Assembly (NCBI RefSeq): GCF_900107215.1
Contig: NZ_FNPD01000003.1
Span: 1 to 64,000 of the forward strand
From: Acetomicrobium thermoterrenum DSM 13490
Lineage (GTDB): Bacteria; Synergistota; Synergistia; Synergistales; Acetomicrobiaceae
DNA length: 64,000 nt
Direction of reading: 5' to 3'
Shown: positions 1 to 64,000 of the stretch, one piece after another
Layout: each line of letters starts with the position of its first letter
How positions within the stretch are numbered: the first letter of the stretch is position 1
Notes under the pieces: model-generated
The model's database searches: none
Told to the model about the DNA's origin: nothing
Seen by the model: the letters and a program-made list of their open reading frames with translations, nothing else
Program-made: the position numbers and the translations under genes

Positions 1-2
1 TA

Positions 3-275
3 GCATGGAGCCGCAAGGGCTTAAAGGCCATGTCTTCTTTGAGGGCTTACATCTGTAGCGGTGGCAAGGTGACGTCAGAACAGATAAAGAAAAAAGACCA
101 AAAAGGTGAGAATGCGGACAAAAGACACAAATTCACCTTGAACCTGGAGGAGATCTTAGGTCCCGTTATAAGTGAGCTTGGATGCATAACGGTACTGAAA
201 ACGGGAAAGGTAACGCCCTTATACACGACCTTAAGGGGCATATGTCATGGCGGGTTTGATTTTTACCTAACCTAA
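3..275 (+). pseudogene. C-terminal part of an unknown protein, possibly an ISLre2/UPF0236-type transposase tail
   Basis: The reading frame is open from the left edge to a stop at 273-275, so the gene begins outside the window. The first visible residues (AWSRKGLKAMSSLRAY) resemble, from memory, the C-terminal region of UPF0236/ISLre2 transposases, which end in a similar SW..+G...+A+LRA stretch. The rest of the tail is not recognised. No terminal inverted repeat was identified between 276 and 440. It could also be the end of an ordinary hypothetical protein. The 190 bases after it hold no gene. Confidence 0.3.
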
Positions 276-414
276 AAGACGTTGCCCTTTAGGACACATG
301 GGGAGTGGTTCCTAAAAATCCTACAAAAACTTGACGCGGTCGATCCGACCCTCAAAGTTGACAAAGGAGAGGGATGTTTCTATAATGATCTGAAAATTAA
401 ACTTTAGATTAAAT

Positions 415-459
415 TATACTACATAACGGAACTTATGTTGATAATATGGAAAGGAGCAA
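415..459 (+). promoter_or_regulatory. Likely promoter -10 and ribosome binding site of carB
   Basis: TATACT at 415-420 matches a sigma-70 -10 box, but no good -35 is visible 17 bases upstream, so the promoter call is weak. AAAGGAG at about 450-456 is a strong Shine-Dalgarno sequence 9 bases before the carB ATG at 466 and supports that start. Confidence 0.4.
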
Positions 460-465
460 AGCTAG

Positions 466-3400
466 ATGTCTTCTGAAAGCATACTTGTCCTGGGTTCTGG
501 CCCCATAAAGATAGGCCAGGCTGCGGAGTTCGATTACGCGGGAAGCCAGGCCTGCAAGGCACTTCACGAAGAAGGTTACCGCGTGATACTGCTCAACAGC
601 AATCCAGCTACTATACAAACGGATACGGCGATGGCCGACATTGTTTACATAAAACCCCTAACGGCCGAAGCCGTTGAAGCCATAGTCGAAGAACATCACC
701 CCAAAGGTGTTATAGCCACATTGGGCGGGCAAACCACCCTTAATTTATGTGTGGAGTGTGAAGAAAAAGGCATATGGAAGAAAGCAGGTGTCAGGATCCT
801 TGGGACTCCGATATCCGCCATAAAGGCTGCCGAGGGAAGAGAATCCTTCAGAAACCTTATGAAAAGCATTGGTCAACCCGTCCCCGAAAGCGTTGCCGTT
901 TCCTCGACGAAAGAAGCCCTGGAATTTTCCCGAAGCCAAAGATTTCCCCTGATCGTCAGGCCTGATTTTACCTTGGGAGGCACCGGCGGAGGCATAGCCT
1001 GGAACGAGGAAGAATTAAAGGAAAGAATTAAAGAGGGCCTGCAGGCCTCTCCCGTCCACAGGGTATTGGTAGAAAATTATCTTTTAGGGTGGAGAGAGAT
1101 AGAGCTTGAGGTGATAAGGGACGCTCGAGGCGACTGTTTGTGCGTCTGCGGGATGGAAAACGTCGACCCCATGGGGATTCACACGGGAGACAGCATCGTC
1201 GTCTCGCCTGTACTAACCCTTACGAAAGAGGAGTGGAACCTTTTACGCACGGCCGGGTTGGCAATTGTGAAGGCTTTGGACGTGCGCGGGGCCTGCAACG
1301 TGCAGTTTGCCCTTTCGCCCGAGGGCAATTCCTACTACGTCATAGAGGTAAACCCCCGCGCCAGCAGGTCGAGTGCCCTGGCAAGCAAGGCCACGGGATA
1401 CCCCATAGCGAGGATAGCTGCAAAGATTGCCCTGGGCAAAGGCCTGGCGGAACTTCCAAACCCCATCACGGGAAAGGGCAACGCTTTGTCGGAGCCCGAG
1501 CTTGATTACATCGTAGTCAAGCATCCCCGCTGGCCCTTTGAAAAGTTTCACACCGCCAATATTCGGCTTGGGACGCAGATGAAGTCCACCGGCGAGGTCA
1601 TGGCAATAGGAAGCTCCTTTGTGCACGCACTACTTAAGGCCTTCCGTTCGTTGGACGCATCCTCACCCCTCACCGACAAATACTTTAAAAAGGCCACAAA
1701 AGACGAGCTGTGGCAGCACTGCATACTCCCAACCCACAGGCGTATGGGAGCCATCCTGGAGCTCTTAAGGCGCGGTGAAGCCATAAATGACATTTCGGAC
1801 GCTACGGCCATACATCCCTATTTTATAACACAACTTCAACAGATCGTTTCGATAGAAAAAGGGTTAAAAACCGGACTTACCCGAGATGTGCTAACAGAAG
1901 CCAAACGTGCGGGATTTGGCGACGAAGATATCGCTATTATCTGCGAAATGTCGGCAGAGGAGATATCGGGCTTGCGTCAGAGCCACAACATAGAGATAAA
2001 GCACAAAAAGGTAGGAGGAGAAGGCTCACGATTCGGGTACTTCTATGGCGTTTACGAAGATGACGCCCCTTTAGTCGCTCCTTGCGATGATGCTCGATCA
2101 ATCATTGTTTTAGGCTCAGGCCCAATAAGAATAGCCCAAGGGGTTGAGTTTGATTACTGTTGCGTAAAGGCCGTTGAAAGCTTGAGGCACAGGGGCTTTA
2201 GGGCCGTAATGGCAAATAATAACCCCGAGACGGTCAGTACCGATCACGATATTTCCGACGCCCTTTACTTCGAGCCCCTTCACGTCGAAGACGTTAAGGC
2301 CATTCTGAAACGCGAAAGGGCCGAAGGGTTTTTCTGCTCCTTTGGAGGGCAGACGTCGCTAAAATTAGGCCTTGTCTTGGCAGGAGAAGGTTTTAGCATG
2401 TTGGGCACAAATGCATCGGCGATCGTAGAGGCAGAGGATAGGGGGCGTTTTTGCGATATACTGCACAAGCTTGACATACCCTATCCTCCGGGAGAGGCTG
2501 CTAGGGATTTGAAGGAGGCCGTGGATATCGCCGAAGGGTTGGGCTTCCCGGTGATGATAAGGCCCAGCTTCGTCATAGGCGGAGTCGATATGCAGGTGGT
2601 TTACGAAATGGAGGAGTTCAAAAAGCTTGCCTCTCTTGCCTTTTCCCATGCTCCCGGTGTCGCCCTCCTGATCGATCGTTTTCTTCAGGGAAAGGAGTTT
2701 GAGGTCGATGCCCTTTGCGACGGAAAAGACGTGCTGATCCCCGGTATATTCGAGCACTTGGATCCTGCAGGCGTGCATTCCGGCGACTCCATCGCGCTCT
2801 TTCCTGATTTTTCCCTTTCGCCACGGGAAAAAGATGAAATGCTTCGTATTGTTTCTTGCCTTTCTGAAGTATTAAACGTAAAGGGGCTTTTCAACGTACA
2901 ATTCGTCCGTCACGACGACAAGCTTTACGTAATAGAGGCAAACCCGCGGGCCAGCCGAACCGTTCCCATAGCCAGCAAGCTGGCGGAAATTCCCATGATA
3001 GATCTGGCCGTCGGCATCGCTTTGGGAGAAAGCCTTAAAGGCGCAGGTTACGGGCTTGGCATTTTGGATTACAAAGGGCCAATGGGAGTAAAAGTACCTG
3101 TCTTTTCCACGGAAAAGCTTCCCGGAGCAGACAGCAGGCTCGGTCCGCAGATGCAGTCGACGGGAGAGTCTTTAGGCGTGGGGGAGACCTTTGCCGAGGC
3201 TTTATGGGAAGCCCTGCAGGGCGCGGGATGGAAGATCCCAAAGAAGGGCAACATCCTTTTTAGCGTCAGAGATGACCAAAAATCTCTGCTGGCTCCTGTA
3301 GCTTCTATATTTTACAATCTGGGATGGGAAATTTACGCTACACCTGGCACGACAGCGGCGCTAAAGAAATGGGGGTTGCCCTCCAAAGAGGTTCTCAAGG

Positions 3401-3594
3401 GGGCGGAGCTTATATCGGCCATTCGTTCCAAAATGTTCGACGTTTTTGTAAACATACCTTCCCTTCAAACGGATACACTGAAGGACGGCTATGCCATGAG
3501 AAGGGCGGCCATTGAATGCCGGGTGCTTTGTCTTCATACGCTGGAAGCAGCTCAGGCCGTAGGCTCATCGCTTACGAGCAGAAACCATACTTAA
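466..3594 (+). CDS. carB: Carbamoyl-phosphate synthase large subunit
   Basis: Makes carbamoyl phosphate from bicarbonate, ammonia (channelled from the glutaminase subunit CarA) and two ATP, for pyrimidine and arginine synthesis in the cytoplasm. The 1042 residues (E. coli CarB is about 1070) show the expected internal duplication. LGSGPIKIGQ near residue 8 and LGSGPIRIAQ near residue 548 open the two halves. The ATP-grasp motifs EVNPRASRSSALASK (about 295) and EANPRASRTVPIASK (about 823) close them. An MGS-like allosteric domain lies at about 930-1042. No carA is adjacent, so the glutaminase subunit must be encoded elsewhere. The next gene downstream is only a decayed fragment, so carB seems monocistronic. 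Confidence 0.96.
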   Translation: MSSESILVLGSGPIKIGQAAEFDYAGSQACKALHEEGYRVILLNSNPATIQTDTAMADIVYIKPLTAEAVEAIVEEHHPKGVIATLGGQTTLNLCVECEEKGIWKKAGVRILGTPISAIKAAEGRESFRNLMKSIGQPVPESVAVSSTKEALEFSRSQRFPLIVRPDFTLGGTGGGIAWNEEELKERIKEGLQASPVHRVLVENYLLGWREIELEVIRDARGDCLCVCGMENVDPMGIHTGDSIVVSPVLTLTKEEWNLLRTAGLAIVKALDVRGACNVQFALSPEGNSYYVIEVNPRASRSSALASKATGYPIARIAAKIALGKGLAELPNPITGKGNALSEPELDYIVVKHPRWPFEKFHTANIRLGTQMKSTGEVMAIGSSFVHALLKAFRSLDASSPLTDKYFKKATKDELWQHCILPTHRRMGAILELLRRGEAINDISDATAIHPYFITQLQQIVSIEKGLKTGLTRDVLTEAKRAGFGDEDIAIICEMSAEEISGLRQSHNIEIKHKKVGGEGSRFGYFYGVYEDDAPLVAPCDDARSIIVLGSGPIRIAQGVEFDYCCVKAVESLRHRGFRAVMANNNPETVSTDHDISDALYFEPLHVEDVKAILKRERAEGFFCSFGGQTSLKLGLVLAGEGFSMLGTNASAIVEAEDRGRFCDILHKLDIPYPPGEAARDLKEAVDIAEGLGFPVMIRPSFVIGGVDMQVVYEMEEFKKLASLAFSHAPGVALLIDRFLQGKEFEVDALCDGKDVLIPGIFEHLDPAGVHSGDSIALFPDFSLSPREKDEMLRIVSCLSEVLNVKGLFNVQFVRHDDKLYVIEANPRASRTVPIASKLAEIPMIDLAVGIALGESLKGAGYGLGILDYKGPMGVKVPVFSTEKLPGADSRLGPQMQSTGESLGVGETFAEALWEALQGAGWKIPKKGNILFSVRDDQKSLLAPVASIFYNLGWEIYATPGTTAALKKWGLPSKEVLKGAELISAIRSKMFDVFVNIPSLQTDTLKDGYAMRRAAIECRVLCLHTLEAAQAVGSSLTSRNHT

Positions 3595-3597
3595 TAT

Positions 3598-3794
3598 AGC
3601 CGATTGATTATCGTTAGTCGCATAGGCGCGATATCTTCTTATATATAAACAGTTGTATTCGTAGGTCATCTTCTTTAAAGCCAAGGCGGTAAAGATATCG
3701 CGCATTAGAGCTTTTTTGTCTCGCTCAGAGCTTCATCGTAATTGTTGTCTTGAATCAATTTTTTTATGTTCAAGGCTTCAGTGGTATTACTCAA
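3598..3794 (-). pseudogene. Decayed, internally deleted copy of the TPR/YrbL-like gene at 9911-10897
   Basis: Positions 3598-3705 are nearly identical to 9914-10020, the 3' end of the intact minus-strand gene at 9911-10897. Upstream on the minus strand a TTG at 3794, with AAGGAGG before it, opens a peptide containing LIQDNNYDEAL. This resembles the N-terminus of the intact protein (LIQNCKYDKAL). The frame then stops and joins the C-terminal coding sequence out of frame. The middle (about 270 codons) is missing. It is a relic of a diverged paralogue, not a functional gene. Confidence 0.75.
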
Positions 3795-3855
3795 GGGGGG
3801 CGCCTCCTTAAATAAAAATCCTTTGCCCAAGTTCCTGCTTTTGTATAAACTTCTT

Positions 3856-4192
3856 TTAGGCTAAGAGTCGGATGAAGAACACTCCGCGGATGCTTGGAAG
3901 GACCCAGCCTCGCGAGCCAACTTCTTTTCCGATAATACCCAAAATAAGCGTTTGCCCTAAAACAATATCCGACATCTCGTGATTTCCTTCTCCGGTAAAG
4001 TGTGCAATGAGAGCCATCGTTCCTACGGCAATGCCCTGAACCAGCATCGCGAGTACCGCTACAACTGTACCGGCAATTGCAAGTGCGGCTACTTCAACAT
4101 GTCCTAATTCACCGACAAAATATAAGTCCACCATCGAGAAAAGATCCTGCAGCAACCCGCCAATCATTATTGGAACTGCAAGTTATATCATA
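3856..4192 (-). pseudogene. N-terminal fragment of a MATE family efflux transporter
   Basis: The minus strand encodes LAVPIMIGGLLQDLF, then MVDLYFVGELGHVEVAALA and an IAVGTMALIAHFTGEG segment. This is the typical first three membrane segments of a MATE (multidrug/toxin) exporter. An in-frame stop lies just before LAVP, and the frame diverges after about 85 residues and ends. An intact MATE gene lies at 13614-14972. A full MATE protein has about 450 residues, so this is a remnant of roughly a fifth of a gene. Confidence 0.75.
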
Positions 4193-4199
4193 CAACCAT

Positions 4200-4508
4200 A
4201 AAGATATTTACACGTATCGAAGGGTGTACAAACCCACTAGGATCTGCAATCTGCGAATCGCCAATTTTATCTAGAGTCCAAGCTTGACCCTCTGCGAATG
4301 CCTGCAATATAATGTTTATGACATATTATGACATAAATGAAATAAACCTCAATGTCCTCTACTTAAAGAAAGGGGGGAATAGAGCAAAGGTTATCCCTGG
4401 GAAGAAGTCAAAAAGCAGCTGAAATTAGGGTGGCTAGTTGTTTGTGAGGGGGGTTGTGTTTATCAAAGGCGTCGTTACGTCACGATCGCGATATCGCGAT
4501 AAGGAGGA
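4200..4508. promoter_or_regulatory. Leader of the ABC importer operon with a palindromic site
   Basis: About 300 bases without a gene. The octamer ATCGCGAT, itself a perfect palindrome, occurs twice head to tail at 4485-4492 and 4493-4500, giving a 16-base perfect palindrome immediately before the AAGGAGGAG ribosome binding site at about 4500-4508. The site could be an operator or could hide the ribosome binding site in a hairpin. No clear promoter could be picked. Confidence 0.4.
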
Positions 4509-4516
4509 GTGGTTAA

Positions 4517-5644
4517 ATGAGAAGGTTATTTCACGTAATGGTGGTTGCTATTGTTGCCATGGCTTTTGCAAGCGTGGCTTTTGCCGGTCCCACCAAGGTG
4601 GGGATCATGACAGGCACCACATCTCAAGGGGAAGAAGAGTATAGAGCCGCACTTGAGATGATCGAAAAATACGGCAAAGACAGGGTAATTCACGTAACCT
4701 ACCCTGATAAATTCATGGACGAGCAGGAAACCACTATTCAACAAATCATGAGCATGGCTTCCGACCCGGACGTAAAGGCCATAGTGTTGGTGCAAGGTGT
4801 TCCCGGTTCGGCAGCAGCCATCGATAAGGTTAAAGAATTTCGTCCCGATATGTTTTTCATCAATATAGTTCCCCATGAAGATCCTTTGTTAGTCGTCCAG
4901 AAAGCAGATATTTGCCTTGAGACAGATAATCCCATGCGTGGTGTCACGATCGTTGAGCTTGCTGAAAAAATGGGCGCCAAGACCTTCTGTCATATTTCCT
5001 TCCCCCGGCACATGTCTTATCCCCTTCTTGCAGAGCGCAGGGACATCATGAAGGCTGAATGCGAAAAGCGAGGGATTGAGTTTGTTTTCATCAACGCACC
5101 CGATCCAACCGGAGATGCCGGTATAGCTGGAACACAGCAATTCATCCTGGAAGACGTTCCCCGTCAGGTGGAGAAATATGGCGTGGATACTGCCTTTTTC
5201 AGTACGAACTGTGGAATGCAAGAACCGTTAATAAAGGCTGTCATGACGACAGGAGCCATCTTCCCCGAGCAGTGCTGTCCCAGCCCTTATCACGGATATC
5301 CTGGATCACTCGGGATAGAGATACCCCCAGATAAAGCTGGGGATGTAGAATTCATCTTAAAAGCCATTGAAGAAAAGGTTGTCGAAGCAGGCAGGGCCGG
5401 AAGATTTGCGACTTGGAAAGTTCCCGCCAACATGGCATTTACCTATGCTTCAACAGAGTATGCCTTTGATGTCGCCGATGGCAAAGTATCGGGGTACGAT
5501 AGAGCTCATATGGAAAAGCTGCTTTATAAGTACTTTGGAGAAGAGTCCAGGGTAAGATCGTACGAAAACGTCGAAGCTGGAGTAAAAGCAGATAACTTCT
5601 TGCTCATCGTTGGGGAGTCAATAATCTTTGGCGCAAATAAATAG
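4517..5644 (+). CDS. DUF3798 family periplasmic binding protein of an ABC importer
   Basis: A 375-residue exported protein with a classic signal peptide (basic MRR start, hydrophobic core, cleavage after VAFA near residue 23). The mature part resembles the DUF3798 family, a type-I periplasmic-binding-protein-like fold, with early GIMTGTTSQGEEEYRAA and later DTAFFSTNCGMQEPLIKA segments. It is the first of four co-directional genes, followed by a double ATPase and two permeases, so it is very likely the solute receptor of that importer. The ligand is unknown. It has four cysteines, two of them adjacent (EQCCPSPYHGYPG), which is unusual for a binding protein. Confidence 0.8.
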   Translation: MRRLFHVMVVAIVAMAFASVAFAGPTKVGIMTGTTSQGEEEYRAALEMIEKYGKDRVIHVTYPDKFMDEQETTIQQIMSMASDPDVKAIVLVQGVPGSAAAIDKVKEFRPDMFFINIVPHEDPLLVVQKADICLETDNPMRGVTIVELAEKMGAKTFCHISFPRHMSYPLLAERRDIMKAECEKRGIEFVFINAPDPTGDAGIAGTQQFILEDVPRQVEKYGVDTAFFSTNCGMQEPLIKAVMTTGAIFPEQCCPSPYHGYPGSLGIEIPPDKAGDVEFILKAIEEKVVEAGRAGRFATWKVPANMAFTYASTEYAFDVADGKVSGYDRAHMEKLLYKYFGEESRVRSYENVEAGVKADNFLLIVGESIIFGANK

Positions 5645-5679
5645 AGAGCATACGTTTAAACAAAGACATTAAAAGCTCT

Positions 5680-5711
5680 AGCGGGGTTGCTCGCCTATGA
5701 GCGACCCCGCT
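5680..5711 (+). terminator. Stem-loop between binding protein and ATPase genes
   Basis: AGCGGGGT and ACCCCGCT form an 8-bp outer arm, with GCTC/GAGC continuing inside around a short loop. No T-run follows. It is better read as a 3' stabiliser or partial terminator that raises binding-protein mRNA over the transporter genes than as a full stop. Confidence 0.55.
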
Positions 5712-5753
5712 ACGTTGTAGCTTACTTTATCTGAAGGAGGGAGGAATTTCTTA

Positions 5754-7349
5754 ATGGAAGCTCCCCGTCTGGAATTGCGAGATATAAGCAAGGAATATTT
5801 CGGCAACAAGGTTTTGCGCTCAGTGAATCTTTCTGTTGCCCCCGGCGAGATTCACGGCCTAGTTGGTGAGAATGGAGCCGGAAAATCAACGTTAATGAAT
5901 ATCTTGTTTGGGATGCCAGTCATAAGAAATACGGGAGGTTTTGAAGGCAGGATTTTTATGGATGGAGAGCCGGTAGAAGTAAACTCGCCCTATGATGCCC
6001 TGGAATTAGGGATCGGCATGGTGCATCAAGAATTCATGTTGTTACCCGGGCTGACCATAACGGAAAACATAAAGATAAACCGTGAAATCGTTAAAGATAA
6101 CTTATTTAGCAAGTTGCTTGGAAAAAAACTTGGAATCCTTGATTTTGAAAGAATGAAAAAGGATGCAAGGAAAGCATTGGATCGGGTTGAGTTAAATATA
6201 GATGAAATGTTGCCCGTCCTTGGATTGCCCGTTGGATTTATGCAGTTTATTGAAATTGCCCGAGAGCTGGATAAAGAGTCTCTAAGACTGCTGATCCTGG
6301 ATGAGCCTACAGCCGTACTGACGGAAAAAGACGCCGAAACGCTGATAGAGGTAATGAAAAAGCTCTCCAGAGAAGGCATTTCTATCCTTTTTATAACTCA
6401 TAGGTTAAATGAGGTCTTGCGAGTGGCCGATAATATCACTGTTCTCAGGGATGGTGAAGTGGTCGGTAAGCTTCCATCGTCGGAAGCCACCATTGATGTC
6501 CTCGCAGAACTCATGGTTGGACGTAAAGTCGATATATCAGCTCGAGCTCGCAGGGGTTTTGAAGAAGACGCGAAACCGATACTCACGATTAAAGACCTTC
6601 ACGTCGATATGCCGGGAGAAAGAGTTTCGGGCTTGTCTTTAAATGTTCGTGAGGGAGAGATATTGGGGATCGGCGGCTTAGCCGGTCATGGGAAAATAGG
6701 AATCGCCAATGGCATCATGGGATTATACCCTGCCAGAGGTTATGTTCACGTCGCAAACCATGGCGAAGTTGAGCTTAACTCTCCGCTTTCGGCGCTAAGC
6801 AGCGGCATGGCCTTTGTCTCAGAAGATAGGCGAGGAATGGGACTTCTTTTAGACGAAACGATAGAGCTTAACATCGCTGTCCAGGCCTTGTTGAGCCGAG
6901 GCAAGTTTCTTAAAAAATATCTACTTAACATGATAGACAGAGAGTCAATCCGAAAACACGCACTTAAAATGATTAAAGATCTGGATATACGCTGCACCGG
7001 TCCAAATCAAATAGTAAGGCGTCTGAGTGGAGGCAATCAACAAAAGGTCTGCATAGCCAAAGCACTCACCTTGGAACCGTCGATCCTTTTTGTCTCTGAA
7101 CCGACACGTGGGATTGATGTGGGCGCTAAAAAGATCGTACTCGATCTGCTTTTGCAGCTGAACCAAGAGCTGGGAGTCACAATTATCATGACATCTTCCG
7201 AACTTGCCGAACTTCGTTCCATTTGTGACCGGATTGCCATCATTTACAGAGGTCGCTTGCAGGGCATCCTTCCCGTTGACGCGAGCGACAAAGAATTTGG
7301 CTTAATGATGGCAGGGGAACTTTCGGCTGTTAAGGAGGGGGTATTTTGA
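5754..7349 (+). CDS. ABC transporter ATPase with two nucleotide-binding domains (RbsA/NupO type)
   Basis: Energises the importer whose receptor and permeases flank it. Domain 1 has Walker A GENGAGKST near residue 40 and Walker B LLILDEPTAVLT near 180, but its signature region reads VGFMQFIEIAREL instead of the usual LSxGQ. Domain 2 has a degenerate Walker A region (GLAGHGKIG), a good signature LSGGNQQK and a Walker B-like VSEPTRGIDVGAK in which the usual Asp before Glu is Ser. Such asymmetry is usual in two-domain sugar/nucleoside ATPases. Length 531 residues. GGAGGGAGG precedes the ATG; it overlaps the next gene at TGATG. Confidence 0.9.
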   Translation: MEAPRLELRDISKEYFGNKVLRSVNLSVAPGEIHGLVGENGAGKSTLMNILFGMPVIRNTGGFEGRIFMDGEPVEVNSPYDALELGIGMVHQEFMLLPGLTITENIKINREIVKDNLFSKLLGKKLGILDFERMKKDARKALDRVELNIDEMLPVLGLPVGFMQFIEIARELDKESLRLLILDEPTAVLTEKDAETLIEVMKKLSREGISILFITHRLNEVLRVADNITVLRDGEVVGKLPSSEATIDVLAELMVGRKVDISARARRGFEEDAKPILTIKDLHVDMPGERVSGLSLNVREGEILGIGGLAGHGKIGIANGIMGLYPARGYVHVANHGEVELNSPLSALSSGMAFVSEDRRGMGLLLDETIELNIAVQALLSRGKFLKKYLLNMIDRESIRKHALKMIKDLDIRCTGPNQIVRRLSGGNQQKVCIAKALTLEPSILFVSEPTRGIDVGAKKIVLDLLLQLNQELGVTIIMTSSELAELRSICDRIAIIYRGRLQGILPVDASDKEFGLMMAGELSAVKEGVF

Positions 7350-8425
7350 TGACTTCGGGTGATTTCAACGAACATAGCTTATGGCCAAGGATAAAAGAAG
7401 GCGTCGCAAGTTTTGGAGTAGCCAGATCCATAATACTCCTTTTTTTGATCATCCTCTTAATTGCTGCACTGATCTTAGATCTTCCCATGGATCAGATACT
7501 TTCGAGCATGCTGAGTCGTTTCGGAATGAACGTCATCCTGGTTTTGGCCATGATTCCAACGATAAGATCAGGGACAGGGCCTAATTTTGGCCTTCCACTG
7601 GGAATTTCCTGTGGACTAATTGCGGCCGTGCTCAGCATAGAACTTGATTTAAGGGGTTTTCAAGCCTTTTTCTTTGCGGTTGGTCTGGGTGGAGCGTTAG
7701 GTGCCATAGCAGGTTATTTGTATGGTTTACTGCTCAATAAGGTCAAGGGGCAGGAAATGACGGTGGGAACATATTTTGGTTTTTCAATCGTTTCATTGAT
7801 GTGCATTTTTTGGTTCTTGGCGCCCTTTAAAAGCCCTGAAATGATTTGGCCCTACGGGGGAAGTGGCCTACGTGTAACTATAGCCTTGGAAGGCCGCTTC
7901 GACAAGATTTTAAATAACTTTCTTGCCTTTGATGTCTTTGGTGTCACAATACCAACGGGATTGCTACTTTTTTACGGAGCTTTTTGTTTAATAGTGTGGC
8001 TTTTTATGCATTCTAAAACCGGAGTGGCTCTTTCGACGGTGGGAGAAAGTCCTCGTTTTGCAGAATCCTGCGGTCTTTCCATAGATCGCTATCGTACTAT
8101 AGGTTCCGTAGTTTCTCAAGCCTTGGCAGCAGTGGGCATCATCGTATATGCCCAGACATTTGGTTTTTTGCAACTTTACATGGCCCCTCTTTTCATGGCC
8201 TTTTTTGCTGTGGCATCCATACTAATAGGAGGAGCAACCTTGAACCGAGCGACCATCTGGCATGCCACGGTAGGTTGTTTTCTTTTCCAGTCGATCCTGG
8301 TTGTTTCTATGCCCGTTGCTAACCTGATCATATCTGAGAATCTTGCTGAGGTCGCAAGGATAATAATAAGCAACGGCATCATTCTTTATGCATTGACACG
8401 CCGGGAAATTGGAGGTGGCGCCTAA
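7349..8425 (+). CDS. ABC transporter permease 1
   Basis: A multi-spanning membrane protein of about 358 residues with roughly eight to ten hydrophobic segments, of the BPD_transp_2 type (ribose/nucleoside/branched-chain permeases). Evidence includes the conserved GESPRFAESCGL cytoplasmic motif, which matches the G..P..A...G signature of this family, and ILIGGATLNRATIWHA near the end. The ATG at 7349 overlaps the ATPase stop (TGATG) and has AAGGAGGGGG upstream; the TTG three bases earlier is less likely. It is translationally coupled to both neighbours. Confidence 0.88.
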   Translation: MTSGDFNEHSLWPRIKEGVASFGVARSIILLFLIILLIAALILDLPMDQILSSMLSRFGMNVILVLAMIPTIRSGTGPNFGLPLGISCGLIAAVLSIELDLRGFQAFFFAVGLGGALGAIAGYLYGLLLNKVKGQEMTVGTYFGFSIVSLMCIFWFLAPFKSPEMIWPYGGSGLRVTIALEGRFDKILNNFLAFDVFGVTIPTGLLLFYGAFCLIVWLFMHSKTGVALSTVGESPRFAESCGLSIDRYRTIGSVVSQALAAVGIIVYAQTFGFLQLYMAPLFMAFFAVASILIGGATLNRATIWHATVGCFLFQSILVVSMPVANLIISENLAEVARIIISNGIILYALTRREIGGGA

Positions 8426-9594
8426 TGGCTAAAGATGAAAAAGTTCTCTCTTCGACTTCAAACAACATGCATGAATCGCAAAAAAAACAATTCGAGCTGA
8501 AGTGGTTTTTGCGCAAAAATATCGTGCCCGTTTTTTTCTTTGTGCTGTGCGTCATTGGTGGGTACTACAGCGGATTACCGCTGCCTTTTTTACTCAATGA
8601 GATCATCACTCGGATGGCCCGAAACAGTTTTTTAGTGATCTCCCTCATAATTCCTGTTTTGGCCGGCATGGGACTAAACTTCGGCATCGTATTAGGGGCC
8701 ATGGCCGGGCAATTTGCCTATGTCGCCACGGTAAATTGGCAAATGGCAGGGCTGACTGGCTTTACGACGACTGCACTTTTATCGATACCCTTAGCCATTT
8801 TGTTTGGCTGGTTAACGGGGATTCTTTTTAACCATGCAAAGGGAAAGGAAATGATCACGGGAATCATATTAGGATTTTTTGCAAACGGCATCTACCAGTT
8901 AATATGTCTTTACTTCATGGGAAACATCATACCCATAAAAGTTCCATCGATGCTCATTCCTGGCAGTATAGGACTGAGGAATACTTTGGATATTAAATCC
9001 ATGCAATACGCCCTGGATAACCTTTTAAAAATACAAGTGAAGATCCCGGGTCACGTTTTCCCGGTGTCAATACCCGTTGCAACTTTTCTGGCGATTTTGG
9101 CCTTGTGCCTCTTTACGCATTACATTGTAAAAACTAAGCTTGGCCAGGAGTTTAGAATAGTGGGGCAGGACATGTATGTTGCAGAGGCATCGGGCATCAA
9201 CGTGGATAGAGTCAGGATTATCGCTGTTATCCTTTCAACGATATTAGCCGGCCTTGGACAGGTTATTTTTCTCCAGAACTTGGGCAACATCAATACTTAT
9301 GGAAGTCACGTCCAGGTCGGCACTTTTGCCGTTGCAGCCATATTGATTGGAGGTGCATCTGTTAAAAAGGCCACAGTTGGTCAAGCTTTGCTTGGAACGC
9401 TTTTGTTTCATACCCTTTTTATAGTGTCTCCCCTTGCAGGAAAAAACCTTGTCGGAGACGCAATGATAGGGGAGTACTTCAGGGTTTTTGTGACATACGG
9501 AGTAATAGGCGTTGCCTTGGCGCTTCACGCCTGGCAGAGCTTACAAGAACAAAGAAGAATAGCATTGCTTAAAGCTGATATCAGTGGAGAATAA
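8425..9594 (+). CDS. ABC transporter permease 2
   Basis: The second integral membrane subunit, 389 residues, paralogous to permease 1 (VGQDMYVAEASGINVDRVR and ILIGGASVKKATVGQA correspond to its motifs). It starts at an ATG overlapping the preceding stop (TAATG). The N-terminal 30 residues are hydrophilic. Together with the double ATPase and binding protein this completes a receptor-ATPase-2 permease importer; a heterodimeric permease is more like nucleoside importers than ribose importers, but the substrate is not known. The operon ends here; a pseudogene follows. Confidence 0.88.
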   Translation: MAKDEKVLSSTSNNMHESQKKQFELKWFLRKNIVPVFFFVLCVIGGYYSGLPLPFLLNEIITRMARNSFLVISLIIPVLAGMGLNFGIVLGAMAGQFAYVATVNWQMAGLTGFTTTALLSIPLAILFGWLTGILFNHAKGKEMITGIILGFFANGIYQLICLYFMGNIIPIKVPSMLIPGSIGLRNTLDIKSMQYALDNLLKIQVKIPGHVFPVSIPVATFLAILALCLFTHYIVKTKLGQEFRIVGQDMYVAEASGINVDRVRIIAVILSTILAGLGQVIFLQNLGNINTYGSHVQVGTFAVAAILIGGASVKKATVGQALLGTLLFHTLFIVSPLAGKNLVGDAMIGEYFRVFVTYGVIGVALALHAWQSLQEQRRIALLKADISGE

Positions 9595-9685
9595 AAAATA
9601 ACGATTAATCTGGACAAGATGAACTCTTTCTGGGCTTTCATTGCGCACTTTTCAATGAACCCCCGATTTGACTAAAGGATGCATA

Positions 9686-9921
9686 ATGTCTGGATTAACG
9701 CCCAGAAAAGAAGATTACATTAAGGCCATATAATCTCAGCGAAAGAAACAGGGCAGTACACGTAAAAGATATTTCTCAATTCATGGGGGTGAGGGCTTCA
9801 ACCGTTGTAGGGATAGTTTTCATGTTATAAGAAGACAGATACGTTGAGCAGGAGCCATACGGATATATCGAGCTTACCGCCTTGGGCAGGGAAAAGGCCA
9901 AGGCGGTAATTCAAGCCGATT
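9686..9921 (+). pseudogene. Decayed N-terminal copy of a DtxR/MntR-type regulator
   Basis: ATG at 9686 starts SGLTPRKEDYIKA, matching SNLTPRKEDYIKE of the intact gene at 15423-15908. One base is then missing near 9730. The following frame reads YNLSERNRAVHVKDISQFMGVRAS and, after a stop (near 9827), VEQEPYGYIELTALGREKAKAV, again matching the intact regulator. The copy ends after about 75 codons at the junction with the convergent gene at 9911. The relic has a frameshift, an in-frame stop and a 3' truncation. Confidence 0.85.
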
Positions 9922-10897
9922 GATTATCCTTAAAGTCGCATAGGCGCGATATCTTCTCATATAAACAATTGTATTCGTAGGTCATCTTCTTTAAAGCCAA
10001 GGCGGGAAAGATATCGCGCAGCGGTATATCCTTATCGGCCGTGCCCTCCGTCTTCCAGTCCACGACGACGATCTTGTCTCCCTTGGACTTGCTTTGGCGC
10101 ACCAAAAAGTTTGCCGGGTTGGCCCAGTCGTAGATCACCAGTTTGTGGCTTACCAGGAAATCGTAAAGTTCCCTTAAAAGTTCAAGGGCACGTCCTGCCT
10201 TGTCAGGGTTTTCTTTGACGAAAACGTCGATCGGTTTAGAAAACGAACCGTCTTCGTTGCAAATGCGCTCGACTACCAGCCCCGGCCCCAGGTTCGTCAT
10301 CGCTATGCCGAAGCATCTTGGTGCGTGCTCGTAAAAAGCTTTTCCCACTCTGAGTGCCGTAGAACGGTACACCCTTGCCTCTTCGCGGTTTGACCAAAAA
10401 TCAATGAGCCAGGGCATTAAAATCCTCTCCAAGCGCTTTCTTGGTGAAAGGCGATAGCCTTCTTTCCAGAGCCTATCTATTTTGATGCAAAGGCGGGGAT
10501 CTTTGGGATGAACGAAGGTGTCCCTCTTGCTTCCGCTGTGAATTAAAAGGTCAGAGTCTAAGGGCATGACCTCGTTTGAAAAAAAGCGCGGCTGCAAAGG
10601 CTTTCTTTCAAAAAGAAACGGTAAAAGATCGGCAAAAAAGTACTTATAGCTATCCTTTGGGAGAAAGGCGTTCATCCAAATCTTGAGCGCTTTCCTGCGA
10701 ATCTTTTTTACTCTGCTGTATTGACCTTCCGCTTCATAAATTTCTGCTAAAAGATCCAAATACACGACCAAATCGGGGTGGTTGCCACCAAGCTCTTTTG
10801 TTGCCCTAGACAGGGCCTTTTCAGCTTCGGGCAAAGCTTTATCATATTTGCAGTTTTGGATCAATTTAACGACGTTTACGATCTCATCAGGATACAC
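9911..10897 (-). CDS. TPR-like N-terminus fused to a YrbL/kinase-like domain, function unknown
   Basis: A 328-residue soluble protein. Residues 1-75 look like a TPR/Sel1-like helical repeat pair (KYDKALPEAEKAL, YSRVKKIRRKALKIW). From about 115 the sequence resembles the YrbL (PhoP-regulated) family of protein-kinase-like folds, with HSGSKRDTFVHPKDPRLCIKI as the glycine-loop/lysine region, LVIYDWANPANFLV as the catalytic-loop-like segment and IVVVDWKTEG as the DFG-like segment. A phosphotransferase role is inference. A decayed relative lies at 3598-3794, and the last 105 bases form a direct repeat with it. Confidence 0.6.
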   Translation of the reverse strand: MYPDEIVNVVKLIQNCKYDKALPEAEKALSRATKELGGNHPDLVVYLDLLAEIYEAEGQYSRVKKIRRKALKIWMNAFLPKDSYKYFFADLLPFLFERKPLQPRFFSNEVMPLDSDLLIHSGSKRDTFVHPKDPRLCIKIDRLWKEGYRLSPRKRLERILMPWLIDFWSNREEARVYRSTALRVGKAFYEHAPRCFGIAMTNLGPGLVVERICNEDGSFSKPIDVFVKENPDKAGRALELLRELYDFLVSHKLVIYDWANPANFLVRQSKSKGDKIVVVDWKTEGTADKDIPLRDIFPALALKKMTYEYNCLYEKISRLCDFKDNQSA

Positions 10898-11041
10898 TTT
10901 GCCTTCCCCCTGAACCTCTCGACGAAGCTATTATTGACAAAAGGGCATTACACCGATTTAAGTATGATATCAAAATATACTTAATATGTCTTACGTGATC
11001 CATTTCGTTCAGGTGTTGACATCAAAAAAACTTGACTTGTG

Positions 11042-11061
11042 GCATACTCTAGGTAGTATGC
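11042..11061. promoter_or_regulatory. Inverted-repeat operator candidate before the aldo/keto reductase
   Basis: GCATACT and AGTATGC form a perfect 7-bp inverted repeat separated by 6 bases, 43 bases before the ATG at 11105. A TTGACT element (11033-11038) lies just upstream, so the repeat sits where a promoter -10 or repressor site would be. The 207-base gap between this gene and the divergent gene at 9911-10897 holds no other feature. Confidence 0.5.
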
Positions 11062-11104
11062 TATATCATGTATCAAAAATTACGAAAGCAGGAGGGAAAG
11101 CTTT

Positions 11105-12244
11105 ATGAAAAAACTCGGCTTTGGACTAATGAGACTGCCCCTGATTGATCCCGAGAACCCTGAGAGCATAGATCAGGAACAGTTGAACAAAATGGTAGAC
11201 CATTTCCTCGAGGAGGGATTTACCTACTTCGATACAGCTTATCCTTACCATCAGGGAAAAAGCGAAGTTGCGATAAGAAAGGCATTGGTCGAAAGGCATC
11301 CCAGAGAAAGCTTCACTTTAACCGACAAACTACCCACCTGGATTGCCACTAAATATGAAGATTACGAGGCCATTTTTGAGGAGCAGCTCGAAAGATGCGG
11401 TGTAACGTATTTTGATTACTATCTCCTTCACAGCTTGGACGTCAAACGCTACGCCGAGACTTCAAAGCTGGGCGGATTTAAATTTGTAAAAAAGCTCAAA
11501 GAACAGGGCAAAATCAGGCACATCGGCATCTCCTTTCACGATAAGGCTGCTCTGTTGGACCAGATACTAATGGAGCATCCCGAGATAGAATACGTGCAGC
11601 TTCAGATAAACTATCTGGATTGGGATAGCCAGCTTATCCAGTCGGGCAAATGTTACGAAGTGGCAACCAAGCACAAAAGGCCGGTAATAGTGATGGAACC
11701 TGTCAAGGGAGGATATCTTGCCAACGTCCCTCCCGAGGCGGTTGAGCTGTTTAAAAAATACAATCCCGACCTGAGCATCGCCTCCTGGGCAATTCGGTTT
11801 GCTGCTTCCCTTGAAAACGTCTTCATGGTGCTAAGCGGCATGAGCAGCTTCGAGCAGATGGCCGATAACGTAAGCGTCATGAAAAACTTCGTCCCCTTGA
11901 ACGACGAAGAAATGAGGATCATAAAAGAGTCCGTAGAGATAATAAAGAAGAAGGTCGTGATACCCTGCACGGCCTGCAGATATTGCGTCGACGGCTGCCC
12001 CAAGCATATAGCAATACCTGAGTACTTTGCCATATTCAATGAGCGCAAGACCTTTGGGCCTACGCCAGTGCAAGTATTTTTTTACAACAACTTAGCCAGG
12101 GAACATGGCAAGGCATCGGACTGCATTGCCTGTGGTCAGTGCGAGGAGCATTGCCCTCAACACATAAAGATCATCGATGCCTTAAGGGATGTCGCCAAAG
12201 AACTTGAGGCTGAAAAAGAAACGACCCAAGGAGTCAAAAAATGA
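11105..12244 (+). CDS. Aldo/keto reductase with C-terminal [4Fe-4S] ferredoxin domain
   Basis: A cytoplasmic oxidoreductase. Residues 1-270 form an aldo/keto-reductase TIM barrel: FDTAYPYHQGKSE carries the catalytic Asp and Tyr, and HIGISFHDK and VMEPVKGG are family motifs. Residues 288-298 (C288, C291, C294, C298) and 340-350 (C340, C343, C346, C350) are two CxxCxxCxxxCP clusters that each bind a [4Fe-4S] cluster. This architecture is common in anaerobes, where electrons probably come from ferredoxin; the substrate is unknown. AGCAGGAGGG precedes the ATG. It is a single-gene unit with a hairpin after it. Confidence 0.9.
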   Translation: MKKLGFGLMRLPLIDPENPESIDQEQLNKMVDHFLEEGFTYFDTAYPYHQGKSEVAIRKALVERHPRESFTLTDKLPTWIATKYEDYEAIFEEQLERCGVTYFDYYLLHSLDVKRYAETSKLGGFKFVKKLKEQGKIRHIGISFHDKAALLDQILMEHPEIEYVQLQINYLDWDSQLIQSGKCYEVATKHKRPVIVMEPVKGGYLANVPPEAVELFKKYNPDLSIASWAIRFAASLENVFMVLSGMSSFEQMADNVSVMKNFVPLNDEEMRIIKESVEIIKKKVVIPCTACRYCVDGCPKHIAIPEYFAIFNERKTFGPTPVQVFFYNNLAREHGKASDCIACGQCEEHCPQHIKIIDALRDVAKELEAEKETTQGVKK

Positions 12245-12309
12245 CTATAACCCAAGTGAGCGAAAAATACGGGCCTATGCAACGGGTAGACTGAAGCAAG
12301 TAGCAGTTT

Positions 12310-12335
12310 ATAGTGGCTCCCTTGTGAGCCGCTAT
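12310..12335 (+). terminator. Terminator hairpin after the aldo/keto reductase gene
   Basis: ATAGTGGCTC and GAGCCGCTAT pair over 10 bp (one G-T pair) around a 6-base loop. The downstream sequence is T/A-rich (TATTTAG) rather than a pure T-run, so this is a moderate call. Confidence 0.5.
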
Positions 12336-12352
12336 TATTTAGCTAAATTTTA

Positions 12353-12381
12353 TTGCTTTTAAAATTTAAAGGAGGTATAAT
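12353..12381 (+). promoter_or_regulatory. Sigma-70-type promoter of the HD-GYP gene
   Basis: TTGCTT (12353-12358) and TATAAT (12376-12381) are separated by exactly 17 bases. The first base of transcription would be near 12388, leaving a leader of about 45 bases before the ATG at 12435. Confidence 0.65.
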
Positions 12382-12434
12382 CAAATATATTAATGTATAA
12401 GAAAAAATAAATTAAGGGCGGTTGAGGTAATTTA

Positions 12435-13601
12435 ATGTTGCAAGCTATCAGAGTTCCTGTCAAAGAATTGCAACGTTGTAGTGGCATTGTAGCCGAAGAT
12501 GTTGTATCCAATGATAAGGCTCTTCTTTTGCCTCGTGGCTCGAATTTAGCTCTTCTAGACGATAGGGCCATCAATATCTTAAAGGGAAAACTCATTTCTG
12601 AAGGGGTAGAATATATAAACATCTATCTTCACAATAATTCGGATGCCTCCTTAATTACATCAATACAGGATGAGAACGATTATCAATCCGTCCCTCCCTA
12701 TCGGCAAATTGACAAATCACTAGCGGAAATGGCGCTATATCAGATTAATGACATTTACAACAGAATTGCAAAAGGAGAGGCATTATCGGAGCTGTACGAA
12801 CCACTGTTGAATACGGCACGGGTTTTGACTCAAGAGATATTAGAATCCGAGGCCATTACTCTTTCCTTATATAAAGTGAAGGAAAGAGATGAGTATACTT
12901 TCGTACATTCTCTCAATGTTTCATTGCTTTCTGGTTTTTTGGCTGGAAAGCTATTAAAGGGCGATAGTGTAACCGAGAAGATCGTAATCGGAGGATTGCT
13001 GCACGATGTAGGCAAGACAAGGATTCCTCTAGAAATTTTAAACAAACCTTGCCCCTTAACAGCCGAAGAGTTCGCAGTGATGAAGGGCCACCCGTTACTA
13101 GGGTTTGGAATTCTAAGGGAGGCGAGGATTACCGACGAAACAATACTAAATGTTACTTTGTTCCATCACGAAAGAATGGATGGAAAGGGATACCCCAAGG
13201 GTCTAACGGGCAAGGACATTCCCGTTGAAGCAAGAATAGTTGCGGTGGCAGACGTCTTCGACGCAGTTACTACAAATCGCGTCTATCGCAGTGGTGTGTC
13301 TCTGTATAATGCTATATCTTTGATCATTAAGGATACTGGTAAGCATTTCGATCCAAAAGTTTCGCGGGAACTGGTATCAGCTTTAGGTTTGTATCCGCCG
13401 GGGACGATTGTGGAGTTGTCCGACGGCAACATAGCCGTTGTAATTGCCTGCAATGAGGGTGATTTGTTTCGACCCACAGTTAAGCTGATGGGCTCCTGGG
13501 CAGAAGTTACCTCCGGCAATGGACGCGATGGAAAGGTAGTGAACTTGAGAAATACCCCCAATTTGTACATAAAAAAAGCCGTAGGGAACTTCAGTAAATA
13601 A
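12435..13601 (+). CDS. HD-GYP domain cyclic-di-GMP phosphodiesterase
   Basis: Probably hydrolyses cyclic di-GMP to GMP. Residues 1-75 form an unrecognised N-terminal region. The HD-GYP domain spans about 145-330: the HD pair is at residues 190-191 (GLLHDVGKTRIP) and the HHERMDGKGYPKGL motif at about 244-257, which fits the HHExxDGxGYP consensus. DVFDAVTTNRVYR carries the third metal-site Asp. There is no receiver or membrane domain, so it is a cytoplasmic enzyme whose input is unclear. It has its own promoter. Confidence 0.9.
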   Translation: MLQAIRVPVKELQRCSGIVAEDVVSNDKALLLPRGSNLALLDDRAINILKGKLISEGVEYINIYLHNNSDASLITSIQDENDYQSVPPYRQIDKSLAEMALYQINDIYNRIAKGEALSELYEPLLNTARVLTQEILESEAITLSLYKVKERDEYTFVHSLNVSLLSGFLAGKLLKGDSVTEKIVIGGLLHDVGKTRIPLEILNKPCPLTAEEFAVMKGHPLLGFGILREARITDETILNVTLFHHERMDGKGYPKGLTGKDIPVEARIVAVADVFDAVTTNRVYRSGVSLYNAISLIIKDTGKHFDPKVSRELVSALGLYPPGTIVELSDGNIAVVIACNEGDLFRPTVKLMGSWAEVTSGNGRDGKVVNLRNTPNLYIKKAVGNFSK

Positions 13602-13613
13602 GACAGATCTGTT

Positions 13614-14972
13614 CTAAGTAAATTGCTCCCGAACATCTAGGATGGCCGGTTTGAGTTTCTTCAAAAAATAAAGCGATACGAAGAAGGCAACTACGGAAGA
13701 TACGGGCTGACACCACCATACTCCGTCTATGCCAAACATTGCGTTCAAAAGCAGTGCTGCGGGATATCGAACTAAAATGTTTCGTATAATCTGAGCATAA
13801 AAATTATATTGTGTATAGCCTGCGCCAAGAAAAAGACCGCCAATGATGATAGTCAAGGCTATGAGGGGGTAGGCCGTCGTCGACGCCCTTATGGAGGCAA
13901 CCGAATAACTTAGAGTCAGTCCCTCGGGCTTGAAGACAGCGAGAAACATCGAGGGAAATGCGTACAAAAGGACGCCCACGCTGCACATCAATATGAAAGC
14001 CCACTTGCATGCAAAGGCAAGCCCCTCTTTGACCCTTTCTATCTCTCCTTTTCCCAAATTATAGGCGACGAAGGGGACAAGGGCGGCATTCAACCCAAAC
14101 ACCAGCAAGAATGCGATATCCTCTATGCGGTTGCCCAAAGCCCAACCGCTAATGGCAGCTTCCCCATACTGTGCAAATATCTTGTTTAACAGCGCGGCGC
14201 CGACGGAAAAGCTGATCTGAGAAAGAGAAAGAGGCAAACCGATGACTACGATACTTCGCCACGTTGGGATCGTATTTCTGGTCAAGATAAGCTTGGGATA
14301 TATATCACTGTAGTGTCTCAACTTCAAAAAAGAGTAAGCGAAGGTCAAAATTCTGCCCACAAGGGTCGCCAGAGCAGCTCCTCCGATGCCCATATCAAAG
14401 GTGAAGATCAGCAGAGGATCCAAAGCTATATTTACGGCATTCCCTATCAATAACGCGTACATCGGCATGGTGGCGTTTCCCTGGCTCCTGTAAACGGCAT
14501 CTAGCAAAAGAGACCAAGAGGCAACGGGAAAGGACCAAACCTGCCAGAAAAGATATCTGTTTATATGCACAAGAGCCTCCGGGCTTGCTCCCAGAAAGGA
14601 GAAGAAATGCTCCTTTATAGAGGGAATTAAAAGCAGGCATGGAAAAAGAGATATCAAAAATACTAAAGATAGGGCAGCGTTCGCCAGATAGCGACTTCGA
14701 TAAAGTCTTCCCATGCCTAAATTTTTGCTTATAAGGGTGGTAGCCCCTATCGTGCAGCCGCTCATGAGGGCATAGACGACGAATATCACCGGCATCATCA
14801 AAGACATGCCCGCCAGCGGCACGGTCCCAAGCCAGGCGATGAACATGGTATCGACTATATGAAAAATCGTGTGGGCAAACATGGTAATCATCGAAGGAAT
14901 GGCAAGTCGCGTCAATACACGGGAAACCGAATCGCTTCCCATGTCAACGTTAGTCGGTTTTCTTATCTGCAT
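13614..14972 (-). CDS. MATE family multidrug/toxin efflux transporter
   Basis: A 452-residue inner-membrane cation-coupled exporter with about 12 hydrophobic segments in two six-helix halves. MATE signatures include LAIPSMITMFAHTIFHIVDTMF near residue 20 and SGWALGNRIEDIAFL near 250. It is co-directional with, and 2 bases downstream of, the XRE regulator at 14975-15316, so the two probably form an operon in which the regulator controls the exporter. A truncated relative lies at 3856-4192. Confidence 0.92.
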   Translation of the reverse strand: MQIRKPTNVDMGSDSVSRVLTRLAIPSMITMFAHTIFHIVDTMFIAWLGTVPLAGMSLMMPVIFVVYALMSGCTIGATTLISKNLGMGRLYRSRYLANAALSLVFLISLFPCLLLIPSIKEHFFSFLGASPEALVHINRYLFWQVWSFPVASWSLLLDAVYRSQGNATMPMYALLIGNAVNIALDPLLIFTFDMGIGGAALATLVGRILTFAYSFLKLRHYSDIYPKLILTRNTIPTWRSIVVIGLPLSLSQISFSVGAALLNKIFAQYGEAAISGWALGNRIEDIAFLLVFGLNAALVPFVAYNLGKGEIERVKEGLAFACKWAFILMCSVGVLLYAFPSMFLAVFKPEGLTLSYSVASIRASTTAYPLIALTIIIGGLFLGAGYTQYNFYAQIIRNILVRYPAALLLNAMFGIDGVWWCQPVSSVVAFFVSLYFLKKLKPAILDVREQFT

Positions 14973-14974
14973 AT

Positions 14975-15316
14975 CTATTCTCCCTCGTTCAGCAAAATGG
15001 CGTCCAATACCCTTCTAAGCATGTCTTTTTTTCTTTCGTCCACTCTCTTGCCGCCATACCAAATTTCGGTAGATCTGTCCGATAATAGCGCATCTAAATG
15101 TACTTTATTCGCCTTTTCTTGCATATCTTCAAGCAGCTCCGATGTGTCGACGGCCAACGCCTCGGCTATCTTCTTTAGTATTCTCAAGGAACCGTTTCTC
15201 CTGTTGCTCTCCAAAGCTTGAATGTAGCCGGGGCTAACCCCAACGATACTGGCCAATTCGCCCTGGGTCAACCCCCGCTGCTGCCTGATCCTTTTGATCT
15301 TCAGACCCAAACTCAT
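14975..15316 (-). CDS. XRE-type helix-turn-helix regulator
   Basis: A DNA-binding protein of 113 residues. The helix-turn-helix spans about residues 15-45 (QRGLTQGELASIVGVSPGYIQALES), a clear Cro/CI-type motif. The C-terminal 55 residues are of unknown role (maybe dimerisation). I chose the ATG at 15316 because AAAGGGG lies about 11 bases before it; an upstream ATG would add 24 residues with no supporting signal. It is upstream of and tightly spaced to the MATE gene and divergent from the DtxR-type regulator. Confidence 0.8.
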   Translation of the reverse strand: MSLGLKIKRIRQQRGLTQGELASIVGVSPGYIQALESNRRNGSLRILKKIAEALAVDTSELLEDMQEKANKVHLDALLSDRSTEIWYGGKRVDERKKDMLRRVLDAILLNEGE

Positions 15317-15422
15317 AAGATCTCGCACCCCTTTAAAGTGTACGTTATATGATAGCATTATCTTGACTAAACATGAAATGTCCTCCATAATTATACTAAG
15401 CTAAAAAAGATAGGTGATGCTA

Positions 15423-15908
15423 ATGTCTAATCTGACTCCAAGAAAAGAGGACTACATCAAGGAGATTTACAAGCTCGCAGAAAAGAACAGGGCGGTTCGC
15501 ATAAAAGATATAGCTCAAGTCATGGGAGTTAGGGCTCCTACCGTCGTCGGCATAATATCTTTGTTAAAGGAAGACGGTCTTGTGGCCCAGGAGCCCTACG
15601 GCTATCTCGAGCTTACGCAACCGGGTAGGGAAAAGGCAAAGTCTTTAATACAAAGAGAGCAGTTAATAAGGCGTTTCTTCGAAGATGTACTGGAACTGCC
15701 AAGCGATGAGGCGAAGGAAAATGCCTGCGCCATTGAACATTACATCTCATTAAGCTGTCTGGAACGCCTCGTATCATTTATCGAGTTTCTCCATACCTGC
15801 CCCTACGAAAAGCCAAAATTCCTGGAACATTTCAGACAGTTTTTAAATTCAAAAGACGCGGAAGGCATTTCGTGCTGTTGCTGCTCGGAGGTTGCCCAAA
15901 AGAAGTAA
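15423..15908 (+). CDS. DtxR/MntR-type metal-dependent transcriptional regulator
   Basis: A 161-residue regulator of the iron/manganese-dependent repressor family. LTPRKEDYIKEIYKL and IAQVMGVRAPTVVGIISLLKEDGLV form the winged helix in the first 60 residues; the dimerisation domain follows (ERLVSFIEFL). The C-terminus SCCCCSEVAQKK has four consecutive cysteines, unusual for the family, which may bind metal. The start at 15423 follows AGGTGA by 6-7 bases. It is divergent from the XRE-MATE operon, so it could control the shared intergenic region. A decayed relative is at 9686-9921. Confidence 0.85.
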   Translation: MSNLTPRKEDYIKEIYKLAEKNRAVRIKDIAQVMGVRAPTVVGIISLLKEDGLVAQEPYGYLELTQPGREKAKSLIQREQLIRRFFEDVLELPSDEAKENACAIEHYISLSCLERLVSFIEFLHTCPYEKPKFLEHFRQFLNSKDAEGISCCCCSEVAQKK

Positions 15909-15964
15909 ACTCCAACGACGTCATTTTTAAGGTCAAATATTTTTTATAACACAGGATTTCGAAA

Positions 15965-16010
15965 AATATATCCCATGATATTTAGTTTTTAATTTATCAT
16001 GGGATATATT
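15965..16010. repeat. Perfect 16-bp inverted repeat between the regulator and transglycosylase genes
   Basis: AATATATCCCATGATA (15965-15980) and its exact complement TATCATGGGATATATT (15995-16010) are separated by 14 bases. The arm is long and AT-rich and no T-run follows, so an operator or a bidirectional terminator is equally possible. It lies 37 bases before the transglycosylase start. Confidence 0.7.
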
Positions 16011-16052
16011 ATACTAGAAGAGATATCGTATTAGGGGAAGGGGAATTTGCCT

Positions 16053-18023
16053 TTGCGAAAGTGTCTCGCATTATTTGGTGCGTTATCGGTCTTTTATTGC
16101 TTGACGTTCTTGGGAAAGCCGGCCTTAGCTGATAGCGTGGATGACCTTTTTCTGGCAAAACAGTGGGGACAGCTTGACGAATTTGTAGCGTTGACGGGTA
16201 ATTCGCTTTCTCCCAGAGAATGGTCTGTCTACGCCAACGGTCTCTGGCTTCAGAGCAGATACGATGAGGCGCTGGAGATATTGCTCAGGATACAGGACGA
16301 TTTCCCGCCTTCGGTAAGGCCCTTCGGCAAGTTTTATACAGCTTTAGCCTTTGAACGGACAGGTCAAGAAAGTGAGGCAAAGGCTTTGCTCTATAAGTTG
16401 TGGCCGAAATCACCCGAACCGCTTCGTTTTTACGTGGCTTACGCCCTTTTTCGGGTAGAAGACGGCGACGAAAAGGAGAAGTGGGCACGAGCCATGTTGT
16501 CTTCTGCCTCTGATGATCCCCAAAAGGTTCAGGCGTTGACGGCGCTGTTTTCCATAAAGTCGGCAGGTCTTGAGGAAGCCTTTGCCTTGTTGGACCTTCA
16601 GCCGCGCAACTCGACGGCATTGAGCTTTCTGCAAAGTCAGGATTGCGAAAAAGACTCAAGAGTGTGCCTCTACTTGGGCCATGCAGCCTTTTTAAACGGA
16701 GATTACAGGAAGGCCGTGGAATTTCTAAAAAAAGTGGATGAAAGTTCTCCTTCTTGGAAAAAGGCCTGTTACTATCGCGCCTATGCCCTTTACAGGCTTA
16801 AAAATTACGAAGAGGCGGCCGCTCTTTGGGGCGAACTGGCAAAAAGGGGCGGGGATTACTCCGTTGCTTCTGTTGGAAGGCTCGCCACTTTGGCGAGGCT
16901 TGGAAACGCCACGGCGATAGAAATTTTAAAGAACGTTGCTGCTCCCGACGGCGAAACGGCAAGGGCCGCCCTCTATCACCTCATATCCTTCTACGAAGAC
17001 AGCGGTGACAATGCTACTGCAAAAGCTCTGACAGCAAAGCTTCTTTCCGGGAAAGACGACTTTTACTCGATGAAACTGCTGTGGCGGATGGGATGGAAAT
17101 CCTGGAAAGAAAAAGACAATCTCAACGCAGCCGAATTTTTCATTCGGGCAAGTACCTATAAAGGAGATGCACTCTGGGCTTCCCGGAACCTCTACTGGGC
17201 AGCAAGAGCTCTTGAAGAATCGGGAAATACTGAAGAAGCTTTGAAGCTTAAAGACCAGATAAAGGCTAATTACCCTCTATCATACTACGGCTTATTAGTC
17301 GAAAATATAGAGGGCAAGATCAAAGAAGGCCTTCCCGAGGAACTTCAAAGTAAACCGAGCGACATGGAAGCATGGGGGTTTCTTTTTTGGGAAAGCAGAA
17401 TCTTGTCTCAGAAAAATACACCGTCGGCTCGTTTCAGGGCTTCTCATATTTATGAGTGGCTGGGCAATTTCGACATCGCTTATAACGTTGTAAGGTCCCT
17501 CGAATACTCTTTAAAGGCCGAAAACTTGTACTACAGGGATTTACTGAAAGCCCTATATCCCACTCCCTTCGCGCAGGAAGTTCAGGTATCCTGCAAAGAT
17601 TTCAACGTAGACCCCCATGTGGTGTGGGCCATCATGCGCCAAGAGAGCGCTTTCAACCCCAATGCCACAAGCTGGGTGGGAGCCAGTGGGTTAATGCAGC
17701 TGATGCCAGCAACGGCAAAGGACGAAGCTACAAAATTGAAAATTAAAAATTACAATATATATTCCCCGGATACGAACATACGCCTCGGCGTGGCTCATTT
17801 CTCCTGGCTTATCGGAAGGCTCGAGAAACTACCCTTAGCGTTAGCTGCCTACAACGCAGGCATTGGCAACGTATTGCGATGGTTACCTGAGGAGGACGAT
17901 TTCGACGAAATAGAATGGATCGAAGACATACCCTTTGAAGAAACCTTAACTTACGTAAGAAAAGTCTTATCCAACTATAAAGTTTACAGAGCCTTATATG
18001 GAACTACAGACGAAAGGAAGTAG
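16053..18023 (+). CDS. Soluble lytic murein transglycosylase with TPR-like helical domain
   Basis: A periplasmic enzyme that cleaves peptidoglycan glycan strands to 1,6-anhydro ends. A signal peptide (RKCLALFGALSVFYC... cleaved after PALA) is followed by about 440 residues of TPR-like helices (SRYDEALEILLRI, GDYRKAVEFLKKV, KNYEEAAALWGEL), as in Slt70. The C-terminal SLT domain has the catalytic Glu in RQESAFNP (about residue 531), then GASGLMQLMPATA and LALAAYNAGIGNV. I prefer TTG at 16053, 9 bases after GAAGGGG, over TTG at 16047. The next gene follows by 6 bases. Confidence 0.92.
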   Translation: MRKCLALFGALSVFYCLTFLGKPALADSVDDLFLAKQWGQLDEFVALTGNSLSPREWSVYANGLWLQSRYDEALEILLRIQDDFPPSVRPFGKFYTALAFERTGQESEAKALLYKLWPKSPEPLRFYVAYALFRVEDGDEKEKWARAMLSSASDDPQKVQALTALFSIKSAGLEEAFALLDLQPRNSTALSFLQSQDCEKDSRVCLYLGHAAFLNGDYRKAVEFLKKVDESSPSWKKACYYRAYALYRLKNYEEAAALWGELAKRGGDYSVASVGRLATLARLGNATAIEILKNVAAPDGETARAALYHLISFYEDSGDNATAKALTAKLLSGKDDFYSMKLLWRMGWKSWKEKDNLNAAEFFIRASTYKGDALWASRNLYWAARALEESGNTEEALKLKDQIKANYPLSYYGLLVENIEGKIKEGLPEELQSKPSDMEAWGFLFWESRILSQKNTPSARFRASHIYEWLGNFDIAYNVVRSLEYSLKAENLYYRDLLKALYPTPFAQEVQVSCKDFNVDPHVVWAIMRQESAFNPNATSWVGASGLMQLMPATAKDEATKLKIKNYNIYSPDTNIRLGVAHFSWLIGRLEKLPLALAAYNAGIGNVLRWLPEEDDFDEIEWIEDIPFEETLTYVRKVLSNYKVYRALYGTTDERK

Positions 18024-18029
18024 GAAATC

Positions 18030-18518
18030 ATGAACGCAGATCGGCATTACACGGAAGAAGTCCAAAGGGTATGGGAAAAATTAAAGGAACTTGGATATGA
18101 GGGTGAAATTCTAGTGAGCGATAAAACCATATTCACCGTAGAAGACGCATCAAGGGCGATAGGCGTGCCTGAAGAACACATCCTCAAAAGCCTCATATTC
18201 CTCGTTGACGGAGAACCTGTCTTGGTCCTGATGAGCGGCTCAAATAAGGTCGACATAAAAAAAGTTAAAAAAACCCTCGGAGGACGTAAGATCAAGATGG
18301 CCGGACCCGATTATATCGAAGAAAATTTCGGATATAAAGTGGGCGGCGTTCCGCCGGTAGGTTATAATATTAAAATGAAAGCATTGATAGATGAAGATGT
18401 ACGCAAATACGACACATTATGGGCTGCCGCTGGCAACGATCACGCCTTTTTCCCTATTTCCCCCGACGAACTCGTAAGGTTAACGGGCGGAACCATTCTT
18501 GACATTAAAAAGCAGTGA
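18030..18518 (+). CDS. YbaK/ProX-type aminoacyl-tRNA deacylase
   Basis: A 162-residue cytoplasmic editing domain that removes a mischarged amino acid from tRNA (Cys-tRNA(Pro)-like activity is typical of the family). Motifs are the conserved Lys in ILKSLIFLVDGEPVLVLMSGSNKVDIKK, the GYKVGGVPPVGY loop and a C-terminal AAGNDHAFFPI segment. It follows the transglycosylase by 6 bases, suggesting cotranscription. It could equally be a YeaK/PrdX-type deacylase; substrate choice cannot be told from sequence. Confidence 0.85.
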   Translation: MNADRHYTEEVQRVWEKLKELGYEGEILVSDKTIFTVEDASRAIGVPEEHILKSLIFLVDGEPVLVLMSGSNKVDIKKVKKTLGGRKIKMAGPDYIEENFGYKVGGVPPVGYNIKMKALIDEDVRKYDTLWAAAGNDHAFFPISPDELVRLTGGTILDIKKQ

Positions 18519-18685
18519 CGAAAACATAAAAATCGGGTAAAGGCAGGAAGGGATTACAAAGCGTTTGAATAACATGCGTTGGCCATTAACGTCGAATTTC
18601 GAAGAAAAAGTTAAATAAAAGCCCTAAATCGCAGTATATTTACCATTAATTGTATTTAATCGGCATTAACTGGGATTGGGTTGGT

Positions 18686-18713
18686 TTGAGTTGAACATCC
18701 TTTTTGGTACAAT
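18686..18713 (+). promoter_or_regulatory. Promoter of the Hsp20 gene
   Basis: TTGAGT (18686-18691) and TACAAT (18708-18713) have a 16-base spacer. Position, 45 bases before the ATG, fits. No CIRCE-type inverted repeat is visible nearby, so HrcA control is not supported. Confidence 0.5.
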
Positions 18714-18757
18714 GAAAGCGAAGGTCAAGAAAGATCAAAGTCAGGAGGTGATCTTCC

Positions 18758-19237
18758 ATGAAAAGACCTGAATTACCGGAAAGAAGAGGACGCGGACTGT
18801 GGTGGAACCCTTGGATGATGGGAATAGATAGACTACAGGAGGAGATAAGCAGAGTGTTTGACGATTTTGCTAGCAGATTTGTGCCGCCGGTGTTGGGTGG
18901 AGGTGCGGTATCGGTAGACGTATATCGCAAAGATGGAAACGTGATAGTCGAGGCGGAAATGCCGGGCATTGATCCACGCGATGTGGATATAAAGGTATAT
19001 GAAGACAAGGTACTCTTGAGGGCCGAAAAGGGTGCCAGCAGAGAAGTGGAGTCCGAGGATGTAATAAGATCTGAAAGGTACTACGGCAAGATTTCCAGGG
19101 TAATATCGCTTCCTGTCGAAGTGATACCCGAAAAGGCCAAGGCTAAATTCAAAAACGGGCTTTTGACGATCGCCATACCTGAAAAGGAGCCAGAAGAGGA
19201 AGGCGGCTATCGGATCAACATTGAAACCGAAGATTAA
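18758..19237 (+). CDS. Hsp20/alpha-crystallin small heat-shock protein
   Basis: An ATP-independent chaperone that holds unfolding proteins and assembles into oligomers. The alpha-crystallin domain spans about residues 45-145: VSVDVYRKDGNVIVEAEMPGI starts it and the NGLLTIAIPEKEPEEE tail matches the A-x-x-x-n-GvL-x-I/L-x-I-P signature. The N-terminal 45 residues are rich in Arg/Trp (RRGRGLWWNPWMMG). AGGAGGTGA precedes the ATG by about 10 bases. Monocistronic, with its own promoter and terminator. Confidence 0.93.
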   Translation: MKRPELPERRGRGLWWNPWMMGIDRLQEEISRVFDDFASRFVPPVLGGGAVSVDVYRKDGNVIVEAEMPGIDPRDVDIKVYEDKVLLRAEKGASREVESEDVIRSERYYGKISRVISLPVEVIPEKAKAKFKNGLLTIAIPEKEPEEEGGYRINIETED

Positions 19238-19282
19238 AAGCTCTTCTGGCCCTCACGATCTGAAAGATAAATAGGTAAGACG

Positions 19283-19332
19283 AAATGCCTTTTACTTCCC
19301 CATTTTACGGGGGAGCAAAAGGCATTTTTTTT
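19283..19332 (+). terminator. Rho-independent terminator of the Hsp20 gene
   Basis: AAATGCCTTTTxCTTCCCC pairs with GGGGGAGxAAAAGGCATTT around ATTTTAC, and a run of eight T follows. A strong, complete intrinsic terminator. Confidence 0.9.
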
Positions 19333-19358
19333 CAAACAAATTGAAGGAGGCTTGCAAA

Positions 19359-20873
19359 GTGAAGATATCTCTTAACAGCCTTTTGGTAGGGTTTGGACTC
19401 ATAATGTTGACTACACTCCTATTTGGCGCGACGTCATTCGCCTGCACTACGATAATTGCCGGCAAGAACACCACTAACGACGGTTCGGTTTTATTGGGTC
19501 ACAACGAGGACAACGGAGGAATATGCAACACCCTGCACTGGTATGTTCCACGCATGAAACACGAAGATAACGAATATGTCCTGTTGAGGCGAGGCGGCAA
19601 AGTGCCACAAGTTCCAGAGACATACGCCTATATTTGGTCCGAAAACGTAGGGTTGGAGTGGAGCGACGGAGGCATAAACGAAAAAGGGGTGACCCTGGGA
19701 AGCAATTGGGCTGGCTCGAGAGTGCAATCTGAGGAGGCAGAACTTACCGACGGCGGGATTGGATACATGTTGCGCCACATCATTCTCCAGCGAGCTTCAA
19801 CCGCCAGAGAAGGTGTAGAAATCGCTGCCAAGTTGCTCGATGAGTTCGGCTACGCTCATCCGGGTCGTTCATATCAAATTGCCGACTCGAATGAAGGATG
19901 GGTTTTACATGCAATGAGGGGCAAACATTATGTAGCCATGCGAGTGCCCGACGATCAAGTCTATTTCATTCCCAACGTCTACGTGATACACGACGTTGAT
20001 TTCAATGATACCAAAAACTTCATCGCGTCAAAGGGATTGAAGAAATATGCGATCGAGAAGGGATGGTACGATGAAAAGGAACCCTTCGACTTCGCCAAAG
20101 TCTTTGCCGATCCCGAAAGCCTAATGGCCAAGTCAAATACATACAGGCAGTGGGGAGCTCATTACCTTTTGACGGGTAAAAACCCCGTCTTCTTAGAGGG
20201 CGAATGGAAATTGCCTACCACTGTCAAGCCTAACCGCAAGCTGGGCTTGGAGGATATGGCCGATATACTCAGATTCCACTACGAAAATACAGAGCTCGAT
20301 GAAAACCCAGGCTATGAAAAGGGAACTCCCCACAGCGTCGGTGTAAGAAAGATTTGCGTTGCCACAACTAATACCTCATTTATAGCCCAGTTAAGAAGCG
20401 AAATGCCCAAAGAGATTGGAAACATATACTGGCTTGCCACGGGATCGCCCTGCACCGGCGTTTACGTTCCCTGGTATTTGGGAATTTTGGAAATCCCTCA
20501 TCAATGGCAGGTCGCACAAGAGACTCCACTTAATACTAAACGATCTTTCCTCGATTACCACTTTGATCCGGCACCTGAGGTCCTCCAATTTAATGACGCC
20601 TCTGCCTACTATACCTTTACGGAGCTAGAAAATCTGGTAGGCATGAACTACAAAGAGGAGATAGATTGGGTCAGGAGTGAATGGAAAAAGACAGAGCGTC
20701 AAAACATAGAAAGACAACCTTACCTGGAGAAAATGCTTTTGGAGATGTATAACGCAGACCCCGATTTGGCCATCCAGTTTCTCACGGACTACTCGAAGGG
20801 AATATCCACAGAAGTCTTCGTCCGAGCAAAAGACATGATCCATATATTGAAAACAAAATACATGTCACATTAA
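19359..20873 (+). CDS. Secreted dipeptidase, peptidase family C69/U34
   Basis: An exported Ntn-hydrolase-type dipeptidase. It has a signal peptide (MKISLNSLLVGFGLIMLTT...) whose predicted cleavage after SFA leaves Cys as the first mature residue (CTTIIAGKNTTNDGS). In this family that Cys is the N-terminal nucleophile. TTIIAGK and DGSVLLGHNEDN are family motifs. The GTG at 19359 is preferred: AAGGAGG lies 9-10 bases upstream, whereas a TTG at 19341 overlaps it. Length about 504 residues, usual for C69. Feeding on peptides fits the amino-acid-fermenting gene content. Confidence 0.88.
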   Translation: MKISLNSLLVGFGLIMLTTLLFGATSFACTTIIAGKNTTNDGSVLLGHNEDNGGICNTLHWYVPRMKHEDNEYVLLRRGGKVPQVPETYAYIWSENVGLEWSDGGINEKGVTLGSNWAGSRVQSEEAELTDGGIGYMLRHIILQRASTAREGVEIAAKLLDEFGYAHPGRSYQIADSNEGWVLHAMRGKHYVAMRVPDDQVYFIPNVYVIHDVDFNDTKNFIASKGLKKYAIEKGWYDEKEPFDFAKVFADPESLMAKSNTYRQWGAHYLLTGKNPVFLEGEWKLPTTVKPNRKLGLEDMADILRFHYENTELDENPGYEKGTPHSVGVRKICVATTNTSFIAQLRSEMPKEIGNIYWLATGSPCTGVYVPWYLGILEIPHQWQVAQETPLNTKRSFLDYHFDPAPEVLQFNDASAYYTFTELENLVGMNYKEEIDWVRSEWKKTERQNIERQPYLEKMLLEMYNADPDLAIQFLTDYSKGISTEVFVRAKDMIHILKTKYMSH

Positions 20874-20884
20874 AGATTTTTAAT

Positions 20885-20930
20885 ACAAAAAGACAGCGTC
20901 GGTTTTAAAGGCCGGACGCTGTCTTTTTGT
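20885..20930. terminator. Strong bidirectional terminator
   Basis: ACAAAAAGACAGCGTC and its near-perfect complement GACGCTGTCTTTTTGT form a 16-bp stem around GGTTTTAAAGGCCG. It has A and T runs on both sides and serves the convergent dipeptidase (+) and formate/nitrite transporter (-) genes. Confidence 0.85.
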
Positions 20931-20960
20931 AAATATAAAATAAAAAATCAAACATTAATT

Positions 20961-21782
20961 TTATCCATTAATTTTATCTTTATAGGCCAAATAGTAAAAC
21001 AGAGCTACAAATACAACGCCTCCTATAATATTCCCCAAAGTAACGGGGATGATGTTGTTTAAAAACCCGCCAACAGAAAGAGCGTCGAGTGAGTGGGAGC
21101 TTAAACCGGCTTGAGAGACCAGCCCTTCGTTGTTTTTTAGAAGAATGCCAAGGGCCATAAAGTACATATTGGCGATGCTGTGCTCGAAACCCGAGGCCAC
21201 AAAGGTCATGATGGGGAAAAATATGGCAAATATCTTGCTGATTATATCTTCTGCCGCCATAGCCATCCACACGGCTAAAACTACCAGCCAGTTGCACAGA
21301 ATGCCACGAAAGAAGGCAATTCCAAAGGGCAAAGACATCTTGCCCGATGCTATCTTCAACGCGTTCGATCCTACGGCATCACCTGCCAAACCTGTACGAT
21401 ATATCAAATAAGCCAAGAAAAGCGATCCAATCAAGTTTGCAAAGTAAACGATAACCCAGTTTTTAAGTATTTCTTTCAAAGTAACACAACCTGCCAAAGC
21501 TCCAATGGGGATCAAGCAATTGCCCGTAAAAAGCTCGCCTCCGGCAATGATTACCAACATCAATCCGACGGTAAATGATGCGCCGCCAACCAGTTTAGAC
21601 AGGCCAAAGCCGACATATTGGCTGAGGTCCTGTGTTACGACGGTATAAAGAAACCCACCAAAGCCTATATAGGCACCAGCTAAAAAACCCAGAAAAAGCA
21701 TCTGAGAAATTCGCAAACTACATTTGCCTGTCGCTGTCGCACAGGCACTGTTTGCTATATCCGCAGGCGATTTAAAGCTCAT
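20961..21782 (-). CDS. Formate/nitrite transporter (FNT) family channel
   Basis: An integral membrane protein of 273 residues with six predicted helices that forms a pentameric channel for formate, nitrite, hydrosulfide or similar anions. Family evidence: MLFLGFLAGAYIGFGG near the start, GGELFTGN (helix 3), and VASGFEHSIANMYFMALG, the FNT signature containing the conserved pore His. Formate release would fit amino-acid fermentation, but the substrate cannot be assigned. It is transcribed divergently from panB. Confidence 0.92.
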   Translation of the reverse strand: MSFKSPADIANSACATATGKCSLRISQMLFLGFLAGAYIGFGGFLYTVVTQDLSQYVGFGLSKLVGGASFTVGLMLVIIAGGELFTGNCLIPIGALAGCVTLKEILKNWVIVYFANLIGSLFLAYLIYRTGLAGDAVGSNALKIASGKMSLPFGIAFFRGILCNWLVVLAVWMAMAAEDIISKIFAIFFPIMTFVASGFEHSIANMYFMALGILLKNNEGLVSQAGLSSHSLDALSVGGFLNNIIPVTLGNIIGGVVFVALFYYLAYKDKING

Positions 21783-22092
21783 TTCAAGACCTCCTCAAAA
21801 TATTGTCTTTATATAGGTCATACCGATAATTTATATCATTTGTGCAATCGAATGTCGACACATATGCCCCAATCAAATCAAGCTCGTCCTTTCGTTATAT
21901 TATATTGCATATTGTATTTTCACTGAAAACATACCCGAATGTGATGAAACTTCTTGCAGAATTTTCCTTATGCAGACATTCGCCTATCCCTTGACAATTA
22001 CAAAAATTTACCATATATTAACAAATGTCTAATGTCGACACACGACATACGACGGATAAAGACAAATATAACGCACGAAAGGCGGGATCTAC
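21783..22092. promoter_or_regulatory. Divergent intergenic region with two copies of AATGTCGACACA
   Basis: 310 bases between the FNT gene (minus) and panB (plus), AT-rich and without a reading frame of interest. The 12-base word AATGTCGACACA, containing the palindrome TGTCGACA, occurs at 21851-21862 and 22031-22042. One copy lies about 70 bases before the FNT start and the other 50 bases before panB, so they may be operators of the two divergent promoters. Confidence 0.45.
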
Positions 22093-22950
22093 ATGTCAAA
22101 GAAATCACGTCTGGACTTCATGAAGATGAAGGAAAAGGGAGAGCCCGTAGCATGGATAACGGCCTACGACTTTCCCACGGCATCCTTTGCCGAACAGGCA
22201 GGGATGGATATGATCTTGGTAGGAGACAGCTTAGGGATGGTACTGCTGGGCTACAAGGGAACCATACCTGTGACGATGGAAGAATGCATCACCTGCTGCA
22301 AGGCAGTGCGAAGAGGTGCTCCTAATACCTTTTGCATAGGCGATATGCCCTTCATGTCATACCAGATATCCGACGAAGACGCCGTGTATAACGCAGGAAG
22401 GTTTTTGAAGGAAGCCGACATGGACGCCGTGAAACTTGAAGGCGGAAGAAGGGTCATAACGAGGATAAAGGCCATTGCCGACGCAGGGATCTTGGTCATG
22501 GGACATATCGGTCTTACCCCTCAAAGTTCAGGAGTCCTTGGGGGATTTAAGGCACAGGGCAGAGACCCAAAAAGCGCCAAAGACCTAATAATGGACGCTC
22601 GAGCCATAGAGGAAGCCGGAGCTTTCGCCCTACTTCTTGAGGCGGTACCACCAGAACTGACCGAATTCATAGCAAAAGACCTTTCCATACCCGTTTACTC
22701 CATAGGAGCAGGAGCTCCCTGCGACGGACAGCTTCTCATATGCGGAGACATGCTTGGGTTATTCCAGGCCTTCACTCCAAAGTTCGTAAAGAAGTACGCA
22801 AACGTCGCAGAAGTTGAGATAGAGGCCTTCAAGAGATATATAGAGGACGTTAAGACGGGCAAATTCCCGGAGGATCAGCATTGCTACCACATACTGCCCG
22901 AGACGGCTGAGGAATATCAGAAGATGCTTGAGGAGTTAAGAAGGTCATAG
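22093..22950 (+). CDS. panB: 3-methyl-2-oxobutanoate hydroxymethyltransferase
   Basis: Adds a hydroxymethyl group from methylene-tetrahydrofolate to alpha-ketoisovalerate, giving ketopantoate, the first step of pantothenate synthesis. The 285-residue TIM barrel shows KMKEKGEPVAWITAYD, MILVGDSLGMVLLGY (metal-binding Asp) and VKLEGG, all classical PanB motifs; GHIGLTPQ and the IGAGAPCDGQLLI loop follow. panC and panD are absent nearby. It is followed by a U32-like protein and a glutamate dehydrogenase, so it might use methylene-THF from amino-acid breakdown. GGCGGGATC precedes the ATG. Confidence 0.95.
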   Translation: MSKKSRLDFMKMKEKGEPVAWITAYDFPTASFAEQAGMDMILVGDSLGMVLLGYKGTIPVTMEECITCCKAVRRGAPNTFCIGDMPFMSYQISDEDAVYNAGRFLKEADMDAVKLEGGRRVITRIKAIADAGILVMGHIGLTPQSSGVLGGFKAQGRDPKSAKDLIMDARAIEEAGAFALLLEAVPPELTEFIAKDLSIPVYSIGAGAPCDGQLLICGDMLGLFQAFTPKFVKKYANVAEVEIEAFKRYIEDVKTGKFPEDQHCYHILPETAEEYQKMLEELRRS

Positions 22951-22982
22951 CACCTTTTAATAAAATATCTGGAGGGTGAAAA

Positions 22983-23939
22983 ATGTTTAAAGCAAAAAAG
23001 CTTTCCGAAATACGTGCCTTTATGGAAAAATTGAATGTCCCGGGGTCGGATGGGTGGGGGCTGCCTACATCGGAAAAGACCTTTCCTGATGGCGCAAACT
23101 ACAGAATAGAAATAGCAGGAGTAGAGTATCCGTCGACATTTAAAGCCATGGTCGATGAAGCGAAAAAAAGAAAGGTCAAAGTGCACCGGGCCATCTGTAC
23201 AGTGGGAGGATCTTCCTATCTTACCTTTGATCAGTTGAAAGAGATGGCGAAAATTGCAAACGACGAAGGTATCGAAGTCATCATGACCATGGGACACAGA
23301 AAGGCCTTCGATGTGGGATCGAAGGAAATGAGCACGAAGGAAGGCTCAATGCAGGGTTTCAGGCTTCGTGGATCCGACAACCTGGCCTACTGGTTCGAAG
23401 ACCTTATGCGAAACCTTGAAGCGGGAATAAGGGGTTTCCTTGTCTACGACGAAGGTGCCCTTATGATCCTGTCCAAAATGCGAGAGGAAGGATTTATACC
23501 GAAGGAAACAACTTTTAAGTGGTCCGTCTTCGGAGGCTACTGCAACCCGGCAGGGGCAAAGATGCTCGAGAGCATGGGCGTCAATTCCATGAATCCCCTA
23601 TCCGATGTATCTCTTCCCATCCTTTCCAGCATTAGAAAAGCTGTCGACATCCCCCTCGATGTTTATATGATCATCGTCGATGCTTTTGGGGGCATGTACA
23701 GAGCCTATGATGCTCCAGAAATAGTGCGCGTCGCCTCTCCTGTCTACTTCAAGATAGAGCCAGGCACTGCCGAGGCCGATATTTACAAGCCCTGGATGAC
23801 TGAAAGCTGGCATGACGAATTCATTCGCATGAAGGTTAAAATCGCCCAGATACTACAGGAGATCATGGAAAGGCGAGCACCGGAACTGAAGATGTCCGAG
23901 ATGTCGCCAAAGGATTTACGAATACCTGTAGTCGACTGA
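22983..23939 (+). CDS. U32 peptidase-like TIM-barrel protein
   Basis: A cytoplasmic protein of 318 residues with a repeating strand-helix pattern, ending in a PVYFKIEPG-type barrel strand. I associate it with U32 family proteins by memory of annotations of similar genes in Synergistota, not by a clear catalytic motif. It lies 33 bases after panB and 22 bases before the glutamate dehydrogenase, all co-directional, so the three are probably an operon. AGGGTGAAAA precedes the ATG. Its reaction is unknown; peptidase activity is not assured. Confidence 0.5.
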   Translation: MFKAKKLSEIRAFMEKLNVPGSDGWGLPTSEKTFPDGANYRIEIAGVEYPSTFKAMVDEAKKRKVKVHRAICTVGGSSYLTFDQLKEMAKIANDEGIEVIMTMGHRKAFDVGSKEMSTKEGSMQGFRLRGSDNLAYWFEDLMRNLEAGIRGFLVYDEGALMILSKMREEGFIPKETTFKWSVFGGYCNPAGAKMLESMGVNSMNPLSDVSLPILSSIRKAVDIPLDVYMIIVDAFGGMYRAYDAPEIVRVASPVYFKIEPGTAEADIYKPWMTESWHDEFIRMKVKIAQILQEIMERRAPELKMSEMSPKDLRIPVVD

Positions 23940-23960
23940 TTTGCTTTAGGAGGTTAATTG

Positions 23961-25196
23961 ATGTCTGATCTGTGGAATAACACCATTGGCTATATGAAAA
24001 AAGCGAGCAAAGCTCTAAATTTGAATGAAGAGATATTGGATGCGCTGCTTAAATGCAAGCGGGTTCTGGAGTTTCAGATACCCCTGCGCATGGACGACGG
24101 GAAGGTTCGGTATTTTACCGGATATCGCGTCGTGCATAACGATGCTTTGGGCGTCTCTGGAGACGGTACTCGCATAGTTGCCGGCCTAACCGCCGACGAA
24201 GTTAAGGGTCTGGCTCTAGTCATGAGTATCAAACATGCTGCCAATGGTATTCCAGCGGGAGGAGCTAAGGGTGGGATCGATGCTGATCCCACCCTTTTGT
24301 CCGAAGGTGAATTCGAGCGCTTAGTCAGAGGTTACGTCAGAGGACTTTTCCCAAGAGGTGCCAAGGTGGACGTTCCGGGCGCAGATATCAACACTAGCGC
24401 AAAAACGCAGGCTTGGATGCTCGATGAATACGAACAGATAACGGGAATTCATTCGCCTGGCGCCGTCAATGACAAGCCCAGGATTCTGGGCGGTTCTTTG
24501 GGAGGAGAAGACGCCACGGGAAGAGGTATGTATCATCTTACTTTGAAAATATGCGAAGAGCAGGACTGGGCTCCCGAAGACGTCAAAGTAGCCATACAGG
24601 GCTTTGGAAACGTAGGTTCCCATTACGCAAAATACCTGCAAAGCGCAGGGTTTAAGGTCGTCGCCGTAAGCGATATTAAGGGAGGAATCTTCAATCCCGA
24701 TGGGATCAATATAGAGGACTTGCTCAAATACTCGAGAATGACCGGTTCAGTAGTATCTTTCCCCGATGCCAGGCAAATCACCAATGAAGAGATACTGCTT
24801 TGTGATTGCGACATCCTCGCCCCTAGCGCAGTGGAAGACGTAATAACCCTTCGAAATGCAGGAGATATAAAAGCTAAGATCATAATCGAAGGGGCCAACG
24901 GACCCATAACCCCCCAGGCCGACGATGTCCTGTATTCTCGAGGAATTATTGTAGTGCCCGATGTGGTCGCCAACGCGGGCAGCGCTATAGTATGTCACTT
25001 CGAAAGATCGCAATGCGCCACCGATTATTACTGGGACCTGGAGACGGTCCAAGCAAAACTGGAAAGCCAAATAATAAATTCCTACGTTTCCATGAAAAAC
25101 ACTGCAAAAGAGTTACATATCTCTTTTAGAACTGCTGCATGGGTAAATGCCTTAAAGGCGATAGTTAAAGCCATGAAACTGAGGGGGCTTCTTTGA
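23961..25196 (+). CDS. Glu/Leu/Phe/Val dehydrogenase (glutamate dehydrogenase-like), copy 1
   Basis: Oxidatively deaminates an amino acid (glutamate or a branched-chain one) to the 2-oxo acid with NAD(P). Catalytic PAGGAKGG (Lys103), VPGADINTSAKTQAWMLDEYEQITG, the Rossmann motif GFGNVGSHYA and NAGSAIVCHFE are clear. 411 residues from ATG 23961, 7 bases after AGGAGG. A paralogue of about the same length lies at 31380-32615. It overlaps the next gene (TGATG), implying translational coupling with a PLP ammonia-lyase, a sensible pairing for amino-acid catabolism. Confidence 0.93.
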   Translation: MSDLWNNTIGYMKKASKALNLNEEILDALLKCKRVLEFQIPLRMDDGKVRYFTGYRVVHNDALGVSGDGTRIVAGLTADEVKGLALVMSIKHAANGIPAGGAKGGIDADPTLLSEGEFERLVRGYVRGLFPRGAKVDVPGADINTSAKTQAWMLDEYEQITGIHSPGAVNDKPRILGGSLGGEDATGRGMYHLTLKICEEQDWAPEDVKVAIQGFGNVGSHYAKYLQSAGFKVVAVSDIKGGIFNPDGINIEDLLKYSRMTGSVVSFPDARQITNEEILLCDCDILAPSAVEDVITLRNAGDIKAKIIIEGANGPITPQADDVLYSRGIIVVPDVVANAGSAIVCHFERSQCATDYYWDLETVQAKLESQIINSYVSMKNTAKELHISFRTAAWVNALKAIVKAMKLRGLL

Positions 25197-26200
25197 TGAA
25201 GGCAGAAAGCCATAGCATTTGCTCCCATACAATTGATTTGAACCTACTTCACATATATGAGGCAAAAAAGCGCATATCACCGCTCGTTCGCCACACGCCT
25301 CTCGTGAAATCAGATCCGCTTTCGACTCTTTTCGATCATGACGTTTTTCTAAAGCTTGAATTTTTACAAGACCCTGGGGCATTTAAAGTTAGAGGAGCGA
25401 CTAACAAGATACTTTCCCTATCCCCGACCGACAGAAAAAGGGGTGTGGTTACCTTTTCCACTGGAAACCACGGACTATGCACATGCTGGGTAGCAAAAAA
25501 GACCGATACACCTGCGGTAGTATGCGTTTCAAAACGCGTCGCTAAATTAAGTCCAAAGCGCATTGAATTCATGCGAGCCCTTGGAGCTGAAGTCGTCGTA
25601 AGCGGCGATACACAGGATGAAGCGGGTGAAATGGCAAAAGAACTTGTTGCAACGAGAGGTCTGACGTTGATACATCCCTTCGATGATCCTTTTGTCATTG
25701 CAGGACAGGGGACGATAGGGCTGGAATTGCTAGAAGATGAACCTTCGATTTCGTCTGTGCTTGTCCCTCTTTCTGGCGGCGGTTTGATCTCAGGCATCGC
25801 CCTTGCAATGAAGTCCGCAAGCCCGAGTATCAAAGTTATCGGCGTTTCCATCGAGAACGCCCCTGTAATGTACGAAAGCATAAAGGCAGGTCATCCTATA
25901 GAGATGAAAGAAGTTGACTCAATTGCAGAGTCCTTGCTTGGAGGAATAGGGTTGGACAACAGATATACATTTGAAATGGTACGCGATCTAGTGGACGAGA
26001 TCGTATTGGTAAGCGAGAAGGAGATTGAAAATGCTCTCTCCTTTACCTTGGAAAACCATCATTGGTTGTTAGAAGGCGCCGGCGTAGCCGGCATCGCTGC
26101 ATTGCTTAGTAATAAAGCAAGCGGAACAGGCAAAACAGCGATCATATTGTCAGGCTCGAATTGTGAAGCACGATCTCTGTTGAAACAATTGCAAATCTGA
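25196..26200 (+). CDS. PLP-dependent threonine dehydratase-like ammonia-lyase (EutB-like)
   Basis: A fold-type II PLP enzyme of 334 residues. Lys64 in GAFKVRGATN is the Schiff-base lysine, TGNHG is the substrate-binding Asn-Gly loop and SGGGLISGIA the phosphate-binding glycine loop. Family reactions are deamination of threonine/serine; the same family includes EutB, named in hydroxyectoine utilisation clusters. Here it is coupled to glutamate dehydrogenase upstream and a TRAP transporter 27 bases downstream. The exact substrate is unknown; TdcB/IlvA-like activity is the safe alternative. No C-terminal ACT domain is present, so allosteric control by isoleucine is unlikely. Confidence 0.85.
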   Translation: MKAESHSICSHTIDLNLLHIYEAKKRISPLVRHTPLVKSDPLSTLFDHDVFLKLEFLQDPGAFKVRGATNKILSLSPTDRKRGVVTFSTGNHGLCTCWVAKKTDTPAVVCVSKRVAKLSPKRIEFMRALGAEVVVSGDTQDEAGEMAKELVATRGLTLIHPFDDPFVIAGQGTIGLELLEDEPSISSVLVPLSGGGLISGIALAMKSASPSIKVIGVSIENAPVMYESIKAGHPIEMKEVDSIAESLLGGIGLDNRYTFEMVRDLVDEIVLVSEKEIENALSFTLENHHWLLEGAGVAGIAALLSNKASGTGKTAIILSGSNCEARSLLKQLQI

Positions 26201-26226
26201 TCCTTATTTCCGAGAGGAGTGGAAGG

Positions 26227-26838
26227 ATGAAACTCCTTCGCTTGTTTAACATAGGTTTAAAAAAGATCGAGGAGTGGATAATAGCTTACAGCATAATTTT
26301 GATGGCAATAATATTAATATCGAATGTCTTGGCAAGAAACTTATTCAACACGAGCATAAATTTTACCGAAGAAGTTAGCCAATTTTTAACAATATTTGTA
26401 ACTTTTTTCGGTACTAGTTATGCAGCCAGGAAGGCACAGCACATAAGAATGTCCCTCCTTTACGATATATCCAGCGAAAAAGGAAGAAAGGCTATTATTT
26501 TGGTCACTTCCATAGGAACAGCCCTATTAATGTTTTATTTGACTTATTTGAGCTATAAATATGTCGCTAGAGTTGCTGCGTTAAACAGGGTAAGCCCAAT
26601 TTTGCAGTTTCCACTTTATATTGTATGGAGCGCAGTTCCCATAGGGTGTTTCCTAACGGGTATTCAATATACCTTGACATTCATTAAAAACCTCACAGTC
26701 AAAGAAACCTGGCTTTCCTTTGAATCTAAATTCGAGTATGAAGACGTTCCTAATTCAAATAAAGAAAGCGAAGGCGTCAAAACAGAAGAAAACCTGACTG
26801 TAAGGGAAAGACAGGACCTAGAAAGGGGCGATGCCTAA
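26227..26838 (+). CDS. TRAP transporter small membrane subunit (DctQ type)
   Basis: 203 residues with four predicted membrane helices (ILMAIILISNVLARNLF, a conserved DctQ-like first helix, with EVSQFLTIFVTFFGTSYAARK after it). It bridges the binding protein and large subunit in sodium-driven uptake. The C-terminal 50 residues are charged and extend beyond the usual length. It overlaps the large subunit by one base (TAATG). AGAGGAGTGGAAGG precedes the start. Confidence 0.9.
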   Translation: MKLLRLFNIGLKKIEEWIIAYSIILMAIILISNVLARNLFNTSINFTEEVSQFLTIFVTFFGTSYAARKAQHIRMSLLYDISSEKGRKAIILVTSIGTALLMFYLTYLSYKYVARVAALNRVSPILQFPLYIVWSAVPIGCFLTGIQYTLTFIKNLTVKETWLSFESKFEYEDVPNSNKESEGVKTEENLTVRERQDLERGDA

Positions 26839-28118
26839 TGCTGCTGGTAATGCTAGGTTCCATGCTGCTTTTGCTGATTTTAGGCTTCCCAATGATGGTC
26901 CCCTTAATAGTTGCCCCTCTGCTCGTCATTCATTTCTACCTGCCAGCCTTTGACCCAGGTATGTTGGTTCAACAGATTCTTGGAGGGATAAGACCTCTCG
27001 CTCTTATAGCAGTACCGATGTTTATATTCGCAGCAGACATCATAACGACAGGGCAGGTAGCGAGGCGGCTTATAGACTTTGTCATGGACTTCCTTGGCCA
27101 TTTAAGAGGCGGTTTGGCGATAACGACGACCGCTGCATGCACTTTCTTTGGTGCGGTTTCAGGATCAACTCAGGCAACGGTGGTAGCTATTGGAGAGACT
27201 ATGAGGCCCTTCATGTTGGAAGATGGTTATGATGATTCGTTCAACATGGCATTGATTATAAACGCAGCAGGAATAGCCCTACTCATACCTCCAAGTATTT
27301 CAATGATCATCTACGGAGTAGTCACGGGAAGTTCCGTCGGGGAACTCTTTATTGCAGGCATTGGACCGGGATTGCTTGTGTTCATCCTATTTTCCATACA
27401 TTGTTACTTTGCTTCGCGGAAAATGAACATCAAGCTACGAGAAAGGGTTAGCTGGAAAGAGCGTCTGAACTCGCTTAAAAAAGCACTGATTCCTCTCGGT
27501 TTTCCCCTCATAATTTTAGGCGGAATCTATACGGGAACATTTAGCCCTACCGAAGCAGCTGCGGTTTCCGTTTTATATGCTGTCTTGGTCGAAACCTTCG
27601 TGTATAGACATTTGAAGGTCAAAGACTATTATCGCATAGCATTGTCTACAGGAATCGTCACGGCTGTGGTCTTTATCTTAGTCGCCATGGGAGCAGCTTT
27701 CTCATGGTTGATAGCCTTTACCAGAATCCCCGATTTAATATTGCCCCCACTTCTTGGAGAAGATCCGACAGCATTCAAGCTGCTAATCATCATTACCATA
27801 TCTTATTTCGTTGCATGCATGTTTGTCGATTCTATCGTAGCCATCATGATGCTTTCGCCCATATTCGCGCCTTGGGTCGCAAGGCTTGGGATCGATCCCA
27901 TATTGGTAGGAGTAATTGTCACGATGCAGGCGGCAATAGGAGCCGTAACTCCTCCCTTTGGATGCAACATTTTTACGGCAATGGCCGTCTTCAAAAGGCC
28001 CTATATTGAAGTAGTAAAGCGAATTCCTCCTTTCCTCATACTCTACATCCTTGCAACGTTGCTGGTTATTTTATTCCCCGACATCGCTCTCTATCTCAGG
28101 GACTTAGCCTTTAGGTAA
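26838..28118 (+). CDS. TRAP transporter large membrane subunit (DctM type)
   Basis: The main transport channel, 426 residues and about 12 hydrophobic segments. Family motifs are ALIAVPMFIFAADIITTG, FFGAVSGSTQATVVAIG, IPPSISMIIYGVVTG and TPTEAAAVSVLYA-like FSPTEAAAVSVLYA. Uses the sodium gradient to import a carboxylate-bearing solute captured by the DctP protein. Together with the neighbouring genes (ammonia-lyase, racemase-like, two M24 hydrolases) the imported substrate is probably an amino-acid-like or ectoine-like compound. A gap of 84 bases, AT-rich, lies between it and the binding protein gene. Confidence 0.92.
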   Translation: MLLVMLGSMLLLLILGFPMMVPLIVAPLLVIHFYLPAFDPGMLVQQILGGIRPLALIAVPMFIFAADIITTGQVARRLIDFVMDFLGHLRGGLAITTTAACTFFGAVSGSTQATVVAIGETMRPFMLEDGYDDSFNMALIINAAGIALLIPPSISMIIYGVVTGSSVGELFIAGIGPGLLVFILFSIHCYFASRKMNIKLRERVSWKERLNSLKKALIPLGFPLIILGGIYTGTFSPTEAAAVSVLYAVLVETFVYRHLKVKDYYRIALSTGIVTAVVFILVAMGAAFSWLIAFTRIPDLILPPLLGEDPTAFKLLIIITISYFVACMFVDSIVAIMMLSPIFAPWVARLGIDPILVGVIVTMQAAIGAVTPPFGCNIFTAMAVFKRPYIEVVKRIPPFLILYILATLLVILFPDIALYLRDLAFR

Positions 28119-28202
28119 ACGTGGGGGGTGAGATCGAAAAAATATAATTTCTTTAATGTTAATTAAGTAAAAATACTAATGAAGAAAAGAGGAGGGGAAA
28201 TT

Positions 28203-29246
28203 ATGAAGTTAAGGTCATTGATTTGGATGGTGCTGGGTTTTTTTCTGGTGTCGGTGATGTTTTTAACACTTCCAAATGAGTCGTACGCAGCTCGCGAATG
28301 GAAATACGCCTTGGAGGAGATTCAGGGAAGCGTTCAAGATCACTACGCTCAGGAATACAAAAAGAGGGTAGAAGAGCAAATTCAAGATGTGACAATTATT
28401 ATCTATCCCTATGGAGCTTTAGGCACTAGCGAAGACATTTCAGAATTAACGATGAACGGAATGCTCGAGTTTTGCTTTGCCACACCTGGACATCTCGGAA
28501 CGTTCATCCCGGCCGCGCGAGTGTTCTCTCTTCCCTTTATTTGGTCGGATAATCTCGAGGTGAATAAATATGTGGCACAGCACAGCAAGGCGATTTACGA
28601 AATGCTGGCCGCTGAATACGAGAAGTACGATCTAAAACTTCTTGCAGCCTTGACCGAAGGATGGCAAATATGGACAGCCAATAAACCGATAAGAACGCCT
28701 GCCGATATGAAAAACTTTAAGATAAGGATCATGGGCGACCCGATTCTTGCGGAGACCTACAAAGCTTATGGAGCCAACCCAATCCAGGTGCCTTACTCGG
28801 ATATCTACAGCTCATTACAACTTGGCATGATCGAAGGCAACATTCAGCCCTATTTCGCTCACGAGGAGATGCATTTCTACGAAGTACAGGACTACTTTAT
28901 CGAAGCGAAAGAAATGCCATTTTTTGCGACAGTAGTTGCGAATAAACAATTCTTTGAGTCATTGCCAAAGGAAGAACAAGAAGTTATAGAGCAAACAGCC
29001 AGGGATTGTATCGAATACATTTGGGGCGTACAGGCCAAATTAAATGAAGAGCGACTGGAAAAGATGTTGAAGGAACGCCCTCAAATCCAGGTCATCAAGC
29101 TCACAGAAGAGGAGCGTCAAGCCTTTAAGGATCAAACTAAACCAGTCATCGATAAGTACATCGAAATGTCTGGTGATACCGGAAAGCAAATTCTCGACCA
29201 GTTGTTGAAAGAAATCGCCGAAGCTGAGGAAATGTTTGGTAAATAG
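28203..29246 (+). CDS. TRAP transporter periplasmic substrate-binding protein (DctP type)
   Basis: An exported receptor of 347 residues. The signal peptide runs from MKLRSLIWMVLGFF to about NESYAA. TRAP family motifs follow: YPYGALGTSEDISELTMNG and FKIRIMGDPI; the latter contains the conserved Arg that binds the ligand carboxylate. ATG at 28203 with GGAGGGG 8 bases before it is preferred over a start 24 bases upstream. The gene has a stem-loop behind it, which would raise its transcript over the next genes. Ligand unknown; ectoine TRAP receptors (UehA/TeaA) belong to the same superfamily. Confidence 0.92.
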   Translation: MKLRSLIWMVLGFFLVSVMFLTLPNESYAAREWKYALEEIQGSVQDHYAQEYKKRVEEQIQDVTIIIYPYGALGTSEDISELTMNGMLEFCFATPGHLGTFIPAARVFSLPFIWSDNLEVNKYVAQHSKAIYEMLAAEYEKYDLKLLAALTEGWQIWTANKPIRTPADMKNFKIRIMGDPILAETYKAYGANPIQVPYSDIYSSLQLGMIEGNIQPYFAHEEMHFYEVQDYFIEAKEMPFFATVVANKQFFESLPKEEQEVIEQTARDCIEYIWGVQAKLNEERLEKMLKERPQIQVIKLTEEERQAFKDQTKPVIDKYIEMSGDTGKQILDQLLKEIAEAEEMFGK

Positions 29247-29259
29247 ATGTAATGCAATA

Positions 29260-29294
29260 TTGGGGGATGGGATCTCAAGGGTTTCATCCCCCAA
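29260..29294 (+). terminator. Stem-loop after the TRAP binding-protein gene
   Basis: TTGGGGGATG and CATCCCCCAA form a perfect 10-bp stem. The sequence after it is A-rich, so it is not a canonical terminator on this strand; it may protect the 3' end of the receptor transcript. Confidence 0.6.
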
Positions 29295-29320
29295 CAAAAA
29301 AGCGAGAAGGGATCTAAAAG

Positions 29321-30052
29321 ATGATCTATAAAGTCAAAGGCGATCAGGTTTCTTACGGAGAAGCGATAGGAATTTTGTTGATAGAAAACTACGTCCCCTT
29401 CATTCCGGGGGATGTAGCAAATGCGACAACTTATAGCTATCCCGTGCGTTTTCAGAGGATCGAGGGAGTGACCCACAGGCATCTTTTTGATCATGACAGA
29501 TCGGTCAAAGAGAAAGTATTTGAGGCTTCGAAAAAACTCGTACAAGAAGGAGTTAAAGCCATAACGGGAGATTGCGGTTTTTTGGCCTTATTTCAGGAGG
29601 AACTAAAAGAAGAGATGAATATCCCTGTTTTTTTATCGAGCCTTATACAACTTCACTTTATCAAAGAAATTATCCCTGCAGGGTCGAATATTGGGATAAT
29701 TACTGCAAGCTCCGCCTCCCTTACGGCCGATATATTTGGTGCAGCAGGCATCAATTTTACAGATCGCTTAATTATAAAGGGTTTAGAAAATAAAAAACAT
29801 TTCAAGGAATCAGTGATAGATGAGGCAGGTTTCCTCGATACCGAGAAGTTAGAAAAAGAGGTCGTGGAAACAACCAGAGAATTAAATGAAGAAACTCAAA
29901 ATATGTCAGCTATTTTGCTCGAATGTAGTCTCCTTCCTCCTTATGGGAAGGCTGTATCAGAAGTCGTCAACGTTCCTGTTTTTGATTATATAACTATGAT
30001 CGATTACGTATATTCTGCTGTTATTAAAAGCAACTTTAAAGGGTATATGTAA
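29321..30052 (+). CDS. Asp/Glu racemase superfamily protein (EutA-like)
   Basis: 243 residues. The family signature is two catalytic cysteines, each in a strand-loop: Cys85 in TGDCGFL and Cys202 in LECSLLPPYG. The N-terminal GDVANATTYSYPV is reminiscent of the AroM/hydantoin-racemase branch. In hydroxyectoine clusters a protein of this superfamily (EutA) sits beside EutB and the hydrolase, and here the gene lies between the TRAP genes and the M24 hydrolase. Racemase, isomerase or decarboxylase activity is possible. Motifs are seen; the function is inference. Confidence 0.65.
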   Translation: MIYKVKGDQVSYGEAIGILLIENYVPFIPGDVANATTYSYPVRFQRIEGVTHRHLFDHDRSVKEKVFEASKKLVQEGVKAITGDCGFLALFQEELKEEMNIPVFLSSLIQLHFIKEIIPAGSNIGIITASSASLTADIFGAAGINFTDRLIIKGLENKKHFKESVIDEAGFLDTEKLEKEVVETTRELNEETQNMSAILLECSLLPPYGKAVSEVVNVPVFDYITMIDYVYSAVIKSNFKGYM

Positions 30053-30148
30053 TAAATGAAATTTGCCAAACAGAAAATATATAATCTTATCGTAATATAA
30101 ATTTAAATATCTCTTTTTAAATATTTATATGAAAATGGAGGAATTGAA

Positions 30149-31333
30149 ATGCATAAAGTTTTGCGATTTGATGTTTTAGAATACAAAGAACGGGTAAGAC
30201 GAGTCAAAGAAAGGATGGATGCTAACGGGATAGAACTTCTTTTCCTTGTCGATCCCGCAAATATGAATTATCTCACTGGTTACGATGGGTGGTCTTTTTA
30301 CGTTCATCAGGGCGTTTTGCTCACATTAGAAGATGATCAACCACACTGGTTCGGGCGCCAGCAGGACAGCAACGGCGCCCGCATTACCACCTGGCTTGAT
30401 GAAGAACATATTCACGGATACCCCGATTTTTACGTTCAATCCCGATACACTCACACAATGGTCTACGTTGCAAATTTAATAAAGGAATTCAAATATGAAA
30501 ACAAAAACATAGGCGTCGAAATGGACAATTACTGGTATTCGGCCAAATCGATGAATGTTCTGCGCCAAGAGCTTCCCTGTGCCGTCTTTAAAGACGCCAC
30601 GAACTTGGTCAACTGGGTCAGGACAATAAAATCTCCAGCAGAAATTAACTACATGAGGCAGGCCGCTAGAATCTGCGAACATGTGATGCAGACCGCCATC
30701 GATGCAATCGACATCGGCATATGGGAGAAGGACGTGGCATCCAAGGTCGTTGCCGCTCAAATCGCTGGAGTCGATGGATACGGAGGTGATAGTCCCGCGA
30801 TATTTCCAATAATGCCCTCCGACATCAGGACGTCTACAGCTCATCTAACCTTCGATCCAGACAGAAAGTACCAAAAAGGTGATGTTGTACTGCTAGAACT
30901 TTCCGGTTGCAGGTTTAGATATCATGCACCTCTTTCACGCACCCTCTATTTGGGAGAGCCACCCGAGGGACTTAGAAAAATCGCCCAGGTTGTAATAAAT
31001 GGATTGCAAACGACTCTGGATTTTATTAAACCTGGTATTACGGCAGAAGAGGTGGAATTGAGATGGAGAAAATGTCTGGAAGGAACGGGCGTAGAAAAAC
31101 CTTCAAGAGTCGGATATGCTTTCGGTTTAAATTATGTGCCCGATTGGGGTGAACATACAGTAAGTTTAAGACCGGGCGATAAGACAATACTTAGACCCGG
31201 TATGACAATTCATTTCATGCCAGGGATATGGTTAGACGAATTCGGATTTGAATGCAGCGAGCCCTTCTTGGTAACCGAAAAGGGGTGCGAAAAGTTGATC
31301 AACTTTCCCGAGGAGCTTTTCATTAAGAAGTGA
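30149..31333 (+). CDS. M24 'pita-bread' hydrolase lacking metal ligands (ectoine hydrolase/creatinase-like), copy 1
   Basis: A cytoplasmic C-N hydrolase of 394 residues with the M24 (creatinase/aminopeptidase P) fold. The N-terminal region NMNYLTGYDGWSFYVHQG is characteristic, from memory, of EutD/DoeA ectoine hydrolases. Expected metal ligands are replaced: Glu250 in VVLLELSG and Pro/Leu in RYHAPLSRT where Asp would be; Met replaces Glu in HFMPGIWL. His232 (STAHLTF) fits the catalytic His position of the fold. EutD is described as metal-free with an attacking Glu near this position; recalled, not checked. GGAGGAATTG precedes the start. Creatinase or Xaa-Pro-type activity remains possible. 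Confidence 0.75.
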   Translation: MHKVLRFDVLEYKERVRRVKERMDANGIELLFLVDPANMNYLTGYDGWSFYVHQGVLLTLEDDQPHWFGRQQDSNGARITTWLDEEHIHGYPDFYVQSRYTHTMVYVANLIKEFKYENKNIGVEMDNYWYSAKSMNVLRQELPCAVFKDATNLVNWVRTIKSPAEINYMRQAARICEHVMQTAIDAIDIGIWEKDVASKVVAAQIAGVDGYGGDSPAIFPIMPSDIRTSTAHLTFDPDRKYQKGDVVLLELSGCRFRYHAPLSRTLYLGEPPEGLRKIAQVVINGLQTTLDFIKPGITAEEVELRWRKCLEGTGVEKPSRVGYAFGLNYVPDWGEHTVSLRPGDKTILRPGMTIHFMPGIWLDEFGFECSEPFLVTEKGCEKLINFPEELFIKK

Positions 31334-31379
31334 TAATGACAATTCATTCTAAATAATAAATAAAGAGGTGGTATGTAGC

Positions 31380-32615
31380 ATGAAAGACGTATGGGAAACC
31401 GCAAGATATTACTTAAAAGTGGCAGCTGAGGCTATTGACCTCGAGCCGGAAATAACAGAAAGGTTGAGCACCCCTATGCGCTTTGTAGAATTCACCATTC
31501 CCGTTCGCATGGACAATGGAGATAAGAAATTGTTTATAGCCTATCGTTCCCACCACTGCGACGCCTTGGGGCCCTGCAAGGATGGAACAAGGGTAAAACC
31601 GGATCTCACACCTGAGGAGATAAAGGCTCTATCGATGTTCATGAGCATAAAGCACGCCATAGGAGACATTCCTGCCGGCGGAGGCAAGGGCGGCATCAAA
31701 GCCGATCCATATTCAATGAGCAAAGGAGAATACGAGCGTCTGATACGCGGATTCATCAGGAGATTGGTTCCCAAGGGAGCTATGATCGATGTTCCGGGAG
31801 CCGACATAGGCACAGGAGAAGAACAGATGGCTTGGATGTTGGACGAATACGAGCAAATAACAGGAATGCACAGCCCCGCCGCAATCAATGATAAGCCAGT
31901 AGCCCTTGGAGGGTCTAAGGGTGGATATGAAGCTACAGGACGAGGTGTTGCCCTATGTACTTTCGAGGCATGCAAGGACCTGGGGTTTGAATTCGATAAA
32001 ACGACAGTTGCCATACAGGGTTTCGGTCAAGTAGGAAGCGTAACGGCAAAAATGCTTTTTGAAAAGGGGTTCAAGATCCTTTGTGTCAGTGACATATACG
32101 GAGCAATTTACGATCCCAAAGGCATAAACATAACCAATCTGCTTGAATACGTCAAAAAAACAGGTAAGGTCGTTGAATTTCCCGGCGCGCAGTCTATAGA
32201 TAGCAGAAAGATATTTGAATTGGATGTGGATGTCCTCATACCGGCAGCTGTACAGGACGTCATCACCGAAGATAACGCCGACAGGATAAAAGCCAAGCTA
32301 GTCGTGGAAGCCGCAAACGGGCCGACGACTCCGGAAGCCGATGCGATATTGTCGCGTAAAGGTATAAGGCTCATTCCCGATGTCCTGGCAAACTCGGGGG
32401 GTGCCATAGTATGTCATTTTGAACGCATTCAAGGATTGAGCAACGACTGGTGGGAAGAAGAAAAGGTCTATCAGATGCTTGAAAAGAGGATCCTCGGCGC
32501 CTATAAAGAAATATCATCGATTGCACAAGAATTGAAAGTAACGCGTCGCACAGCTGCATGGGCCTACGCCTTGAGGAAAATAGCAGAGGCCATGCGCTTA
32601 AGGGGATGGAGCTAG
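31380..32615 (+). CDS. Glu/Leu/Phe/Val dehydrogenase (glutamate dehydrogenase-like), copy 2
   Basis: 411 residues from ATG 31380, paralogous to the enzyme at 23961-25196 (same motif order: PAGGGKGG with Lys103, VPGADIGTGEEQMAWMLDEYEQITG, GFGQVGSVTA, NSGGAIVCHFE). The Rossmann motif and catalytic Lys are intact. It sits between the two M24 paralogues, so the dehydrogenase/hydrolase pair was probably duplicated as a unit. The second copy may differ in amino-acid preference. AGAGGTGG precedes the ATG by about 9 bases. Confidence 0.93.
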   Translation: MKDVWETARYYLKVAAEAIDLEPEITERLSTPMRFVEFTIPVRMDNGDKKLFIAYRSHHCDALGPCKDGTRVKPDLTPEEIKALSMFMSIKHAIGDIPAGGGKGGIKADPYSMSKGEYERLIRGFIRRLVPKGAMIDVPGADIGTGEEQMAWMLDEYEQITGMHSPAAINDKPVALGGSKGGYEATGRGVALCTFEACKDLGFEFDKTTVAIQGFGQVGSVTAKMLFEKGFKILCVSDIYGAIYDPKGINITNLLEYVKKTGKVVEFPGAQSIDSRKIFELDVDVLIPAAVQDVITEDNADRIKAKLVVEAANGPTTPEADAILSRKGIRLIPDVLANSGGAIVCHFERIQGLSNDWWEEEKVYQMLEKRILGAYKEISSIAQELKVTRRTAAWAYALRKIAEAMRLRGWS

Positions 32616-32627
32616 GAGGTGAAAGAA

Positions 32628-33803
32628 ATGGCATTGATATTTGAAGTTTCCGAATATCAGGAACGGCTTCGTAAAGTCAAAGAAAGCATGCTCCGAAAGG
32701 GCATCCAGGTCCTCATCGTAAGCGATCCTGCGAATATGAATTACCTGACCGGTTACGATGGTTGGTCCTTCTATGTCCATCAAGGGCTGGTAATCGCTTT
32801 GGATTACGACGAGCCGATCTGGTGGGGTCGGGGAATGGACGCCAACGGTGCAAAGCTTACCACTTGGTTGAAACACGACAACATTCGACCTTACGCAGAC
32901 GACTACGTCCAAAATGTCTTCAAGCATCCCATGAGCTTCGTAGCAGACATACTGCGAGAAATGGGCTGGGAAAACAGACATATAGGAGTAGAAAAGGACA
33001 ACTACTGGTTTACGGGGCAGTGTCTGGATGTGCTGCGAGAAGAATTACCGCAAGCAAAATTTCACGATGCTACAAGCCTGGTCAACTGGATCCGAACTAT
33101 TAAATCACCTGCGGAAATAAAGTACATAAAAGAAGCGGCCAAGGTTTGTGAACACGTCATGAGGACAGCCATTGACTCCATAGAAGTTGGTAGACTCGAA
33201 AGCGAAGCAGCTGCAAATGTCTATCATGCCATGATAAAGGGCACTGATGAATTTACTGGGGATCATCCTGCGATATTCCCTATCATGCCTTCCAACGAAA
33301 GGACGTCTGCGGCTCACCTGGGCTGGAAACCCGATAGGAAATACGCACCAGGTGACATCATTCTCCTCGAACTTTGCGGTGTCAGATTCAGGTATCATTG
33401 CCCATTGTCACGAACGGTCTATATAGGCGATCCGCCCAAGGAGCTTAAGGAGATAGCAGACGTTGTGATCGATGGCATTGCCAAAACACTTGATTTCATA
33501 AAACCGGGCGTTACAGCAGAGGAGATCGAGGCAAAGTGGCGGGAAGCCATATCGGGTTCCAGAGTAGTCAAGCCTTCGAGGCTCGGCTACGCCTTTGGTT
33601 TAAATTACGTCCCCGACTGGGGCGAGCACACTGTAAGCCTACGTCCTGGAGATAAGACCATAATGAAACCGGGAATGACTATTCACCTTATGCCGGGTAT
33701 ATGGCTTGATGAGTTTGGGTTTGAGTGCAGCGAACCCTTCTTGGTGACTGAAAAGGGGTGCGAGACGTTCCTAAACTTCCCGCGCAAAATTTTCACCAAG
33801 TAG
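32628..33803 (+). CDS. M24 'pita-bread' hydrolase lacking metal ligands (ectoine hydrolase/creatinase-like), copy 2
   Basis: About 391 residues, a close paralogue of the protein at 30149-31333. Shared motifs are NMNYLTGYDGWSFYVHQG, PAIFPIMPS, AHLGW (catalytic-type His) and GLNYVPDWGEHTVSLRPG. The same loss of metal ligands is seen (LLELCG, RYHCPLSRT, HLMPGIWL). The ATG at 32628 has AGGAGGTG 7-8 bases upstream. The proteins may form homo- or hetero-dimers, as M24 enzymes usually dimerise. Function is inferred only from fold and neighbours. Confidence 0.75.
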   Translation: MALIFEVSEYQERLRKVKESMLRKGIQVLIVSDPANMNYLTGYDGWSFYVHQGLVIALDYDEPIWWGRGMDANGAKLTTWLKHDNIRPYADDYVQNVFKHPMSFVADILREMGWENRHIGVEKDNYWFTGQCLDVLREELPQAKFHDATSLVNWIRTIKSPAEIKYIKEAAKVCEHVMRTAIDSIEVGRLESEAAANVYHAMIKGTDEFTGDHPAIFPIMPSNERTSAAHLGWKPDRKYAPGDIILLELCGVRFRYHCPLSRTVYIGDPPKELKEIADVVIDGIAKTLDFIKPGVTAEEIEAKWREAISGSRVVKPSRLGYAFGLNYVPDWGEHTVSLRPGDKTIMKPGMTIHLMPGIWLDEFGFECSEPFLVTEKGCETFLNFPRKIFTK

Positions 33804-33836
33804 AGCATCTTGATAGTTTAAAGCACATAATCAGAT

Positions 33837-33878
33837 ATCTCCCAGGCATACATAAATACCTACAATTGCCTGGGAGAT
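33837..33878. terminator. 12-bp perfect inverted repeat after the second M24 gene
   Basis: ATCTCCCAGGCA and TGCCTGGGAGAT flank an 18-base loop, 33 bases after the M24 stop. No T-run follows, so termination is likely but not certain. Confidence 0.5.
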
Positions 33879-33917
33879 GCATAAACTAAGGCATGTGGTG
33901 ACATTAAACATAATGGC

Positions 33918-34265
33918 CTATATCCTGGTCCAGAAATGGCTGTTAGCCCTAAAGTAGAGCTAATCCCGGCGATGTCAATTAAAGCAAAACCAGTTTTCAT
34001 TAAGTCGGTGCCAATTGGAACAAAAGTCCTACCGTAATTGGAGTAGTTCCTATGGGATATGTAGATGGTGTATCCAGACAGCTCTCAAATAAAGGTAATG
34101 TGTTATTACATGGACGGCGTTGTCAAATAATAGGCAATATCTGCATAGATCAGTTTATGATCGATATAACTGATAATCAATCCCCAAATAGGGGACGAAG
34201 TTGTATTTCTAGGAAGGCAAGGGAAAGAATTAATAGCAGCAGAAGAAATTGCTTTGTTATTAAAT
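33918..34265 (+). pseudogene. alr: Alanine racemase C-terminal remnant
   Basis: Three reading frames together resemble the C-terminal half of Alr. First LYPGPEMAVSPKVEL with MSIKAKPVFIKSVPIGT (frame ends in a stop near 34036), then VIGVVPMGYVDG with NICIDQFMIDITD, then GDEVVFLGRQG with ELIAAEEIALLL. The order MGY.DG ... G..C.DQ.M.D.TD is the Alr hallmark near the catalytic Tyr region. At least two frameshifts and a stop rule out function. The PLP-Lys N-terminal domain is absent. Confidence 0.75.
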
Positions 34266-34403
34266 AATGATGGAGTAATGCATGCCTGTGGGCATGACGT
34301 ACATGTCGCGATTCTTTTGATCGCAGCAAAGATCTTATCTAAATATAGATCTGAAATAAAAGGGAAAATAAAGTTTGTTTTTTCAACCGAAGAACAGCTT
34401 TAG
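34263..34403 (+). pseudogene. Fragment of an M20 family amidohydrolase joined to the alr remnant
   Basis: Directly after the Alr-like AEEIALLL frame comes DGVMHACGHDVHVAIL and KIKFVFSTEEQL followed by a stop. This equals the metal-binding region of M20 amidohydrolases (compare the intact genes at 34453 and 38705). The junction between the alr and M20 parts is in frame and seamless, so it is a deletion scar between two former genes. Confidence 0.8.
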
Positions 34404-34452
34404 AATTTTTAAATAACTAAATTTTAATATTGTATAGAAAGGATGGTCTAAG

Positions 34453-35643
34453 ATGAATCTCCTAAATAAACTCAAAGATGAGATTAATGAGTTAAAAGAT
34501 GAGCTCATCGAATTGAGAAGGGATTTTCACATGTATCCCGAGCTCGGATTTAAGGAGGAAAGGACTTCGAAAAGGGTAGCCGAATATTTGAAGCGATTAG
34601 GGCTTGAAGTTAGGGAAAAGATAGCTCACACCGGTGTTGTAGCTATATTAGAAGGCCAAGAAGAGGGCAAAACGGTGATGCTTCGTTCAGATATGGACGC
34701 TTTGCCCATTGAAGAGCAAAACGATGTACCCTATCGCTCTCGAAACGAAGGAATCATGCATGCCTGCGGACACGATGGACATATGGCGATGTTGCTGGTA
34801 GCGGCGAAGATATTGTCGCACCATAAAGAGGAAATCCTTGGCAAGGTCATGTTTCTCTTTCAGCCTAATGAGGAAGTAGCCGGTGCCCGTCAAATGATCG
34901 AGGAGGGAGCCTTAGATGACCCACATCCTGATGGCGCCTTTGCGATTCACCTCTGGACTCCCATAGAAAGCGGAAAGATGGGAATATCTGCCGGACCGGT
35001 CATGGCCGCTTTAGACGAGTTCAAGGTCAGGATAAAAGGTAGGGGAGGACACACCGGGGCTCCTCATACGGCTATCGACCCAATATTGACTGCAGCAGAC
35101 TTCATTCAATCGGTGCAGATGATACAAACCAGGGAAATAGATGTTTTAAAACCTACCTTAATAATGTTCGGATCGGTAAATGCCGGGACGGCTACAAACG
35201 TCATACCGGAACACATCGATCTGGGTGGCACAATTCGCTATCTCTACGAGGGAGGCTCCGAAAGTCCCGAAAAGCCTCTCGTTCGTTTTGAAAGGATACT
35301 AAAAAAGGTATGCGAGGCGCATGAGTGCACATATGAACTGGAGTTTATCCCCAGCAATTCTACCCTGATCAACAATGAGAAGATGGCGAATTTGGTTTCA
35401 AGCGTTGCTAAAGATGTAGTGGGCGCTGAAAACATCACAAGTTACATAGGAACGGCGGGAGAGGATTTCGCAGAGTTCGCCAAAATTATTCCCAGCTGCT
35501 TTTATTTTGTTGGGGCGGGAAACCCCAAAAAAGGCATAATCTACCCTCATCATCATCCTCTCTTTGACATCGACGAGGATGTACTGCCAATTGGGGTTGA
35601 AATGCACATAAGAACGGCTATAGCCTTTCTTAGGAAAGAATAA
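34453..35643 (+). CDS. M20 family amidohydrolase (N-acyl-amino-acid hydrolase type), copy 1
   Basis: A zinc (or Mn/Co)-dependent cytoplasmic amidohydrolase of 396 residues. MHACGHDGH gives the metal ligands Cys105 and His107; NEEVAG (Glu140/141) contributes the catalytic Glu and metal ligand; GHTGAPHTAIDP and the final TAGEDFAEF region follow. This branch cleaves N-acyl amino acids, hippurate or indole-acetyl-amino acids. Beside the M24 hydrolases it could remove an acetyl group from an acetyl-diaminobutyrate-type product (the job of DoeB/EutE in ectoine clusters, which is another family). It is 50 bases past the pseudogene scar. Confidence 0.9.
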   Translation: MNLLNKLKDEINELKDELIELRRDFHMYPELGFKEERTSKRVAEYLKRLGLEVREKIAHTGVVAILEGQEEGKTVMLRSDMDALPIEEQNDVPYRSRNEGIMHACGHDGHMAMLLVAAKILSHHKEEILGKVMFLFQPNEEVAGARQMIEEGALDDPHPDGAFAIHLWTPIESGKMGISAGPVMAALDEFKVRIKGRGGHTGAPHTAIDPILTAADFIQSVQMIQTREIDVLKPTLIMFGSVNAGTATNVIPEHIDLGGTIRYLYEGGSESPEKPLVRFERILKKVCEAHECTYELEFIPSNSTLINNEKMANLVSSVAKDVVGAENITSYIGTAGEDFAEFAKIIPSCFYFVGAGNPKKGIIYPHHHPLFDIDEDVLPIGVEMHIRTAIAFLRKE

Positions 35644-35677
35644 ATAGCATAATACTATTTTACTAGGAGGAGATCCC

Positions 35678-37345
35678 ATGTTATCCGATATCGAAATAGC
35701 CCAACGATCAAAGCTAAAACCCATAAGGGAGATAGCACAAGACTTAGGAATACCCGAAAGGTATTTGCTCCCCTACGGCCACTACAAGGCCAAGGTGGAC
35801 GTAAACTACATGAAGGATTTAAAGGAAAGGCCCGACGGCAAGCTCATACTTGTCACCGCAACAACCCCCACCCCTGCGGGGGAGGGAAAGACCACCACTA
35901 CGGTAGGTCTTACTCAAGCTTTGGTGAAGCTAGGAAAAAAGGCCATGCTATGCCTTAGAGAACCCTCGCTTGGTCCCTGCTTTGGCGTTAAGGGGGGAGC
36001 TGCAGGAGGAGGCTACTCCCAGGTACTTCCCATGGAGGAGATAAACCTCCACTTCACGGGAGACATACACGCCGTGGAGACGGCCCACAACCTGCTTGCA
36101 GCCCTGCTGGATAACCACCTGCACCAGGGAAACCCCCTTAAGATAGACCCCAGGGAGATAACCTGGAGGAGGGCCATGGACATGAACGAGAGGGCCTTGA
36201 GGAACGTGGTCATAGGCCTTGGAGGGAGGGCGAACGGATTTCCCAGGGAATCGGGATTTGACATCACCGTAGCCTCCGAGGTGATGGCCATATTGTGCCT
36301 ATCAAGCGACCTTGCCGACTTAAAGGAGCGCCTCTCCAAGGTGGTCGTAGGCTACGATGAAAAGGGAAACATGATAACAGCAGGGAACTTGAAGGCCCAC
36401 GGCGCAATGGCAGCCCTCCTTAAGGAGGCCATAAACCCAAACCTGGTTCAGACCATAGAACACGTGCCCGCCTTCGTCCACGGAGGACCTTTTGCCAACA
36501 TAGCACACGGCACGAACTCCATAATAGCCACGAAGATGGCCTTAAAGCTAAGGGATTACGCCGTCGTCGAAGCGGGCTTTGCCTCCGACCTGGGAGCGGA
36601 GAAGTTCTTCGACATAGTCTGCAGGTTTGCGGGCCTTTCCCCTTCGGCAGTCGTGTTAGTCACCACCGTCAGGGCCTTAAAGCACCACGGAGGGGTGAAA
36701 AAGGAAGACCTCTCCAAGGAAAACCTTGAGGCGCTATCCCAGGGCCTTGAAAACCTCAAAGCCCACCTCGACATACTCTCCAACTTCGGCCTTCCCGTGG
36801 TGGTGGCATTAAACAAGTTCGCCTCCGACACCGATGGGGAGATAGAGATGGTCATGAAAGCTACGAAGGAAAGAGGTGCCAATATAGCCCTTTCCGAGGT
36901 GTGGGAGAAGGGAGGAGAGGGAGGCATAGATCTGGCAAAGAAGGTGCTTGAGGCTACGAAAGAGGAAAAAAGCTACAAACCCTTATACGAGTTAGACCTT
37001 CCCCTTACGGAAAAGATAAGGACCATAGCGACTAAAGTTTATGGAGCAGACGACGTGGAATACTCCCCTGGGGCTTTAAAGACCATAAAAAACCTGGAGG
37101 AAAAGGGCTTCGGCGGCCTTCCCGTCTGCATGGCGAAGACCCAGCTATCCATATCCGACGACCCTCAAAAACTTGGAAGGCCTAAAGGATACAAGCTATC
37201 GGTAAGGGAAGTGAGGCTGTCGGCGGGAGCCGGCTTCGTCGTTGCCATATGCGGTAGCATAATGACTATGCCAGGTCTTCCTAAAAAGCCTGCCGCAGAG
37301 TTCATAGACATAGACGAAGAGGGAAACATCACGGGGTTGTTTTAA
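35678..37345 (+). CDS. fhs: Formate-tetrahydrofolate ligase
   Basis: ATP-dependent formylation of tetrahydrofolate by formate (or the reverse, giving ATP) in one-carbon metabolism of anaerobes. 555 residues, the normal length. The P-loop [16 protein letters not shown] near residue 67, [24 protein letters not shown] and [13 protein letters not shown] are diagnostic. In this location between two M20 genes it may take formate or one-carbon units from amino-acid and betaine-type catabolism. AGGAGGAG precedes the ATG; a hairpin follows. Confidence 0.97.
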
Positions 37346-37354
37346 GTACAAAAT

Positions 37355-37392
37355 AAACATACCGGGGAAGCGGAGGCTTCCCCGGTATGTTT
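37355..37392 (+). terminator. Terminator of fhs
   Basis: AAACATACCGGGGAAGC and GCTTCCCCGGTATGTTT form a 17-bp perfect stem around GGAG. A long GC-rich stem with only a TTTG tail, but the strength of the stem supports termination. Confidence 0.75.
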
Positions 37393-37554
37393 GTGGGGTT
37401 CAAATTTAACCTTCAAAGTTTTTGTATTTTTAAAAATATTGAGATGTTGCCCACCAATTGAGGTTATTACATTTAAATGCTATTATATACAATAGGAGAG
37501 AAAAACGACAATCGACAATAATTAATTTAATTTAGATTAGGGAGAGTTTGAAAG

Positions 37555-38232
37555 ATGGAGAATAGAAACTTTACGCACGAGAGCCTAAGTCAAAAAGTTG
37601 CCGAATTTTTAAGAGAAGAAATACTGTGGTCCGGCAAATATCACAAAGGCCAGCACGTCGAGGAGAGCGAAATCGCTGAACGGCTTAATATAAGCAGAGC
37701 ACCGGTTCGAGAAGCCCTAAGGGAACTGGAAAACCAGGGTTTATTGATCTATGTACCCAGAAAGGGCACTTTTATACCCAATTTCGATCATGACGATATG
37801 ATGGAAATTCTCGACATCAGATATATGATCGAATCGCGGGTATTCGAAATTTTGATCAAAAAGGATATGCTCACCGAAGAGGATTTCTCCAATTTGCGAA
37901 AAATTGTAGATGATATGGTTGCCTCTGCGCGGTCCGATGAGCCTATGGAGAAGAAAATAAGCGCATTTTCGGAATACGATATAACATTTCATAAATACCT
38001 ATGGGAAACATCAGGCCGAAAATGGAGTAATAGGATCCTCCGTGATCTTTACTACCAGTTGAGGCTTGCCATGACGCAAGATCTTATAATGGAGCAGAAC
38101 ATTGAGCTTTCTGCAGTTATGCATTATGACATTATTGATAGTTTAAAAAATAAAGACCTCGACAGAGCAAAAAAAATGTTAGTTAAACATATACTTTCTT
38201 TGGATCGAGAATACAGCGATAATAATTCTTAG
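37555..38232 (+). CDS. GntR-type transcriptional regulator (FadR/FCD subfamily)
   Basis: A 225-residue regulator with a winged-helix N-terminus (ESEIAERLNISRAPVREALRELENQGLL, residues 36-63) and an all-helical FCD ligand-binding domain (ILDIRYMIESRVFEILI; FHKYLWETSG carries an expected metal/ligand His). FCD proteins sense carboxylic acids, so it could control the catabolic genes around it, perhaps by binding the AT-rich 300 bases downstream. EnuR, the regulator of ectoine genes, is by contrast an MocR type; this one is not that. Confidence 0.88.
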   Translation: MENRNFTHESLSQKVAEFLREEILWSGKYHKGQHVEESEIAERLNISRAPVREALRELENQGLLIYVPRKGTFIPNFDHDDMMEILDIRYMIESRVFEILIKKDMLTEEDFSNLRKIVDDMVASARSDEPMEKKISAFSEYDITFHKYLWETSGRKWSNRILRDLYYQLRLAMTQDLIMEQNIELSAVMHYDIIDSLKNKDLDRAKKMLVKHILSLDREYSDNNS

Positions 38233-38526
38233 GTTATATTTGTGTTTTAATAACTATTTAAATAAATAATACTAAAATACCAATATGATATTAATATATT
38301 ATATCATATATTAATTGTTATGGATTATTTGTATATATTACTTACGTGTTAGTAAAATATTAATAACCCATATCACTTCAATAGCAATTAATATTATTTA
38401 ACAGTAAAGTTTGTTTTGCTTGTGAAAGTAATAATTATAAATTACCATGCTTTCCTATGATTGACCTGCCATGTTTTTTCCCTTATCATGCAACTAATAA
38501 TTAAAAAGATTTTTATCATATTAATA
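38233..38526. promoter_or_regulatory. AT-rich region with inverted repeats
   Basis: About 300 bases of unusually AT-rich sequence without a gene. ATTAATATA and TATATTAAT form a 9-bp inverted repeat around TTATATCA near 38290-38315. It may hold operators for the adjacent regulator or the promoter of the M20 gene, but no clear promoter was found. Confidence 0.35.
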
Positions 38527-38688
38527 GAAATTGCTCGTTTTACAGTGGCAGAACTTGTCGTAAGGGTACTTGAAAACGAGGACGAATCAAATATCCACGG
38601 CTTTAAACGAGAGGTGCGTGATATATGCCTGAGGCATCCCCTTTACATGACCAAGGCTGAGCTTGCCTTGCGGGCAGGCAAAGAGTAA
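38527..38688 (+). pseudogene. glyA: C-terminal fragment of serine hydroxymethyltransferase
   Basis: EIARFTVAELVVRVLENED followed by FKREVRDICLRHPLY closely follows the GlyA C-terminus pattern (xxIAxxIxxVLxxPDD...EVxxLCxxFPLY). Only about 50 residues remain and no start codon of its own is visible. It is followed 16 bases later by the M20 gene. A relic from an SHMT gene is likely; a short functional gene is unlikely. Confidence 0.55.
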
Positions 38689-38704
38689 CCAAGGAGGAAT
38701 TGGC

Positions 38705-39904
38705 ATGTATTCAGATGAAGTGACGAAACTTAGCAAGTCCATGTCGGAGGAGCTAAGGGCTTTACGAAGGGAATTCCATCAATTTCCTGAGCTTAGCTTT
38801 CAGGAGTTCGAGACGGCAAGGAAGATCGCCATTTATATGAAGGAATTGGGCTATGAAGTCAAAGAAAACGTGGGGAAAACTGGTGTGGTCGCCTTACTGA
38901 AAGGAGCAAAAGAAAACCCAACCGTTGCGCTGAGGGCGGATATGGATGCACTGCCCGTGAAAGAGATGACCGGCCTTTCTTATGCCTCTAAAAACGATGG
39001 AGTGATGCACGCTTGCGGCCATGATATACACGTCACTTGCGCCTTAGGAGCTGCAAAAATTTTAGCTTCTTTTAAGGATGAACTTCAAGGAAGCGTCAAA
39101 TTTATCTTTCAGCCGGCAGAGGAGATAAACGCAGGGGCAAAGGCCATGATCGATGATGGCGTGCTCGAGGATCCTCCAGTCTCTTTTATATTTGGTTTGC
39201 ACAACAATCCCGAGATACCGGTAGGCAAAGTAGGATTAAAGGAAGGCCCTTTAATGGCAGCTGTGGACTCCACCTTTATAATCGTAAGAGGGCAGGGAGG
39301 ACACGCTGCTTATCCCCATAGAGTAATTGACCCTATAGTATGTGCTTCTTCTATAGTTATGAACCTGCAAACTATCGTAAGCAGAAACGTCGATCCCCAA
39401 AAGGCTGCTGTCATTAGCTTTGGAAGTATCAATGGGGGGATGGCCAATAACGTAATCCCCGATGAGGTAAAGCTTACCGGCACAGTGCGTACCTTCGATG
39501 AGGGCCTTCGCGATTCCATTGAAGGCTGGATGAAAAGAACCGTTGAAAATACTGCCTCAAGCTTAGGGTGTAAGGTCGAATTTAACTATCGCAGAGATCT
39601 TCCTCCCGTCGTAAATCATCCGGAGGCAACGAAGATAGCTTTGTGGACAGCCCAAAAGGTATTTGGCGAAGACGGCATCATCCTACCAACTCCTTCGATG
39701 GGAGGTGAGGATTTCGCACTGTACCAAAAAAGGGTCCCTGGGTGTTATTTCTGGCTTGGCGTGGGCAATCCCGATATAGATGCTATACACCCATGGCACA
39801 GTCCACATTTCAAAGCGGATGAAGACGCCCTCTGGAGAGGAGCCGCGCTTTTTTCCGTTTCTGCTATTATCGCTTTAGAAGAATTAACTAAAAATTCACA
39901 ATAA
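38705..39904 (+). CDS. M20 family amidohydrolase (N-acyl-amino-acid hydrolase type), copy 2
   Basis: 399 residues, paralogous to the gene at 34453-35643. Metal site MHACGHDIHV (Cys104, His106), then QPAEEINAGAKAM, GGHAAYPHRVIDP and SMGGEDFALY. AAGGAGG 8 bases before ATG 38705 fixes the start; an upstream in-frame start within the glyA scar is rejected. It is followed at 34 bases by a DUF3100 membrane protein and its small partner, a layout like AbgA-AbgT, so the three may form a solute uptake-and-hydrolysis unit. Confidence 0.9.
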   Translation: MYSDEVTKLSKSMSEELRALRREFHQFPELSFQEFETARKIAIYMKELGYEVKENVGKTGVVALLKGAKENPTVALRADMDALPVKEMTGLSYASKNDGVMHACGHDIHVTCALGAAKILASFKDELQGSVKFIFQPAEEINAGAKAMIDDGVLEDPPVSFIFGLHNNPEIPVGKVGLKEGPLMAAVDSTFIIVRGQGGHAAYPHRVIDPIVCASSIVMNLQTIVSRNVDPQKAAVISFGSINGGMANNVIPDEVKLTGTVRTFDEGLRDSIEGWMKRTVENTASSLGCKVEFNYRRDLPPVVNHPEATKIALWTAQKVFGEDGIILPTPSMGGEDFALYQKRVPGCYFWLGVGNPDIDAIHPWHSPHFKADEDALWRGAALFSVSAIIALEELTKNSQ

Positions 39905-39938
39905 TAAGCACAAAGGTGTCTGAGAGGGGGAAATTTGC

Positions 39939-40754
39939 ATGCTTGAGGCGATTAAAAATTGGAAAATTCATTTTCTCGCATTGATATTGGTTATAATAGC
40001 CGAGTGGATCGGCGCTTTTTCGTTTCCCATCGGTCCCGGAAAAATTGTTTTACTGCCGATGTTATATGCGCTAATCATGGGTATTTTCCTCGGTCCCAAA
40101 TTTTTAAAATTGGCCAGTCATAAAGATATGATCGATGCTGGAAGTTTAGTAGGCGTAACTTTAATGCTGTTAATGGCAAAATATGGAACTACAGTAGGCC
40201 CAAACATCCCTATGATCCTTAGGACAAGTCCTGCTTTAATATTGCAAGAACTTGGAAACTTGGGAACCCTCTTTTTAGGCGTACCTATCGCGGTGTATTT
40301 AGGACTCAGGCGAGAAACAATTGGAGCTGCCCATTCGATCGCCAGAGAGCCTAATGTGGCTTTGATAGGTGACATCTACGGCTTGGATACTCCTGAAGGC
40401 CAAGGAGTCATGGGAGTTTACATCTGCGGAACGGTCTTTGGTACTATTTTCTTTGGTCTAATGGCAACATTCACTGCCGCAATGGGAATTTTCCACCCTC
40501 TAGCTCTGGCCATGGCCTCTGGGGTAGGAAGCGCAAGCATGATGACAGCCTCCGTTGGCGCTTTGAGCGCTATGTTTCCTGAAATAGCCGATAAAATTCA
40601 GGCCTTGGGAGCTGCAAGCAATATGTTAAGCGGCCTAGACGGGGTTTATATGTCCCTCTGGATAGCCTTGCCAATGACGGAATGGCTGTATAGGAAGTTC
40701 TATAAAATGAAATATGGCACTTATCCAAGTCAATCTGCCGTTAAGGAGGGCTAA
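39939..40754 (+). CDS. DUF3100 family membrane protein
   Basis: 271 residues with about seven or eight hydrophobic segments. I recognise the family as DUF3100 by GAAHSIAREPNVALIGDIYGLDTPEGQGVMGVY-like content (the central conserved SIAREPN and DIYGLDTPEG stretches). No soluble domain. It lies between an M20 hydrolase and a second, smaller membrane gene (gap 3 bases). A two-component transporter for the amidohydrolase substrate is inferred from context. No characterised member is known to me. Confidence 0.7.
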   Translation: MLEAIKNWKIHFLALILVIIAEWIGAFSFPIGPGKIVLLPMLYALIMGIFLGPKFLKLASHKDMIDAGSLVGVTLMLLMAKYGTTVGPNIPMILRTSPALILQELGNLGTLFLGVPIAVYLGLRRETIGAAHSIAREPNVALIGDIYGLDTPEGQGVMGVYICGTVFGTIFFGLMATFTAAMGIFHPLALAMASGVGSASMMTASVGALSAMFPEIADKIQALGAASNMLSGLDGVYMSLWIALPMTEWLYRKFYKMKYGTYPSQSAVKEG

Positions 40755-40757
40755 TCG

Positions 40758-41204
40758 ATGAAGATCGGAGAAGTTCTTGCTGTTCTTATAATTATCGGCA
40801 TCATTACTTTGGTGGGCAACTTCATTGGAGCAAATATCCCAATGATAGACGCCATTCCGGGAATGATCTTCTTAATCGTCATAAGTATACTTGGAGTTTC
40901 ATGCTCAAAAGTAATTCCCGTTAGAATCCCTGCAGTAGCCTATATAGTCACAATAGGATGCATAATTACCATTCCGGGATTTCCCGGTTCGGCTGTATTT
41001 AACGCTTGGGCACAAAAGGTTAATTTTTTAGCCCTAGCTACACCAATACTTGCATACGCAGGTATCTCCATTGGAAAAGACTTGGGTACGCTGAAAAAAA
41101 CGGGGTTGCGAATTTTAGTAGTTTCATTTGTCGTTTTTATAGGAACTTATATTGGTTCTACGATAATAGCTCAGTTAATTTTGAAACTGATAGGAGAAAT
41201 TTAA
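40758..41204 (+). CDS. Small membrane partner of the DUF3100 protein
   Basis: 148 residues with four or five hydrophobic segments and no charged domain. It follows the DUF3100 gene by 3 bases, so the two are almost certainly translated together. Proline- and glycine-rich segments such as IPGFPGSAVFN suggest a re-entrant helix hairpin of a carrier. It resembles half of a carrier protein split in two, but I do not recognise the family. Good candidate for an undescribed two-gene transporter. Confidence 0.65.
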   Translation: MKIGEVLAVLIIIGIITLVGNFIGANIPMIDAIPGMIFLIVISILGVSCSKVIPVRIPAVAYIVTIGCIITIPGFPGSAVFNAWAQKVNFLALATPILAYAGISIGKDLGTLKKTGLRILVVSFVVFIGTYIGSTIIAQLILKLIGEI

Positions 41205-41331
41205 ATTATATTTTTTAGTTGAACTCCCAGATAAATTGACCCGAGATTTGCATTTTGGCTAAAAAATGATAAAAATAACATGCAAGGTTTAGTAAAACCA
41301 ATACAAGGATTTGTAAAGGCAGTGACGACAA

Positions 41332-42459
41332 GTGCAACGATCCCTCTATCCGGAATCCTCGAAGGGCGACCTTGATTCGATCGTCGCAGCTATAAACCGT
41401 AAGCTTTTTTACAGGATATTTGACCCTATCGCGCTCTATAGGGTTATATATGATGATAATGGCAATCCAACGGAAGTGGTTTTTCTGGACGTCAATCCCG
41501 CCTACGAAAGAGTAATGGGGGTCAAAAGAAAGCAGGTCGTGGGCCATACTTTCGCGGAAGTCTGGCCCTGTGCTGAAAAGGAATGGCACCAGCTTGTTAT
41601 CGATGTGGCCCGCAGCGGACGGTCTAAACATCACGAAGGAGAAAGTCGCGACACGGGCAAATATCTCTACGGCCTCGGGTTCAGCCCCGCAAAAGGTCAG
41701 GTAGCTGTAGTCTTTCTCGACATGACAAATTGGAAAAGAACCGAAGAGGCACTTCGAAAAAGCGAGTCCCAGCTTCTAAGTTACCGCGAGGAACTTAGGA
41801 AACTGATAGCAAAGACTTCTCTGACGGAAGAGGAAACGAGGCACAGTATAGCCACAAAAATTCACGATAGAGTGGGTTATTCTCTGGCCATGATAATGCA
41901 CCGATTGCAACGCCTCCACGGAATAGCCCAAGACCATAACGCCAAAAATGAGTTGGAAGAAATCATGAAGATGCTGGATAATGTGATACAGGATACCAGA
42001 ACCCTCACCTTTGAGATAAGTTCGCCTCTGCTGTACGATGTTGGCCTCGGAGCAGCGCTAGAATCAGTGGCTGAACAAATTCTAAAACCTCACGGCATAG
42101 ATGTAGATTTTCAGGAAAAAGGCGACGCTTCTGAAAAGATCGATACGGATATCTCTGTGTTGCTCTACCAAATGACAAGAGAATTGTTGATAAACGTTGT
42201 TAAACACGCAAAAGCCTCTCGCGTCTTTATTCGCCTGCATCACGGCAAGAATAAGGTTCGCGTGGTAGTCGAAGACGACGGAAGGGGTTTCATAATCAAA
42301 AAGAGGCGCTCACAACCGACAGCCTCCGGATTCGGGCTTTTCAGCATAAAGGAGAGGCTTCATTCTATAGGCGGTTCGATTCAAATCATATCAGAGCCGG
42401 GAAAGGGGACTACGGTATCTTTGACAGCCCCAAGGAGGTTGGAACATGGCGTCCGATGA
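41332..42459 (+). CDS. PAS-domain sensor histidine kinase (NarX/DesK type)
   Basis: A cytoplasmic two-component sensor of 375 residues. The PAS domain spans about residues 25-135 (EVVFLDVNPAYERVMGVKRKQVVG). The phosphoacceptor His is in TKIHDRVGYSL (His178), a HisKA_3-like helix. The ATPase domain has the N-box LLINVVKHAKAS and DDGRGF, then GFGLFSIKERLHSIGG. It has no membrane span, so a soluble ligand or redox state is sensed. Start GTG 41332 follows TAAAGGCAG. Overlaps the response regulator gene by 14 bases. Confidence 0.9.
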   Translation: MQRSLYPESSKGDLDSIVAAINRKLFYRIFDPIALYRVIYDDNGNPTEVVFLDVNPAYERVMGVKRKQVVGHTFAEVWPCAEKEWHQLVIDVARSGRSKHHEGESRDTGKYLYGLGFSPAKGQVAVVFLDMTNWKRTEEALRKSESQLLSYREELRKLIAKTSLTEEETRHSIATKIHDRVGYSLAMIMHRLQRLHGIAQDHNAKNELEEIMKMLDNVIQDTRTLTFEISSPLLYDVGLGAALESVAEQILKPHGIDVDFQEKGDASEKIDTDISVLLYQMTRELLINVVKHAKASRVFIRLHHGKNKVRVVVEDDGRGFIIKKRRSQPTASGFGLFSIKERLHSIGGSIQIISEPGKGTTVSLTAPRRLEHGVR

Positions 42460-43114
42460 GATAAAGGTTCTTTTGGTGGACGATCATAAGATCTTTTTAG
42501 ATGGATTAAGCGAGCTTTTATCGAAGGAAGAAGCCATTTCCGTCGTGGGCAAGGCTTCCAGTGGACGTGAGGCATTAAAACTGGTCCCTCGTTATAACCC
42601 CGATATAGTGGTCATGGACATTACCATGCCTGATATGAACGGGATCGATGCAACAAAGATGCTGTCGCAAAGACATCCGAAAGTAAAGATAATAGCCCTT
42701 TCAATGCACCTGGACAGAGGGATGATTTCACAAATTCTGGAAGCCGGAGCTCGCGGTTATATTTTAAAGGATTGCAGCATAGATGAATTTGTCCAAGGTA
42801 TAAAAGCAGTTTCACAGGACCTCGTATACCTAACGCCCAAAGCCGCAAAGATCGTCCTGGAAGATTATTTGCTATTAAAAAGAGGAGGCGTGCTTGCCGC
42901 TGAAAATAAACTATCTCCCAGAGAAATGGAGGTTTTAAGGCTTTTGGTCAAAGGAGAACACACCAAATCCATTGCCTCCAAACTTTCGATCAGCAAAAGT
43001 ACCGTCGACACACACAGAAAAAATATCATGGAAAAGCTGAATTGCGCTAATATTGCGGATCTTACCCGCTACGCCATTAGGGAAGGCTTGGTAGGTCTGG
43101 ACGATGACGACTAG
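42446..43114 (+). CDS. NarL/LuxR-type response regulator
   Basis: 222 residues. The receiver domain has Asp58 in IVVMDITMPDMNGID as phosphorylation site, with VDDH at 11-14 and the final K in LKDCS. The LuxR-type helix-turn-helix is at about 150-210 (LSPREMEVLRLLVKGEHTKSIASKLSISKSTVDTH). It forms a pair with the kinase at 41332 and is directly upstream of the grd genes, which it may activate. The C-terminus ends in a hairpin overlapping the stop codon. Confidence 0.93.
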   Translation: MASDEIKVLLVDDHKIFLDGLSELLSKEEAISVVGKASSGREALKLVPRYNPDIVVMDITMPDMNGIDATKMLSQRHPKVKIIALSMHLDRGMISQILEAGARGYILKDCSIDEFVQGIKAVSQDLVYLTPKAAKIVLEDYLLLKRGGVLAAENKLSPREMEVLRLLVKGEHTKSIASKLSISKSTVDTHRKNIMEKLNCANIADLTRYAIREGLVGLDDDD

Positions 43115-43129
43115 CACTAGGCGCTAGTC
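43109..43129 (+). terminator. Hairpin at the end of the response regulator gene
   Basis: GACTAGC and GCTAGTC form a 7-bp stem around ACTAGGC; AAAATTCAAGTTTTTT follows. A weak intrinsic terminator separating the regulator pair from grdA. Confidence 0.5.
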
Positions 43130-43149
43130 AAAATTCAAGTTTTTTACAA

Positions 43150-43179
43150 TTGCTCCTCGGCCGATTTCCTTTCTATACT
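43150..43179 (+). promoter_or_regulatory. Possible promoter of the grd operon
   Basis: TTGCTC (43150-43155) and TATACT (43174-43179) are 18 bases apart, about 100 bases before grdA. The -10 is good, the -35 only moderate. The remaining leader (43180-43270) is AT-rich with no recognised glycine riboswitch. Confidence 0.45.
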
Positions 43180-43278
43180 AAAAACAAATCATCGATTTAT
43201 GAGAATATTGTTTGCATGTATATGTGAATGGTATCTCTTATTCTTCGGTATTTTCACAAATAGGAAGGAGGGTATAAA

Positions 43279-43752
43279 ATGGCTTTTGAGGGCAAAAAAT
43301 TCATCCTGCTCGGAGAAAGGGACGGAATACCCGCCCCGGTTATGGAAGAAGTTTTAAAACCCCTCGGTTGTGATATCGCCTTTGCCGTGACGGAGTGCTT
43401 CGTCTGAACTGCGGCAGGGGCGATGGACCTGCAAAACCAGCAGCGCGTAAAGGACATAGCTGAAAAGTACGGACCGGAAAATGTGGTGGTCGTACTTGGA
43501 AGTTCCGACGCGGAAGGTGCGTCGATTTACGCGGAGACCGTAACTGCTGGTGATCCCACATTTGCAGGGCCATTAGCCGGAGCCCCGTTGGGGCTCGCCG
43601 TGTATCACATTTTCGATCCCCTATTCAAAGAAAAGGTAGACCCAACACTTTGGGAAGAGCAGCTCGGCATGATGGAAATGGTCTTGGACGTCCAAGGCCT
43701 GATCGATGCTGTTGCCGAAATGAGAAAAGAGCACAGCAAATACGAGCTCTAG
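43279..43752 (+). CDS. grdA: Selenoprotein A of glycine/sarcosine/betaine reductase (UGA read as Sec)
   Basis: A small 157-residue redox carrier that transfers the carboxymethyl/acetyl-level group from the substrate-specific component to component C in selenium-dependent reductases. FEGKKFILLGERDGIPAPVMEE opens it and AVTECFV-Sec-TAAGAMDLQNQQR contains the Sec codon TGA at 43405-43407 (residue 43), the usual GrdA position. The frame is open and conserved on both sides, so TGA is a selenocysteine codon. ATG 43279 follows AAGGAGGG. A hairpin 7 bases after the UGA may be its SECIS. Confidence 0.97.
43414..43432 (+). promoter_or_regulatory. bSECIS candidate of grdA
   Basis: GCAGG and CCTGC form a 5-bp stem around GGCGATGGA, starting 7 bases after the UGA. 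Bacterial SECIS elements are short hairpins within about 11 bases of UGA with G in the apical loop; the fit is moderate. Confidence 0.5.
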
Positions 43753-43822
43753 GCCTGTCGTATTGACGTAATTACGACAGCAAGTTGCGGGACTACCTAA
43801 TTTTGAAGGGAAGTGTTAAGTT

Positions 43823-45133
43823 ATGAAACTTGAAATTGGTAAATTTACAGTGAAAGATATCGTCTTCGGCGACAAGACCTTCTACGAAAAAGGTGTATTA
43901 ACGGTCAACAAGAAAGAGGCTTTAGACGTCGTCTTCGAGGACTCTCACATAACCGAAGCCGAGCTTTACATCGTAAGGCCGGGAGACGAGGTGAGGCTCG
44001 TTCCCGTAAAGGAAGCCTACGAGATGCGTTGCAAGGTATCGGGAGGCCAGTCCGTATATCCTGGCTGCACGGCGCCTGTGGAGCCGGTCGGGGCCGGAAG
44101 AACGCACGCACTAAAGGGATGCTCGCTTTTAGTGGTGGGAAAACATTGGGGATCCTTTCAGGACGGCCTCATCGACATGAGCGGACCGGCACAGCGAAAC
44201 ACCATTTTCGGATCCATGCCCAACCTGGTATTAGTCGGGGATACCGACGAGGAATTCGAAAGGCACGAGCAGCAGAAGAAAAACCGCGCCCTTCGTTGGG
44301 CAGGAATGAGGTTATCCGAATACATCGGAAAATGCGTAAAAGACTTGGAACCTGAAGAGATAGAGACGTGGGAGCTTGAGCCCGTAAACGAAAGGACTTC
44401 CGAGGTAACAAATCTGCCATCGGTCGTCTACGTGCCTCAAATTCAAACGCAGATGGAGGCCTTGGGCTACAACGCCCTGGTCTACGGCTGGGACGGCAAC
44501 CGCATGCTTCCTACATACCTTCATCCCAACGAAATTCTTGACGGAGCCATAATATCTGGAAGCTTCATGCCCTGCTCGTCGAAGATTTCTACCTATGAGT
44601 GGGTAAACAATCCCATGATAAAGCGCCTGATGAGGGAACACGGAAGGACGATCAACTTCTTGGGCGTCGTACTGTCTAACCTCAACGTAGTGATGGAAGA
44701 AAAGATAAGGTCTGCCATGATGGTGGCAAACATCGCAAAATCTTTGGGCGCAGAGGGTGCCATAGTTGCCGAGGAAGGCTACGGAAACCCCGACGTAGAC
44801 TACATCCTCACCCTCGTGGAACTTGAAAAGGCTGGCATCAAGACAGTGGGCATAACGAACGAATGCACGGGACGCGACGGAACCTCTCAACCCCTTGTTG
44901 CCTTGGATGAGAGGGCAAATGCGCTTGTGTCAACCGGAAACGTCTCCGAGCTTTACGAGCTTCCTCCTATGAAAACGGTTTTAGGGGAGCTTGAATCCCT
45001 TGCCAGAGACGGGCTTTCCGGAGGCTGGGAAGGCTGTGTCAGGGATGACGGATCGGTCATTATGGAAAATAACGCCTTCTTTTGCTCCGATCACATAAGC
45101 GGGTTTTCGATGAAGACCTGCGCCGAGTTTTAG
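43823..45133 (+). CDS. GrdE/GrdG/GrdI-type proprotein of sarcosine/betaine reductase component B
   Basis: 436 residues of a substrate-binding proprotein that is cleaved to give a pyruvoyl-type cofactor from an internal Cys. Cys251 in SGSFMPCSSKISTYE lies where that Cys is expected (about residue 242 in GrdE). The motifs GKHWGSFQDGLIDM, EQQKKNRALRWAGMRLSEYIG and SGSFMPC resemble, as I recall, the sarcosine (GrdG) and betaine (GrdI) versions more than the glycine one (GrdE), whose cleavage site reads SGNCVSAC. With the adjacent BCCT carrier, betaine is the best guess. The three grd genes are co-directional and closely spaced. Confidence 0.8.
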   Translation: MKLEIGKFTVKDIVFGDKTFYEKGVLTVNKKEALDVVFEDSHITEAELYIVRPGDEVRLVPVKEAYEMRCKVSGGQSVYPGCTAPVEPVGAGRTHALKGCSLLVVGKHWGSFQDGLIDMSGPAQRNTIFGSMPNLVLVGDTDEEFERHEQQKKNRALRWAGMRLSEYIGKCVKDLEPEEIETWELEPVNERTSEVTNLPSVVYVPQIQTQMEALGYNALVYGWDGNRMLPTYLHPNEILDGAIISGSFMPCSSKISTYEWVNNPMIKRLMREHGRTINFLGVVLSNLNVVMEEKIRSAMMVANIAKSLGAEGAIVAEEGYGNPDVDYILTLVELEKAGIKTVGITNECTGRDGTSQPLVALDERANALVSTGNVSELYELPPMKTVLGELESLARDGLSGGWEGCVRDDGSVIMENNAFFCSDHISGFSMKTCAEF

Positions 45134-45152
45134 GAAATGAGGGGATGATTTT

Positions 45153-46478
45153 ATGTTAAAGGCCGTTCATTACATAAACCAGTTCTTCGGGCAGGTGGGA
45201 GGAGAAGAAAGCGCCGATTTCGAACCTGTATTGCAGGAAGGTCCGGTCGGGCCAGGGCTTCTTTTAAACGAATCCATGAAGGAAGTCAAGATCACCCATA
45301 CCGTAATATGCGGAGACAACTTCATGGCATCTCATCCTGAGGAAGCGGTCGCTCGGATTTTAAAGATGCTTGAGGGATTGAAGTTCGACGTCTTCCTGGC
45401 AGGCCCTGCCTTCAATGCAGGTCGCTACGGCGTGGCCTGCGGAACGATCTGCAAGGCCGTAAAGGAAAGGTTCGGTGTCCCAGCTATCACCTCCATGAAC
45501 GAGGAAAACCCTGCGGTGGAGATGTTTAAATCCAACATGTACATATTTAAAGGCGGACGTCGTGCAACCTATATGAAGCAGGACGTCGAAAAGATGGCCG
45601 CCTTTGCCGATAAAATAGCTCGTGGAGATAAACTGCTTCCTGCCTCAATGGAAGGCTACTTTCCAAGAGGCATACGTCATGAGGTCTTCCTCGAGGACCT
45701 TGGTGTGGAGCCTAAATGCGCAGCCGACAGGGCATTTGAAATGCTCCTTAAAAAGCTCAAAGGCGAGCCCTACGAGACCGAACTTCCCATACCAAAACAG
45801 GAAAGGGTGCCTATAGCCCCAGCAGTAAAGGACCTTCGCAAGGTAAAGATTGCCTTAGTCACTTCCGGAGGCATCGTCCCCAAGGACAACCCCGACAGGA
45901 TACAGTCCTGCTCGGCTACGAAATGGGGCGCCTACGACATTTCCAAGCTCGATCTCCTGACGGCACCTGAGTTTAAGACAATACATGCCGGTTACGATCC
46001 CGAGCAGGCCAACAAAAACCCCAACGTCGTCCTTCCCCTTGACGCCATACGCCAGTACCAAAAAGAGGGGCGCATCGGAGAGGTTGATGACCAATATTAC
46101 GTAACCGTCGGCACCGGCACTACACAGGCTGAAGCAGCCAGAATGGGCCGTGAGATAGCCCAAAAGCTCAAGGAAAGAAACGTAGGAGCAGTAGTTTTAA
46201 CGGCGACTTGAGGAACCTGTACTCGTTGCGGGTCAACGATCGCAAAGGAAATCGAACGTACGGGCATTCCTGTGGTGGTAATTTGCAACCTCATCAATAT
46301 TGCTAAGACCGTAGGGGTAAACCGCATCGTACCCGGTGTTGCGGTTCCCTATCCCCTTGGAAACCCCAACCTTTCGCCGGAAGACGAATGGAAATTGCGC
46401 TTCCATCGCGTCGGCGTGGCTCTCGATGCTCTCGAGACTGACATTAACGAACAGACCGTTTTTCCGGTAAAGATATAG
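45153..46478 (+). CDS. Selenoprotein GrdB/GrdF/GrdH-type subunit (UGA read as Sec)
   Basis: The catalytic selenium subunit of component B, 441 residues counting the Sec. TGA at 46209-46211 (residue 353) sits in GAVVLTAT-Sec-GTCTRCG, the UxxCxxC motif of GrdB/F/H. The frame is open on either side and the C-terminal part (NLINIAKTVGVNRIVPGVAVPYPLG) matches the family. Ending the gene at the UGA, as a naive caller does, loses 88 residues. It is 19 bases behind the proprotein gene. Which substrate (glycine, sarcosine or betaine) is not fixed by sequence alone; neighbours favour betaine. Confidence 0.93.
46223..46239 (+). promoter_or_regulatory. bSECIS candidate of the GrdB-type gene
   Basis: TCGTTG (46223-46228) and CAACGA (46234-46239) form a perfect 6-bp stem with the loop CGGGT, 11 bases after the UGA. 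The short stem, distance and G-rich apical loop match the bacterial SECIS model well. Confidence 0.65.
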
Positions 46479-46492
46479 TTTGATAAGCAAAT

Positions 46493-46515
46493 GGGAGGCC
46501 TTGAGCCTCCCTTTT
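46493..46515 (+). terminator. Hairpin between the GrdB-type gene and the BCCT gene
   Basis: GGGAGGC and GCCTCCC form a 7-bp GC-rich stem around CTTGA, followed by TTTT. It may attenuate transcription into the carrier gene. Confidence 0.65.
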
Positions 46516-46551
46516 GCGCATCACATTTGTCATCACAAAGGAGGCCACAGA

Positions 46552-48072
46552 ATGATAAACGACAATCGCAAGGATAATTCGGTATATATAATCTCCATGC
46601 TAGTCATCGCCGCTATAGTTATATGGGGGTTCTTGTCCCCCGAAGGCTTCGGATCGGCGGCAAACAGCCTCTTTAACTTCCTCATACATAACTTCGGCTG
46701 GGGGTACATGCTTTCCATGACCTTTTTCGTCGTTTTTCCCGTCGGATTGGCAATAAGCAAGTACGGAAAATTGAAGCTAGGCCCTGCCGATTCGAAGCCC
46801 GAATTCAACACCCTTTCATGGTTTGCAATGCTCTTTTCTGCCGGAATGGGCGTGGGGCTAGTATTCTACGGAGTTGGTGAGCCGATATTTCATTTTTTAA
46901 ATCCACCCTTTGCATCTGAACCGGGATCTGTCAAGGCAGCCACAGATGCTATGAGGATTTCCTTCTTTCACTGGGGTTTGCATCCCTGGGCAGCTTATAC
47001 GGTCATCGCTTTGCCATTAGGATATTTTCAGTTTAGGAAAGATTCGCCGGGGCTGATCAGCAGCTTTTTTACTCCCCTCATAGGAGAGAAGGGCGTGAGG
47101 GGACCTTTTGGCAAATTAGTGGATGTCCTGGCCATTTTTGCGACAGCCGCTGGTGTAGCTACCTCGCTTGGCCTTGGCGTCTTACAGATCAACAGCGGGT
47201 TAAAATACATATTCGGGGTGCCTCAGACCATAACTGTCCAATTTCTTATAATTGCGACATTGTGTCTTGTTTACACGGGATCGGCCGTATCGGGATTGGA
47301 AAGGGGCATTAAGTTCATTGCCAATTTCAATCTATTTATCGCCACGCTGTTGTGTTTGTCCCTTTTCGCGCTGGGGCCAACCATCTCCATATTGGAATCC
47401 CTTCTTACGGGCATAGGCGAATATTTGGCTAACGTTGTTCCCGAAAGTTTTGCCATGGCTCCATATGGCGGAGAATTCAGGCAGTGGCTCGGAGGTTGGA
47501 CGCTCTTTTACTGGGCCTGGTGGATCGCCTGGGCGCCATTTGTGGGCTCCTTTATCGCAAGGATATCGAGGGGAAGGACTATAAGACAATTCGTTACGGG
47601 AGTGCTCGTCGTCCCAGCATTGGGTTGTTTTACCTGGTTTGCCGTATTTGGAACCTCAGCTCTTTATTTGGAGCTTAAGGGCTTGGCAAATATCGCATCT
47701 ACCGTGAGCACCGATATTTCCACGGGAGTCTTTGAAATGTACATGCACTATCCCTTGGGAATGATAATGTCCGTAGTAATGGTAATATTGATCTCTACGT
47801 TTTTCATAACCTCAGCCAACTCTGCGACCTTCGTCCTATCGATGTACTCGACTCAAGGAGACTTAAACCCGCCCAGACAAAAGATGGCAATTTGGGGAGT
47901 ATTGCAAGCAGCACTGGCCTTTGTGCTATTGATGGGAGGAGGACTGCAGGCACTGCAAATAGCATCCATAGCTGCCGCAGCTCCTTTCGCTATTATCATG
48001 ATCCTTGCCTGCTATTCTCTGGTGAAGGCCTTAAAATCCGACGAGGCAGCTTTAAGGGAGATTGGAAGCTGA
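46552..48072 (+). CDS. BCCT family betaine/carnitine/choline transporter
   Basis: A sodium-coupled importer of quaternary-ammonium compounds such as glycine betaine, 506 residues, about 12 membrane helices. The classical BCCT stretch GGWTLFYWAWWIAWAPFVGSF with the tryptophans that form the betaine box, followed by RISRGRTIRQFV, is clear; FSAGMGVGLVFYGVGEPI is the conserved N-terminal motif. The start is ATG 46552 (AAAGGAGG 8 bases before), not an ATG 72 bases earlier. It follows the reductase genes, which strongly suggests that betaine is the substrate of both. Confidence 0.94.
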   Translation: MINDNRKDNSVYIISMLVIAAIVIWGFLSPEGFGSAANSLFNFLIHNFGWGYMLSMTFFVVFPVGLAISKYGKLKLGPADSKPEFNTLSWFAMLFSAGMGVGLVFYGVGEPIFHFLNPPFASEPGSVKAATDAMRISFFHWGLHPWAAYTVIALPLGYFQFRKDSPGLISSFFTPLIGEKGVRGPFGKLVDVLAIFATAAGVATSLGLGVLQINSGLKYIFGVPQTITVQFLIIATLCLVYTGSAVSGLERGIKFIANFNLFIATLLCLSLFALGPTISILESLLTGIGEYLANVVPESFAMAPYGGEFRQWLGGWTLFYWAWWIAWAPFVGSFIARISRGRTIRQFVTGVLVVPALGCFTWFAVFGTSALYLELKGLANIASTVSTDISTGVFEMYMHYPLGMIMSVVMVILISTFFITSANSATFVLSMYSTQGDLNPPRQKMAIWGVLQAALAFVLLMGGGLQALQIASIAAAAPFAIIMILACYSLVKALKSDEAALREIGS

Positions 48073-48132
48073 AGATGTTTCTCTGTTTTATATCTACGCT
48101 GAAATAAAAGCATTTTCCCATGTGAAACTTTA

Positions 48133-48161
48133 TTGATAATTTCCGGGTTTTTAGATATACT
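48133..48161 (+). promoter_or_regulatory. Sigma-70 promoter of the glmS leader
   Basis: TTGATA (48133-48138) and TATACT (48156-48161) with a 17-base spacer, a near-consensus promoter. Transcription from here would produce a leader of about 315 bases before glmS. Confidence 0.8.
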
Positions 48162-48178
48162 GACAAAAGGCGGAGAGA

Positions 48179-48199
48179 GGCACTTCCTCAAGAAGTGCC
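48179..48199 (+). promoter_or_regulatory. Stem-loop in the glmS leader
   Basis: GGCACTTC and GAAGTGCC form an 8-bp stem around CTCAA, with additional flanking complementarity (AGAG/CTCT). It sits early in the leader RNA, about 100 bases before the ribozyme. It may stabilise the 5' end or attenuate. Confidence 0.55.
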
Positions 48200-48300
48200 C
48201 ATCTCTTCTTCTTTATGTAGAGATGTTATTCGGCTTAAAGGAGGTGAAGGGCATCGAAAGACATTTTTAGACATTTACGGAATCAGCGGTAGTGTGGTCA

Positions 48301-48460
48301 AGCGCCGGGACTGGTTGCAGACCAGTTGACGAGGTTGGGGGAGAATCGAACCTATCGGCGGATGCCCCCGTGGCCTGGGAAGGTAGGCCAGTAAGTCGTC
48401 TTACAAAACCGTGGAGCGATCTGCGGGACAAAGGAGGCGACAATCTTCCTTGTGTCGGGA
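48301..48460 (+). ncRNA. glmS ribozyme (glucosamine-6-phosphate-activated self-cleaving riboswitch)
   Basis: The leader directly before glmS contains AGCGCCGGGACT, GTTGACGAGGTTGGGG, GAATCGAACC, TCGGCGGATGCCCCCG, and further stems and an AACCGTGG segment, in the order of glmS ribozyme regions from P1/P2 to P3/P4. By analogy the RNA cuts itself 5' of G48302 when glucosamine-6-phosphate binds, and the shortened glmS message is then degraded. Small differences from the B. subtilis sequence lie in loops. Boundaries downstream are approximate. Confidence 0.93.
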
Positions 48461-48482
48461 AAATAGAAAGGATGAAATGACT

Positions 48483-50309
48483 TTGTGCGGTATAGTCGGC
48501 TATATAGGCTATAGAGATGTTTGTGGTGTGCTTTTGGACGGTCTGAAAAGACTTGAATACAGGGGATATGATTCGGCAGGCATTGCTGTCCTTAACAACA
48601 AAGAAATAGAAATCATAAAGGAAGTTGGAAAGGTCTCTGACCTCGAGCGCATCGTCTCCAATCGCGCTCCAAAGGGCAACATCGGTATAGGCCATACCCG
48701 TTGGGCTACGCACGGCGGAGTCTCCGCGGTAAACGCCCACCCTCACTCGGACGGATATAAGCGTTTTGTCCTGGCTCATAACGGCATAATAGAGAATTAT
48801 CACGAACTTAAAGATGAGCTATCTGCCCAGGGCATTACCTTCGCTTCTCAGACGGATACAGAAGTGATAGCTCATTTGCTCTATAAAATATACGATGGCA
48901 ATATGTTAAATGCTCTCACGTACCTGCAATCTAGGTTGAGGGGTTCATACGCCTTGGCGATACTAAACAGGGATGATACCGATCACATATACTGCATGCG
49001 CAAGGGCTCACCCCTTGTGTTGGGACTGGGAGATGGCGAGGCACTTTGCGCTTCAGATATTCCGGCCATCCTTCCCTACACGAGGAAAGTTATATACATG
49101 GACGACGGGGACATTGCAGAGCTTTCGCCCCGGGGAATTAAGGTGTGGGACGAAAGGGGAATGCCCATCGAGAAAAAAAGCTTTTTTATAGAATGGGATC
49201 TATCGATGGCCGAGATGGGCGGATATCCTCACTATATGCTGAAGGAAATCCACGAGCAGGGAGGAGTTTGCAGAGCTACTATCAAAGGCAGGATCCACGA
49301 CGGAAAGGTGGACCTGTCGGGCGAACTCGCCATGGACGAAGAGACCATCAAGGGGTTCAAGGCAATACACCTAGTTGCCTGCGGAACATCCTATTATGCA
49401 TCGCTAATCGCTGAAAGGGTTTTCGAACGTTGGACTGATCTGGATATAAAGGTAGACATCGCCTCCGAATATCGTTACAGGGATAGCAAAATCTCTCCCG
49501 ATACTTTGGTAGTTTTCGTCTCCCAATCGGGAGAAACTGCCGATACCCTTGCAGCTCAAAGAAAAGCTCGCGAATCAGGGGCGTATTCATTGGCAGTCAC
49601 TAACGTTCAGGGTTCTACGCTTGCAAGAAGCTGCGATGACTTTTTGCTTCTCAAAGCAGGCCCGGAGATAGGGGTAGCGGCGACAAAGACCTTTATGGGA
49701 CAGATAACTTCCCTCTACCTGCTGGCGCTGTATATAGCAAAAATTAAGGGCACCCTATCCGATCAAAAGCAAAAGGAATTGACCGACGAAATGATTCAGC
49801 TGGCTTACAAGATAGAGACTATATTGGAACGCGAGCCCTCCATCGAAGATCTGGCGTGGAAATTTGCAGATTACAAAAACTTCCTTTTTTTGGGAAGGGG
49901 GATGTCCTTTCCCATAGCCCTCGAGGGAGCATTGAAGTTAAAGGAAATATCCTACATTCACGCCGAAGCTTACGCCGCAGGCGAGATGAAACACGGCCCA
50001 ATTGCGTTGATCGATCCAAACGTGCCAGTGGTAGTCGTTGCACCCAAAGATAGCCTTCACGAGAAAACTTTGTCCAATATACAGGAGGCAAAGGCAAGGC
50101 ACGCTCCTATAATTGCAGTGGGTTTCGATGGCGACGAGCGACTGGCGAGTGACGCGGACCATGTCTTATACGTTCCATCAACTTTGGAGGAGTTTTCTCC
50201 CTTCGTGACGGTCGTGCCCTTACAGCTTTTTGCCTACCACGTGGCCAAAAAGCGCGGATGCGAAATAGACAAGCCCAGGAACTTAGCTAAGAGCGTAACG
50301 GTGGAATAA
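48483..50309 (+). CDS. glmS: Glutamine-fructose-6-phosphate aminotransferase
   Basis: Makes glucosamine-6-phosphate from fructose-6-phosphate and glutamine, the first step of amino-sugar and peptidoglycan synthesis. Class-II glutaminase domain (LCGIVGYIGYRD, GHTRWATHGG) and two SIS domains (VACGTSYYASLIAERVF, VFVSQSGETADTL, GRGMSFPIALEGALKLKEISYIHAEAYAAGEMKHG) fit. The Cys nucleophile must be the first residue after Met removal, so the start must be the TTG at 48483 (MCGIVG), not the ATG at 48477 (giving MTLCG) or ORF starts inside the ribozyme. GAAAGG lies 11 bases upstream. 608 residues. Confidence 0.96.
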   Translation: MCGIVGYIGYRDVCGVLLDGLKRLEYRGYDSAGIAVLNNKEIEIIKEVGKVSDLERIVSNRAPKGNIGIGHTRWATHGGVSAVNAHPHSDGYKRFVLAHNGIIENYHELKDELSAQGITFASQTDTEVIAHLLYKIYDGNMLNALTYLQSRLRGSYALAILNRDDTDHIYCMRKGSPLVLGLGDGEALCASDIPAILPYTRKVIYMDDGDIAELSPRGIKVWDERGMPIEKKSFFIEWDLSMAEMGGYPHYMLKEIHEQGGVCRATIKGRIHDGKVDLSGELAMDEETIKGFKAIHLVACGTSYYASLIAERVFERWTDLDIKVDIASEYRYRDSKISPDTLVVFVSQSGETADTLAAQRKARESGAYSLAVTNVQGSTLARSCDDFLLLKAGPEIGVAATKTFMGQITSLYLLALYIAKIKGTLSDQKQKELTDEMIQLAYKIETILEREPSIEDLAWKFADYKNFLFLGRGMSFPIALEGALKLKEISYIHAEAYAAGEMKHGPIALIDPNVPVVVVAPKDSLHEKTLSNIQEAKARHAPIIAVGFDGDERLASDADHVLYVPSTLEEFSPFVTVVPLQLFAYHVAKKRGCEIDKPRNLAKSVTVE

Positions 50310-50315
50310 AATCAT

Positions 50316-50353
50316 AATATGGCGCCGAAAACTTCAAACTTCGGCGCCATATT
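50316..50353 (+). terminator. Terminator of glmS
   Basis: AATATGGCGCCGAA and TTCGGCGCCATATT form a 14-bp stem around AACTTCAAAC. An A/T-rich tail follows, and it lies between convergent genes, so it may act in both directions. Confidence 0.8.
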
Positions 50354-50359
50354 TATATA

Positions 50360-50959
50360 TTAATTTACGGTCGCAATAAAACACCTTAACAGTTCTGAAA
50401 TATCCCCTCGGCCGATCCTTAACCTAGCATAATAGGCGTTTTCCTCAACATTAGCAGCCAGGTCCTCCAGGGAGGAAGGATCTTTGACTCGGGAGATGAT
50501 CTTCGTCATAAATTCGGCCTCTTCTTTGCTATTATAGCTCCTTTGCAGGACAACGCCCTTTACTCTCACCGTATCTTTGAAAGAAGCTTGAGATATACCT
50601 TTGATTTTCCCCCTAGTTATATGAGCTTTCCCCTTAAGCTTTCTTTTAGGATAGATCAATATATAAACCCTGTCCCTTCGCCCCAAAAGAAGGGAAATTG
50701 GGAAATAAAGCAAGCTATGATGGGGCAAGAGAGAAATTGTCCCCTTGACCTTTTCGTAAACCTCGTGCTTCAAATCATATTCGGCCACTACGCCGACATA
50801 CCCGCCTATCCAAGTGTAATTTTTGTTTACAGGTTGAAGAGCTTCCTCCATCTGCCTTACAAGCTCCCTGATTAAAGTTAAGTTCAACCTCCTGCCACGC
50901 CAGTATTGAAGGCTTGCCACCAAACCTAAAACGACCAATAAAGCAACGCCCGCGTTCAC
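50360..50959 (-). CDS. Membrane-anchored protein of unknown function
   Basis: 199 residues with a hydrophobic N-terminal anchor (MNAGVALLVVLGLVASL) followed by a soluble domain rich in Lys/Arg (YPKRKLKGKAHITRGKIKG). No family recognised. It is the last of a minus-strand group: cstA, 92-residue protein, ArsA-like ATPase, this protein. Its start overlaps the stop of the ATPase gene, so translation is likely coupled. It may be the membrane partner of the ATPase. Confidence 0.65.
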   Translation of the reverse strand: MNAGVALLVVLGLVASLQYWRGRRLNLTLIRELVRQMEEALQPVNKNYTWIGGYVGVVAEYDLKHEVYEKVKGTISLLPHHSLLYFPISLLLGRRDRVYILIYPKRKLKGKAHITRGKIKGISQASFKDTVRVKGVVLQRSYNSKEEAEFMTKIISRVKDPSSLEDLAANVEENAYYARLRIGRGDISELLRCFIATVN

Positions 50960-51972
50960 CTTGCATCACCCGCATCGAGAAAATTGCAAATTATATCGCC
51001 TAGGATGAGCAAATTTTGAGGGTCGGAGATGTCCCTTCCAAGGTCGGGTAACTCTATCCACGGTATCTTGTCATAAAGTTTCATCAAGTTCGATAACCCG
51101 CATGAATCATATAGAAAATTGCGCCTTTCAACTTTCAAAGCCTTGTTTATAAAACAGGCAGTTATTGCATAACCGTTGCTATCTAATTTTTTGATGGTCC
51201 TTTCAGTTTCAGATACCGAAAGTTTATCGGCCTGAAGCACCAAAAATATAAATGAATCTTCCCCGAGCAAAAAGTTCTTGGTCGACTCAATTTCGCTCTT
51301 ATACCTGCAAAGTTCAGCCATGACAGGATCGTTGCTCGGATTAGTTTCGATATTGCTTCCTTCGATATTTTGAATGTAAGCGCGCCTGTCCAAAATTTTA
51401 GAACGCAACTTCATGAGTTCGGCTATCCAAATAAGCGTGATATCGGGAAGAGACAAAACTCTCACGGTCATGCCAGTGGGAGGGGTATCAAGCACCACTG
51501 CATCGCACTTTTCTGCAAAAGTAGATATCTCCCTAATGGCTTCAAGGACGGCAAATTCCTCCATGCCCGGAGATTGCTTGATGGTCTCAAGTAATTTGTC
51601 CGCATTAAATATTTGTAAATTGCCATAAAAGGGGCGCATCCGACGCAACTTATCTTCGACGAAGCGTTGTACTTGCTCGTCCAAATCCAATTCAAAGGCG
51701 GTCAGGCGATCGTCAATCTTTTGAGGCTCGCTACTTAAGGGGCACCCTAGGACATCGCCCAAATTGTGGGCAGGATCTAAAGAGACGGCCAAGACGCCTT
51801 TGCCCTTCGACGAAAGAGCGCGTGCCAATGCGGAAGAGATCGTGGTCTTTCCCGTTCCGCCTTTGCCCATTACGATGAAGCGCTTAGACTTTGCCCACCC
51901 CTCATTGGCAAAAGATTTGCTTTTTTCAGGCCTAGATCTTAAGGACTCCAGCAACTTGCGCAAAAAGGTCAT
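50956..51972 (-). CDS. ArsA/GET3-family ATPase
   Basis: A 338-residue P-loop ATPase of the ArsA/GET3 group. GKGGTGKTT (deviant Walker A), SLDPAHNLGDVLG (switch I) and DTPPTGMTVRVLSLPD (switch II) are all intact. Single-domain, without a visible CxxC or metalloid cysteine trio, so arsenite export is unlikely; a role in membrane-protein targeting or assembly of a partner complex is more plausible. It overlaps the genes on both sides. No ArsB or ArsR is present. Confidence 0.85.
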   Translation of the reverse strand: MTFLRKLLESLRSRPEKSKSFANEGWAKSKRFIVMGKGGTGKTTISSALARALSSKGKGVLAVSLDPAHNLGDVLGCPLSSEPQKIDDRLTAFELDLDEQVQRFVEDKLRRMRPFYGNLQIFNADKLLETIKQSPGMEEFAVLEAIREISTFAEKCDAVVLDTPPTGMTVRVLSLPDITLIWIAELMKLRSKILDRRAYIQNIEGSNIETNPSNDPVMAELCRYKSEIESTKNFLLGEDSFIFLVLQADKLSVSETERTIKKLDSNGYAITACFINKALKVERRNFLYDSCGLSNLMKLYDKIPWIELPDLGRDISDPQNLLILGDIICNFLDAGDAR

Positions 51973-52210
51973 CGCTTTCTGCCACTCGCCTTTCTAAAAG
52001 TTCAAGTTCCGGCCCCAAATGAGGAAGAAGCCGGATTACCAACCCCGCCGAAGGAGCCGGCAATCCGATGAAGCTGCCCAAAAGCAAAAGGGCAAATGCC
52101 TCTTCCTGCGCCGTAAGTTCCGCTTTGACGTAATCCGTGGCCTGAAGTTTTGTTATTTTCTTTAAAAGCTCAAAAAAGTCCTCGCCGATCATGGAACTGC
52201 CTTCGCTCAA
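51932..52210 (-). CDS. Small helical protein, function unknown
   Basis: 92 residues, predicted helical (MIGEDFFELLKKITKLQATDYVKAELTAQEEAFALLLLGSFIGLPAP...). It overlaps the start of the ArsA-like ATPase gene by about 40 bases and lies 8 bases after cstA. The strong overlap suggests coupled translation and a joint function. No family recognised. Confidence 0.6.
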   Translation of the reverse strand: MSEGSSMIGEDFFELLKKITKLQATDYVKAELTAQEEAFALLLLGSFIGLPAPSAGLVIRLLPHLGPELELLERRVAESDDLFAQVAGVLKI

Positions 52211-52218
52211 GTCTTAAA

Positions 52219-53985
52219 TTAAGGCTTTATCGTCTCGGGATATTTTGCTTTTATAGTCGACGTATTCTGCAAAGAACGATAAAAATCATATAGGAATATG
52301 AGGGCCAGAAGGATCTCCAAAACTACGAATCCCCGCACCAAAGGCGAAGAGGGGACGGCAAACAAAAACCACCAAAGCCCTACGAAGACTGTAAACCATA
52401 AAGCTCCTGCACAGGCGATTATGAACCTTACGTGCCCTTTGGGAGCAGTGCCAAGCTGCAACACCCACAGAGCGATAGTTAACAAAGTAGCGGCTGCAAG
52501 CATTTGATTTGCGCCGCCGAAGGCTGGCCATAGCACGCTGTAGGCTTTGCCCCAGGCAAGGGCTATGCTCAGAGCCGATGGTATAGCCGACGCCAGCCAA
52601 CGGTGGGTAATTGCCCTGTGAAAAATCCCTCCGCTGCTTTTAAGCGGCTCCCACACCTCTTCCCAGGCAAAACGCAACACTCTGTTCCCTGTATCCATGG
52701 AAGTAAGGGTAAAGGCAGAAACCCATAGGCTTGAAAAGATCGTCCCTGCCTGGGCAGAGATGCCAAAGGCCTGCTCGAAAAGTCTTCCGTAGCTTTCCGT
52801 AAAAATGCCCAAGGGGCCTCCGACAGCTCCTATGGCCTTTACATAATTTTTGCCAAGATAGAGAGGTTCCTTTAAGCTTTCAGCCACTACGCCGATTTCG
52901 GAGAGCCTTCCGCTTGCTTCCTTAAATACGAGCAAGCCGAAGGCAGCAATGGTCACCGTTACGACCGAAGAGAGCAACCCTTCGGTCAGCATGCCTCCGT
53001 AGCCTACGATAAGGCCCTGAGTCTCCTTGTCCAGCTGTTTGGAGGTTGTTCCTGAGCCAATGAGCCCGTGTATCCCCGAGAGGGAACCACAGGCAATTAT
53101 CAGGGGAACAACTGGCCAGTAGGGAGACGGTACTCCTCCGACGATATTCGGACTCCAACTTGTAAAGCCGGCCAACTCCATCTTTGCCCCCACGAAAATT
53201 AAAGCAACAACTCCCAGGGCAAGACCAAAAACGAGTATATAGGAGTTAAGGTAGTCCCGCGGTTGAAGCAATATCCACACCGGCAAGGAGCTAGCTGCCA
53301 TCATATATACGAAGAATATAATTAACCACCCCTTATAACTGATGCTCAGCGGAGTCAAAGACCCCAGCCATATAGCACCGAGGGTCAGGGAAATCCCAAT
53401 AATGCTTCCTAATACAAAGTTGATCCGCAGCTTGTACAGCAAAATACCCGTTACAATTGCAGCTGCTATAAACCAAACGGACATGCTCGCCACGTCGGGA
53501 CGGGCTATATATAGATATGCTAAAGATGTAGCGAACGCAGCAAGGGCCAGGACAAGCGTGAGGTAAGCGAATACCTGGAAAAGGTAGGACGTGCGTGGGC
53601 GCATCATCTTGCCGGCTATCCACTGGATCGATCTCCCCTCGTGTCGTACTGAAGCCATGATAGCCAAATAGTCGTGGACTGCTCCAATCAATATGTTTCC
53701 AAACCAAATCCAAAGCAAACCCGCCCACCAACCCCAAGCCATGGCCAAGGCAGGGCCGAGTATTGGCGCTCCGCCTGCAATTGAAGCGAAGTGATGTCCG
53801 AATAAGACGGCAGGGTGCGAGGGAACGAAATCTACATCGTCAAACTTGGAATGCGCAGGGGTCGGTCTGGAATTATCTGCTCCGACGACCCTTCGCTCGA
53901 GGCTTTTGCCATACCATAAATAGCAGACGAGATAAATGAAGATTCCGATTATCAATAAAACCGAGGTGTTCATCCCTTCAAACAA
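52219..53985 (-). CDS. cstA: Carbon starvation protein CstA family (peptide/pyruvate transporter)
   Basis: An integral membrane protein of 588 residues with about 15 hydrophobic segments. CstA motifs are clear: FVPSHPAVLFGHHFASIAGGAPILGP near residue 60 and SGIHGLIGSGTTSKQLDKE near 310. Members import peptides (CstA) or pyruvate (BtsT). In a peptide-fermenting organism both roles fit. It leads the minus-strand group containing the ArsA-like ATPase. GGAGGTTTG precedes the start. Confidence 0.93.
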   Translation of the reverse strand: MFEGMNTSVLLIIGIFIYLVCYLWYGKSLERRVVGADNSRPTPAHSKFDDVDFVPSHPAVLFGHHFASIAGGAPILGPALAMAWGWWAGLLWIWFGNILIGAVHDYLAIMASVRHEGRSIQWIAGKMMRPRTSYLFQVFAYLTLVLALAAFATSLAYLYIARPDVASMSVWFIAAAIVTGILLYKLRINFVLGSIIGISLTLGAIWLGSLTPLSISYKGWLIIFFVYMMAASSLPVWILLQPRDYLNSYILVFGLALGVVALIFVGAKMELAGFTSWSPNIVGGVPSPYWPVVPLIIACGSLSGIHGLIGSGTTSKQLDKETQGLIVGYGGMLTEGLLSSVVTVTIAAFGLLVFKEASGRLSEIGVVAESLKEPLYLGKNYVKAIGAVGGPLGIFTESYGRLFEQAFGISAQAGTIFSSLWVSAFTLTSMDTGNRVLRFAWEEVWEPLKSSGGIFHRAITHRWLASAIPSALSIALAWGKAYSVLWPAFGGANQMLAAATLLTIALWVLQLGTAPKGHVRFIIACAGALWFTVFVGLWWFLFAVPSSPLVRGFVVLEILLALIFLYDFYRSLQNTSTIKAKYPETIKP

Positions 53986-54010
53986 ACCTCCTTTATAAAA
54001 TATAAAAAGT

Positions 54011-55012
54011 TTATATCGTTCTTGCCACAGGATGGGCTATCAAGGAGAAAAGGTCAAAAAGCGTCTCCTGTTTTTCTCTAATCTCTTTGAGCTTTTCCGC
54101 GCTTATGATCCATATATCCATCGGCTTTGCAGGCTCAATCAGCGATTGGCCGAAGGGCTTAATACAGCCGGCAAGCTTTAATGCTTCTTCCTCGGTTTCG
54201 GTAACCCAAATCACCCAACTGAGCGAATCCTGATCAGCCAGATCCAGGTCGTAGTAACCCGGCAGAAATATGTGCCGCTGATTCATCAGGAAAAGATGCA
54301 CCTTGCCTATCGTTTCTATGTAGTCTTTAATATGATCCTCGAAGGGGGTAAAGCCCTTGAAGAAAAAGAACCTGTCGGCGTTTACAAGCCCTAAAATGTC
54401 GTTGGGATGCTTTGGAAATTGCATGTAGTAGGCAAAATCGTATCGAGAGAGAAAAAACAAATCCACAACGAAGGATTCACAGGAAATTCCGTTTTCCTCC
54501 ATCCAGGCTTTGATTTCTTCGATGCCTGGAGGAGTCGCCTCCCGAGCTTTCAAGCCGGTGAGGTTAAAATGCTCTTTTATCTTGACGACGCTCTCGTGGC
54601 ATAGGTATGTCCAATCGATATGGTTGTCCTTTAATTTGAATATTTGGTTTCCTCTTAAAGGTGGCACATATTTAAGAGCTTTTCCCGGATAAAACTCCTT
54701 GAGCCCCCATCGCGAGGTAAAGCTGTTGTCCAAAAGAATTTGAAGCCTGGTGCGCCAGAGGCTCTGTCTTTTTTCTTGAAAGCTCTTGGGAGAAGTAGCG
54801 GGCTCTTCGTCGATGAATTGCTCAAGGCAAAGTTTTTTGAAGGCTTGACGACCTTTTTCGCTGAGGGTGTAAATCCCATTATCTGCCTCAAGGAATCCAA
54901 GGTCCTCAAGTTTTTTCAATCCCCTGCAATCTTCCCCGATCAAGACTAGCGTTTCTTCATCCCAGCATGGGTGATCCTTATCGAACAACAGTAAAATTGT
55001 CTCGTAATCCAC
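54011..55012 (-). CDS. Protein of unknown function with a winged-helix-like N-terminus
   Basis: About 333 residues, soluble, aromatic-rich (FFFLSRYDFAYYMQFPKHP in part). The first 60 residues (LKKLEDLGFLEADNGIYTLSEKGRQAF) look like a winged-helix DNA-binding segment; the remainder is not recognised. GTG at 55012 with GAGGAG 9 bases upstream is preferred over the TTG at 55042. It is a single gene between cstA and the asparaginase gene, all on the minus strand. Confidence 0.6.
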   Translation of the reverse strand: MDYETILLLFDKDHPCWDEETLVLIGEDCRGLKKLEDLGFLEADNGIYTLSEKGRQAFKKLCLEQFIDEEPATSPKSFQEKRQSLWRTRLQILLDNSFTSRWGLKEFYPGKALKYVPPLRGNQIFKLKDNHIDWTYLCHESVVKIKEHFNLTGLKAREATPPGIEEIKAWMEENGISCESFVVDLFFLSRYDFAYYMQFPKHPNDILGLVNADRFFFFKGFTPFEDHIKDYIETIGKVHLFLMNQRHIFLPGYYDLDLADQDSLSWVIWVTETEEEALKLAGCIKPFGQSLIEPAKPMDIWIISAEKLKEIREKQETLFDLFSLIAHPVARTI

Positions 55013-55065
55013 AGTGTTTTTCTCCTCTCGACTGAAAATCAAACGAATAAGGTTTTGACTTCTTC

Positions 55066-56055
55066 CTATTGATCCAGCAGATAACTCTGCAGGTCCTTTC
55101 CGGTGAAGCCTTTACCTATTCCCACGGCCAGCTTTAACCTGGCCTGAAGGGGAGTCAGGTTGCCGCCCGAAAGGACTCCAAGCTCTATCAACTTTTGAGC
55201 GCTCCCTTCATAGCCATAGCAAGTCAGGACTCGAGCCTGAAGACATCTCGAGGTAATGACCACAGGTACGTCGTTGCGAACGATTTGTCTTATTTGCGGT
55301 ACCCATGCCGGATTTACATTTCCAGCCCCAAAGCCGGCCAGGACCAGCCCCTCCAAATTCTCGTCCTCGGCCAGCATTTTTAAAATCCTCTCTCCGCCTC
55401 CCAAGGTAGCCCAAAGGATCTCCACTTCCTTTGCCGGTTGGACCATCTCTTCGATTACCCTTCCGCGTTTTGGCTTTTTCAACACACATGTCTTGTTCGC
55501 CACTATTTCGGCAACAGGCCCCTTGTTGAGGGTAGTCATGGCATCCTTTCTGTAGCTATTGAGCTTATAAACCTCGTTGGCAGCAAACAATTGATCCTGA
55601 AAACATACCAAAACGCCGAGCCCCCAGGTGGATTCGGAGGAAGCGGCAAGCAAGGAATGGTATAAGTTACGAGGGCCGTCAGAACTCAACTCTCCGTGGG
55701 GCACCATGGATCCGGTAATTATCACGGGGTAGGGGTAGGGCCAGAGGAGGTCAACCAAATAAGCCATTTCCTCCATGGAGTCCGTCCCGGTGGTCACGAC
55801 TATCCCACTAAGGCCTTGAGCGGCTTCCTTTCTCAATAATTCCACGAGATCGGCCATCATCCTGATGTTGTAGTGACTGCTGGGCTGATGGCTCCAATCC
55901 ACTACGCTTACTTCGCATGGAAGATCTTTGGATTTAAGCCATGAAAGCATTTCTCCTGCATTCAGGCCCGGCACGTAACCCTTAGCACGTTCATCATACA
56001 TCATGCCAATGGTTCCGCCCGCAGCTACTAGCAAGACCTTGGAGCTTTCCGACAT
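55066..56055 (-). CDS. L-asparaginase, type I-like
   Basis: Hydrolyses asparagine to aspartate and ammonia. 329 residues. AAGGTIGMMYDE holds the first catalytic Thr (TIG) and VVTTGTDSMEEMAY the TGTD motif with the second catalytic Thr/Asp pair; LVLAGFGAGNVN follows. No signal peptide, so it is cytoplasmic (AnsA-like). The start at 56055 follows AGGAGG by 8 bases; an ATG nine bases upstream is less supported. Aspartate production fits amino-acid fermentation. Confidence 0.93.
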   Translation of the reverse strand: MSESSKVLLVAAGGTIGMMYDERAKGYVPGLNAGEMLSWLKSKDLPCEVSVVDWSHQPSSHYNIRMMADLVELLRKEAAQGLSGIVVTTGTDSMEEMAYLVDLLWPYPYPVIITGSMVPHGELSSDGPRNLYHSLLAASSESTWGLGVLVCFQDQLFAANEVYKLNSYRKDAMTTLNKGPVAEIVANKTCVLKKPKRGRVIEEMVQPAKEVEILWATLGGGERILKMLAEDENLEGLVLAGFGAGNVNPAWVPQIRQIVRNDVPVVITSRCLQARVLTCYGYEGSAQKLIELGVLSGGNLTPLQARLKLAVGIGKGFTGKDLQSYLLDQ

Positions 56056-56170
56056 CCTAAACACCTCCTAAACGTAAGTACAAGTGTAACACTTTTTGAG
56101 TTTCAAAAAAGAGGGGGTAATGTTAAAATTGTGCTCCGAGGACTATATAAAACGGGAAGGGTGATTCACG

Positions 56171-57562
56171 GTGCGAACCGTGGTTGTTGGCGGAGGGAAT
56201 GTTGGCTTCAATGTGGCAAAGAAATTGGTCGACCTAGGACATGACGTCATCGTAATAGAGCAAGATGAAGAAAGAGCAGCTAAAGTCGATGAAATGCTTG
56301 ACGTAATGGTCATCACAGGCAACGGCGCCAGACCGCAAATTCTGGCTCAGGCCGGCATACATGAGGGCGGAGACGTTTCTTTGCTGATCGCATGTACCGA
56401 TAGGGACGAAGTTAATATCTTGTCATGCTGGATCGCTAAAAAAGCCGGGGTTAAGCACACCATATCCAGAGCCAGAAACCTTGAGTTCACCGATAACCGC
56501 ATTTGGGCCGATGCAATAGGTATAGATGAAATGATCTCTCCCGAAAGATCCGTAGCGGGAGTTATAGAAAACATGCTATCCATGAGCTCGATTATCGTCT
56601 CCGACGAGCTGTGGGACGGCATTGCTTCTTTATATGCAATGAGAATCAAAAAAGGAGCACTTATGGCAGGCCGCCCCTTAAAAGAAGTGAGGGAGCTTCG
56701 TCCAGACGTTAATTCCTTAATTGTATACGTGGAAAGACAAAGTAAGGAAGGTTTTATACCCCGCGGAAATACAATATTGGCAGAGGGAGATCTATGCTAT
56801 GTCGTTTCGCTGAAAAAAGATGCCCATTTACTCGAGCGTCTGTTTGGCATCAAGGAAAATTTCAAATTAAAACGCATAATGGTAGCCGGGGGAGGGAAGA
56901 TAGGTTTTCAAGTTGCCAGGAGATTTGAGAATAATTATAAAGACATCGACGTCCGTTTAATAGATCTTGACCCTCATAAATGTCAGCGGTTGTCGAGTGA
57001 ATTGACCAAAACCCTTATCCTCCAGGGGAACGTAGCCGATGAAGATGTTTTACTTAGTGAAGGCATAGACGATGTAGATGGTTTTGTTGCGACAACGGCA
57101 AATGATGAGCTAAATATACTTGTGGCAATTTTGGCCAAGGAACTTGGCGCAAAAAAATCTATCGCCGTTGTCAGGCACGAAACATATAGAAAACTCGAGA
57201 ATCGGCTTTCTCTAGATGCTATGGTGAACCCACATGAAGCCCTCGTGGCAGCCATAATGCGCTATGTGACCCTGAACACCAAAGGAGCTATCATGTCCAC
57301 GGTGAAACAAATCAATGCCGAGATGGTTGATCTGGTGATAGGCGAAGGATCTCCTGTCGCAGGCAAGAAAATTATAGATCTGCATCTATACCCTTATGCT
57401 ATTATAGTCCTGGTCCAACGAAACGATGAAATTTTTGTTCCCGGCGGAATGACTGTGTTGAAACCGGGGGATAGAATATTGCTCTATATAAATGCACCCA
57501 ATGAAGACAAAATATTGTCCATGTTTATAAAAGAAAATAAAAAAGGTGCCAAGAGACTATAG
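56171..57562 (+). CDS. trkA: Trk potassium uptake regulatory subunit
   Basis: A cytoplasmic NAD(H)/nucleotide-binding gating subunit with two RCK units, 463 residues. The N-terminal VVVGGGNVGFNVAKKL and the second IMVAGGGKIGFQVARRF (about residue 235) are Rossmann GxGxxG motifs; each is followed by a TrkA-C domain. Starts at GTG 56171 after GGAAGGG. It overlaps no gene but lies 2 bases before trkH, so they are one operon. Confidence 0.95.
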   Translation: MRTVVVGGGNVGFNVAKKLVDLGHDVIVIEQDEERAAKVDEMLDVMVITGNGARPQILAQAGIHEGGDVSLLIACTDRDEVNILSCWIAKKAGVKHTISRARNLEFTDNRIWADAIGIDEMISPERSVAGVIENMLSMSSIIVSDELWDGIASLYAMRIKKGALMAGRPLKEVRELRPDVNSLIVYVERQSKEGFIPRGNTILAEGDLCYVVSLKKDAHLLERLFGIKENFKLKRIMVAGGGKIGFQVARRFENNYKDIDVRLIDLDPHKCQRLSSELTKTLILQGNVADEDVLLSEGIDDVDGFVATTANDELNILVAILAKELGAKKSIAVVRHETYRKLENRLSLDAMVNPHEALVAAIMRYVTLNTKGAIMSTVKQINAEMVDLVIGEGSPVAGKKIIDLHLYPYAIIVLVQRNDEIFVPGGMTVLKPGDRILLYINAPNEDKILSMFIKENKKGAKRL

Positions 57563-57564
57563 CC

Positions 57565-59019
57565 ATGCGCTTCAATATCGTAGCGAAAATTTTGGGACTA
57601 ATCGTAGGAGTAGTATCGCTTTTTATGTTGTGGCCCCTTGCATGGGCTTACTTAGACAATTCTTCCGAAGTCGGTCCTATATTTTCTTCGATGATAATCG
57701 GAATTGCCATAAGCGTAATTTTGCTTTTTGCTGGCAGCAATTCCACCTCGACTGATATGAGGCCAAGGGAAGCGTTGGTGATAGTAGGGTTATCCTGGCT
57801 TTCGGTTTCTGCCATAGGGGCCTTACCTTTTTGGCTTTCCGGAGCCCTTCCCAGCTATACCGATGCCTTTTTCGAGGCCGTATCGGGTTTTACAACCACA
57901 GGATCTACAGTACTGACTGATATAGAGGCCAACGGCAGAGGAATACTTTTTTGGAGAAGCCTAACCCATTGGTTAGGCGGTATGGGGATCATCGTTTTAG
58001 GATTGGCCGTCCTTCCCTTCCTGGGAGTGGGAGGACGTCAACTTTTTCGCGCAGAGGTGCCCGGGCCGGTGCCCGAAAAACTGACGCCCAGAATACATCA
58101 TACTGCTCTTCTTTTGTGGGGAGTTTACTTATTTTTAAGCGCTCTTGAGGCCTTTCTTTTGTATGTCGGAGGTTTATCTCCCTTTGAAGCTCTTACCCAT
58201 ACATTCGGCACAATGGCAACGGGGGGTTTTTCTCCTTTGAACGGGAGCGTAGGGCAATACAACTCCCTTTACGTCGATTCTGTTGTCACCATATTTATGT
58301 TCATGGCGGGTGCTAACTTTGCATTGCATTACAGATTGCTGGCCAGGCGGGATCTAAACGCATGGTGGCGGGATGATGAATTCAGATTTTATCTTATAGT
58401 CATTTTAGGAGCCATCGTTACAATATCTCTGATATTGTTTAAAAACAATATTTACGATAGCGTCTCCAAAACGATTCGTTACGTTTCTTTCCAATCCATC
58501 AGCATTATGACGACCACGGGCTTTGTAACGGCCGACTACGAACAGTGGCCGGTTTATGCCCAGTCCTTATTGCTCATCCTCATGTTTATAGGAGGATGCG
58601 CCGGATCGACTGGTGGAGGTACGAAAGTCGTAAGACTCATGATCCTGCTCAAACATGTCGGTATCGAGCTTAAGACATTGATTCATCCGCGGGCTCACTA
58701 TTCGATGAGGCTCAATGGCAAAACTGTGGAATGGGGTATTGTCCTATCCATCTTGGCCTTTTTATCGCTGTATGTAATCGTATTCGTTATTTCCTTTCTC
58801 CTGTTAGCATTGTTGGGGGTAGATTTGATCACTGCCATAGCCGCTGTGGCTGCTACCCTCGGGAATATCGGACCGGGACTGGGTAACGTGGGACCCATGG
58901 ATAATTACGCAGATCTGGCTATGCCGGTCAAATGGATACTTTCCTTCTGCATGCTCTTTGGACGTCTGGAGCTTTATCCGATGATGGCGCTCTTTTTGCC
59001 TGACACGTGGAAAAGATGA
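57565..59019 (+). CDS. trkH: Trk potassium uptake channel subunit
   Basis: The potassium-conducting membrane subunit, 484 residues in four M1-P-M2 repeats. Selectivity-filter-like loops read AVSGFTTTGSTVL, GTMATGGFSPLNGS, SIMTTTGFVTADY and AATLGNIGPGLGNVG. Each of the four has the conserved Gly, which is consistent with a functional pore. GCAGSTGGGTKVVR is the typical cytoplasmic gate loop. Forms the KtrAB/TrkAH-type pair with the gene upstream. Confidence 0.95.
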   Translation: MRFNIVAKILGLIVGVVSLFMLWPLAWAYLDNSSEVGPIFSSMIIGIAISVILLFAGSNSTSTDMRPREALVIVGLSWLSVSAIGALPFWLSGALPSYTDAFFEAVSGFTTTGSTVLTDIEANGRGILFWRSLTHWLGGMGIIVLGLAVLPFLGVGGRQLFRAEVPGPVPEKLTPRIHHTALLLWGVYLFLSALEAFLLYVGGLSPFEALTHTFGTMATGGFSPLNGSVGQYNSLYVDSVVTIFMFMAGANFALHYRLLARRDLNAWWRDDEFRFYLIVILGAIVTISLILFKNNIYDSVSKTIRYVSFQSISIMTTTGFVTADYEQWPVYAQSLLLILMFIGGCAGSTGGGTKVVRLMILLKHVGIELKTLIHPRAHYSMRLNGKTVEWGIVLSILAFLSLYVIVFVISFLLLALLGVDLITAIAAVAATLGNIGPGLGNVGPMDNYADLAMPVKWILSFCMLFGRLELYPMMALFLPDTWKR

Positions 59020-59034
59020 CCTATGTATCCTTTC

Positions 59035-59063
59035 TTACCCTTACACAGATAATGATGTATAAT
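59035..59063 (+). promoter_or_regulatory. Possible promoter of the EamA gene
   Basis: TTACCC (59035-59040) and consensus TATAAT (59058-59063) are separated by 17 bases. The -35 is poor. The leader to ATG 59107 is 37 bases. Confidence 0.4.
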
Positions 59064-59106
59064 GAATATGCAGTGTACGAAATAAAGAAACCTTTGGAGA
59101 AATGAG

Positions 59107-60072
59107 ATGACGGCGACAAGCAGCAGAAAAACCGTAATTTTAGCGGATATGGCGCTTTTGATTACGGCCATGCTTTGGGGGTCCGGCTTTGGAACGACAA
59201 ACTGGTTACTTGGTTTTATGTCGCCCCTTTGGCTGCTGTCGGTTCGCTTTCTCCTGACTGCAGGTATTCTTTATTTACTCTTTCACTCAAGATTATCCCT
59301 TTTAAACAAGCAAGATATCATTTTAGGGTGTCTCTTGGGAGCCTTACTGGCAGGTACCTTTGTGGCTCACATCATCGGACTGCTCTTTACAACTCCCGGG
59401 AAACAATCTTTCATAACAGGTAGTTATGTCGTAATGGTGCCCATATTGTACGCACTATTTTACAGAAAAATGCCGTCGCCTGTCGCTACAGTTGGAGCGG
59501 TTCTGGCAACTGCCGGACTTCTAGTGATGGGATTTACTCCCGGAATGAGTTTTAACTTAGGCGACGCGCTTTCTCTGCTGCTTGCCCTGGGGTGTGCGCT
59601 CCACGTTCTTTTCGTGGGCAACCTGAGCCGAAGAATAGATCCCGCAGCATTGACGCTCCTTCAGATGGCTTCGGCAAGCGTAATCCTGACGGTTTCAGCG
59701 TCTTTGATCGAACCCTTTCCCTCCTTTCGAGCGGTTCCGCTCAAAGCCTGGTTGGGCATTTTCTACGTAGTTTTATTCGTCACCGTAATTCCCTTTTTAA
59801 TGCAGACCATCGCCCAAAGATATAGCCCCGAGGTGCACGCAGCCGTGTTGCTTTCCCTGGAAAGCCCTTCAGGCTACGCATTCGCCGTTCTCATTGGTGA
59901 AGAGCTAGCAAACGCACAGGTCGTCTTGGGCGGAATGATCGTATTTGCCGGGGTCGTAATCACCGAACTTGAGGCTTTTATCCTAAAGAGGTTTGTCCGC
60001 CCATCTAATGCCAGAATTAATGAAGATGCTCCTGAACAAAACAGCACTCGTATATCTAACTCAAAGAAATAA
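59107..60072 (+). CDS. EamA family (DMT) transporter
   Basis: A 321-residue membrane protein with ten helices in two EamA repeats. LLITAMLWGSGFGTTNWLLGF opens the first and a second repeat starts about residue 160 (LALGCALHVLFVGNLSRRIDP); PVYALLFYR-like PILYALFYRKMP lies between. The C-terminal tail is hydrophilic. DMT members export amino acids or metabolites; the substrate is unknown. TTTGGAGAA precedes the ATG. Confidence 0.88.
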   Translation: MTATSSRKTVILADMALLITAMLWGSGFGTTNWLLGFMSPLWLLSVRFLLTAGILYLLFHSRLSLLNKQDIILGCLLGALLAGTFVAHIIGLLFTTPGKQSFITGSYVVMVPILYALFYRKMPSPVATVGAVLATAGLLVMGFTPGMSFNLGDALSLLLALGCALHVLFVGNLSRRIDPAALTLLQMASASVILTVSASLIEPFPSFRAVPLKAWLGIFYVVLFVTVIPFLMQTIAQRYSPEVHAAVLLSLESPSGYAFAVLIGEELANAQVVLGGMIVFAGVVITELEAFILKRFVRPSNARINEDAPEQNSTRISNSKK

Positions 60073-60171
60073 AGACATTGGACATAGAAAAGATCATGTG
60101 CGAGTGTAGGCAAAGAATTGGCGCTATTTCAAGTCGTGCCGGGATATAATAATTCTTAAGGAGAAATTACT

Positions 60172-61320
60172 TTGGAGAAAATAACTGATAAAAATATAAA
60201 AGAACGCCCAAGAGCCAGAGATATTAACATAAATATCGGAGTATTTCCTCCGGGGAATTACAACGCTATTACCGACGTAAAAGGAGTTAAGGTGGGACAT
60301 TGCACTTTGATTGAAGGCGAAGGAGCCTTAAAACCGGGAAAGGGACCAGTGCGGACGGGAGTAACTGCTATCGTTCCTCACGAGGGCAATATTTTCAAGG
60401 AAAAGCTACCGGCTGCAGCTTTCGTCTTTAACGGCTTCGGAAAATCAACGGGATTACACCAGATAAACGAGGTAGGAAATCTGGAGACACCGATACTTCT
60501 TACTAATACTTTGAACGTCCCGCTTGTGGCGGATGCGCTCATAGATTGGATGATAACGCAAAACCCAGAGATCGGCATTCAAACCTGCACAGTCAATCCG
60601 GTTGTGGGAGAGATAAACGACGGATTTTTAAACGACATCCAAGGACGCCACGTCAAAAAAGTACACGTCCACGAAGCCTTAAAGGAAGCAAGGTCGGGTG
60701 CGGTGGAGGAGGGCGTCATCGGTGCCGGAACGGGGAGCTCTTGTATGGGATGGAAGGGTGGAATCGGGACGTCGTCCCGTCTTCTTCCTCCCGAGTTGGG
60801 CAGTTATACCATTGGGGCTTTGGCGCTTACAAACTTTGACGGTGCCCTGACAATCGACGGAGCTCCTGTCGGAAGAGAGTTGGGCCATCTTCCTTACTCT
60901 GAAAATACAAATCAGCGAATTTGCGGTCCTCTCTTTGAAAAAGAGCTTGGCGGATCCGTCATGGTCGTCATAGCCACGGATGCGCCCCTATTTCACAGAG
61001 GGCTGATGCGCGTTGCAAAACGGGCAGTTTTAGGACTTGCCCGGATGGGATTTTACGGAAGCAACGGGTCCGGAGACTTCTTTATAGCCTTTTCAACAGC
61101 CCATACCGTTCCCCACGAGACCGACAAACTGACCCTACGAGGCACTACGGTAACCAATGAGGCCCTTTCGCCGCTGTTTCTGGCAACGGTCGAAGCTGTC
61201 GAAGAAGCGGCGGTGAACTCCATTTTAAAGGCCACAACCGTGGTGGGACGAGACGGCAATTTCAGAGAAGGCATAGATATAAACAAAGTAATAAAAACTA
61301 TAAAAAAACATAGATGTTAA
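60172..61320 (+). CDS. P1 family self-processing aminopeptidase (DmpA/BapA type)
   Basis: Releases N-terminal amino acids or beta-amino acids after autocatalytic cleavage into two chains. The expected cut is before Ser262 (ELGG|SVMVVIATDAPLF), which gives the N-terminal nucleophile. NGFGKSTGLHQINE, VNPVVGEINDGFLND and YGSNGSGDFFIAFSTA are family motifs. 382 residues. The TTG start at 60172 follows AAGGAG by 8 bases. No signal peptide, so intracellular, in line with peptide degradation. Confidence 0.92.
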   Translation: MEKITDKNIKERPRARDININIGVFPPGNYNAITDVKGVKVGHCTLIEGEGALKPGKGPVRTGVTAIVPHEGNIFKEKLPAAAFVFNGFGKSTGLHQINEVGNLETPILLTNTLNVPLVADALIDWMITQNPEIGIQTCTVNPVVGEINDGFLNDIQGRHVKKVHVHEALKEARSGAVEEGVIGAGTGSSCMGWKGGIGTSSRLLPPELGSYTIGALALTNFDGALTIDGAPVGRELGHLPYSENTNQRICGPLFEKELGGSVMVVIATDAPLFHRGLMRVAKRAVLGLARMGFYGSNGSGDFFIAFSTAHTVPHETDKLTLRGTTVTNEALSPLFLATVEAVEEAAVNSILKATTVVGRDGNFREGIDINKVIKTIKKHRC

Positions 61321-61498
61321 CTTATATGCGATTCTAAAAGCGGTTGAACGATACCTCCTTCGCACAATCCAAGACATGCATCTACAACATCCAGGTTTCT
61401 TTTGAGCTCATCCATGACGGTCTCGATAGCCGCTGCCTTACGATAGGGTCTAAAAAACAGGTCGGGTATCACTATAATCGCCCGACCTGTCGTGCATA
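61320..61498 (-). other. Terminator and unassigned tail after the LUD gene
   Basis: The minus strand encodes 32 residues from an internal ATG (MDELKRNLDVVDACLGLCEG and a short remainder), out of frame with the LUD gene. No promoter or ribosome binding site was noted. It may be a remnant of a lost gene. The terminator at 61452-61491 lies in the same stretch. Confidence 0.3.
61452..61491 (-). terminator. Intrinsic terminator of the LUD gene
   Basis: On the minus strand ACAGGTCGGG and CCCGACCTGT form a 10-bp stem around 14 bases, followed by TTTTTTAG. A complete rho-independent terminator. Confidence 0.85.
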
Positions 61499-62152
61499 CT
61501 AAAACCCCAGCGTCTCGCCCACTAAAATTACATGACATTCCCGCCCGGAAGGAGCCCTTTCCAGCACCAGCATGGCACGGCAAACCCGCTCGGGCGAATC
61601 GCAGTCCACACAATAGCCAAGGGAGGCACAGGGCGTTTTGATATTAAGTCGCATTGCGTTAGGCGGAGTAGCGAAGTTTTTAACGCGTGCTATAGCCGCA
61701 TCTACATCACCGGGGCAAACTTTATTCATTCCGATGACATATATTATCTTCCCCATGGCCCATGCCATTCCGGCAACCCTGTTGCCGTTTCCGTCGATGT
61801 TAACGATAGTCCCGTCAATGGTGATAGCATTAGCGCTCGTCAAAAATACGTCGCACAAAAGCTCATCGCGAAGCCTATTTAATCTCTCCCTTCCCGCAAG
61901 GCTCGGATCCCAGTGGTGGACAACCTGGTTGCCTCTTTTTTCCAACTCTTCAAGCAAGCCCAATTCTCTTATCGTCACGCTTCCCGGAATGCCCACGCTG
62001 GTACCTTCGGGTATCAATTCCAGCACCGAATCCTTGGCTTCATCGGCCGTTGCCACATATAGGGCCTTATAGCCTTTTTTCTCTAAGTTTTTCACCATAG
62101 CGTTACCCAAAAGATCATAATGATTTTTTCTGAACCTTTCCCAATCAGCCAT
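61499..62152 (-). CDS. LUD domain protein (lactate-utilisation/DUF162 type)
   Basis: 217 residues with the LUD domain fold of the LutB/LutC group. VGIPGSVTIRELGL (residue about 65), the GTIVNIDGNGNRVAGM stretch and the terminal Cys-rich YCVDCDSPERVCR segment are family features. Unlike LutB it has no [4Fe-4S] domain. No lutABC partners or lactate genes lie nearby, so the lactate link is only by family. The start at 62152 (ATG after GGAGGGATATTGC) is preferred. Terminator follows. Confidence 0.85.
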   Translation of the reverse strand: MADWERFRKNHYDLLGNAMVKNLEKKGYKALYVATADEAKDSVLELIPEGTSVGIPGSVTIRELGLLEELEKRGNQVVHHWDPSLAGRERLNRLRDELLCDVFLTSANAITIDGTIVNIDGNGNRVAGMAWAMGKIIYVIGMNKVCPGDVDAAIARVKNFATPPNAMRLNIKTPCASLGYCVDCDSPERVCRAMLVLERAPSGRECHVILVGETLGF

Positions 62153-62262
62153 GCAATATCCCTCCTCCATATTTTGTGAATAAAATTACTTCAGCTTGAC
62201 TCCTACCGTTAAAATGATAACATTAATTGGCGAATCATTTCTTGACGAAAGGGAGGATATTG

Positions 62263-62526
62263 ATGTGTAAAGTTGTCACTTCCGAGGGAGATTTTGAACA
62301 TGAGCATCATCATTCCCATGTGGACGATCCTTTAGAGATAGCGGAATTACTCAGAGAAACCCTGGCGGACGAACTCGATTCCATGAGCGGACTTGCCGGT
62401 ACTTGGCATATGATCGAAGACGAGGTTATTAAAAACAAGCTGATGGAAGCTCTGCGATCAAAACAAAAAACGATCTCCCTCCTTTATGAGGCTCTGCAGG
62501 AAAGCGAGAAGAAGGTCTGGGGTTAA
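62263..62526 (+). CDS. Small protein with His-rich N-terminus and helical ferritin-like tail
   Basis: 87 residues from ATG 62263 (GGGAGG 7 bases upstream). The first 25 residues hold HEHHHSHVDD, a potential metal-binding patch, followed by a helical part (EIAELLRETLADELDSMSGLAG and QKTISLLYEAL) that resembles a fragment of the ferritin/rubrerythrin-like four-helix family. It is divergent from the LUD gene and convergent with the MFS gene. Function unknown. Confidence 0.6.
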   Translation: MCKVVTSEGDFEHEHHHSHVDDPLEIAELLRETLADELDSMSGLAGTWHMIEDEVIKNKLMEALRSKQKTISLLYEALQESEKKVWG

Positions 62527-62552
62527 CCGGTTTAGCCGTATCGCTTATCATC

Positions 62553-62606
62553 GCAAATGCCAGACTCCATCAATACATGACGATTTACAAGGAGGCTGGC
62601 ATTTGC
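62553..62606. terminator. Bidirectional hairpin between the small gene and the MFS gene
   Basis: GCAAATGCCAGACTCC and GGAGGCTGGCATTTGC form a 16-bp stem with one mismatch around 22 bases. It lies between convergent genes, so it may end both transcripts. Confidence 0.65.
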
Positions 62607-62640
62607 AGCAGTATAACGTGGGCTTCTGAACGAGATCGTC

Positions 62641-64000
62641 TTAAGTTTTATCGATATGTATCTTGCCCCTGACGTAAGAAAAGTAAATACCTGTCAAACA
62701 GGTAATAGCCGAGATAAAAAACGCCAGATTAACGCTTCCCAAGAATAGATCGAGGTTTGCAGCTATTTGTGCTTTTCCGAGCTTTACGGAAAATATTGCC
62801 GTGGCCAAGGCGAGGCTCATCGTTTGACCGAGCAGTCGCATGGTGGCCAAAGTGCTTGAGGCAGCTCCGTAATATTCGTTTGTGACGGAACTCATTATGG
62901 CGTTAACATTAGGTGACGAAAAAAGGGCAAAACCAAAACCCAAAAAACAGAGGGCAAAAATCAAATGAAAAAAGGATGTGGCAAGGCTTAATCGCGACAA
63001 GAAAAAGAGGCCCAACGCCGTAAGGGCCATGCCCACAGAAGCGATGTACCTCGGCTCGACGTTATCCGACATGCGTCCTGCGAAGGGAGAAAAACCGGCT
63101 TGGATGGCCGGCTGTATCACCAAAACGGACCCTGCCAGCTGTGGAGATATACCCTTGACATATTGCAAATAGAGGCTCAACAGAAAGGCAACCGATGCCG
63201 TTGCCGCGTAATTTATTAAGGCAGCCAAATTAGAAAAGGCAAAACTCCTATTCCCGAGAAATAGCTTTATATTGAATACAGGATTAGAGACAATCCATTG
63301 ATGCCTTAGAAATAGAAGGGCGATTACAATGCCGGCCGAAATGAAATAAAGGCTTTTAACTTGAGGTACGAGAAAAATGCCATACATAAATGATAACAAA
63401 AAGATGACATATAAAGCGCTGCCCAATATATCGAAGGGTTCATCTTTGGCAACCCTCCATTCTCTTTTAATATAACGAAGTATCATATAAAAAACAAATA
63501 AGCTGAAAACACCCGTTGAAACGAAGATACTTTTCCACCCGAAGTTTTGGACTAAAATCCCGCCGCAGAAGGGCCCCATCGATAATCCCAAATACGTCGC
63601 TGCCGTATTGATGCCCATAGCCCTTCCTCTCTCTCCTGGCGGAAAAATGGAAGCAAGTATGGCAACCGACGTCGTAACAATCATTGCACCGCCTATTCCC
63701 TGCAGCAGACGACAGAAAATAAGGAAAGTCAAATTCATAGAAAACAATGCAAGAAAGTTGAAGATTGCCAAAAGCGCAGCGCCCAACAAAAAGATCTTCC
63801 TTCTTCCGATTATGTCGGCAGCCCTTCCCACGGGGACTAAGGCAGCTGCCGTTGCAAGCATGTAAGAGGTTGCGACCCAACCCAGATCTGCAGCGTCAGC
63901 TTTGAAATAAAGACCTATGACCGGCAAAGCTATGTTTACCGTCGATATCATAAAAGGCCCCAGGAAAGAGGCCGCTGCCGAGACAAAAAGCACTCTTCTT
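62641..64000 (-). CDS. MFS efflux transporter (DHA2/EmrB-like), 5' end beyond the window
   Basis: At least 452 residues and about 14 hydrophobic segments. AAASFLGPFMISTVNIALPVIG near the start and LGWVATSYMLATAAALVPVGRAADIIGRRK are DHA2-family features (motif A with RxxDxxGRR). LLQGIGGAMIVTTSVAI is motif C-like. The frame continues upstream past a GTG at 63993 to the end of the window with two Arg codons, so the true start is outside. Probably exports drugs or metabolites using the proton gradient. Confidence 0.9.
   Translation of the reverse strand, partial: RRVLFVSAAASFLGPFMISTVNIALPVIGLYFKADAADLGWVATSYMLATAAALVPVGRAADIIGRRKIFLLGAALLAIFNFLALFSMNLTFLIFCRLLQGIGGAMIVTTSVAILASIFPPGERGRAMGINTAATYLGLSMGPFCGGILVQNFGWKSIFVSTGVFSLFVFYMILRYIKREWRVAKDEPFDILGSALYVIFLLSFMYGIFLVPQVKSLYFISAGIVIALLFLRHQWIVSNPVFNIKLFLGNRSFAFSNLAALINYAATASVAFLLSLYLQYVKGISPQLAGSVLVIQPAIQAGFSPFAGRMSDNVEPRYIASVGMALTALGLFFLSRLSLATSFFHLIFALCFLGFGFALFSSPNVNAIMSSVTNEYYGAASSTLATMRLLGQTMSLALATAIFSVKLGKAQIAANLDLFLGSVNLAFFISAITCLTGIYFSYVRGKIHIDKT

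Follow-up and report, generated by a model that had tools for sequence, protein, structure and literature searches.

A DUF3100 Membrane Protein and Its Small Partner as a Candidate Two-Subunit Carrier Teamed with Amide-Cutting Hydrolases

The DUF3100 protein and the 148-amino-acid membrane protein encoded directly 3′ of it very probably form one carrier. The pair was analyzed in a DNA stretch of 64,000 nucleotides (the window), where it follows an M20 amidohydrolase gene. Computation revealed obligate pairing of the two proteins, repeated fusion, a confident joint fold and a conserved link to amide-cutting enzymes. Beyond these results, we infer transport itself, together with import direction, coupling ion and substrate. 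The reading that we consider probable is that of a two-subunit secondary carrier, similar to LysO and the 2HCT family, that imports blocked amino acids for the cytoplasmic hydrolase of its operon. DUF3100 would be the large subunit and the 148-amino-acid protein the small subunit of one secondary-active carrier of inverted-repeat design. Its substrates would be small carboxylated amides, such as N-acyl-, N-carbamoyl- or similarly blocked amino acids, taken up through ion symport or exchange; once inside, they would be cleaved to yield the amino acid by the cytoplasmic hydrolase encoded in the operon (in the window, the M20 amidohydrolase).

Such a carrier would turn two uncharacterized membrane proteins found in several phyla into one testable transporter, and it would give a name to a missing second subunit that is annotated as “hypothetical protein.” It would also suggest how N-acyl- or N-carbamoyl-amino acids may enter the cell; to our knowledge, the bacterial M20 aminoacylases that hydrolyze such compounds intracellularly mostly have no known transporter. 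An assay of DUF3100 alone would probably come out negative.

Organization of the locus

The unit comprises three same-strand genes, encoding the M20 amidohydrolase, the DUF3100 protein and the small membrane protein, separated by gaps of 34 and 3 bp (Table 1). The first-pass annotation of this DNA had described two membrane open reading frames 3 bp apart directly 3′ of an M20 gene, and had identified the larger one as a member of the uncharacterized DUF3100 family; the coordinates and the identification both hold. The large protein matches PF11299 with an E value of 1.1e-101 and 339.6 bits (cutoff, 27) over positions 1 to 234 of the 235 in the model, and at the level of sequence its assignment is certain. 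A literature search retrieved no paper naming DUF3100 or PF11299 and no report of transport or phenotype. The small protein received no family assignment in Pfam or NCBIfam searches. The ribosome site of its gene, aaggagg, falls within the final codons of the DUF3100 gene, and this overlap with the stop codon makes translational coupling from DUF3100 to the small gene likely.

Table 1. Positions of the genes and signals of the carrier locus in the window
Feature	Position	Strand	Basis
GntR/FCD regulator, 5′ of the unit	37555..38232	+	PF00392/PF07729
M20 amidohydrolase (TIGR01891 subfamily)	38705..39904	+	TIGR01891 and PF01546 matches; 399 aa
DUF3100 membrane protein, proposed large subunit	39939..40754	+	PF11299; 271 aa
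DUF3100 stop codon and small-subunit ribosome site (aaggagg), overlapping	40740..40757	+	Sequence read directly
148-aa membrane protein, proposed small subunit (C-terminal part)	40758..41204	+	Homologue adjoins or is fused to DUF3100 in 118/118 loci

For the M20 gene, the ATG start at 38705 was preferred over a TTG at 38663, and the sequence aaggagga is found just 5′ of this ATG. The product scores 398 bits on TIGR01891 (cutoff, 153.75) and matches PF01546 with an E value of 2.7e-49, and its metal-site motifs ACGHD (103), PAEE (137), GGHA (198) and GGEDF (333) are intact. Because it stays below the cutoff of every NCBIfam equivalog model (414 against 500 for CpsA and 318 against 550 for DoeB2), its substrate is not readable from the sequence. 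No N-terminal hydrophobic segment is visible, and the enzyme was therefore taken as cytoplasmic, which makes it a candidate cytoplasmic N-acyl-amino-acid hydrolase. Elsewhere in the window, a fragment of an M20 gene (34263 to 34394; 77-amino-acid open frame; PF01546 E value, 1e-9), apparently left over from a duplication, lies just 5′ of an intact M20 gene at 34453.

The GntR/FCD regulator encoded 5′ of the unit possibly controls it; no homologue of this regulator was found near the pair in the 92 related loci searched. The GntR, M24, GDH, FTHFS and histidine kinase genes of the window were rejected as members of the unit, as this neighborhood is not conserved among those loci.

Conservation and natural fusion of the pair

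The small protein accompanies DUF3100 in every one of 118 nonredundant loci, which remained after removal of loci more than 95% alike. Its homologue is encoded directly 3′ of DUF3100 in 108 of them, is fused to DUF3100 in 10 and is missing in none, so that the spacing of the two genes is not due to chance. The loci span Synergistota, Bacillota, Fusobacteriota, Pseudomonadota, Actinomycetota and one haloarchaeon. Before this removal, a scan of 84,980 species genomes had given at least 477 confirmed relatives and supplied 80 loci, and plasmid records had added loci from Fusobacterium, Bartonella, Chelatococcus, Sulfitobacter, Paracoccus, Ensifer, Ochrobactrum, Escherichia coli, Salmonella, Hafnia, Klebsiella, Psychrobacter, Variovorax, Burkholderia, Caballeronia, Agrobacterium, Arthrobacter, Streptomyces and the archaeon Haladaptatus. 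The intergenic gap, read in 70 related loci, ranges from −20 to +76 bp and is mostly between −8 and +24 bp.

Within the Synergistota, PF11299 is present in 40 of 151 genomes, and the small homologue follows DUF3100 immediately in all 30 loci read. A profile of the small protein run on the same 151 genomes gave confident matches only in genomes with DUF3100 and weak chance matches elsewhere. The only DUF3100 genomes lacking a small match are G105 and G109, where the DUF3100 fragment ends at the edge of a contig.

The order within the ten fusions is always the same, with the small part at the C terminus of DUF3100. On a maximum-likelihood tree of 114 DUF3100 domains, the fusions require at least four changes (origins or losses), and four to five on bootstrap trees. 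Since natural fusion arose repeatedly, this is strong evidence that DUF3100 and the small protein act as one, and the pair thus presents both an obligate partner and natural fusion, two marks of a two-subunit carrier. The first-pass annotation had proposed genome-wide co-occurrence as a check, and had named fusion of the small gene to unrelated genes, or replacement by them, as counterevidence. The neighborhood proved to be kept across phyla, and the only fusion partner is DUF3100 itself.

Several individual loci have features of their own. In two Synergistota genomes the DUF3100 gene is broken next to an intact small partner (L015:1447-2265 and G011:C1:42512-43212; in-frame TAA and apparent frameshift), reflecting either a pseudogene or an assembly error. 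Six loci of Phascolarctobacterium/Negativicutes (L058:7461-7907 and five others) encode, 3′ of the pair, a protein of 148 to 153 amino acids that matches nothing in Pfam or NCBIfam and may be an additional component of the unit in these bacteria. A cassette of LysR (TdcA-like), DUF3100, small protein and M20 (L038, H41 to H48) was seen in 8 of 5,426 complete E. coli genomes, always on a plasmid and never on the chromosome, and related cassettes are found on Salmonella and Hafnia plasmids.

Predicted joint fold and distant homology

The window pair was modeled as a single chain; the two genes share a reading frame, and the lone stop codon between them was read as a residue, which is a modeling device only. 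The alignment was built from the natural fusion L094 and other in-frame read-through loci, and replaced an earlier alignment in which MAFFT had put all small-only rows onto the N-terminal half of DUF3100. For this chain of 421 residues, AlphaFold gave a mean pLDDT of 90.4 and a pTM of 0.87, and the natural fusion L094 presents the same elements (pLDDT, 88.4; pTM, 0.85) with a disordered linker at residues 278 to 290. Because the whole-chain pTM is high, the relative placement of both parts is predicted confidently. Foldseek searches of solved structures (PDB) with both models gave no E value below 1e-3 and no confident match; the hits of top probability, namely, the citrate symporter CitS and Na+/H+ exchangers with TM-scores of about 0.24, are a hint only. 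A sequence search of solved structures returned chance matches only.

Profile comparisons, weak but consistent, suggest that the pair is likely homologous to the LysO and 2HCT carriers. In single hhalign comparisons, without database correction, LysO aligned with the N-terminal half of DUF3100 (5e-5) and with the small protein (9e-5), residues 40 to 194 of DUF3100 aligned with positions 3 to 96 of the large part of LysO (7e-4), and the small protein aligned with the C-terminal half of 2HCT (3e-4), against values of 0.02 or worse for reversed-profile controls. The LysO family PF03956 is matched by 10 of 43 relatives of the small protein (best E value, 2.7e-5) and the 2HCT family PF03390 by 5 of the 43 (best, 2.8e-4), whereas the small protein of the window matches neither. 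When 146 genomes were searched with the LysO profile, true LysO proteins came first and were followed, in several genomes, by the small partners of DUF3100 just below the cutoff; in genome searches these reached 20 to 22 bits against the 23.8 set for PF03956, and thus fall outside the family as delimited by Pfam. Members of the DUF3100 family gave no match to PF03956, and the genome search with PF03390 (cutoff, 26.2 bits) listed full 2HCT proteins only and not the pair.

On these alignments, DUF3100 would be the counterpart of the large part of LysO, and the small protein that of the small part, with the order of the two reversed; this permutation would explain why sequential structure alignment fails. 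When the small protein and the N-terminal half of DUF3100 were compared as a possible internal repeat, the E values of 0.0014 to 0.02 were suggestive only. The earlier proposal that the small protein may be half of a split carrier, with a predicted complex as its check, is supported by the fusions, by the confident one-chain models and by the weak homology to LysO and 2HCT repeat units.

The conserved residues are distributed unevenly between the two proteins. Most of the conserved polar residues of the pair are in DUF3100 (E22, Q103 E104, S133, R136 E137, E153 and N228); those invariant across phyla include Q103 E104, S133 and R136, and E153 and the GxGSxSMM motif (195 to 202) are nearly invariant. 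The most conserved residues of the small protein are Gly, Pro, Thr and Ala, with T95, A101-G102 and G129-T130 conserved. This distribution would be compatible with DUF3100 alone being the carrier and the small protein being a regulatory or assembly subunit outside the substrate path. Such an arrangement is nevertheless very unlikely, because the small protein is never absent in the 118 loci, because it shares with the N-terminal half of DUF3100 a resemblance to LysO repeat units, the two being weakly similar to one another as well, as halves of an inverted repeat would be, and because the pTM of the joint model is high.

Hydrolases and other neighbors of the pair

In 78 of the 109 loci with enough flanking sequence (about 72%), an M20 gene is found on the same strand no more than 900 bp from the pair, and in 12 (about 11%) another amidase or amidohydrolase takes its place. 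These 12 enzymes are seven members of the amidohydrolase superfamily, four hydantoinases/carbamoylases and one relative of the DoeB-type N-acetyl-diaminobutanoate deacylase. The adjoining M20 proteins fall mainly into a group of about 390 and one of about 438 amino acids, and closely related carriers can have either. The recruited enzymes are of four types, including the carbamoylase and the DoeB-like deacylase, and most of them cut an amide beside a carboxylate; the deaminase-like members of the amidohydrolase superfamily fit less well. The first-pass annotation had proposed a candidate transporter “for an M20 substrate,” and gene context agrees with this proposal.

No amidase is found within 900 bp in the remaining 19 of the 109 loci (about 17%), which are mostly from halophilic Bacilli, and some of these carry DctA-like genes or a dehydrogenase pair. 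In Bacilli, a pair of genes for a 3-hydroxyisobutyrate-dehydrogenase-like protein and an aldehyde dehydrogenase is often located 5′ of the carrier pair (12 to 13 loci). Such loci are what a general carrier, of 3-hydroxy acids or dicarboxylates, for example, would show if its partners varied by lineage and its link with M20 were incidental. The position of the M20 gene speaks against this, as at half of the loci it immediately precedes the pair on the same strand, while M20 proteins account for about one gene in a hundred in the genome of the window (21 PF01546 matches in 1.97 Mb), and so does the recruitment of different amidase families in different lineages; an incidental link is therefore quite unlikely.

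Several clusters of Pseudomonadota also contain a serine ammonia-lyase, threonine dehydratase, threonine dehydrogenase (Tdh/Kbl) or TdcA-like regulator, suggesting that N-acyl-serine or N-acyl-threonine may be the substrate in those bacteria. Serine or threonine as a universal substrate was rejected, since neighbors for the catabolism of these amino acids occur in few Pseudomonadota only.

With the hydrolase in the cytoplasm, the simplest interpretation is that its substrate is imported, and an inward direction with an amide-linked amino acid as substrate is on balance probable. The same two-subunit carrier could instead swap precursor for product as an antiporter, or export the amino acid (or acid) freed by the hydrolase. 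Precursor/product exchange is established for citrate/lactate (CitP, of the 2HCT family) and for aspartate/alanine (AspT), and DUF3100 has a weak match to AspT/YidE (E value, 0.014). Homology does not favor import, since LysO, the nearest characterized relative by profiles, is a lysine/thialysine exporter (PMC8498466). Even so, the substrates of cytoplasmic hydrolases would still need an entry route, the partner enzymes have in common a class of substrate (amide-linked carboxylates) more than a product, and the amino-acid-catabolic neighbors in several Pseudomonadota fit intake for catabolism. Export or exchange by the pair is thus unlikely.

In its fullest form, the reading of the pair as an importer is tentative, and we hold it to be somewhat short of even. 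DUF3100 and its partner might constitute a transporter family, not yet described, within the LysO/2HCT superfamily; it would be specialized in the import of N-blocked amino acids and, in bacteria and archaea alike, would have joined up several times with unrelated amidases. Its parts would stand in permuted order, the large one leading and the small one trailing, whereas LysO and MadLM have the opposite arrangement.

Other features of the window

The genes for GrdA (43276 to 43752) and GrdB (45153 to 46400) of a glycine/sarcosine/betaine reductase are both interrupted by an in-frame stop (TGA expected). The stops lie at the known selenocysteine sites, CFV-U-TAAGAMD and TAT-U-GTCTRCG, and cause both genes to be cut short by standard open reading frame calling. 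A BCCT betaine-type transporter is encoded 3′ of them, at 46480. A repeated module (22983 to 33803) contains two GDH-like genes (23958 and 31368) and two ectoine-hydrolase-like DoeA/M24 genes (30149 and 32619), with the second GDH gene between both M24 genes and a TRAP transporter at 26227 to 29246. The M24 protein of this module scores 455 bits on DoeA, under the cutoff of 613.

Comparison with known systems

LysO (YbjE; PF03956), the L-lysine/thialysine exporter, is made, like the pair, of a small and a large part, and both the small partner and the N-terminal half of DUF3100 are weakly similar in sequence to its repeat units. The two parts are fused in E. coli and split into about 101 and 197 amino acids in the genome of the window itself (G000:C2:161866-162715; L149); further Synergistota and two clostridial genomes likewise have LysO as a split pair. 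In contrast to the DUF3100 pair, where the small part is last, it comes first in LysO, which moreover exports. The acidic pair E233 and D261, intramembrane and essential in E. coli LysO (PMC8498466), was not placed in DUF3100, no alignment being reliable enough.

The malonate transporter MadL/MadM (PF03817/PF03818) likewise consists of two adjoining membrane genes, whose products are close in size to those of the pair, with 125 and 259 amino acids in L176 compared with 148 and 271 in the window, but its small gene is first. Split LysO and MadL/MadM are thus examples of such carriers encoded by two genes, with the small gene leading. Kinship of the pair with MadL/MadM was rejected, as the hhalign E values of 0.018 or worse, obtained with seven to eight sequences only, equal those of reversed controls. 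The 2HCT carriers (CitS and CitP; PF03390) resemble the pair in that their C-terminal half aligns with the profile of the small protein and in that CitS is the Foldseek hit of top probability. They differ from it in being one chain of about 430 amino acids, and the TM-score is only 0.24 and the match is under the Pfam cutoff.

The first-pass annotation had likened the locus to abgAB-abgT, a comparison that stands for gene organization but not for kinship. AbgT belongs to another, single-chain family that none of the locus proteins matches, and membership of the pair in it was rejected, as its membrane proteins match PF11299 alone or nothing in Pfam. The likeness lies in the arrangement, in which M20-type hydrolase genes adjoin the gene of a carrier for uptake of the amide substrate of the hydrolase, as in abgA-abgB-abgT, where AbgT imports p-aminobenzoyl-glutamate for AbgAB (PMC5082436).
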